A DNA stretch of 25,949 nucleotides from a virus. Every line of letters starts with the position of its first letter. Position 1 is the first letter of the stretch. A program made the position numbers and the translations under genes. The stretch is from positions 1 through 25,949 of the IMG/VR virus record IMGVR_UViG_3300023435_000084; one strand, written 5' to 3'. This document shows, piece by piece, positions 1 through 25,949 of this stretch. A model generated the notes under the pieces. It was not told the DNA's origin. It worked only from the letters and a program-made list of their open reading frames with translations, and did no database searches.

Positions 1-3000
1 GTACCACCAAGTCCATTGACTACTGTATTTATTTCTGTAGTTGCATCAGTGCAATTCTCCATTTCACCATTAGCATCTATTCCTAAACCATATTCACCAG
101 CCGCACAATGACCTGCTGGATTAGCAGCAAAGGCAGTTGATGTTAAAGCATTGCCCTGTAAAGCTCCGTAGAATGTAGGGGCTGTTATTCCGACTGTGGA
201 AGTGGCGTTAGAGAATGTGAGTAAGCCGTTGGAATCAATAATCAATTCTGTAGCATTACCACTTATACCATCATTTGTTTGGAATACTAAGCTAGTTGTT
301 ACTAAGTTTTCTGCTATACTTCCACTTGTTTCGGCTCTTATCCTAGCAGCGACTGTATTAAAATCAACTCCGTCATAAGCCTTCCAGTCAAAAGCTCCTA
401 TAACTTCAGGGTTTGTAACAATAGTTGGCGAATCAATAGTACCGTTAGAACTTAAAAGAATAAATGCAGGATAACCAGCCCCAGCAACATAATTGCCAAA
501 ATCACTTTTATTTCCATCTTCAGTCGCAAGTAAAAAACCAGCTGATGAATTGATAGAGGCTGGGTCTTCTGTACCTATCCCTATTCTTCCATCTTCTGTT
601 AAATATATAGTTGAAGTAGCAGATGTTTCATTACTAGGATCGCCTACTATGAAGTTTCCTTTTGCCAAGACACTAGAAGAAACTGTAGTATTACACTCAA
701 TTCCTGTGCCAGCTTCATAAGTACAAACTTTAGTATCTGTAAGAGTTCCTTCATCTAAAGAGAAAGTTCCAGTAGTTAAATCCAATAAAGTTCCACCTGC
801 GGTGTATGTTGTATCAATATAATTACCTGCATCAATGTTAGTAGCACCTTGGTCAGAAGTCCAGTCAAGATGTTCGTTAGCTACAAAGTCAGAGAAGCCA
901 TCGTGAAAAGCACCACCTGTATAAACAAGTGTTGCGTCTGCTACTATTGTGTTTAATTTATCGTAAGTATTAATGTCTGTTGGTAGTAAGTAACCTAATT
1001 GTAACTCAGTGTATTCTGCTGCTGTTAAGTGATAATATTCTGCTGATGTACCACCCTGTATTCCACTAAGGTTATTATGGACTGTGATGTCAGATACTTC
1101 TGCAAAAGCTATCCAAGCACTACCAGTACACCATAATAGAGATGTAGCTATTGTATCGTAGTAAGTCATTCCTGCTTCTGAAGCTGTACAAGAATAAGGT
1201 GCTCCTGCACTTCCTACTGGTTTAACTCCGTAGCTGTCCATATAAAGGTAAGTTCCACCACCTGAAATACTTACTAAATTTTCTATAGGTTTTTGTCCAG
1301 CCCAATTATTGCTTCGTGTTCTTTTAATGGCTATATAACTTCTAGCGTCTGTATCTGCAAAAGCTGTGCTATCAATTTCTTCATTACATTGTCCTCTATC
1401 AACTGGATTCATAAAGTTTATAGAACCTGATTGTTTAAATCCATTGATAGTAGAAACTACTCCTGACAAGACTTTCCAACTGTCATCGCCATCACAATAA
1501 TAATATTCAGCATTTATAGTTCTTTGGCTCTCAGTTGAAATATCAAAAGCTATGTTTGTAAATTCTATGCCTGTTGCTCCTGCAATGTATATAATCGAAT
1601 TATCGTTTTCGAACAAAGTTATATTTGTTCCTGCCGAATTAAAGGCAGTTGTTGAATCAATAGTTGTTCCATCACCATCATCATAATAAGCTCTTTCTAA
1701 ATCGTTTGGATTACCTGAATGAATTATATGACTTGTTAAAGGTAAATTATTTATGTGCATTATATCTACATCATTATCCGTTCCAGTTCCGATAAGGTTA
1801 AAGTCCATAAATCTCAATGAACTATTAAGATAATTATTCGCATTTCCTTCAAGGCTTGCCATTGTTTCTAATACTCCGTCTGATGGGTTAGTAGAAGAAG
1901 CATTTTGCATAAACAAGTTAAGAGCAACTATTCCGTCATAACCTTGTGAGTCTACATCTATTGTTAATGCTTGATGTTGGTCTGCTCCTGCAATATCGTC
2001 AATATATACTCCTGTAAATCCATTACCTTCTGGTATTTCTATTTCAAATACTGCATCTTCATTATTACCAACAGTTAATTCAAAATCTCCATTATCTCCA
2101 ACAAAGAAAATAGGTGCTGGGTAAATAATAAAAGACATAGCAGTAGCATCTGGTATCGCATCTCCATTAGCTGTTCCAAAACTTACAACTAAATGTGTGC
2201 TGTCTAATACTTCTTGAACCTCTCCAGTTGCTCCTCCGAAACTAGGTGCTGCTGAACTTATAACTCTTAAAAACTGTCCTTCATAACTAGAATCAAAACT
2301 AGCGTGAGTATCAGTTATTATTTGAGAAGAAGCTGTTAAAGTAGCATCGCCATTTGCTATATTTGTATAAGTTATTGTATTTCCTGCATTTAAAATCTCT
2401 AATCCAGCTCCATAAGGTTTTGCATCTGCATAGAATCCTCCTACGGCTCTTATTGAATCACTAGCAAATATATCTCCATTACCACTAAATCCTGATTCTG
2501 ATGTTCCACCTACTTGAAGCCTAGTAGAAGAAGCTACAGTAGAAGCTACTAAAGTTGCTACTGTGAAAGGGTCATCTACATTTAAGGTATTGCCAGCCCA
2601 AGCTAGATTAGTACCGTCAGTAATTCTACTAGAAGGAGTATCGTAAAAATCATTCCAATTAGTAGTTGAAGCAGTCCTGACCGCAGCGTAGCCTCCGTCA
2701 TAATCTAAAGCTAAAGTGCCTGATGTTGTTATAGGGTTATCTGCTATTGCAAGCCCTGTAGGTACACTCAAATCAACTGAAGTTACTGTTCCTGAACCTC
2801 CGCTACTTAAACCTAGTGTAGAAGTAGCAACACTTTCCCATTCGCTAGTAGCTGTATTATATCTAAGCATCTCGCCATAAGTCATTGGTGTTGAAGTCGA
2901 AACATCACCTATTTGCCCTAGTTGATCAGTAGCTCCTCCACCACCGCCTCCAGTCCCTACAACCGGTACCCAATCTGTCCCATCATATTGTAAATAATCA

Positions 3001-3155
3001 TCAGTAGCTAAACCATATAAATCAACATCGGTCAATGATTCTAGGGTTGGAGAGTCCTGTAATGAATTAAATCCATCACCAATATTCTTTTCATTTTGAG
3101 CCGTACACCCGCTGAATAATAGGAGTAATGCGATTGTGAGTAATATTTTTTTCAT
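1..3155 (-). CDS. Fibre-like surface protein with lipoprotein signal (partial, C-terminus off left edge)
   Basis: Open reading frame from an ATG at 3155 to the window edge, at least 1051 residues; reading in from both ends gives the same frame. The N-terminus MKKILLTIALLLLFSGCTAQ is a clear lipoprotein signal with lipobox FSGC. A short linker and a six-glycine run follow, then repetitive beta-rich sequence. Near residue 705 is YYHLTAAEYTEL, a motif common in phage tail fibres. Near residue 990 is ATSTVGITAPTFYGAL, a style common in Patescibacteria surface proteins. It is the last gene seen in the late operon, so a receptor-binding or adsorption role is likely. A lipoprotein signal on a virion fibre is odd. 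It could instead be a surface protein displayed on the infected cell. Confidence 0.75.
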   Translation of the reverse strand, partial: MKKILLTIALLLLFSGCTAQNEKNIGDGFNSLQDSPTLESLTDVDLYGLATDDYLQYDGTDWVPVVGTGGGGGGATDQLGQIGDVSTSTPMTYGEMLRYNTATSEWESVATSTLGLSSGGSGTVTSVDLSVPTGLAIADNPITTSGTLALDYDGGYAAVRTASTTNWNDFYDTPSSRITDGTNLAWAGNTLNVDDPFTVATLVASTVASSTRLQVGGTSESGFSGNGDIFASDSIRAVGGFYADAKPYGAGLEILNAGNTITYTNIANGDATLTASSQIITDTHASFDSSYEGQFLRVISSAAPSFGGATGEVQEVLDSTHLVVSFGTANGDAIPDATAMSFIIYPAPIFFVGDNGDFELTVGNNEDAVFEIEIPEGNGFTGVYIDDIAGADQHQALTIDVDSQGYDGIVALNLFMQNASSTNPSDGVLETMASLEGNANNYLNSSLRFMDFNLIGTGTDNDVDIMHINNLPLTSHIIHSGNPNDLERAYYDDGDGTTIDSTTAFNSAGTNITLFENDNSIIYIAGATGIEFTNIAFDISTESQRTINAEYYYCDGDDSWKVLSGVVSTINGFKQSGSINFMNPVDRGQCNEEIDSTAFADTDARSYIAIKRTRSNNWAGQKPIENLVSISGGGTYLYMDSYGVKPVGSAGAPYSCTASEAGMTYYDTIATSLLWCTGSAWIAFAEVSDITVHNNLSGIQGGTSAEYYHLTAAEYTELQLGYLLPTDINTYDKLNTIVADATLVYTGGAFHDGFSDFVANEHLDWTSDQGATNIDAGNYIDTTYTAGGTLLDLTTGTFSLDEGTLTDTKVCTYEAGTGIECNTTVSSSVLAKGNFIVGDPSNETSATSTIYLTEDGRIGIGTEDPASINSSAGFLLATEDGNKSDFGNYVAGAGYPAFILLSSNGTIDSPTIVTNPEVIGAFDWKAYDGVDFNTVAARIRAETSGSIAENLVTTSLVFQTNDGISGNATELIIDSNGLLTFSNATSTVGITAPTFYGALQGNALTSTAFAANPAGHCAAGEYGLGIDANGEMENCTDATTEINTVVNGLGG

Positions 3156-3172
3156 AATATTGTGTAAATATT

Positions 3173-4489
3173 TTAACATTTCTTTTTATTATTTGCTAGA
3201 AAATCATCCTCTGTTAGTAATTCAGAAATATCATCTGATATATCAGAAAGGTCGCTTGTTATATTTGGTGTAGGTGTTCCAAGTTTTGTATTGATTAAAT
3301 TAAGTGTTGATAATTCTGAAAATGTAAGACCTCCAGTAATTCTAACTCCATCAGAATATGCTTCTTGAAATGCTGACGGTTTATTGAAAGTATCTGGTGA
3401 ATAGGGAATAAAGTAATAATACCCATCGAAAGCTGACGTTTCTAATTCATATTGGAAAGTAGGTAATGGCGATGAAAATTCTTCTGCTAATGTTACGCTT
3501 TTCGTTGTCCAACCTGAAGCCTTAAATGTCATATCGTTAAAATCTAAAAAGTAATTATCTGTAAGTCGCATTATTTCAAAAGTAGGTTCAGTTGATGGTG
3601 ACGAGTCATTCTCTCCACCAGTCCAGTTTATCTTTTCAAATATAGACGAAATACTACCAGTTGCAGTCAGTCCTATACTATCGAGGGTAACATCTAAATC
3701 GCCTAAGTTGCTTTGTATACCAGTTGCACTTAATCCTATACTGTCAAGAATAACATCCAAATCTCCTTCTGGTGGAACATTATTACTTCCTGTCGCACTT
3801 AATACTATACTATCAAGTGTAGCGTCTAAATCTCCTGTTTCGGCTTGAGTTCCAGTTGCACTTAAAGTTATGCTGTCTAGGGTAACATCTAAGTCACCAT
3901 TGTTCTCTATTTTTTCATATCCAACATCATAAACCTCAACGCTACTTCCTGTCGGTGTATTATAAATTTGAATTAAAACTCCATCTCTTGTCTCATTAGT
4001 TGAGTTTGTTTCTGATATTCTTTCAACATCATCAAGAAAAGCTTTTATTGAAGTTCCTAAACACCTGATGGATACTTTATAAGTGGTTGAAGCACTAAAA
4101 CTTGGTATTGTGTAAAGTCCGAGTTGTGTTGTTGTTCCTCCCGCAGTTGTTGCATATAATATTAACCTTCCATCTCCACGAAGTACAGCAAAATATCCAT
4201 CTCTGTCAGAATCAGTTAAACCTATATAAGCACGATAACCAGTACCTGTATCCCCTAATTTTACGTTTATATAAGCAAGACCATCGCTTGACGGAAGACT
4301 TCCCCTACGAATAGGGGCAACTTGAAATGCTGTTCCACTTTCGTGTACAGCTGCATCAATACTTGCTTTTACTATTGTTGTATATAAAATCTGTGTCCAG
4401 CCTACTGAACCTGGGTCTGTATCGGGCGTATGATCGGCCATATTTGTGTCCGATGTTTCTGTAAACGAATCGTAAAAATAGTTGGCCAT
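3173..4489 (-). CDS. Structural protein with LamG-like N-terminus and four tandem repeats
   Basis: 438 residues. Residues 1-195 look like a concanavalin/LamG-type beta sandwich: alternating hydrophobic strands, with 'TTYKVSIRCLGTSIKAFLDD' around 135-154. Residues 198-279 hold four copies of a 21-23 residue unit with core GDLDVTLDSIxLSATG, a repeat type seen in phage tail and baseplate proteins. The C-terminal 150 residues are not recognised and end in a lysine-rich tail with a terminal Cys. It lies 17 bp upstream of the fibre-like gene and directly after the SGNH hydrolase, which suggests a tail-tip or glycan-binding role. Function is inferred from repeats and position only. Confidence 0.7.
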   Translation of the reverse strand: MANYFYDSFTETSDTNMADHTPDTDPGSVGWTQILYTTIVKASIDAAVHESGTAFQVAPIRRGSLPSSDGLAYINVKLGDTGTGYRAYIGLTDSDRDGYFAVLRGDGRLILYATTAGGTTTQLGLYTIPSFSASTTYKVSIRCLGTSIKAFLDDVERISETNSTNETRDGVLIQIYNTPTGSSVEVYDVGYEKIENNGDLDVTLDSITLSATGTQAETGDLDATLDSIVLSATGSNNVPPEGDLDVILDSIGLSATGIQSNLGDLDVTLDSIGLTATGSISSIFEKINWTGGENDSSPSTEPTFEIMRLTDNYFLDFNDMTFKASGWTTKSVTLAEEFSSPLPTFQYELETSAFDGYYYFIPYSPDTFNKPSAFQEAYSDGVRITGGLTFSELSTLNLINTKLGTPTPNITSDLSDISDDISELLTEDDFLANNKKKC

Positions 4490-4490
4490 A

Positions 4491-5723
4491 TTATTTAGTC
4501 ATAAATCTTAAAATCACGTCCGCTAAAACTCTACCACCTGTTGCTGGCGTAGGGTGTATATCATCTGAAGAAAACCAATTCTTATCAGAACCATAACCAT
4601 AATCTGAATATGACTCACCGAATACATATTGAGTATCAACAAATCCTGCTTTATGAGTTGCTGCTAAAGCTAGTATTTTAGCTGTATATAAAGACATTGC
4701 GTATGTATGACTAAGCCCATTCACAGGGCAAGCTACACAAAGAATATCCACACTTGGAAGTGCTGCTCGTATTCTAGTTAGCAAAGTATTGTATGCTGTC
4801 TCAAAATCGTCTGGTGTTACATCACCATTTTGGTCATTAACTCCAAGCATTACAATAACCAGATTTGGGTTGAGTGAAGTTATCCCTGCTTGCCATTCAG
4901 TTGCGTCTACTGCTGCCCATTGCGTTGCTCGACTACCAGATGCACCAAGTTTAAATACATTAACCCCGTCAGCTGTAGATTTCTTAACATTTAATCCTGC
5001 TAGTTTTACAGTTCCTGAAACGTGTTCTATTTCTAATTGCCAAGCAGTTGCTGGCATACCTGAAAGTGCAGTAATAGTTAAACCTGAACCAGTCCCAACA
5101 TCTAATCCTGTCCAACTTCCCCCATCCCATCTATATCTTATTGCACCTGCTGTTCCTGCTATATGAAATAAATCTATTGAGGTAGACCCAGCTTCGCCAT
5201 CTATTGTAAGTTTTGACTCTGCTGTTGTACTTGAGCGGTAAGCTAAGTCTGGTGATGTGCCTGTAGTATACGCAGTGGCAACCCAAGTCCCTGACTCTGC
5301 ACTAAAATCAAGCCTAGTTGTATCTATACTATTATTATATCCTGCTGAAGCCAGATAACTGCCAAAACTTACCCAACCAGAAGCTGCCTCACCATAGTCG
5401 GTTGTGAGTCTTTGATAAACTGCCCCTGAATATCTTGATAAAGCTTGAGTGTAAGAATCTCCAATAATTGCAATGGAAAGTTGTGATGTTTCACCAAGTA
5501 ATAACTGTTCTAATCTCATCCTTGTTTCACGAAGAAAATAATCTCCTATCATAAAAGGTATGACTGAACCACTTGAAGCAGCAGGAATGTCTACTGTTAC
5601 AACGCCATCTTCTTCAGATGCTGTAACACCAGCTCCAGTGAAATCCATTGTATGACTTGACGGAAGAGCTGAACCAGCATCTTTAATTCCGATAACTAAA
5701 TTTTGCGAAGGGAATGAACCCAT
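4491..5723 (-). CDS. SGNH/GDSL-family hydrolase, probable tail-associated esterase
   Basis: 410 residues. The family blocks are visible: block I IIGDSYTQ with nucleophile Ser90, block V GVND with Asn296, and the C-terminal DDIH with catalytic Asp387 and His390. SGNH enzymes hydrolyse esters, and in phage tails they typically de-acetylate capsular or cell-wall glycan. About 200 residues separate blocks I and V. Roughly 140-250 form an inserted beta-rich module (RWDGGSWTGLD), probably for carbohydrate binding. Residues 1-55 look like a virion-attachment beta segment. It sits in the late operon between small structural genes and the repeat protein, 1 bp from the latter, consistent with host-surface modification during adsorption. 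Confidence 0.87.
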   Translation of the reverse strand: MGSFPSQNLVIGIKDAGSALPSSHTMDFTGAGVTASEEDGVVTVDIPAASSGSVIPFMIGDYFLRETRMRLEQLLLGETSQLSIAIIGDSYTQALSRYSGAVYQRLTTDYGEAASGWVSFGSYLASAGYNNSIDTTRLDFSAESGTWVATAYTTGTSPDLAYRSSTTAESKLTIDGEAGSTSIDLFHIAGTAGAIRYRWDGGSWTGLDVGTGSGLTITALSGMPATAWQLEIEHVSGTVKLAGLNVKKSTADGVNVFKLGASGSRATQWAAVDATEWQAGITSLNPNLVIVMLGVNDQNGDVTPDDFETAYNTLLTRIRAALPSVDILCVACPVNGLSHTYAMSLYTAKILALAATHKAGFVDTQYVFGESYSDYGYGSDKNWFSSDDIHPTPATGGRVLADVILRFMTK

Positions 5724-5734
5724 AGTATTTTTTA

Positions 5735-6130
5735 TTAAGCGTTACCATCTGTTTGAATGAAGCTTAGGATTTGACACGAAACCCCAGAAACGAATGCTAC
5801 GGAATTGAAAACGATTGCTGTTGCCCCTGTAGTTGCAACATCGTAATCTGCTACGAACACATCGCCTGAAGTTACTAGCCTAGCCCAAGCCCCTGTCCCT
5901 GTTGCTGATGCGTTTACGGCATCAGGAAGTGTCCCTGTTAGAACTCCATCAGTTGAATCATCAGAGAAAGGAGAACCCATAGTAAATGTAGCTAAAAGAT
6001 TTGTTGCTGACCCACCTGACGCTGGTCGTGTGCCATCGTAAATTAATAACTTTCCTGCCGAGCCAACTGCTGTTTTAATAGCGTTGACACGAGCTGACCT
6101 TAAAGCTGTCGAAAATGCTGGATTTGCCAT
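5735..6130 (-). CDS. Conserved phage tail/structural protein
   Basis: 131 residues. The pattern 'LLIYDGTRPASGG' followed by 'LLATFTMGSPF', 'GTGAWARLVTSGD' and 'VFNSVAFVSGV' is a small beta-rich protein type often found in tail modules of phages, usually annotated as hypothetical. No signal peptide or catalytic motif is seen. It precedes the SGNH hydrolase by 11 bp in the same operon. A tail-fibre-associated or baseplate role is likely from family resemblance and position. The exact role is unknown. Confidence 0.7.
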   Translation of the reverse strand: MANPAFSTALRSARVNAIKTAVGSAGKLLIYDGTRPASGGSATNLLATFTMGSPFSDDSTDGVLTGTLPDAVNASATGTGAWARLVTSGDVFVADYDVATTGATAIVFNSVAFVSGVSCQILSFIQTDGNA

Positions 6131-6162
6131 ATATTTTTTATTAGTTTATTATTTTATTATAT

Positions 6163-6471
6163 TTATGCGTATGAATACGAAAGACTAGCTCTCGCTGTCC
6201 AAGCGTCGTCAAAATTAGCGTAAGTTCCGGTAAAGTCTTCGTAAGCTATCTCCCAAACTCCTGTCGCAAGAGTTTTGCGTTTAATCTGCCAAGCTGTCAA
6301 CGAAGAAAATCCGTAATATTTATAAGTTGCTGTTTCTTCTGATCGAATATAATTACAATCTTCTCCTATTGCTGTAATAATACTAGCTTGTCCTTCTTGG
6401 GTTGACGGATTAATCGGATCACCATCAGCTTCTAATATTTTAGTAGCTACCCCATGGATACTGTTATTCAT
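6163..6471 (-). CDS. Conserved small phage protein, probably structural
   Basis: 102 residues. The C-terminal half has the pattern 'ATYKYYGFSSL', 'WQIKRKTLATGVWEIAYED' and 'FDDAWTARASLSYSYA', recurrent in short proteins of phage tail modules. It is one of few genes here with a recognisable Shine-Dalgarno (AAAGGA at 6481-6486 on the minus strand), which supports the chosen start. It lies between a coiled-coil protein and the 131-residue structural protein. Function is unknown; a virion role is inferred from its neighbours. Confidence 0.65.
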   Translation of the reverse strand: MNNSIHGVATKILEADGDPINPSTQEGQASIITAIGEDCNYIRSEETATYKYYGFSSLTAWQIKRKTLATGVWEIAYEDFTGTYANFDDAWTARASLSYSYA

Positions 6472-6483
6472 ACCTTTTTTCCT

Positions 6484-7365
6484 TTAAATTTTGGTTAGGT
6501 CTATTTTAAATACAGCTCTTGCATCAATTTTAGCAAGTTTAGGAATAACACCTTGAAGATATTTTAGAACATCTTCTACTTTACGTTCCCTAATTGATAA
6601 TTCTCCTGATTTAAGTGAATAATCCTTATTATTTGCTTCTTTTTCTTCATCTAATTTTTCTTTTCTGTCATCAAGTTTACCAATCTCTTTATCAAAGTCT
6701 GCTTTTAATCTTGAAAATTCTGACGTTAGATTATTTTTTTTCTCTTTCAATTTTACTATTTCTTTTTCAATTTCTTTTAATTCCTCCATTGTCAATTTTC
6801 CTTTTTTAATTTTACTTGACAATTTTTCCAAATAAATTTCTGATTCTTCAATATGCTTTTTAATCTTATTAGTTTTTTTCTTATAATAAGACTTTTTTTC
6901 ATTGAACTCTACACTTGCAGTATTGGCAGATGTTTTAATATCTGCTAATTCATCTTCTTTTTCAGAAATTTTATCCTTTAGTTCTGAGGAATCATTTTTA
7001 AGATTTTTGTTTTCAGATAATAATTCTTTATTAAGTTTTTTGCTATCTTCATATTTCTCTAAGGCCTCTATTAAATTAGCACTGGCTTCTTTAATTTTAT
7101 TACTCAATTCTTTCTTTTCTAAATTTTGTTCTCCAGTAGCTTTTTTAAATATTTTCTTTAATGATTCTAATTTATCCTCAGTATCTTCAAGATTTTTTTT
7201 AGCCTCTTCAGCTTTTTGGTTAGACTCTTCAGTAATTTTGTCAGAATCTTTTACCATTTCGCTATGAGAATCTATTTTACTACGCAAAATCTCTAGCTTA
7301 GATTCTTTCTCCCTAAGTCGTTCATCAAGATCAAGTTTTTTACTAGGTTGATTTTTAAATCCCAT
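6484..7365 (-). CDS. Long coiled-coil protein of unknown function
   Basis: 293 residues, almost entirely Lys/Glu/Ser/Leu-rich heptad-like sequence from about residue 10 to 265, predicted as a long alpha-helical coiled coil. The last 25 residues (ending 'FKIDLTKI') look globular or beta. No membrane segment or enzyme motif is visible. It resembles neither a typical tape measure (too short, no hydrophobic stretches) nor a known scaffold. Its position among tail genes suggests a rod-like or assembly protein of the virion. Function unknown. Confidence 0.65.
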   Translation of the reverse strand: MGFKNQPSKKLDLDERLREKESKLEILRSKIDSHSEMVKDSDKITEESNQKAEEAKKNLEDTEDKLESLKKIFKKATGEQNLEKKELSNKIKEASANLIEALEKYEDSKKLNKELLSENKNLKNDSSELKDKISEKEDELADIKTSANTASVEFNEKKSYYKKKTNKIKKHIEESEIYLEKLSSKIKKGKLTMEELKEIEKEIVKLKEKKNNLTSEFSRLKADFDKEIGKLDDRKEKLDEEKEANNKDYSLKSGELSIRERKVEDVLKYLQGVIPKLAKIDARAVFKIDLTKI

Positions 7366-7382
7366 ATTGTTAATTTATTTTT

Positions 7383-7769
7383 TTAAACTGAACCAACAAC
7401 AGCTTTTAATGCTATTGATGATGAAGTAACTGTACCAGTTCCTTGGACTGATAATTTAATAAACCTATCTTTTATAGGTATAGCGATACGATAAGCCCCG
7501 GTAGCAGCGAAAGTTCTCTCTGCTAAACTCACAACGCCAGAACCAGCTGTAAAGGCTTCTGAAGTTTCTCGGTAATAATTTGTACCATCAGGAGAAAATT
7601 CAACTTTAATTTCTACTGAGGTTAAAGATCCCTTCACGAAATCAGCTAAAATAATCAATTGATTAGCATCTTTAACCTCACTAATCACTGTGCCGGCCAC
7701 ATAACTATTTGTGAGTATTGCGGCCGCTCTGACTATATGTAGTCTATAATCTAACTCATTAGGATTCAT
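7383..7769 (-). CDS. Small beta-rich phage structural protein
   Basis: 128 residues. The segment 'VEIKVEFSPDGTNYYRET' followed by 'ATGAYRIAIPIKDRFIKLSVQGTGTV' is a beta-sandwich pattern common in small structural proteins of environmental phages. There is no signal peptide. It starts from ATG at 7769 and lies between two coiled-coil genes, 17 bp upstream of the next. It could be a head-decoration, connector or minor tail protein. The precise role cannot be read from the sequence. Confidence 0.65.
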   Translation of the reverse strand: MNPNELDYRLHIVRAAAILTNSYVAGTVISEVKDANQLIILADFVKGSLTSVEIKVEFSPDGTNYYRETSEAFTAGSGVVSLAERTFAATGAYRIAIPIKDRFIKLSVQGTGTVTSSSIALKAVVGSV

Positions 7770-7783
7770 ATTTTTTTAAATTA

Positions 7784-8488
7784 TTATTTATTAACTTTTT
7801 TAGTTTCTGTTTTATTTGAAGTTATTTTTTTGACTGGCTCAACTTTCTTTATTTCCGGTATAGCTTTAGGTGTAACCTTTTTAGCATCTGCCTCAGTTTT
7901 GGCTTTAGCGTCTGCTTCAGCTTTAATATTGGCTTCACCTTCTGCTTGCTCCTCAGCATCTAATTTCGCAATCGCTTCATCACTTTCTTTTTGATCTTTA
8001 GCTCTTGCTTCATCTTCAGCTTTTTTTACAGCTTCATCTTTTTTTTCTTCTTCGACTTTAGCAACTTCACTAACTTCTTCTTTTTTAGCTTTTTGAGCTT
8101 CTTCATTTTCTTTTAAACTATCATCAATTTCTTGACCAATTTTACTTTTTACCTCATCAACAACTTTTTCAGTTTTCTGAGATTTGTTAGACATTTTTTC
8201 TTTTTCATCGTCTAATTTTTTCTGCCACTCAGCTTCTTCTTTTGGTGTCATGTCTTGAGTAGGTTTATTTAAGAAACTAGTCTCCATGTCTTTTCTTACT
8301 TCAGACTCATAACCTTCACTTTGAGATCGATAAAGAGCAACTAATTTTTCAAGCTCAGCTTCTTTCTCTGGTGTTATTTCATTAATTAAATTTGTGAAAA
8401 TTTTATAATCGGCTTTATCCATTGCCTTTTTAATGTTTTCTTTTTCTTGTCGGGTAAATACTTCCCAACGAATTGAACCAGTAAGCAT
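7784..8488 (-). CDS. Highly charged alanine/lysine/glutamate-rich helical protein
   Basis: 234 residues. Residues 1-110 are moderately ordered helix; residues 110-234 are low-complexity Lys/Glu/Ala/Asp, with strings such as AEADAKAKTEADAKK near 190-204, typical of a long helix or disordered tail. No enzyme motif or membrane segment. It is the first gene after the hairpin at 8518-8564, so it may be expressed at a lower level than the capsid genes. An assembly or internal virion protein is possible. Function unknown. Confidence 0.6.
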   Translation of the reverse strand: MLTGSIRWEVFTRQEKENIKKAMDKADYKIFTNLINEITPEKEAELEKLVALYRSQSEGYESEVRKDMETSFLNKPTQDMTPKEEAEWQKKLDDEKEKMSNKSQKTEKVVDEVKSKIGQEIDDSLKENEEAQKAKKEEVSEVAKVEEEKKDEAVKKAEDEARAKDQKESDEAIAKLDAEEQAEGEANIKAEADAKAKTEADAKKVTPKAIPEIKKVEPVKKITSNKTETKKVNK

Positions 8489-8517
8489 ATTGTTTTTTAT
8501 TATTTTAATAATTTATT

Positions 8518-8564
8518 AAATGAGGTGTTCCGCCCACCAATAGTGATGAGCGGATACCGCATTT
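8518..8564 (-). terminator. Hairpin after the exported-protein gene
   Basis: On the minus strand, AAATGcGGTaTCCGC (8564-8550) pairs with GCGGaacACCtCATTT (8533-8518), about 13 pairs with small mismatches, starting 3 bp after the stop codon. A short CAC/GTG helix lies in the loop. No T-run follows, so it is a partial terminator, mRNA-processing or stability element that may set capsid-gene expression above that of downstream genes. Confidence 0.5.
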
Positions 8565-8566
8565 AA

Positions 8567-9295
8567 TTAGTCGGATGCAACATATTCGTCAACAGAAACA
8601 GTGATATCTGTATCTGTTTCACGAGTAAGTCGTAAATAGGCTTCGTTACCACCTTCGATAACAACATCACCATTCTCATTTTCAACTAAATCCATACCAG
8701 TTCCAGCAGCAATGGTTGTGCTAGAAGCTGAAGTAGGAGACACATTCCTAATTTTGAATGTAACATAGTCTCCAGCAGTTTGGATTAGAGTTGTGAAAGT
8801 AGAAGTGGCGGCTAACGTCAATGTATTAGCAGCGCTAGTCAAAGTATAATCAAGCTGATTATACGCGATTAACTGAGCTTCTGTTAATACACCAGTAGCG
8901 ACATCGGTAGAACTAGCTAGAATTCCACCACCTTGGGTGAATCTACTAGCATCTAAGTCTCCAGTGGCGCTAATATCTCCAGTAATAGTAGCATCTCCTA
9001 AAACAAATAAATCATCGTTAACTTCAAGATCATCTACTAAAAGATCATTTAAAGCTGTCCATTCATCAGTATCAAGATTTGTTGGATTAGGATCACCTAG
9101 CGCGCCAAAGGCATCATCCCTTGAATCAGTTTTTATAGGTTGGCCATCAATATTAATATTAATATTGATGTTAATACCATCTTTTTCAACTTCTTCAAAG
9201 GCTTGACCTCTAACTAAACTAGGTAAATAAAAGCAAAACGAAATAACCATTATCCCTATAGAAGCGGCAAGAATTTGTTTACTATATTTTCGCAT
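8567..9295 (-). CDS. Exported protein with Sec signal, encoded next to the major capsid gene
   Basis: 242 residues. The N-terminus 'MRKYSKQILAASIGIMVISF' plus the next ten residues is a signal peptide or anchor: basic start, hydrophobic core about 8-28, possible cleavage near VRGQA. Residues 43-51 are an Ile/Asn alternation (INININI) encoded by an ATTAAT-type microsatellite. The C-terminal half (about 110-242) is beta-rich with LTLAATSTFTTL and TIAAGTGMDLVE. A secreted product directly downstream of the capsid gene is unusual. It could be a surface-displayed factor or a virion protein exported before assembly. A hairpin begins 3 bp after its stop codon. Role not established. Confidence 0.7.
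   Translation of the reverse strand: MRKYSKQILAASIGIMVISFCFYLPSLVRGQAFEEVEKDGININININIDGQPIKTDSRDDAFGALGDPNPTNLDTDEWTALNDLLVDDLEVNDDLFVLGDATITGDISATGDLDASRFTQGGGILASSTDVATGVLTEAQLIAYNQLDYTLTSAANTLTLAATSTFTTLIQTAGDYVTFKIRNVSPTSASSTTIAAGTGMDLVENENGDVVIEGGNEAYLRLTRETDTDITVSVDEYVASD
9148..9172. repeat. ATTAAT-type microsatellite in the exported-protein gene
   Basis: AATATT/ATTAAT units repeat about four times and encode the Ile-Asn alternation at residues 43-51 of the exported protein. Slippage here could change length in whole codons. Confidence 0.6.
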
Positions 9296-9316
9296 AAAAA
9301 TAAGTTAAATGGTTAA

Positions 9317-10300
9317 TTAAATAGCTGCACTTGAACCTTTCGAACTGAAAGCCCACTGCCATCCGAGTACAACTGGACCAAACACAGTAGAACCGGTTTT
9401 AATGGTTGTACCGTTATTGTATTCCGGTTTCTCGTTCATACGAGGCTTCCAAGCGTAAGCCATGAAAGCTCGACGTTTTGCACGATTACCTTCAGAAAGA
9501 GACCAATATTCTCTATAAGCATAAGGAATATCAGCAGCAACAACAACACGAATATTAATTCCACGTCTCTTTAATGCCTCGGAACTAGCAAATTGCAAAC
9601 CTAAATTTGCAACATCTGGACCTTGACGAGAGTCAATCAATTTATAAGCGTATGCTGCTTTTTCTGTAGAGATAACTAAACGCAAATCTCTAACAGGTAA
9701 TAATTGAATCCCATTATGATTCTGGAATCGGTTCATTCTGGAAATACCGTCGGTTAAGGCTGTTGGGCCTAATGGTCGTTCAGTATCACCTGATCCAAAA
9801 TTATTATATTGGGTAGTTCCACTTTTTAAAGCATGTGAACCAAACAATGCTTCCGAATTTCCAACAGTCAAGAATGTAGTCCCATGACCTAAATAGAATA
9901 CTTTACAAGCATCCTCATTCCAGCGTTGGTTCATTGATTGCTCAAATTCGCTCATGTCATTACGCATGTCCATCATACGTTTTGAACTAGCACTCTTGGC
10001 AAGCCAATGTAAATCTTCCTCGGTCATCACAAACTTAGCAGTGTATTTTCTCATTGCTAAGGTGACTGGATAACCTCTAACTTTTGTCACAACATTATAC
10101 TCCTGACCTTCAGAAGATAATGGGGCACGACCAAAACCAGACATGTCGTTCAGAACTTCTTCTGGAACGTCTGGCTCATATTCGTTTAAACCTAAATCCT
10201 GGTAGTAAAGCATTGATGATTGCTCATCTTTAGCACGTGAGTATAATGCACGTACTGTTGCATCTACCACATCAGAATATAATCCTTCAATTGTTTCCAT
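9317..10300 (-). CDS. Major capsid protein, Mu gpT-like (HK97 fold)
   Basis: 327 residues, the expected size for an unprocessed HK97-fold capsid subunit. The central pattern EALFGSHALKSG (150-161) followed by 'NNFG', 'LGPTALTDGISRMNRF' and 'LRLVISTEKAAYAYKLI' matches the Mu gpT-like capsid family, in which 'alFs..H' precedes a helix and a strand carrying an L-V-x-S/P motif. It follows the scaffold-like and decoration-like genes, the usual head-module order. No export signal. The subunit should assemble the icosahedral head around the scaffold. Family-level assignment is fairly secure. Confidence 0.85.
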   Translation of the reverse strand: METIEGLYSDVVDATVRALYSRAKDEQSSMLYYQDLGLNEYEPDVPEEVLNDMSGFGRAPLSSEGQEYNVVTKVRGYPVTLAMRKYTAKFVMTEEDLHWLAKSASSKRMMDMRNDMSEFEQSMNQRWNEDACKVFYLGHGTTFLTVGNSEALFGSHALKSGTTQYNNFGSGDTERPLGPTALTDGISRMNRFQNHNGIQLLPVRDLRLVISTEKAAYAYKLIDSRQGPDVANLGLQFASSEALKRRGINIRVVVAADIPYAYREYWSLSEGNRAKRRAFMAYAWKPRMNEKPEYNNGTTIKTGSTVFGPVVLGWQWAFSSKGSSAAI

Positions 10301-10318
10301 ATAAAATGTAGTAAATTA

Positions 10319-10765
10319 TTAATCTTGAGTAAACCCAAGTTCTTGAGGTTCTGCAACCTCTACGACCACCAGGTCGGTATCACCGTCACCTTCTGGATCA
10401 AAAGCTTTTATAAGATATTGACCAGAGGATCCGGCAGCTAAATTAATTTGAATAGCACCAGTAGTACCACTCAAATCGGCATAAGCGCCGATGTCTGTTT
10501 GGGTACATGCTTGATCGGAAGTGAAAACCATTTCCACTCCTTTGTTCTCGAGATACTGTATTGTTTTCTTGGCAACGGTTTCGTTGTCAGCGGCAGATAC
10601 AATAGCTGCAAGAGCATGACCAATTATTTTTGTCCCAGCAGTAGCGACAATAATAAAACCATCACTGTCAATAGTCAACGGATCAGCAAAAGCGATCGTT
10701 GTGCTATTGGCAACAATAATTGGTGTCCCAACACGCGCATCTTTCTGTTTATGAAATCTTTGCAT
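10319..10765 (-). CDS. Probable head decoration / capsid-stabilising protein
   Basis: 148 residues from the ATG at 10765. This start leaves 1 bp after the upstream stop; the frame also allows an ATG at 10789 (156 residues) that would overlap the upstream gene. Beta-rich composition with 'DSDGFIIVATAGTKIIGHAL' and 'GAYADLSGTTGAIQINLA' resembles lambda gpD-like or phage-L-type decoration proteins that trimerise on the capsid. It sits directly upstream of the major capsid gene and downstream of the scaffold-like gene, the classical place for a decoration protein. No catalytic motif. Confidence 0.7.
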   Translation of the reverse strand: MQRFHKQKDARVGTPIIVANSTTIAFADPLTIDSDGFIIVATAGTKIIGHALAAIVSAADNETVAKKTIQYLENKGVEMVFTSDQACTQTDIGAYADLSGTTGAIQINLAAGSSGQYLIKAFDPEGDGDTDLVVVEVAEPQELGFTQD

Positions 10766-10766
10766 A

Positions 10767-11519
10767 TTATAATTTGGCAATCTCCTCATCTATGACTTTT
10801 TGGTCATAACCAGCACTTTTCATGTTCTGGGCAACAGCACGTTTTTTAGCGTCTCCCATATTGGATCCGCCTTCTCCGTTACCATAACTCCCAGATCCAG
10901 AAACACCAGTCATGTCATTCTCATCTTGAGTCGCCTTAGATCGAGTCTTGCGATATTCGCCAATGTCGTCAGCTGACGCAATGGCAAGGGATTTTTTAAA
11001 GTCTGCGGCGATGTCACCTGATTTTATGATGTCATTATCATAGGCATTCATAATTGCTTCTCTGTCTTTAACCTCAGTAGTCTCAGTGTTAATAAGTGCT
11101 TGAATAGCATTTTTATTATTCTGTTCTACTAAATCACGTTTTGTGATTGGTTTGTCAAGATCGTCTTTTTCCGCTTCAGTTTTTTCTTCCTCAGCTTTTT
11201 TATCAGCTGCAATTTCTTCATCTGTTTTTGCATCAGGCTTTGGTTTCTTCAGAGAGGTTATAGCACGATTTTTATAACCAATTATTTTTGTACTTTTAGC
11301 TAAAAGTCCAAATAATTCATCCGGAGTAGCATCTGGATGCTTCTCTTTTAAATCGGTTGTAATCTCTTCATCAGACATTTTGGAGTAGTCTTTTTTATCG
11401 AGGTCCGCGTCGGCACCATCGCCGCCTTCGCCACCCTCAGTTTCTTCTCCATCGACGTTTAAAGCTGCGTCGTCAGTTACTTTTTTTTCCGCCTCAAGCT
11501 CGGCTGCTGTTTTTTCCAT
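10767..11519 (-). CDS. Probable capsid scaffolding protein
   Basis: 250 residues, very acidic and helical, with Asp/Glu/Gly-rich low complexity at 20-45 and Lys/Glu/Ala-rich stretches to about 125. The C-terminal part (170-250) has a Gly/Ser linker and ends in a basic helix ('KKRAVAQNMKSAGYDQ'). Acidic coiled-coil proteins encoded between portal and capsid genes are usually internal scaffolds whose C-terminus binds capsid subunits. No protease motif is visible. It follows a structured 130-bp gap with a terminator-like hairpin, so it may be the first gene of a separately expressed capsid unit. Confidence 0.7.
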   Translation of the reverse strand: MEKTAAELEAEKKVTDDAALNVDGEETEGGEGGDGADADLDKKDYSKMSDEEITTDLKEKHPDATPDELFGLLAKSTKIIGYKNRAITSLKKPKPDAKTDEEIAADKKAEEEKTEAEKDDLDKPITKRDLVEQNNKNAIQALINTETTEVKDREAIMNAYDNDIIKSGDIAADFKKSLAIASADDIGEYRKTRSKATQDENDMTGVSGSGSYGNGEGGSNMGDAKKRAVAQNMKSAGYDQKVIDEEIAKL

Positions 11520-11596
11520 TTTGTTTAATTTTATTACCCCCGGATCAGGGGCTAAATAATCCTAACACCTTGATTTGTTATCCGTTCAAAGTGAAT

Positions 11597-11642
11597 AAAA
11601 ACTGGCTGTTGATGCCCAGCAATGGCTGTAGAGGGCACCAAC
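11597..11642 (-). terminator. Terminator-like hairpin between packaging and capsid genes
   Basis: On the minus strand, GTTGGTGCCC pairs with GGGCATCAAC (10 bp, one G-U) around a 15-nt loop. A T-run of five follows six bases after the stem. It lies in the 132-bp gap (11520-11651) between the 116-residue gene and the scaffold gene. A second small hairpin (CCCC...GGGG, about 11537-11551) precedes the scaffold start. The distance from stem to T-run weakens the terminator call; an mRNA-processing or stability structure is the alternative. Confidence 0.45.
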
Positions 11643-11651
11643 CGTCAACTT

Positions 11652-12002
11652 TTATGATATGGTTTGAATTGCTTGAAACTCTTTACTTTTTGATAATAAA
11701 CGCTTTTGTTTATCTTGCTCAATCATAATAGATAATCTGTATGCGCTTAACATTAAATTGTCAGATGGTTTCAAGGCTAACTCTTGATAAAATTTTCTAA
11801 GAACTTCCTGGCTTTCAAGTTTATAAGCTGTACTGTTCACCCAATTATGGATCTCTTGTAGATACATAGCTTTCTCATGGGCGTGCATTTTTTCATAAGC
11901 GTCGTCCGCTTTATCGAAAGGATACATGAATGATCCAAAATATGCTTTAAATACCCATGATACTGCCCAGAATCTAATCTTGTTCTTTAGACTCCTCAAC
12001 AT
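11652..12002 (-). CDS. Hypothetical protein in head module
   Basis: 116 residues. The N-terminus is a basic, aromatic amphipathic segment ('KNKIRFWAVSWVFKAYFG'), which might contact membrane or protein. The rest is helical ('AYEKMHAHEKAMYLQEIHNW'). The start lies 29 bp inside the upstream gene's end, in another frame, suggesting translational coupling. Its place between portal and scaffold is where head-completion or portal-associated proteins occur. No recognised family. Confidence 0.55.
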   Translation of the reverse strand: MLRSLKNKIRFWAVSWVFKAYFGSFMYPFDKADDAYEKMHAHEKAMYLQEIHNWVNSTAYKLESQEVLRKFYQELALKPSDNLMLSAYRLSIMIEQDKQKRLLSKSKEFQAIQTIS

Positions 12003-12339
12003 TTTCGTAGAATTCTAATTTATTAATTGGTGTTGTGTAGTACTCTTCTTGAATTTTATTAGCTTCTGCCCATAATTTTGATTTACCTTGGGTAATTTTT
12101 ACTAATCCTTGTATGTATTGAGGTAATCTCTCAATCACAACCATTGGTAATTCGGAAGTCATAATCTCTTCCTTGAAAAACTTGTAGGCTTTTTCACTAA
12201 TTTCTTTAATCTGATCAGCCTCTTTATTGTCGGCTGCTTTTTCCTCTTCACTCCTTGTGTCAGGAGCGTCGAGTGCTTCTTGAATTGGTTCAGGAATCTC
12301 CTGTTCTTTGGATTCTCCTGCCTTTTTGTTCTCACTCAT
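11974..12339 (-). CDS. Hypothetical acidic protein in head module
   Basis: 121 residues. The first 45 are disordered and acidic (Glu/Lys/Ala-rich); residues 46-110 are predicted helix with 'YKFFKEEIMTSELPMVVIERLPQY' character. It starts 21 bp after the portal stop and overlaps the next gene by 29 bp. There is no catalytic motif or membrane segment. It may assist portal or scaffold assembly, but function is unknown. Confidence 0.55.
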   Translation of the reverse strand: MSENKKAGESKEQEIPEPIQEALDAPDTRSEEEKAADNKEADQIKEISEKAYKFFKEEIMTSELPMVVIERLPQYIQGLVKITQGKSKLWAEANKIQEEYYTTPINKLEFYENVEESKEQD

Positions 12340-12360
12340 AATTTTTTTATGATTATTTAA

Positions 12361-14328
12361 TTAAACTGTTGGTATTCCTTCTCCAGACTCAGCTAGAGCT
12401 GCTGGATTATCTGATGATTTACTTAATGCGTTTTGACCGGAACCACTTCCTCCACCCGCTTGTTCTAGTTGCGCTTGCTCTTGTTTTCTTTTCTCTTCGG
12501 CCGGATCAACTAACATTGATTCATTGTCATTGTTTGCCCTAATTAACATTCGGGCAGCTTCTCGTTGGTTAAATAAATCTGGTCTACTAGAATATCGATT
12601 AAATTTCATATCGGCTTTAGCTGCTCTAATTGCCGGTGTTTCTGGGATTAAGCTTTCAACACTTGCTTTCATATATAAATCAATCTCTGTCCAATAATCT
12701 TTTCGAATAACAACTGTACGTCTTGGCGCACCTTTTTTTCCAGCGGCTCGATCCTGTTTATAAATCTCATATTCTCGGTCCTCAATCTCTTTTTTCGAAA
12801 TTGTTTCTTTCTCCGAAAAAATGATTTGCATAGTACCAGCGGACCCGTCCGGTAAAGATTGATTAGGCACGGAAATTTTTCCAATTTCTTCGCGAGTCTT
12901 AAACTGGAACATTCTCATTATAATAGGGAATGATCGAGCGGATGTGAAGAACATTAATTGTAATGCAAATGAGTTTAATACCTTATTGGCGTTAGCATCT
13001 AAAATAACAACTTCTTTCGCAGTCTGTCTTCCTTGTTCACCTGAACCACCTGTTTGTGGCGGTGTAGTAGCTCTATCAATTTCAGCGTCAGAACTTTGAT
13101 CGAGTGCCACGTCTGAATTATCAATTCCTTTAGTAAGCCCTGGGATTGTCTGAACATCATCTTTATTCATTCCTGCTGGGGCCGGAGTAATCATTCCTGG
13201 AATAACAATATCTGAGTCAACGAATGTACCATTAAATGTGATTAGTGGTGGAATCGCTGACATCTTACCTTTCCATCGCAATAAAGTTTTCCAACCATCT
13301 TTCCATTTCTTATCTTCTTTTATTTTATTTGCCAATGAATTACCCCAATAATATTCTGGTCGCGCAAACATTTCGAAAATACCTTTATTGATTGGGTAAT
13401 TACCATCGTGATACGGCATTAAATTATCATGCGCGAACATTAATACTCCGTTACAAATAATATTGAAATATTTAGCTTTTTTTACATAACTAGGTAATCT
13501 ACCACTCTCTTTAAATTCTTTTAATTTATGCCTAGGTACAACACTCCAAATTCTAACAATTTGACATTTATTTTCAGTATCAATCATTTGGCTAAGCTCT
13601 TGAAATTTACCGTCATTAAGTCCAGTGAAAATTGTAGTCATCTGAGGGTAAACGTATTTTTGAAAATTCTCTAATCCACCAAGCTCGGCCTCGGCATCAT
13701 CATAGGTTAAATTATCTTGCACACGCATCAATCTTTGCTGCTTCTGAATATTCGGCTGATAAAAATTTGGAACTAATATTTCTTCATTTGGAACAATATT
13801 TGATTCTAACTTCCCATCTACAATATCGTCTTGCACATGGACTGTACCTTGAACAACTGTTTTCTGAACTGATCGAACATATTTTTGGTGACCACTCTCT
13901 GCCGGCCGTCCATCATTTTCATGTGCATATTCTAACATCGCGCGCGCCGCCGCAGAAAATATAATATCCTCTTCTTGATTACTATTCTGAGCTACGACTG
14001 TAGGATAGAATAAATTCAAGGCTAAGTTCGTCACAAAAATATTTGTTTTGTCACGGGAAATTCCAGAAGAATAAGGAACAATCGGATCATTGGGTGAGTT
14101 CGCTTCTGTTAAATTATTATAGTCATATTCACTATCTTCCCAAAATTTCTTTAATGTACGTCCACCAAGCATGTTTTGACCCTTCTCTTTTAGATTACGG
14201 TCGAATAAAAAATGCTGGTATGTCTTCATTATAAAATCAAAATCTTCCTTCGATGGAGCGTAGGGTTCTTTATTATTTGCTGTTTGCCTAATGGCATTTG
14301 TTAAATCTATATCTTGTTTTGTTGACAT
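12361..14328 (-). CDS. Portal protein
   Basis: 655 residues, the size range of portals. It begins 1 bp after the large terminase stop, the canonical portal position. The N-terminal half contains 'IFVTNLALNLFYP', 'QKTVVQGTVHVQDDIVDG' and 'PNEEILVPNFYQPNIQK', which resemble the portal wing region of podo- and siphophage-type portals. The C-terminal 60 residues are Gln/Ser/Gly-rich and disordered, typical of portal tails. The portal dodecamer forms the DNA entry vertex and docks the terminase. The assignment depends on context and size more than on a single diagnostic motif. Confidence 0.82.
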   Translation of the reverse strand: MSTKQDIDLTNAIRQTANNKEPYAPSKEDFDFIMKTYQHFLFDRNLKEKGQNMLGGRTLKKFWEDSEYDYNNLTEANSPNDPIVPYSSGISRDKTNIFVTNLALNLFYPTVVAQNSNQEEDIIFSAAARAMLEYAHENDGRPAESGHQKYVRSVQKTVVQGTVHVQDDIVDGKLESNIVPNEEILVPNFYQPNIQKQQRLMRVQDNLTYDDAEAELGGLENFQKYVYPQMTTIFTGLNDGKFQELSQMIDTENKCQIVRIWSVVPRHKLKEFKESGRLPSYVKKAKYFNIICNGVLMFAHDNLMPYHDGNYPINKGIFEMFARPEYYWGNSLANKIKEDKKWKDGWKTLLRWKGKMSAIPPLITFNGTFVDSDIVIPGMITPAPAGMNKDDVQTIPGLTKGIDNSDVALDQSSDAEIDRATTPPQTGGSGEQGRQTAKEVVILDANANKVLNSFALQLMFFTSARSFPIIMRMFQFKTREEIGKISVPNQSLPDGSAGTMQIIFSEKETISKKEIEDREYEIYKQDRAAGKKGAPRRTVVIRKDYWTEIDLYMKASVESLIPETPAIRAAKADMKFNRYSSRPDLFNQREAARMLIRANNDNESMLVDPAEEKRKQEQAQLEQAGGGSGSGQNALSKSSDNPAALAESGEGIPTV

Positions 14329-14329
14329 A

Positions 14330-15988
14330 TTATAGTTTTAAAATTCTAGCGCGAACACTTTCTCTTGATTTTTGTTTACGCTTATATTCATAAAATTCTC
14401 TATGTAAATCTGATTTATATTCATCTTTCCCTTGCCCGAATGGTCTAAAACCAATCTGAGCAATATAATGCAGTGCATCCGCTAAATCATCATGTTTTGC
14501 TTTTGGAAAATCATACAACTGTTTCTTTAGTTTAGCAGTATGATCGACAGGTTTATGTTTAAAATATATTTTTCCGTGCTGCAATCTACCCTGGAGGGCC
14601 CCACGAATCCGGTCTTCCTTATTAGTGCCTCCATGTTTCAACTCCACAACAACAGGAAATACTTGTTTTTCTTCACTACGTTGCCGTATATACGGCATAA
14701 CTTGATCCTCTAAGGATTTCTTCTCAATACCGATCTTCACTGGCTTATATGTTTCCCACACGTAGAAAACCCAATCAATTAATTCAGGAGCATTAAGTCG
14801 CGCTTCTCGAACAGATTGTAAATACCAGTTCCCCTCACTATCAATATCAGCAATTATTGTACCAGTATAATCCGGATCATTTTTAGCCCTAGCTTTAGAG
14901 TCAGCCACATCAATCGTAATATATCGATTCGTAGTACGTTTCAAAATTTCTGCCGGATCAAATTCTTTCTGTAACCACGCCAATTTAATTTCACGTTCAG
15001 CGTCAGTTAAAGGAGTATTAAGCATTTCCCGGTTATAAGTAGTATAACCAAGTAATCGCTGCTTCTTCTCTAAACTAACTTTCCGTTCTTTCGGATCGGC
15101 AATATCTTTATTAAATTCTAAAGCTTCCTTATCAGTATGAACGTATTTTGTCGGCCAGGTTATTCTTCCTTCATCATCAACTGCTTTTATGTCTCGAACT
15201 TTCCAGTCTACCTCATTTTTTGTTTTGTCTTCTAAATAAACAATCGAACCAGAAAAACTAATCCTATTGGCGAGTATTAAGAAATTACAATCAGGCGCGG
15301 ACCCGGACAACATTTCATCAATAAATGTAGTAACTTCCAGTGTCATAGCCTCCGAAACAACAGTTTTCGAATTTTCAATATCATCCATGATAATCATGTC
15401 AGGCCTATAGCTATCATAAACCTCACCACGAATATTCATACCAGTCGAATATGCAATAACTTTAATTTTATTCGACGTAATAAATTCTTTAACAGATTTT
15501 TTCTTGGAAAATCTATGATTCTCCTCATCTATATCCATGTCCTTCTCAAAAAACAATTGACCAAAATCATCAATAATCTTTTGATTCGTCTGTAAAGCAA
15601 ATGCTACATCGTATAAGTTCGAAGATGCTTTCCTCTGATCGTAACTAACCCAGATAATAAACTTCTTTCTTTCATAACAAATCATGTGAGCCAACCCAAT
15701 CTTACCTAGAGAGGTTTTAGCAGACTCACGATACATAATCCACATAGCCCCAACCAGGTTGTCAAAATTTAAGTCCTGGTACATGTCACTATGGAAATCT
15801 GGCATCTCGAACAAGTGATAATGTGAAAAGTAATATAATGAAAAGAGCGCAATATTTTTTCTACATGCGTAAACTCGTTTTTCTTTATCTTCTAATATCT
15901 CCTCAAATAACTTACGAAAGTCTTCTTTATTGTCGGGGAAAATTTTCTTTTCGTTTGAGGAATTTATCAATTCGTTGTTTTTCTGCAT
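14330..15988 (-). CDS. terL: Terminase large subunit (TerL)
   Basis: 552 residues with both expected domains. ATPase: a variant Walker A YRESAKTS at 86-93 (Lys91, Thr92) and Walker B DMIIMDD at 197-203, preceded by the usual RG...RPD. RNase H-like nuclease: Asp360 in ITIDVAD, Glu422 in IGIEKK and Asp500/501/504 in KHDDLADAL. The enzyme translocates and cuts DNA at the portal. The ATG start overlaps the upstream gene by 62 bp. TTG at codon 7 would give a smaller overlap, but no good ribosome site distinguishes them. Portal follows after 1 bp. Confidence 0.95.
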   Translation of the reverse strand: MQKNNELINSSNEKKIFPDNKEDFRKLFEEILEDKEKRVYACRKNIALFSLYYFSHYHLFEMPDFHSDMYQDLNFDNLVGAMWIMYRESAKTSLGKIGLAHMICYERKKFIIWVSYDQRKASSNLYDVAFALQTNQKIIDDFGQLFFEKDMDIDEENHRFSKKKSVKEFITSNKIKVIAYSTGMNIRGEVYDSYRPDMIIMDDIENSKTVVSEAMTLEVTTFIDEMLSGSAPDCNFLILANRISFSGSIVYLEDKTKNEVDWKVRDIKAVDDEGRITWPTKYVHTDKEALEFNKDIADPKERKVSLEKKQRLLGYTTYNREMLNTPLTDAEREIKLAWLQKEFDPAEILKRTTNRYITIDVADSKARAKNDPDYTGTIIADIDSEGNWYLQSVREARLNAPELIDWVFYVWETYKPVKIGIEKKSLEDQVMPYIRQRSEEKQVFPVVVELKHGGTNKEDRIRGALQGRLQHGKIYFKHKPVDHTAKLKKQLYDFPKAKHDDLADALHYIAQIGFRPFGQGKDEYKSDLHREFYEYKRKQKSRESVRARILKL

Positions 15989-16373
15989 TTGTTAGATTAT
16001 CACTTTTATTAGCTAATTGACCTACCCTACTCTCAAGTTTTTTTATTTTGTAAGACAGATCGTCCGTAACATTTGATAATCCGCTAATAATTTTGCTTAA
16101 TCCTACCGCTGTACTTGCACAAATTTTTTCTGGAGTCATGCACATCGTCGCAAAAAATTTTCTACGTTCCACTTCACCAAGTAAATCTCGTAGGTACTTC
16201 ACGTCTTCTACTGCACGAGAGAAATCAATTGGTCCAGTTGGTTCATATTTTACGATTTCGCCTCCAGTTTTTTTAAGATCGTCCGGCATTTTTGCTTGAA
16301 ACATGACTTCATTCATCATTACTCCAAAGAATTTTGTTTCTGTTATAGATTTTTTCTCTACCAATACTTCCAT
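15927..16373 (-). CDS. Putative small terminase subunit or late-operon leader protein
   Basis: 148 residues, first gene of the leftward operon, overlapping terL. It is helical, with a probable coiled coil at about 95-140 ('SNVTDDLSYKIKKLESRVGQLANKSDN'). No helix-turn-helix is obvious, so the small-terminase call rests on position. The start lacks a Shine-Dalgarno and follows an intrinsic terminator by 14 bp. This implies that expression of the whole operon depends on read-through or on how the leader folds. It could also be an unrelated head protein. Confidence 0.55.
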   Translation of the reverse strand: MEVLVEKKSITETKFFGVMMNEVMFQAKMPDDLKKTGGEIVKYEPTGPIDFSRAVEDVKYLRDLLGEVERRKFFATMCMTPEKICASTAVGLSKIISGLSNVTDDLSYKIKKLESRVGQLANKSDNLTNAEKQRIDKFLKRKENFPRQ

Positions 16374-16386
16374 AAAATTTTTCTAT

Positions 16387-16407
16387 AAAAAAAACGCCAA
16401 AAGGCGT
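16387..16407 (-). terminator. Intrinsic terminator in the late-operon leader
   Basis: On the minus strand a 5-bp GC-rich stem (ACGCC / GGCGT) with a TTTT loop runs straight into eight T residues. It ends 14 bp before the start codon at 16373. Its position after the leftward promoter and before the first gene is that of an attenuator. A weak 6-bp hairpin (16415-16429, TGTGGT / ACCACA) lies just upstream. Confidence 0.7.
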
Positions 16408-16458
16408 ATTAGAATGTGGTAACACCACAAACTAGATCAAAATTTTTAAACCATCTTT

Positions 16459-16541
16459 GTAAGAAATCAATAAGCATATACCTATATAAATTGATTATTT
16501 GTAAGTCGGCACGTTGGCGCCGACCTATGACCCTTTCTTAC
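16459..16541 (-). ncRNA. Branched structured RNA in the late-operon leader
   Basis: A closing 8-bp helix (16459-16466 with 16534-16541, GTAAGAAA / TTTCTTAC) encloses two hairpins: 16505-16510 with 16519-16524 (GTCGGC / GCCGAC), and 16467-16471 with 16490-16494, which has an inner ATAT/ATAT helix. The result is a three-way-junction fold about 50 nt upstream of the terminator at 16387. The pairs also form on the plus strand, but the location in the leftward leader favours minus. It matches no riboswitch class I recognise. Confidence 0.45.
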
Positions 16542-16583
16542 CTCCAAAAAGGAAAAAGATAAGTGGGCGCTTTTTTATTTTTG

Positions 16584-16613
16584 TGACAATATGTCAACAT
16601 TTACATTATAGCA
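16584..16613 (-). promoter_or_regulatory. Leftward extended -10 promoter with downstream operator-like dyad
   Basis: The minus strand carries TGCTATAAT (16613-16605), a consensus extended -10; the -35 region is poor. Eight bases downstream lies TGACA-TAT-TGTCA (16596-16584), a 5-bp inverted repeat at the expected start of transcription. This is the nearest strong leftward promoter to the packaging genes and would give a leader of about 225 nt. The dyad suggests repressor control. Confidence 0.6.
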
Positions 16614-16642
16614 TATATTTAAATTTTTGGAAAATTTTTTTA

Positions 16643-16651
16643 TGTGGATAA
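16643..16651 (-). promoter_or_regulatory. DnaA box
   Basis: TGTGGATAA on the plus strand, the exact reverse complement of the consensus TTATCCACA. It lies just upstream of the leftward promoter. Together with the box at 17011 it may bind host DnaA for replication or for promoter control. Confidence 0.6.
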
Positions 16652-16695
16652 CTTTTCCTGGAGTGAAATATTGGGTGGGGCTAGTTTTTAGGTAC

Positions 16696-16727
16696 AAAAA
16701 GGGGCCCTTAAATGAAATAAGGACCCC
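16696..16727 (-). terminator. Intrinsic terminator on the leftward strand
   Basis: On the minus strand GGGGtCCTT pairs with AAGGgCCCC (8 bp plus one mismatch) around a 9-nt loop, followed directly by five T residues. It would stop transcripts from the upstream leftward promoter at 16773-16781 after about 70 nt. It thereby isolates the late promoter at 16605. Confidence 0.65.
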
Positions 16728-16752
16728 GATTTGAAATGATAAATATATGACG

Positions 16753-16781
16753 GTTACAGAGGTAACGATTTTAGTATAGCA
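16753..16781 (-). promoter_or_regulatory. Second leftward extended -10 promoter with downstream dyad
   Basis: The minus strand carries TGCTATACT (16781-16773), an extended -10. Six bases later lies GTTAC-CTCT-GTAAC (16766-16753), a 5-bp inverted repeat. The layout copies the promoter at 16605-16613 with a different dyad sequence. A transcript would run into the terminator at 16696-16727, giving a short RNA with a hairpin at each end. Confidence 0.5.
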
Positions 16782-16872
16782 CGGATTAAGGGGGAGGGGA
16801 AGAGAGAGGCTTACTGAAATTATTAACCTGGCATAATACCCCACAGGTAACGGGTAGGGGTCACCCCGAACT

Positions 16873-16917
16873 TTGACATGTTTTTGAGTGTTAGCTAACA
16901 TTAGCCCACCATGTCAA
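16873..16917 (+). promoter_or_regulatory. Nested concentric dyad overlapping a rightward promoter
   Basis: Outer arms TTGACATG (16873-16880) and CATGTCAA (16910-16917) are perfect inverted repeats centred at 16895. Inside, TGTTAGCTAACA (16889-16900) is a perfect palindrome centred at 16894.5. The left arm supplies a consensus -35 TTGACA, and TAACAT at 16896-16901 is a 17-bp-spaced -10. The palindrome overlaps that -10, as a repressor operator would. The right arm offers TTGACA to the opposite strand. Confidence 0.6.
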
Positions 16918-16935
16918 TACGAACATAATACGAAC
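16916..16935 (+). repeat. Direct repeat AATACGAAC, two copies 11 bp apart
   Basis: AATACGAAC occurs at 16916-16924 and 16927-16935, one helical turn apart, immediately beside the nested dyad. This spacing suits tandem binding of a regulator or an iteron-type initiator, but two short copies could be chance. Confidence 0.4.
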
Positions 16936-17002
16936 TTACGTTTATTAATATACATTAATCCACCTATTGGGGTTTTTTAGCTAACCTTGGGCTATTTATG
17001 AG

Positions 17003-17030
17003 TTGTTACTTGTGGATAACTCACTATAAT
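17003..17030 (+). promoter_or_regulatory. Rightward promoter with a DnaA box in its spacer
   Basis: TTGTTA (17003-17008), 16-bp spacer, then consensus TATAAT (17025-17030). The spacer contains TGTGGATAA (17011-17019), a perfect DnaA box, so DnaA binding would occlude the promoter. A transcript would reach the hairpin at 17098-17120 after about 60-85 nt. Confidence 0.55.
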
Positions 17031-17097
17031 ATGGATTGATATATTATGTTGCTTATTGGGGGGCTATATAATAGCACAAAGCGAGGTATCTGTCAAA

Positions 17098-17120
17098 GTG
17101 GCCTGAGGTTGAGGCCACTA
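17098..17120 (+). terminator. Perfect 8-bp hairpin, possible rightward terminator
   Basis: AGTGGCCT (17098-17105) pairs perfectly with AGGCCACT (17113-17120) around a 7-nt loop, followed by AATTTT. The U-tract is modest, so termination is plausible but not certain. No convincing coding frame spans it. It could end a short RNA started at about 17037. Confidence 0.5.
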
Positions 17121-17248
17121 ATTTTGGTGGCTAAAAAAATATTTTTGACTAATAATGACTAAAGATTGTTAAGCACAAAGGGTTTGAAAAAAAAGCTCTA
17201 AATTGTTCGACCAACTGCCCTTTTATTTAATGTTGGCTAATTATGCTA

Positions 17249-17277
17249 TTGACTTTTGCTTGTTTTCGTTCTATAAT
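17249..17277 (+). promoter_or_regulatory. Strong rightward sigma70-like promoter
   Basis: TTGACT (5/6), 17-bp spacer, TATAAT (6/6). It points toward the early genes but lies 400 bp from the first one, so it would give a long leader that includes the TA tract and the 17410 dyad. Confidence 0.65.
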
Positions 17278-17339
17278 CTCCGTAATTTGTCAATTAAGCT
17301 ACAGTGTAAAAACCCTTATCCTTCTTTAATATTAGTTAA

Positions 17340-17359
17340 TATATATATATATATATATA
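17340..17359. repeat. (TA)10 tract
   Basis: Twenty bases of alternating T and A within a very AT-rich stretch, a candidate duplex-unwinding element between the DnaA boxes and the early genes. It could also be simple slippage sequence. Confidence 0.6.
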
Positions 17360-17409
17360 AAATAGTAACCTAAATATATTAAGACTTTTTATGCGACCCT
17401 GTGATTATG

Positions 17410-17421
17410 GCTAACATTAGC
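17410..17421. repeat. Second copy of dyad GCTAACATTAGC
   Basis: The same 12-mer (GCTAA-CA-TTAGC, an inverted repeat) occurs at 16894-16905, overlapping the nested dyad's -10. Two copies in one control region suggest operators for one regulator. A degenerate half site, GCTAACCTT, lies at 16980-16988. Confidence 0.45.
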
Positions 17422-17551
17422 ACAAGCTGAGCCTAAAAAAGCAATGTAAATTTTAAAAGTGTTTGGAATATCGTTCAGCCTCAAGCCTTAATTTGCTATA
17501 ACATTTAAATTATAATTAACTAACCCCTAAACAACTGCTAATATTGAACAC

Positions 17552-17580
17552 TTGACAAGATAATTTTCGTATGCTATAGT
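17552..17580 (+). promoter_or_regulatory. Main early promoter (consensus -35, extended -10)
   Basis: TTGACA (17552-17557), 17-bp spacer, TGCTATAGT with extended TGC and -10 TATAGT (5/6). It is the best rightward promoter in the window and lies 100 bp before the first early gene. A perfect 14-bp palindrome, TAACTTATAAGTTA (17657-17670), lies downstream in the leader and could be an operator. Confidence 0.7.
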
Positions 17581-17656
17581 TAAATAAGATAGGCCGAACG
17601 ACAAAAAGAGGTTAAGCCATTTCACAAAAAAACGGCACAACAAAAATACTATGTTA

Positions 17657-17670
17657 TAACTTATAAGTTA
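17657..17670. promoter_or_regulatory. Perfect 14-bp palindrome before the first early gene
   Basis: TAACTTATAAGTTA is self-complementary and ends 10 bp before the ATG at 17681. It is a candidate operator or translational hairpin. AT-rich palindromes arise easily by chance. Confidence 0.35.
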
Positions 17671-17680
17671 CAGTATAAAT

Positions 17681-17824
17681 ATGACCTATAATATTACATA
17701 TAAAATACCAAAATATAGACACGCTAGACAATCCTCCCAAACACTACGAAATTTATCCAAAAATGACCTCTCGGATTGGATTGCATGGATAAACTATAAA
17801 AGGGGAACTTACACCATATTTTAA
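17681..17824 (+). CDS. Small early protein, 47 residues
   Basis: ATG at 17681, TAA at 17822-17824. The product has a basic N-terminal half (IPKYRHARQSSQTLRN) and a Trp-rich helix, 'LSDWIAWINYKRG', at 30-42. The composition is protein-like and it is the first gene after the early promoter. A small protein of this shape could bind nucleic acid or a host target. No family recognised. It is below common length cut-offs, so automated annotation may miss it. Confidence 0.5.
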   Translation: MTYNITYKIPKYRHARQSSQTLRNLSKNDLSDWIAWINYKRGTYTIF

Positions 17825-17849
17825 CTCCATTTCAGGAGATTTAAAACCG

Positions 17850-17887
17850 GCGGGCAGAAGTGGGGTATAAACTCCCCACTCACCCGC
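17850..17887 (+). repeat. Intergenic hairpin R1
   Basis: GCGGG (17850-17854) pairs with CCCGC (17883-17887), and AGTGGGG (17859-17865) with CCCCACT (17874-17880), around an 8-nt loop. It sits between two small early genes, 26 bp before the next ATG, and shares its GCGGGCAG head and CCCGCATATA tail with the hairpin at 18079. The inner stems differ, yet each is fully paired. Confidence 0.65.
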
Positions 17888-17912
17888 ATATAATAAAATA
17901 ACATTTAATCAA

Positions 17913-18071
17913 ATGACAAAAAGTTATCAAATCAAAACTTATTTAATTGACTGCGTGGGTTATTCAGATGAGGATTTAAAAGGAGCTAATACAGACGAAT
18001 TAGTCGAATTAGTCGAAAATGAAAAGGAATGCGCTGAATATTTAGAGGTGCCAATGTCTTATTTAAAATAA
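17913..18071 (+). CDS. Small acidic early protein, 52 residues
   Basis: ATG at 17913 preceded by the shared leader TTTAATCAA. Acidic protein with 'GYSDEDLKGANTDELVELVE' at 16-35 and a C-terminal 'AEYLEVPMSYLK'. No cysteine cluster or membrane segment. It lies between hairpins R1 and R2. Function unknown; small acidic early phage proteins often bind host enzymes, but nothing here shows a target. Confidence 0.5.
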   Translation: MTKSYQIKTYLIDCVGYSDEDLKGANTDELVELVENEKECAEYLEVPMSYLK

Positions 18072-18078
18072 ATAAATG

Positions 18079-18119
18079 GCGGGCAGTGAATAGATAACGA
18101 CTTACTTATTCACTCCCGC
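18079..18119 (+). repeat. Intergenic hairpin R2
   Basis: GCGGG (18079-18083) pairs with CCCGC (18115-18119). After a single bulged C, AGTGAATA (18085-18092) pairs perfectly with TATTCACT (18107-18114), loop 14 nt. The next ATG follows 11 bp later. Same outer stem and 3' flank as R1 with a different inner stem, so structure is kept while sequence changes. Confidence 0.65.
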
Positions 18120-18130
18120 ATATATATATT

Positions 18131-18247
18131 ATGAGTACAATTCAAAAACAAAACCAAATCAAATCATTTTACAAATTAAATAAACTAACTGCCCTGATAC
18201 TGCTATTACTAGCCGGCGCGGTGGTGGTAATAAATTTATGGAGTTAA
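18131..18247 (+). CDS. Single-span membrane microprotein, 38 residues
   Basis: Basic N-terminus (residues 1-18, KQNQIKSFYKLNK) then a hydrophobic segment LTALILLLLAGAVVVINLW at 19-37 long enough to span the membrane. The TAA overlaps the next gene's start by 10 bp, suggesting coupling. The topology would be cytoplasmic N-terminus by the positive-inside rule. It could be an early membrane modifier or superinfection-exclusion peptide. No family recognised. Confidence 0.5.
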   Translation: MSTIQKQNQIKSFYKLNKLTALILLLLAGAVVVINLWS

Positions 18248-18417
18248 CAAAAGAACAACACGCTAACAATGTAAAAAGTTTAATGTTAAACAAGACAGAC
18301 GCGGTATATAATGCAATTTTAAGAGGTGATGACCCGCGCGACTGTAAAGAATTTCAACTTTATTTAAAGAAAACAAACGATTATTTGAATAAACATCAAT
18401 TAATCAAAACCGATTAA
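18238..18417 (+). CDS. Small early protein, 59 residues
   Basis: ATG at 18238, within the end of the membrane microprotein gene. Helical protein with 'MLNKTDAVYNAILRGDDPRD' and a C-terminal 'LYLKKTNDYLNKHQ'. Its stop codon lies at the base of hairpin R3. No motif or family recognised. Coding is supported by composition, the overlap-coupled start and its fit between neighbouring genes. Confidence 0.5.
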   Translation: MELTKEQHANNVKSLMLNKTDAVYNAILRGDDPRDCKEFQLYLKKTNDYLNKHQLIKTD

Positions 18418-18469
18418 ACCCTAACACGGAGCAGTCCCAGACAATAAGCGACTGCTCAAGTTAGAGTTT
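18416..18469 (+). repeat. Intergenic hairpin R3
   Basis: Outer helix 18416-18425 with 18460-18469 (9 of 10 pairs, one C-A mismatch), internal loop, then GAGCAGTC (18429-18436) paired with GACTGCTC (18450-18457), loop 13 nt. It begins in the upstream stop codon. The next gene starts 65 bp later; that stretch contains a weak TCAC-ATAA-GTGA hairpin and nothing else clear. Confidence 0.6.
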
Positions 18470-18534
18470 AACTAATAATGCGAGCGTCGGCAGTACTCAC
18501 ATAAGTGAACAAACACCAGACCGCAAACAATTAA

Positions 18535-18933
18535 ATGACAAAAGAAAAAAAGTATTTTATCGCTGATTTTTACACATCACCCGAGGAAATACAACAAAGA
18601 AAAGACCAAATTGATAGACAAATGGCAAGCGTGCTAAAAACAATCAAACAAGGCAAAATTTATGCCACAGTTACAAGTGTTAGCCGTTCGGGTATGTCAA
18701 GGCGAATTCTATTTTTTAGAGTTACCAAGGGCAGCATAGAACGAATAACACCCCAAATCGCGTGGTTATACGGAGCAGTTACACCTGGGAAATATAACCA
18801 AGGCGGAAAAGAACTAATTGAAGATGGTTTACAAGTTAGCGGTTGTGGTATGGATATGATTTTTCATACTCTATACAATTGTATGCCGAACAAGCAAGCA
18901 AGCAAATGGCGTCAAAATTATAAAACCTTATAA
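18535..18933 (+). CDS. Conserved phage early protein of unknown function
   Basis: 132 residues. The combination VSRSGMSRRI (about 49-58) and GCGMDMIFHTLYN (about 103-115) is the signature of a small protein widespread in phages and usually annotated as hypothetical, with the pattern 'vSrSGMsR...GcGMDMgFhlvy'. No enzymatic assignment is known to me. The N-terminal 45 residues are basic and helical. It is the largest of the early small genes and starts without a Shine-Dalgarno, after AACAATTAA. Confidence 0.75.
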   Translation: MTKEKKYFIADFYTSPEEIQQRKDQIDRQMASVLKTIKQGKIYATVTSVSRSGMSRRILFFRVTKGSIERITPQIAWLYGAVTPGKYNQGGKELIEDGLQVSGCGMDMIFHTLYNCMPNKQASKWRQNYKTL

Positions 18934-18948
18934 ATTAAATTTAAGTAT

Positions 18949-19131
18949 ATGTTATTAGAAATTTTATTTACGGAGTTAAGACACGACAAAAACCTAAAAT
19001 CTTTTTTAGGGGATATTGTTAAAAAAGTAAATGCAACAATAGAAATTAGGAACGAAGAGGATAAAATTGTCATAACAGGTGGCAGTAAAGATATAAAAGA
19101 CACCCTAACAATATTTTACCGTAACATCTAA
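18949..19131 (+). CDS. Small early protein, 60 residues
   Basis: Starts 15 bp after the preceding gene and ends just before hairpin R4. The sequence alternates helix and strand ('LFTELRHDKNLKSFLGDIVKK' then 'NATIEIRNEEDKIVITGG'), suggesting a compact alpha/beta fold. No motif recognised. An opposite-strand frame over the same bases is a weaker candidate. Function unknown. Confidence 0.5.
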   Translation: MLLEILFTELRHDKNLKSFLGDIVKKVNATIEIRNEEDKIVITGGSKDIKDTLTIFYRNI

Positions 19132-19190
19132 ATTAACCCCTCACCCCGTGGCTATCACATAAAACTGGTAGCCACTAGCGAGTAGTTAAT
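19132..19190 (+). repeat. Intergenic hairpin R4
   Basis: Outer ATTAAC (19132-19137) pairs with GTTAAT (19185-19190), with an extra CTC/GAG step inside. The core GTGGCTA (19148-19154) pairs perfectly with TAGCCAC (19169-19175), loop 14 nt. It is followed by TAATAAATTAAATATAATCAAATG, which matches the 3' flank of R5 and starts the next gene. Confidence 0.65.
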
Positions 19191-19207
19191 AAATTAAATA
19201 TAATCAA

Positions 19208-19363
19208 ATGGCAAATGACATTGACTTATGGCGCGATATTGAAGATGTAGAGAAACTTATAAGGTGGTCTATAAGAGATAAGGATAAAATACTAGAGAAA
19301 CTTTATAGAAAAGAGCATAAAAAATTAATGAGTAATTTTCAAGCTGTTTACATTAATAGTTAA
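19208..19363 (+). CDS. Small early protein, 51 residues
   Basis: ATG at 19208 in the shared leader ATAATCAAATG. Charged helical protein ('WRDIEDVEKLIRWSIRDKDK' then 'ILEKLYRKEHKKLM'). Its stop codon TAA (19361-19363) forms the first arm of hairpin R5. No family recognised. The conserved leader and position between two R elements support a real gene. Confidence 0.5.
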   Translation: MANDIDLWRDIEDVEKLIRWSIRDKDKILEKLYRKEHKKLMSNFQAVYINS

Positions 19364-19430
19364 CCCCTAACCCTCAACCACAAAGGCGACAAGCCATTTC
19401 TGCCCTTGTGGTTCTGGGCTAGTGATTAAT
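19360..19430 (+). repeat. Intergenic hairpin R5 with conserved loop
   Basis: AACCACAAAGG (19376-19386) pairs with CCTTGTGGTT (19404-19413) with one bulged A. Outside it, CCC (19371-19373) pairs with GGG (19416-19418), CTA with TAG, and TTAA (19360-19363) with TTAA (19426-19429). The 17-nt loop contains ACAAGCCATTTCT, which is identical in R6 although the stems differ. The next gene's leader follows directly. Confidence 0.72.
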
Positions 19431-19447
19431 AAATTAAACATAATCAA

Positions 19448-19642
19448 ATGACTAATAAAACAGCTTTATGTGTTGCTTGCCTTGATGAATTTGAGCAAGA
19501 CAGGGATTTGCAATTATGTGATAATTGCATAACTAAATATGATACCGACAAAATATGGAAAGACCACGACGAAAACAAAATTGATATTCTTGATGTTAAC
19601 GAGAATATTCAATTATTAAATGAGTATATGTTAAATAACTAA
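19448..19642 (+). CDS. Small zinc-ribbon protein, 64 residues
   Basis: Starts MTNKTALCVACLDEF. Two CxxC pairs (Cys8/Cys11 and Cys24/Cys27) separated by 12 residues form a probable zinc ribbon or treble-clef knuckle. The C-terminal half is acidic helix. The ATG sits in the shared ATAATCAAATG leader after R5. Such small zinc proteins often bind nucleic acid or host polymerase. The zinc site is read from the sequence; the role is inference. Confidence 0.6.
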   Translation: MTNKTALCVACLDEFEQDRDLQLCDNCITKYDTDKIWKDHDENKIDILDVNENIQLLNEYMLNN

Positions 19643-19652
19643 ACATAATCAA

Positions 19653-19829
19653 ATGACTAAACAATCAATCAAAAAAAGACTTGCCTATTTAAGACAAGAG
19701 ATTGAAGCCGAACGTATAAGCCAAGGCGAAATCCTTGAATTACAAGGCTTAGCCGAACACATAGACGCGGGCGACACTCTGCTTTTAGAGTGGGCTTTAG
19801 TCCCTGAGTTTAACGGATACTTAGATTAA
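19653..19829 (+). CDS. Conserved small phage protein, 58 residues
   Basis: ATG at 19653 in the shared ATAATCAAATG leader, 10 bp after the preceding stop. The sequence 'RISQGEILELQGLAEHIDAG' followed by DTLLLEWALVPEF matches a short protein type found in many phages, typically 'ISygEl.eLq.La..I..gD..LlEwAgvpE', without assigned function. The strong family pattern makes coding secure although it is short. Confidence 0.7.
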   Translation: MTKQSIKKRLAYLRQEIEAERISQGEILELQGLAEHIDAGDTLLLEWALVPEFNGYLD

Positions 19830-19852
19830 TTTAATAAATTAAACATAAAACT

Positions 19853-20431
19853 ATGTCATCGACAAATCGTGGCTATGACCGCCATAAATCAGACTACTAC
19901 ATCACGCCCTTACAACCAATCAAGGAGTTTTTATCTGTATTTTTATTGGATGAAAATATAACGAGGCCAGACCGTTTAATTTGGCTTGACCCTTGCTCTG
20001 GTGGTGATAAAAATAATCCAATGAGTTACCCGACTGTTATTAAGGAAGAATTCGACCCGTTAATAATGACAATCGATATTCGGGAAGATAGTTTAGCTGA
20101 GTTAAAGGCTGATTATTTGCTAGAAGAAATCAAAGCGCCTAAGCCGGATATAATTATAACTAATCCGCCTTTTCATCTAGCTAAGGAAATTATAACTAAG
20201 GCGCTGGATGATGTTGGCAATGGTAGATATGTGATTATGCTTTTACGGCTTAATTTTTGGGGAAGTAAAGACCGCAATCAGTGGTTAAAGGATAATATGC
20301 CAAAGTATTGTTATATTCATGGCTTTCCTAGGATGTCTTTCACTAAAGACGGTGGCACTGACTCAATCGAGTATGCCCATTTTGTTTGGCAAAAGGGAAC
20401 CAATAAAAATACAAAAATAATATTACTTTAA
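19853..20431 (+). CDS. DNA adenine methyltransferase-like protein
   Basis: 192 residues. WLDPCSGG at 44-51 fits motif I (SAM-binding, D-P-x-x-G), an acidic strand TIDIRED at 73-79 fits the ribose-binding region, and NPPF at 104-107 is the catalytic motif IV of amino-methyltransferases. 'IMLLRLNFWGSKDRNQWL' and 'EYAHFVWQ' are typical of short phage methyltransferase-like proteins. Motif I is slightly degenerate and no target-recognition domain is present. It may methylate adenine to evade restriction. It is the last gene before hairpin R6. Confidence 0.75.
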   Translation: MSSTNRGYDRHKSDYYITPLQPIKEFLSVFLLDENITRPDRLIWLDPCSGGDKNNPMSYPTVIKEEFDPLIMTIDIREDSLAELKADYLLEEIKAPKPDIIITNPPFHLAKEIITKALDDVGNGRYVIMLLRLNFWGSKDRNQWLKDNMPKYCYIHGFPRMSFTKDGGTDSIEYAHFVWQKGTNKNTKIILL

Positions 20432-20498
20432 CCCTTAACCCTCACCTAAGACGGCTAACAAGCCATTTCTACCGTCTTAGAGATGGGCTAGTGATTAA
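20428..20498 (+). repeat. Intergenic hairpin R6 with the same loop as R5
   Basis: CTAAGACGG (20446-20454) pairs perfectly with CCGTCTTAG (20472-20480). The 17-nt loop contains ACAAGCCATTTCT, identical to R5. Outer CCC/GGG (20439-20441 with 20485-20487) and TTAA/TTAA (20428-20431 with 20495-20498) are also as in R5, as is the 3' flank GGGCTAGTGATTAATAAATT. The variable stem and constant loop suggest selection on RNA shape. Confidence 0.72.
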
Positions 20499-20523
20499 TA
20501 AATTGCCCGCACATTTAAAATTT

Positions 20524-20739
20524 ATGGATAAATTATTTATTATTGAATATTGCGATCAAGGCACTTCCTGGTATTGGGCAAAAAATAAAGAGGAAGCTAA
20601 AAAGCAAGCCTTAGAAACAGATGAAGCCACAGAATATGCCTTAGAAGAAGCAGAAATCTGGTGCATAGATGAAGCCATAAACAAACAAGAACTAAAAGAA
20701 CGCCTTGACAGGTACATTAATAAACCATTAAATAAATAA
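20524..20739 (+). CDS. Small acidic early protein, 71 residues
   Basis: The ATG at 20524 is preferred. A GTG at 20491 is in frame but lies inside the conserved 3' flank of R6, which is non-coding in the other copies. The protein begins MDKLFIIEYCDQGTSWYWA and continues as an acidic helix (AKNKEEAKKQALETDEA). The pattern of a short beta start, Trp-rich turn and helix resembles small phage proteins of unknown role. A large terminator follows. Confidence 0.6.
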   Translation: MDKLFIIEYCDQGTSWYWAKNKEEAKKQALETDEATEYALEEAEIWCIDEAINKQELKERLDRYINKPLNK

Positions 20740-20761
20740 TAACAACACTCTTTTATTACTC

Positions 20762-20838
20762 CCACGCGTAAGCGTGGCACTACTAAAACACTGTTAACTT
20801 TACTTTAAGCGGGCAAGTAAAGCAGACAGTGTTTTTTT
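20762..20838 (+). terminator. Large two-part terminator after the early small genes
   Basis: First hairpin: CCACGC (20762-20767), GTAA tetraloop of GNRA type, GCGTGG (20772-20777). Second hairpin: AAAACACTG (20785-20793) pairs with CAGTGTTTT (20827-20835), and inside it CTTTACTT (20798-20805) with AAGTAAAG (20815-20822). The run of T continues to 20838. This is the strongest terminator in the window and closes the early unit before the transglycosylase gene. Confidence 0.85.
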
Positions 20839-20895
20839 ATTAAAAAATAACTCATTGAAATAAAAACAAAAATAAAAAATTAACAATTAAACAAA

Positions 20896-21474
20896 ATGAA
20901 AAAACTTACAAAAATGCTATTTTCAAGCATTATCAAACAAAGTAAAAACGATTTGCCGTTTACAGCAAGAGAAGGGCAAATGGTTAAATGGTTTATAAAA
21001 TTCCAAATCCTTACACTGGTTATTATATCAGCATGGATTTATCCATTAATCACGCTAAATAGCCACATAACAAGCTACAATCAATTAATTAAGGAGAATG
21101 TAAGCTTGCGGACTAAAAACAGCGTGGCGACCACCAAGAGAAGGATTTTAACACCAGAAATTCCGGGAATACAGGTAAAAAGCGTCAAAAAAACTCCTGA
21201 TCAAGTAAAAGATGAAATTCAGTTAATTGCGGAGGAACATAACTTTCCCTGGATAGATTATCTTTTGCGGTTAGCCGGGTGTGAAAGTGAATTTAATTCA
21301 GAGGTGAGAGGTAAAATAGATAAAAGAGATAGAGGTGTTTTTCAGATTAATTCTTATTGGCATAGTGAAGTGTCAGACGAATGCGCGTTTAACGTCCGGT
21401 GTGCGACAGAGTGGACTATGTGGAGAATTGAGAGCGGACACCAAAACGAATGGATTTGTGACAAATTAATTTAA
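20896..21474 (+). CDS. Membrane-anchored lytic transglycosylase (SLT-like), probable cell-wall lysis or entry enzyme
   Basis: 192 residues. A basic N-terminus and a single hydrophobic segment (about 37-55) anchor it in the inner membrane. The lysozyme-like domain runs from about 105 to 192, with catalytic Glu130 in GCESEFN, then DRGVFQIN (145-152), the usual second SLT motif, and a final 'TEWTMWRIESGHQNEW'. It should cleave murein glycan strands. It lies in its own unit between a terminator and the replication genes, not beside the late genes, so a role other than timed lysis is possible. No holin is adjacent. Confidence 0.83.
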   Translation: MKKLTKMLFSSIIKQSKNDLPFTAREGQMVKWFIKFQILTLVIISAWIYPLITLNSHITSYNQLIKENVSLRTKNSVATTKRRILTPEIPGIQVKSVKKTPDQVKDEIQLIAEEHNFPWIDYLLRLAGCESEFNSEVRGKIDKRDRGVFQINSYWHSEVSDECAFNVRCATEWTMWRIESGHQNEWICDKLI

Positions 21475-21487
21475 TAATAATAAAACC

Positions 21488-21751
21488 ATGCTTATCAAAA
21501 CAGAATTAACCCGGGCCGCGATAGATCACATCTTATTATGGGCCACAGGTTATCGAAACAAATTTAGATGGACAAAACATGACACTAATTTAACAAACGT
21601 GCTTCACTTAATAAAGAAGCAAGTTGGTCGCAGGGCTTACAATAAGCAAAAAATTAAAGAGTTAATAGGTGATGATGTATCAAAAGAAAAACTACAGGAA
21701 ATAATAAAAATAGTAGATGAGGCACCAATAACATTGCGATTAAAGAAATAG
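21488..21751 (+). CDS. Hypothetical basic protein, 87 residues
   Basis: Starts 13 bp after the transglycosylase stop. Helical, Lys-rich, with 'ELTRAAIDHILLWATGYRNK' and a C-terminal DEAPITLRLKK. No motif or family recognised. It closes the unit before the 330-bp region upstream of the helicase. A nucleic-acid-binding role is possible from its charge only. Confidence 0.55.
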   Translation: MLIKTELTRAAIDHILLWATGYRNKFRWTKHDTNLTNVLHLIKKQVGRRAYNKQKIKELIGDDVSKEKLQEIIKIVDEAPITLRLKK

Positions 21752-21771
21752 TTATTAAGGTTCCTCACAGC

Positions 21772-21780
21772 TTATCCACA
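21772..21780 (+). promoter_or_regulatory. DnaA box upstream of the helicase gene
   Basis: TTATCCACA, exact consensus, 21 bp after the preceding stop. It lies near a 14-bp tandem repeat and a 20-bp inverted repeat, which together suggest an origin in the 21.75-22.08 kb gap. Confidence 0.6.
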
Positions 21781-21810
21781 TTAAAAAATCAAGATCTTTA
21801 CAAAAAAAAC

Positions 21811-21838
21811 TAAACTATAATTTGTAAACTGTAGTTTG
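21811..21838 (+). repeat. 14-bp tandem repeat, two copies
   Basis: TAAACTATAATTTG (21811-21824) is followed directly by TAAACTGTAGTTTG (21825-21838), 12 of 14 identical. It also contains an AAACTA...TAGTTT dyad. It could be an iteron pair or an operator. The -10-like TATAAT inside the first copy has no good -35. Confidence 0.5.
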
Positions 21839-21864
21839 TTAAATGTTAGCACTTTTTTATAGTA

Positions 21865-21893
21865 TTGCATTTTTAAAAGCTGTAAGCTATACT
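21865..21893 (+). promoter_or_regulatory. Rightward promoter for the replication unit
   Basis: TTGCAT (21865-21870), 17-bp spacer, TATACT (21888-21893). The -35 matches in only three positions; the -10 matches in five of six. It would transcribe the inverted repeat and the helicase gene. Confidence 0.45.
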
Positions 21894-21944
21894 TTAATTA
21901 AGTTAATCCTCTATATGTTTGTCAACAGAGTTTAATAACTCACC

Positions 21945-22061
21945 CCTATTAAAAAACCGGATAATATCAGTTAGACATTCATGCCTTTATATTACTAAGC
22001 CTTATATAAAAGCACGACAAACTATGGATTTCAGCTGATTTTTATCCGGTTTTTTAATAGG
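21945..22061. repeat. Perfect 20-bp inverted repeat with structured loop
   Basis: Arm 21945-21964 (CCTATTAAAAAACCGGATAA) is the exact reverse complement of arm 22042-22061. A further ATCAG/CTGAT pair (21966-21970 with 22035-22039) extends it inward. The 77-nt interior folds again: TTTATAT (21986-21992) with ATATAAA (22004-22010), flanked by TGC/GCA. The right arm ends 20 bp before the helicase ATG. It is a candidate origin cruciform, nicking or initiation structure, or a leader that controls helicase expression. Confidence 0.8.
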
Positions 22062-22081
22062 AGTGCGCTAATTAATATTTT

Positions 22082-23650
22082 ATGCTAACGAATGCACTCG
22101 TCCAAGGGGCGACTAAAAATAGTATTTTAATTGCTAATTATATGATAGAGCAAGCCACAATTGACGGTAAACACTTCGCCTATAGCGAGAAAGAAAAAAT
22201 GCTTTACTGTTATGATGGTAAGATTTATATACCATTCGAAGGGATCGATCTTGATCAGTTTTTCCACGATTTTATGGTTCAATACAACGCCACCGAAATG
22301 TGGAAATCGTCAAGACTTGCAGAATTTGAGCGAGCAATTAAAGTAAATAAATTAGTCCCTCGAGTAGAGATGGACGATTACAATGATCAGATTTGTTTTA
22401 AGAACGGAGTGCTAGACATGAAGACAATGGAATTTAAAAATCATAGTAGTTCACTATATTTCTCAACATTTGTAGATGTAGATTACGACCCGAAAGTAGG
22501 TTCCGAACCAGTAGCATTTTTAACCACAATGGAAAAAATCTTTTTCAATACTAAAACCGGAAAACCAGACTATGACACAATCGATCTTATAAAATGTATA
22601 GGTGGCTCCCTCATCTTTCCTAAAAATAAATTAAAACAATTGTTTATTTTCTTAGGTGGTGGTTCGAATGGTAAATCTGTAATAATGAATACATTTGCGA
22701 TGTTTTTTTCAACCGACCACACCACTTATTTATCTCTCGAGGAGCTGTCAACTAAAAACAAAGAAAGGTCACGGTTGCTAAAGTCTCGTATCAATTTTTG
22801 TTCAGAGGAAAAAGGTGGAACTATTAATTCAGAAGAAATCAAACGGATTGTTTATGGCGAGGGTATAACAATTGGACGGATGTATAAAGAGGCGGTTGAA
22901 TTTATCCCTAAGACTAAAATTGTTGTGGCCGCTAATTCAAAACCATATTTTAAAGATACTAGTTATGGATTAGAGCGACGACTTACAATCGTAAACTTCG
23001 ACAATTTATTTCTGCAAACTGCTAAGTTTAAAAAAACTAAAGACGCGGAGAAGCAAGGTATATTTTTAGCAGAAGATGATGATGATTTAATGGCTAAAAT
23101 AAGAAAAGAACGTACACAAATTTTAAACTTTTTCCTAAAAGGATTGAAAATATTAGTAGATCGTAAATGGGAAATGCCTGAAAGTGTTGCTGTTAAAGAG
23201 GCTAAAGAAGAATATATTGAGGGTAATGACACAGTTGGAACTTGGTTGAAAGATAATTATGAAGTTGATGTTAGTGGAGAATCAAAGATATTAGCCTCTG
23301 ATATTCTAGTAAACTACAGGACTTGGTACCAGGATAATGTAAGCACTCGATCATTAAACTTTGCAGTTAATACAATGGGTACAAGAATTAATGAAATTTT
23401 CAGATTAAAGCCAATCCGTAAAGCAGTAAATGGTAAGAGATTGGCGCATTATACATTAATGAAAAAAATATATGTTACTGACGACGATACAACAGAAGAG
23501 CCAGGAGATGGAAGTGAGCTACCGGTGGGCGATCTTGTGCAGGGCTCGTTATCTATACCAGAAAATCAAGGAGAGCCTACCACCAAGAGAAGTGAATCGG
23601 GAGAAGGAAATCAAGAGGTTGAGGAGAATAGCCAAGAAAGAACTCAGTAA
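22082..23650 (+). CDS. SF3 helicase, D5/P4 primase-helicase C-terminal type
   Basis: 522 residues. Walker A GGGSNGKS (192-199, Lys198), Walker B-like INFCSEE (237-243) and motif C IVVAANS (280-286) define the SF3/AAA+ helicase core, with a probable arginine finger at 299-300 in LERRL. Residues about 80-190 correspond to the D5_N helper domain. No primase domain is present, but a CHC2-like gene overlaps the 3' end. It should unwind DNA at the phage origin. The C-terminal 50 residues are disordered Glu/Gly/Ser/Pro-rich, in the region that overlaps the next frame. A perfect inverted repeat lies just upstream. Confidence 0.9.
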   Translation: MLTNALVQGATKNSILIANYMIEQATIDGKHFAYSEKEKMLYCYDGKIYIPFEGIDLDQFFHDFMVQYNATEMWKSSRLAEFERAIKVNKLVPRVEMDDYNDQICFKNGVLDMKTMEFKNHSSSLYFSTFVDVDYDPKVGSEPVAFLTTMEKIFFNTKTGKPDYDTIDLIKCIGGSLIFPKNKLKQLFIFLGGGSNGKSVIMNTFAMFFSTDHTTYLSLEELSTKNKERSRLLKSRINFCSEEKGGTINSEEIKRIVYGEGITIGRMYKEAVEFIPKTKIVVAANSKPYFKDTSYGLERRLTIVNFDNLFLQTAKFKKTKDAEKQGIFLAEDDDDLMAKIRKERTQILNFFLKGLKILVDRKWEMPESVAVKEAKEEYIEGNDTVGTWLKDNYEVDVSGESKILASDILVNYRTWYQDNVSTRSLNFAVNTMGTRINEIFRLKPIRKAVNGKRLAHYTLMKKIYVTDDDTTEEPGDGSELPVGDLVQGSLSIPENQGEPTTKRSESGEGNQEVEENSQERTQ

Positions 23651-24086
23651 GTGGCAACATTTACGCCTAGAAGCTGATACAAAAGACCTGTGGTTTATAG
23701 ATGATCAAACATTGATATGGTTGGAAAGGTTTAATAAATGTGAGAAGACACTAGCTTATTATAGACGGCTTAAAAAAGCTGATAAAGACGAAAAAGAGGG
23801 TAAAGTAGTTACCAGACCGGTTGAATATGATATTGAGAGGCTGAAAGAGACACCAATTGTAGATATAGTTAAGCATTATGGCTTCAACGTTAAAATGTCC
23901 GGTGTCGGGCGTGGGTACATTAAATTAAGGCAAGAGAAAACCGCCTCATGTTGCTTAACAGTTGATAAAAATACATTTCACGACTTTGGATCCGGTGAAC
24001 ACGGCGACGTAATCGATTTCGTAGCCAAACAAGAAAACTGTGGATTTCAAGAGGCATGTAAAAGATTAACATTAATGGGATATTGA
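23592..24086 (+). CDS. CHC2-like primase zinc-finger domain protein without zinc ligands
   Basis: The frame opens at ATG 23472, but a start there would overlap the helicase by 179 bp. GTG 23592 (164 residues, 59-bp overlap) is preferred, and TTG 23619 is possible. The C-terminal 65 residues match the CHC2 fold of DnaG-type primases: 'QEKTASCCLTVDKNTFHDFG' then HGDVIDFVAK and FQEACKRL. The usual zinc ligands (CPFH and CFGC) are replaced, by KLRQ and DFGS, so zinc binding is probably lost. It likely works with the adjacent helicase in priming. The first 70 residues are a basic helix with no match. Confidence 0.68.
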   Translation: MNREKEIKRLRRIAKKELSKWQHLRLEADTKDLWFIDDQTLIWLERFNKCEKTLAYYRRLKKADKDEKEGKVVTRPVEYDIERLKETPIVDIVKHYGFNVKMSGVGRGYIKLRQEKTASCCLTVDKNTFHDFGSGEHGDVIDFVAKQENCGFQEACKRLTLMGY

Positions 24087-24087
24087 T

Positions 24088-24207
24088 ATGACTAAAGAAA
24101 AAGGTGTAATTCTGATAATATTTATAGTTTGTATATACTTTGGATTAAAATACGACAGTCATTTAGCAACTATTGGAGCATTAATATCGTTATTATTATT
24201 AATATAA
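24088..24207 (+). CDS. Small membrane protein, 39 residues
   Basis: ATG one base after the preceding TGA. Two hydrophobic stretches (about 7-20, GVILIIFIVCIYFGL, and 28-39, IGALISLLLLI) separated by a short polar loop KYDSH suggest a two-span hairpin. The size and shape would fit a small holin or an accessory membrane protein, but the neighbours are replication genes. Function unknown. Confidence 0.5.
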   Translation: MTKEKGVILIIFIVCIYFGLKYDSHLATIGALISLLLLI

Positions 24208-24213
24208 AATTTT

Positions 24214-24912
24214 ATGCAAGTAATTTTATTCGACACAGAAACAACAGGTCTAAAAAACCCTCGACTGGTCCAACTAGCTTGGAAGTCAGAGAATAAGGAC
24301 GTTAATCAAATGTTTTTTAAACCACCAGTACCAATTGAATTTGGTGCAATGGCTGTTCATCATATTACTAACGAAGACGTAGAAAAAGCCCCAATATTTG
24401 ATGATGAGTTAAGGAAATTTTGGCAAAAAAAACTTAAAGATGTTGTTGCCGTTGCTCACAATCTACCGTTTGATGTTGGTGTTATGAGAAACGAAGGCGT
24501 GATAATTAATGGTGGAATATGTACCTTAAAAGTTGCTCGGTTTTTATTTCCAAATGAAGAACAACACAAAATGCAATACTTGAGATATAGTTTAAAGTTA
24601 AAAGTAGATCGTGAAGCCGTCGCGCATGATGCCAAGGGCGACGTAATGGTTTTAGACGCTTTATTTAATAAGCTCTATGTAGTAATAGCGGAAAGGATGA
24701 GTTCACCTACTTTTGATGATATAATTGAAGAAATGATTAAAATCACCGGACAACCATCAATCCTAAATAAAATTAGTTTTGGTAAGCACCGCGGAAAAAC
24801 AATTAAAGAAATTATAGCCACAGATTCTAGTTATATTGATTGGCTGCTTAAACAACCAACACTTGATAATGATTTAAAATATTCAATTAATTATCATAAA
24901 AAAAATGCGTGA
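24214..24912 (+). CDS. DnaQ-like 3'-5' exonuclease (DEDDh) with ExoX-like C-terminus
   Basis: 232 residues. ExoI: DTET with Asp7 and Glu9; ExoII: HNLPFD with Asp87; ExoIII: HDAKGD with His138 and Asp143. This is a complete DEDDh set binding two metal ions. Residues 185-228 ('ISFGKHRGKTIKEIIATD', 'YIDWLLKQ') match the C-terminal domain of exonuclease X. It may trim or proofread DNA during phage replication, or degrade single-stranded ends. No polymerase is in the window. Its end overlaps the next gene by 8 bp. Confidence 0.88.
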   Translation: MQVILFDTETTGLKNPRLVQLAWKSENKDVNQMFFKPPVPIEFGAMAVHHITNEDVEKAPIFDDELRKFWQKKLKDVVAVAHNLPFDVGVMRNEGVIINGGICTLKVARFLFPNEEQHKMQYLRYSLKLKVDREAVAHDAKGDVMVLDALFNKLYVVIAERMSSPTFDDIIEEMIKITGQPSILNKISFGKHRGKTIKEIIATDSSYIDWLLKQPTLDNDLKYSINYHKKNA

Positions 24913-25279
24913 TTTATTTAGAACAGAAGGATTGAAAATATCCTATATAAAGGAATACATTGACCGGCGTAACCATCTTATAGGATTGGTAATAATAGCT
25001 TTATTTATTTTTGCAGCAGTATTTTTATGCTCAAACCTTCTAGTATTAAGAGGAAAAGTTCTTGAGCGATCAGAGAAAGAATGTGTAAGCGCAAGCGCTA
25101 TTAGTAGCTGGGAGAACAGTCTAAACATCGCTAACCAAATCTGTGTCGAATCTCAAGGAAATTATATTTTAGATCTCAAAACTAATTATGATGCTCAAAT
25201 AGGTAATCTTGAATCAGATGTCAAATATTGGAAGGACGCGTATATGTGGTTAAAATTTCAAAATAAAGAAGAAGAATAA
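24905..25279 (+). CDS. Single-span membrane protein with periplasmic coiled coil, spanin-like
   Basis: 124 residues. A cytoplasmic basic N-terminus, a membrane segment at about 25-47 ('GLVIIALFIFAAVFL'), then a polar domain with two cysteines (Cys60, Cys79 region) and a helix ending in EEE. The layout resembles Rz-type inner-membrane spanins, but no partner lipoprotein Rz1 frame is recognised here. The start overlaps the exonuclease stop in another frame. Spanin role is only a suggestion. Confidence 0.55.
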   Translation: MRDLFRTEGLKISYIKEYIDRRNHLIGLVIIALFIFAAVFLCSNLLVLRGKVLERSEKECVSASAISSWENSLNIANQICVESQGNYILDLKTNYDAQIGNLESDVKYWKDAYMWLKFQNKEEE

Positions 25280-25299
25280 CATTAATTATAAATAAATAT

Positions 25300-25437
25300 A
25301 TGGATAAATATTTTTGGATTTGTCCAAACTGTAATACATGGAATAGGAAGGTAACTGCGACTGAAACACAGGCAACAAATTTTACTGGTGCTGAATGTGA
25401 ACATTGTGATTATAGACCAGATAATTATACATATTAA
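25300..25437 (+). CDS. Zinc-ribbon microprotein, 45 residues
   Basis: ATG at 25300. Two knuckles, CPNC (8-11) and CEHC (33-36), make a probable zinc ribbon. N-terminal aromatic MDKYFWI and C-terminal YRPDNYTY flank it. It could bind nucleic acid or a protein partner. It resembles small phage zinc-ribbon proteins of unknown role. Confidence 0.6.
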   Translation: MDKYFWICPNCNTWNRKVTATETQATNFTGAECEHCDYRPDNYTY

Positions 25438-25452
25438 AAAAGGAAACAAAAA

Positions 25453-25575
25453 TTGAAGAAATGTGAAAACTGTGCCAGAAGAATCTGGCTAGTAACAAAA
25501 TGGGGCTGTACTGTCTATCGAATACAGGTATTTAAAAAGAACCCTGTATTATGCAGGGAACACAAAAAAGCTTAG
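25453..25575 (+). CDS. Small cysteine-rich protein with TTG start, 40 residues
   Basis: The TTG at 25453 has a good Shine-Dalgarno (AAAGGA) eight bases upstream, unlike most neighbours, which supports it. Sequence begins KKCENCARRIW, with CxxC near the start and two later cysteines (VYRIQVF between them, then LCREH), so a zinc site C-C-C-C/H is possible. The stop codon lies inside a perfect 8-bp hairpin, TAGGGGAG / CTCCCCTA (25573-25598). Function unknown. Confidence 0.5.
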   Translation: MKKCENCARRIWLVTKWGCTVYRIQVFKKNPVLCREHKKA

Positions 25576-25598
25576 GGGAGGGCTTTAATTCTCCCCTA
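25573..25598 (+). other. Perfect 8-bp hairpin between two small genes
   Basis: TAGGGGAG (25573-25580) pairs with CTCCCCTA (25591-25598), loop 10 nt. No T-run follows, so it is more likely an mRNA stabiliser, attenuator or processing site than a complete terminator. It includes the upstream stop codon, as R3 and R5 do. Confidence 0.55.
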
Positions 25599-25612
25599 TC
25601 TAAATTAAAATT

Positions 25613-25949
25613 ATGAAAATTTATAAAACACAAAAAGAAGTAGAAAAAGACATTAAAAATGGAGTGTTAGCTATCGAGGGAGATGTTAAATTTGAATGTT
25701 CAATTTACATCAGTGCTTCAATTAAGGTAACCGCTGGGGACATTAACGCTTTGGACATTAACGCTTGGAACATTAACGCTTGGAACATTAACGCTGGGAA
25801 CATTGACGCTTGGAACATTAACGCTGGGAACATTGACGCTGGGAACATTGACGCTAGGAACATTTTATATTACGCCTTTTGTGGAGTGTATGATTCTATC
25901 AGATGTTTATCTATTAAAGCTAAAAGAGAATCTCACAGCGAGCCAGTTT
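25613..25949 (+). CDS. Pentapeptide-period repeat protein (partial, C-terminus off right edge)
   Basis: ATG at 25613, open to the window end (112 residues seen). Residues about 1-40 are a short N-terminal domain ('KNGVLAIEGDVKFECSIYIS'). Then nine 15-bp units encode a five-residue period with core A-(W/G)-N-I-(N/D), followed by 'ILYYAFCGVYDSIRC'. A period of five with alternating small and Ile residues suggests a right-handed beta-helix similar to pentapeptide-repeat proteins. Such folds can mimic DNA or act as polymer-like surfaces. Family recalled from phage genomes; role unknown. Confidence 0.65.
   Translation, partial: MKIYKTQKEVEKDIKNGVLAIEGDVKFECSIYISASIKVTAGDINALDINAWNINAWNINAGNIDAWNINAGNIDAGNIDARNILYYAFCGVYDSIRCLSIKAKRESHSEPV
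25733..25867 (+). repeat. 15-bp coding tandem repeat, nine copies
   Basis: Nine head-to-tail units of the form GCTGGGAACATTAAC with variation at a few positions (TGG/GGG/AGG and AAC/GAC); the last is degenerate. Near-identity at the DNA level, including third positions, points to recent expansion or slippage. Confidence 0.9.

Follow-up and report, generated by a model that had tools for sequence, protein, structure and literature searches.

Six hairpins (R1 to R6) punctuate the small early genes in the 25,949-nt stretch of viral DNA analyzed here (the window; IMG/VR record IMGVR_UViG_3300023435_000084), raising the question of whether they act through structure or sequence, on which strand, and with what function. 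We analyzed them in the window's virus (P1), which is also represented by a 48,104-b contig, and in two distant relatives (P2 and P3).

Hairpins in the early block and beyond

All six hairpins are present where the initial annotation had placed them, and they are real and beyond chance, with z-scores from −3.0 to −5.3 calculated for the sense strand of the gap from stop to start codon relative to 200 dinucleotide shuffles (Table 1). R1 and R2 have the annotated outer stem in common. A start in the upstream stop codon, as described for several of the hairpins, was observed for R3, R4, R5, and R6, which begin in or directly after the stop, and not for R2, which starts 10 nt past the first stop-codon base, or R1, which starts 28 nt past the first stop-codon base of a doubtful 47-aa ORF. 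For R6, folding the hairpin in isolation pairs the outer TTAA stem; the optimal fold of the entire R6 gap lacks this stem and keeps the inner 9 pairs. The early array contains small genes and a DNA methyltransferase gene, the latter upstream of R6. The description of the hairpins as lying between small genes applies to six junctions, and four small-gene junctions are without a hairpin, i.e., the overlapping genes at 18238/18247 and the junctions 18933/18949, 19642/19653, and 19829/19853, for which no fold was found in gaps of 15, 10, and 23 nt, respectively. At gathering score, Rfam had no matches in the window; the best weak match, to miR-430, overlaps R3 on the minus strand with 28 bits versus a gathering score of 47.3.

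Table 1. Hairpins and associated elements in the window
Feature	Coordinates	Strand	Details
R1 hairpin	17850..17887	+	GCGGG/CCCGC outer stem; ATG 17913 25 nt downstream; z −4.7
R2 hairpin	18079..18119	+	GCGGG/CCCGC outer stem; ATG 18131 11 nt downstream; z −4.9
R3 hairpin	18415..18470	+	5' arm contains stop codon 18415-18417; ATG 18535 64 nt downstream; z −5.1
R3 stems	18415..18470	+	Outer TAAAC.CTAAC/GTTAG.GTTTA; inner GAGCAGTC/GACTGCTC
R4 hairpin	19132..19190	+	Outer ATTAA/TTAAT, inner GTGGCTA/TAGCCAC; z −5.3; member of R5/R6 family by sequence model
R5 hairpin	19359..19430	+	Outer stem contains stop codon 19361-19363; z −4.2
R6 hairpin	20428..20498	+	Outer stem contains stop codon 20429-20431; z −3.0
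Loop core ACAAGCCATTTCT	R5 19389-19401; R6 20458-20470	+	
Candidate sigma-70-like promoter	17552..17580	+	TTGACA-17-TATAGT; upstream of early operon; 11/12 consensus positions
Likely intrinsic terminator of early block	20785..20838	+	AAAACACTG..CAGTGTTTTTTT; T-tract present, unlike R1 to R6
R7 hairpin	25573..25598	+	Begins in stop codon TAG, TAGGGGAG..CTCCCCTA; ATG 25613 14 nt downstream; z −2.8
Late-operon junction hairpin	8515..8567	−	Core GCTCATCA..TGGTGGGC; gap z −7.8
Late-operon junction hairpin	11596..11654	−	Stop codon in stem; gap z −2.7

The restriction to early genes was not borne out, as the window has three further hairpins, R7 and two in late operons on the minus strand. R7 is located in a gap of 37 nt at a junction that the gene calling of the survey described below missed. 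The core of the first late-operon hairpin recurs in P3, with a compensatory change in the pair adjoining the core, and a second hairpin (CCCC/GGGG) is located between the other late-operon hairpin and ATG 11519. The promoter upstream of the early operon is suggestive, in that such sites were not clearly more frequent in a scan than in shuffles. The structure at the end of the early block is likely its intrinsic terminator, and a simple terminator scan did not list it.

R5 and R6 share flanks and the same 13-nt loop core, as initially annotated. GGGCTAGTGATTAATAAATT occurs exactly twice, and none of 100 shuffles had two matches at ≤3 mismatches. The 10-nt loop piece AAGCCATTTC recurs, as claimed, in the early leader at 17614..17623 on the plus strand; it was found at 17614, 19391, and 20460 only (0 of 100 shuffles had three) and is not present in P2 or P3. 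The virus contig lacks the complement of the R5/R6 loop. The conserved loop, which had been proposed as a protein-binding site, could have this putative role in R5 and R6, and the idea does not extend to the hairpins in general. The stems of R5 and R6 had been called unrelated; this is incorrect, because they align column by column without gaps. Among 22 stem pairs, 15 are unchanged, 3 have changed on both sides, 1 has changed on one side, and 3 are lost in R6. This comparison of two sequences is a weak test of covariation, with at least as many two-sided changes in 51 of 500 shuffles. A model built from R5 and R6 picks up R4 (E = 0.0054), and on this basis R4 is grouped with them. A widespread element is disfavored, since an exact scan of IMG/VR with the R5/R6 flank matched this virus alone and a model search, which covered 11 loci, listed no match outside the virus better than E = 4.5.

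Gene junctions in three divergent phages

We surveyed same-strand junctions in P1, P2, and P3 based on mechanical gene calls and a hairpin threshold of z < −2. Hairpins were found at 25 of 35 junctions with gaps of 45 to 160 nt compared to 25 of 360 coding windows of 80 nt taken from these phages (Fisher P = 5e-18). Using a uniform setting and gaps of 45 to 135 nt, 11 of 14 junctions in the window and P2 had a hairpin versus 51 of 196 in the loci of other phages (P = 1e-4), the 51 including 3 junctions from P3. Hairpins were absent from 10 of 37 junctions, and gaps of 25 to 44 nt in the survey had a hairpin in none of five cases. Late operons carry junction hairpins too. The hairpin starts at ≤10 nt from the first stop-codon base in 18 of 26 cases and ends 10 to 35 nt upstream of the ATG in 19 of 26, and the leader between hairpin and next ATG is A/U-rich with a median length of 25 nt. 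Shine-Dalgarno 4-mers precede 4 of 60, 3 of 48, and 6 of 62 called genes in the three phages. In five more distant phages found via a lysozyme-like gene, 8 of 33 junctions had a hairpin, which is not above other phages; two of these five have two or three further proteins in common with P1 to P3.

The hairpins are not tied to particular genes. At E ≤ 1e-4, a single gene of the early block has homologues in P2 or P3, and neither P1 nor P2 has a hairpin next to this gene; the R1 to R6 junctions are common to no relative. Of 49 methyltransferase loci, one is that of this virus and the others are from other phages. The methyltransferase homologues in other phages had 0 of 21 distinct 3' flanks at z < −2, i.e., an equivalent of R6 is missing. 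Outside the early block, two hairpins at homologous genes were shared and at least five were one-sided; one homologous gene has a hairpin downstream in P1 and P3 and another has one upstream in P1 and P2, with sequences that by eye are unlike in both. Because hairpin presence differs at most homologous genes and the methyltransferase flanks lack hairpins, we rejected a gene-bound element. The claim of selection on structure over sequence is supported by the three compensatory changes between R5 and R6, weakly in that they come from two sequences, and by the two relatives, in which the layout recurs in hairpins of different sequence.

No close isolate of the P1 to P3 lineage was found. The terminase had only ~25% identity to isolated phages among the matches listed, and isolated phages gave no match for the 655-aa protein (12361-14328), the 734-aa late protein, or the lysozyme-like protein. 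Two genome-contig scans with short peptide patterns gave no host or prophage relative.

Strand of action and alternative readings

Outside the early block, interior wobbles lean toward the gene strand (22 G.U versus 10 A.C; P = 0.05), and without the terminator-holding junction the counts are 22 and 5. This bias supports that these hairpins may act on the mRNA strand. In R1 to R6, of which R4 to R6 are paralogues, wobbles point to the opposite strand (1 G.U versus 8 A.C), the top-strand A.C wobbles being found in R1 and R3 to R6. Raw energies favored the antisense strand in eight of nine early-block hairpins. We did not adopt a minus-strand reading on these grounds because the early-block gene strand has a high content of A and C and the difference vanished against shuffles, relative to which both strands fold about equally well (gene strand better in five of nine, no preference). 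Because A-rich leaders bias the comparison of z-scores, we preferred the wobble counts, which are small, as strand evidence. As the wobbles in R1 to R6 point away from the mRNA strand, they leave room for a role at the DNA level or on the opposite strand. In one such scenario, which we consider very doubtful, the early-block hairpins would work via the opposite strand, in the form of antisense RNA or of single-stranded DNA that has folded, and be junction modules recognized by structure, lacking exact integron R boxes and enabling cassette swaps of small early genes, the late hairpins serving mRNA.

The nearest described systems are the RNase III sites of T7 type and the ESAS repeats, to each of which the hairpins bear a partial resemblance. 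T7 RNase III sites are bulged hairpins between early genes, with an internal loop and roughly 20 pairs. Similarly, the long hairpins here lie between genes of one operon, and several have the same size and bulged form, with 19 to 24 pairs split by internal loops (19 in R3, 20 in R4, and 24 in R5; also 21 to 22 in the P1 late hairpin at 8515-8567, 21 at P2 14083, and 22 at P3 32737). This is compatible with endonuclease processing sites at which a double-strand RNase of the host cuts the composite stem to give single-gene messages. We consider this reading unlikely: other hairpins have 5 to 17 pairs, several being short for RNase III (5 at P1 44209, 8 at P2 9651, 8 at P2 10497, and 13 in R1), and late genes have hairpins too. 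Moreover, the enzyme would have to be that of the host because the three contigs had no match to the RNase III family.

ESAS in cluster K mycobacteriophages are reported to be imperfect inverted repeats of unproven function, located upstream of some start codons within the non-structural half (PMC3203893, PMC12699233). The resemblance is in having inverted repeats ahead of some start codons within one phage lineage. ESAS have one 17-bp repeat consensus per genome, mostly with a 13-bp SAS beside the start. By contrast, the arms here vary between R1/R2, R3, R4, and R5/R6 with no single 17-bp consensus, and the hairpins are set against the stop codon; the 13-bp SAS GGGATAGGAGCCC had no matches in the window at ≤2 mismatches. 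ESAS are nevertheless a phage precedent (PMC3203893) for DNA elements, e.g., operators, promoters, or start-associated inverted repeats, that a protein would read on double-stranded or extruded DNA. The hairpins are near-palindromes mostly 10 to 35 nt upstream of start codons, and the equal folding of both strands in the early block also fits such elements. We judge this explanation distinctly improbable, because stem sequences are unlike at most sites, which those of an operator would not be, the set reaches late genes on the other strand, and wobbles outside the early block favor the gene strand. Hairpin promoters of the N4 type go with a phage-encoded single-subunit RNA polymerase; none of the three contigs matched this family (PF00940), for which the control genomes likewise had no match.

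Stable hairpins past stop codons, with a likely true terminator after the block, might also serve as pause sites or weak transcription terminators and thereby produce graded expression within the operon. This is very unlikely, and intrinsic terminators are disfavored because T-tracts are wanting: ≥5 T within 8 bases past the stem were found for only 1 of 26 hairpins.

Finally, attC sites have the boxes R'' (RYYYAAC) and R' (GTTRRRY), and a CALIN does not require an integron integrase in cis. If the hairpins were integron-like attC sites, a small gene and its hairpin would form a cassette recombined via the folded bottom strand. What is shared with attC/CALIN arrays is a hairpin after each small gene in one orientation, a methyltransferase gene, and pairing that is retained while the sequence varies (PMC9892861, PMC2727003), and virulent phages are reported to have CALINs that hold methyltransferase genes (PMC9892861). 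R3 to R6, moreover, are 56 to 72 nt long, and the top-strand A.C wobbles are compatible with this reading. It is nonetheless highly improbable: none of 25 junctions examined had an exact RYYYAAC..GTTRRRY pair at 40 to 110 nt; with one mismatch per box, pairs were present in R3, R4, R5, R6, and two P2 junctions, with boxes that pair mutually, and thus a loose likeness, only in R3 (CCCTAAC, GTTAGAG); tyrosine recombinase (PF00589) was found in none of the three contigs, which are possibly incomplete, and in 14 of 14 positive-control genomes; and late operons hold hairpins as well.

Proposed punctuation of cistron junctions

Our best explanation, which we hold with moderate confidence, is that the hairpins punctuate the junctions of polycistronic phage mRNA, with variable sequence, insulating the cistrons and protecting the ends of transcripts. 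Same-strand gaps of 45 to 160 nt usually contain a hairpin against the upstream stop codon, followed by an A/U-rich leader and the next ATG, and the hairpin would act through structure and not sequence. We infer that it would keep the terminating ribosome apart from the next start and prevent pairing between the upstream gene and the leader, which is without a Shine-Dalgarno site. If the message were cut in the leader, the upstream gene would be left with a 3' hairpin, and the hairpins could perhaps be processing sites. Both roles, and action at the RNA level in the early block, are putative, whereas the hairpins themselves, their positions, their lack of T-tracts, the scarcity of Shine-Dalgarno sites, the recurrence in three divergent phages, and the compensatory changes in one pair are observed. 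In E. coli, the ORFs of one message are reported to be structurally isolated from each other (PMC5318159). The hairpins here would similarly isolate neighboring ORFs; the E. coli structure is described as a property of whole ORFs (PMC5318159), whereas here a discrete hairpin is located in the gap. The initial suggestion of a translation coupler fits badly, as the hairpins occupy the longer gaps and the shorter survey gaps have none, but R7 is in a short gap. Speaking against punctuation are the opposite-strand wobbles of R1 to R6, the z-scores of the early block with their lack of strand preference, the bare junctions, the methyltransferase flanks and the five more distant phages, and the observation that at most homologous genes the hairpin is not conserved.

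If cistron-junction punctuation is correct, a phage lineage with few Shine-Dalgarno sites would rely on structure alone to mark the longer junctions between its genes. The junctions would then be a natural set of >20 sequence-variable insulators and would offer a clean test of whether intergenic hairpins govern gene exchange, translation, or the ends of messages.

Genome of P1 and its relatives

The 25,949-b record of the window is identical from position 9853 to 25949 to part of a 48,104-b IMG/VR contig (IMGVR_UViG_3300025669_000055), and both were therefore taken as one virus, P1. The primase-helicase and zinc-finger genes, both called from the first ATG, overlap by ~180 bases in different frames (window 23472-23650); the true start of the zinc-finger gene probably lies later. 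Within the gene starting at 25613, the end of which is homologous to two proteins of the relative P3, imperfect 15-nt repeats (ATTAACGCTTGGAAC and variants; 25728-25864) look like a pentapeptide-type repeat.

Features of the window
Feature	Position	Strand
Terminase and tail-fibre-like genes		minus
Sigma-70-like site upstream of small-gene block	17552-17580	
Small-gene block	17.7-20.8 kb	plus
Hairpin R1	17850-17887	plus
Hairpin R2	18079-18119	plus
Hairpin R3	18415-18470	plus
Hairpin R4	19132-19190	plus
Hairpin R5	19359-19430	plus
Hairpin R6	20428-20498	plus
Hairpin with T run closing small-gene block	20785-20838	
Replication genes (D5/DUF5906 primase-helicase, DnaG-type zinc finger, RNase T-like exonuclease)		plus
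Hairpin R7	25573-25598	plus

Scans of bacterial and archaeal genomes gave no relative, isolated phages gave remote matches at most, and the exact R5/R6 flank occurs in no IMG/VR contig besides those of P1. When the primase-helicase was aligned with remote homologues, P2 (IMGVR_UViG_3300035698_004472; 35% over 417 residues, E 4e-82) stood out as clearly related and P3 (IMGVR_UViG_3300035698_005219) as related more distantly. P1 and P2 have eight proteins in common at E ≤ 1e-4, and P3 gives nine matches from eight P1 proteins. These shared proteins include the primase-helicase, one that matches exonuclease VIII weakly, a lysozyme-like protein (just below the cut-off for Pfam SLT_3), and a 734-aa late protein with no NCBIfam family. 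With the lysozyme-like gene as query, five further phages were retrieved, of which two have two or three additional proteins in common with P1-P3 and three have no additional common protein at E ≤ 1e-4 within the stretches examined.

Hairpins at gene junctions

The six intergenic hairpins of the initial annotation, R1-R6, are all present in the early small-gene block at the positions first given; relative to shuffled versions of their gaps, they score z −3.0 to −5.3. We surveyed P1-P3 by folding the sequence between stop and start codons wherever same-strand neighbors were 25-160 nt apart; genes were called as ATG ORFs of 40 codons or more, the longest kept first. Among gaps of 45-160 nt, 25 of 35 had z < −2 (P1, 10/13; P2, 8/11; P3, 7/11), the terminator gap included; the corresponding numbers were 0 of 5 for gaps of 25-44 nt and, for random 80-nt coding windows (120 per phage), 10, 5, and 10 in P1, P2, and P3, respectively. 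R2 and R7 were overlooked by this gene calling and added afterwards, and 10 of the resulting 37 junctions have no hairpin. In a control at a single setting (gaps of 45-135 nt), 6/6 junctions passed in the window, 5/8 in P2, and 51/196 in other phage loci (p 1e-4), with three P3 junctions among the 51 and some control loci looking near-duplicate. In the five more distant phages, 8 of 33 junctions pass (one being a tRNA-like gene), so that P1-P3 show the trait strongly and those five do not. The hairpins are real and more general than initially annotated, with a putative functional role. Separately, a distant relative has a cloverleaf-like, tRNA-gene-resembling sequence between two genes (L165 15645-15725), and another phage has several near-perfect hairpins in series between genes (TTGACACTTATGTGTCAATATT and similar; L118 2677-3485), apparently a repeated palindrome.

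In the 25 surveyed hairpins plus R7, the hairpin starts ≤10 nt from the first stop-codon base in 18/26 cases and ends 10-35 nt upstream of the ATG in 19/26 (median, 25), while at least five T in the eight following bases were found once. Shine-Dalgarno 4-mers precede 4/60, 3/48, and 6/62 called genes in P1, P2, and P3, respectively.

By sequence, R1-R6 fall into two or more groups, one with GCGGG/CCCGC (R1/R2) and one with a TTAA outer stem (R4-R6); R3 follows the common plan with different bases. A covariance model of R5/R6 retrieved R4 (E 0.0054) and did not retrieve R3, and its best match in the relatives was no better than E 4.5. R5 and R6 resemble paralogues, with 15 of 22 pairs the same in both, two-sided changes in 3, a one-sided change in 1, and 3 pairs lost in R6. 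Three two-sided changes were reached in 51/500 shuffles and the percentage of paired cells in 25/500, and this evidence from two sequences is suggestive only. The R6 outer stem forms in the hairpin folded alone and is absent from the best fold of the whole gap. The 10-mer reported in hairpin loops and the early leader would not be expected by chance (three copies in 0/100 shuffles). GCGGGC occurs in R1 (17850-17855), R2 (18079-18084), and the terminator loop (20809-20814), and its complement GCCCGC directly 3' of R6 (20505-20510); these copies could permit long-range pairing.

The habit of shared flanks extends to the relatives, as common flanks AACAAAGGG..CCCACTAAA enclose two different stems in P2 and two P3 hairpins are nearly identical. 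A core, GCTCATCA..TGGTGGGC, lies behind different genes in the late operons of P1 and P3, and its adjoining pair changes from C-G to A-T between them. For homologues at P1 8567-9295 and P3 32737-33405, a hairpin follows both genes with differing sequence, and for those at P1 27982-28185 and P2 14150-14401 one precedes both; in no fewer than five further homologous pairs, with R7 taken into account, only one member has the hairpin. None of 21 distinct 95-nt 3' flanks of methyltransferase homologues from other phages had z < −2; the same test on P1 itself gave −2.6. At one P1 junction just right of the window (27828-27981, IMGVR_UViG_3300025669_000055), the mfe is −68.2 sense and −44.6 antisense (z −8.7); this junction contains two very strong hairpins, and a GCGGG/CCCGC run like that of R1/R2 lies in the second. 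In P2, an RNA ligase-like protein (L065 3568-4416; phrog_548, E 7.5e-30) is encoded directly 3' of a junction hairpin.

The literature comparison rests on excerpts of PMC3203893, PMC12699233, PMC3014915, PMC9892861, PMC2727003, and PMC5318159; no such junction hairpins are described among the matches listed, which does not prove their absence in print. In the excerpted accounts, the nearest phage feature found was the ESAS of cluster K mycobacteriophages, but ESAS arms follow a consensus and are accompanied by SAS (PMC3203893, PMC12699233), of which the window has none. Phage attC arrays, as excerpted, resemble the early block in layout (PMC9892861, PMC2727003). The 25 junctions examined have no exact attC box match; with one mismatch per box, pairs occur in R3-R6 and two P2 junctions and pair mutually only in R3, and no recombinase was found.

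Folding strand and putative role

If the mRNA folds, tolerated single changes are expected to leave G.U and not A.C. Counting only wobbles flanked by pairs in a strand-neutral arm alignment, we found G.U 22 versus A.C 10 outside the early block (p 0.05; 22 versus 5 without the terminator junction) and 5 versus 11 within it, of which P1 R1-R6 account for 1 versus 8 and P3 for 4 versus 3 (Fisher p 0.03). A looser count, in which the early group also had two P2 hairpins and several arms extended into the flanks, gave 37:19 outside the early group and 12:34 within. The A/C-rich early strand biases raw fold energies. By z-score, neither strand is preferred in the early block (5/9), and the gene strand is favored for 17/17 other hairpins, a figure that we think is inflated by A-rich leaders. 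For the late and middle hairpins, RNA action has fair support; for R1-R6 it is unproven.

The proposal that the hairpins are translation couplers is disfavored, because three short early gaps have no fold and the hairpins occupy longer gaps. Processing in the hairpin or beside it, also proposed initially, is the nearest rival to our preferred reading, in which the hairpins would insulate uncoupled cistrons from one another and protect ends. Neighboring ORFs in E. coli messages are kept structurally apart according to the excerpted PMC5318159, which makes insulation plausible in general.
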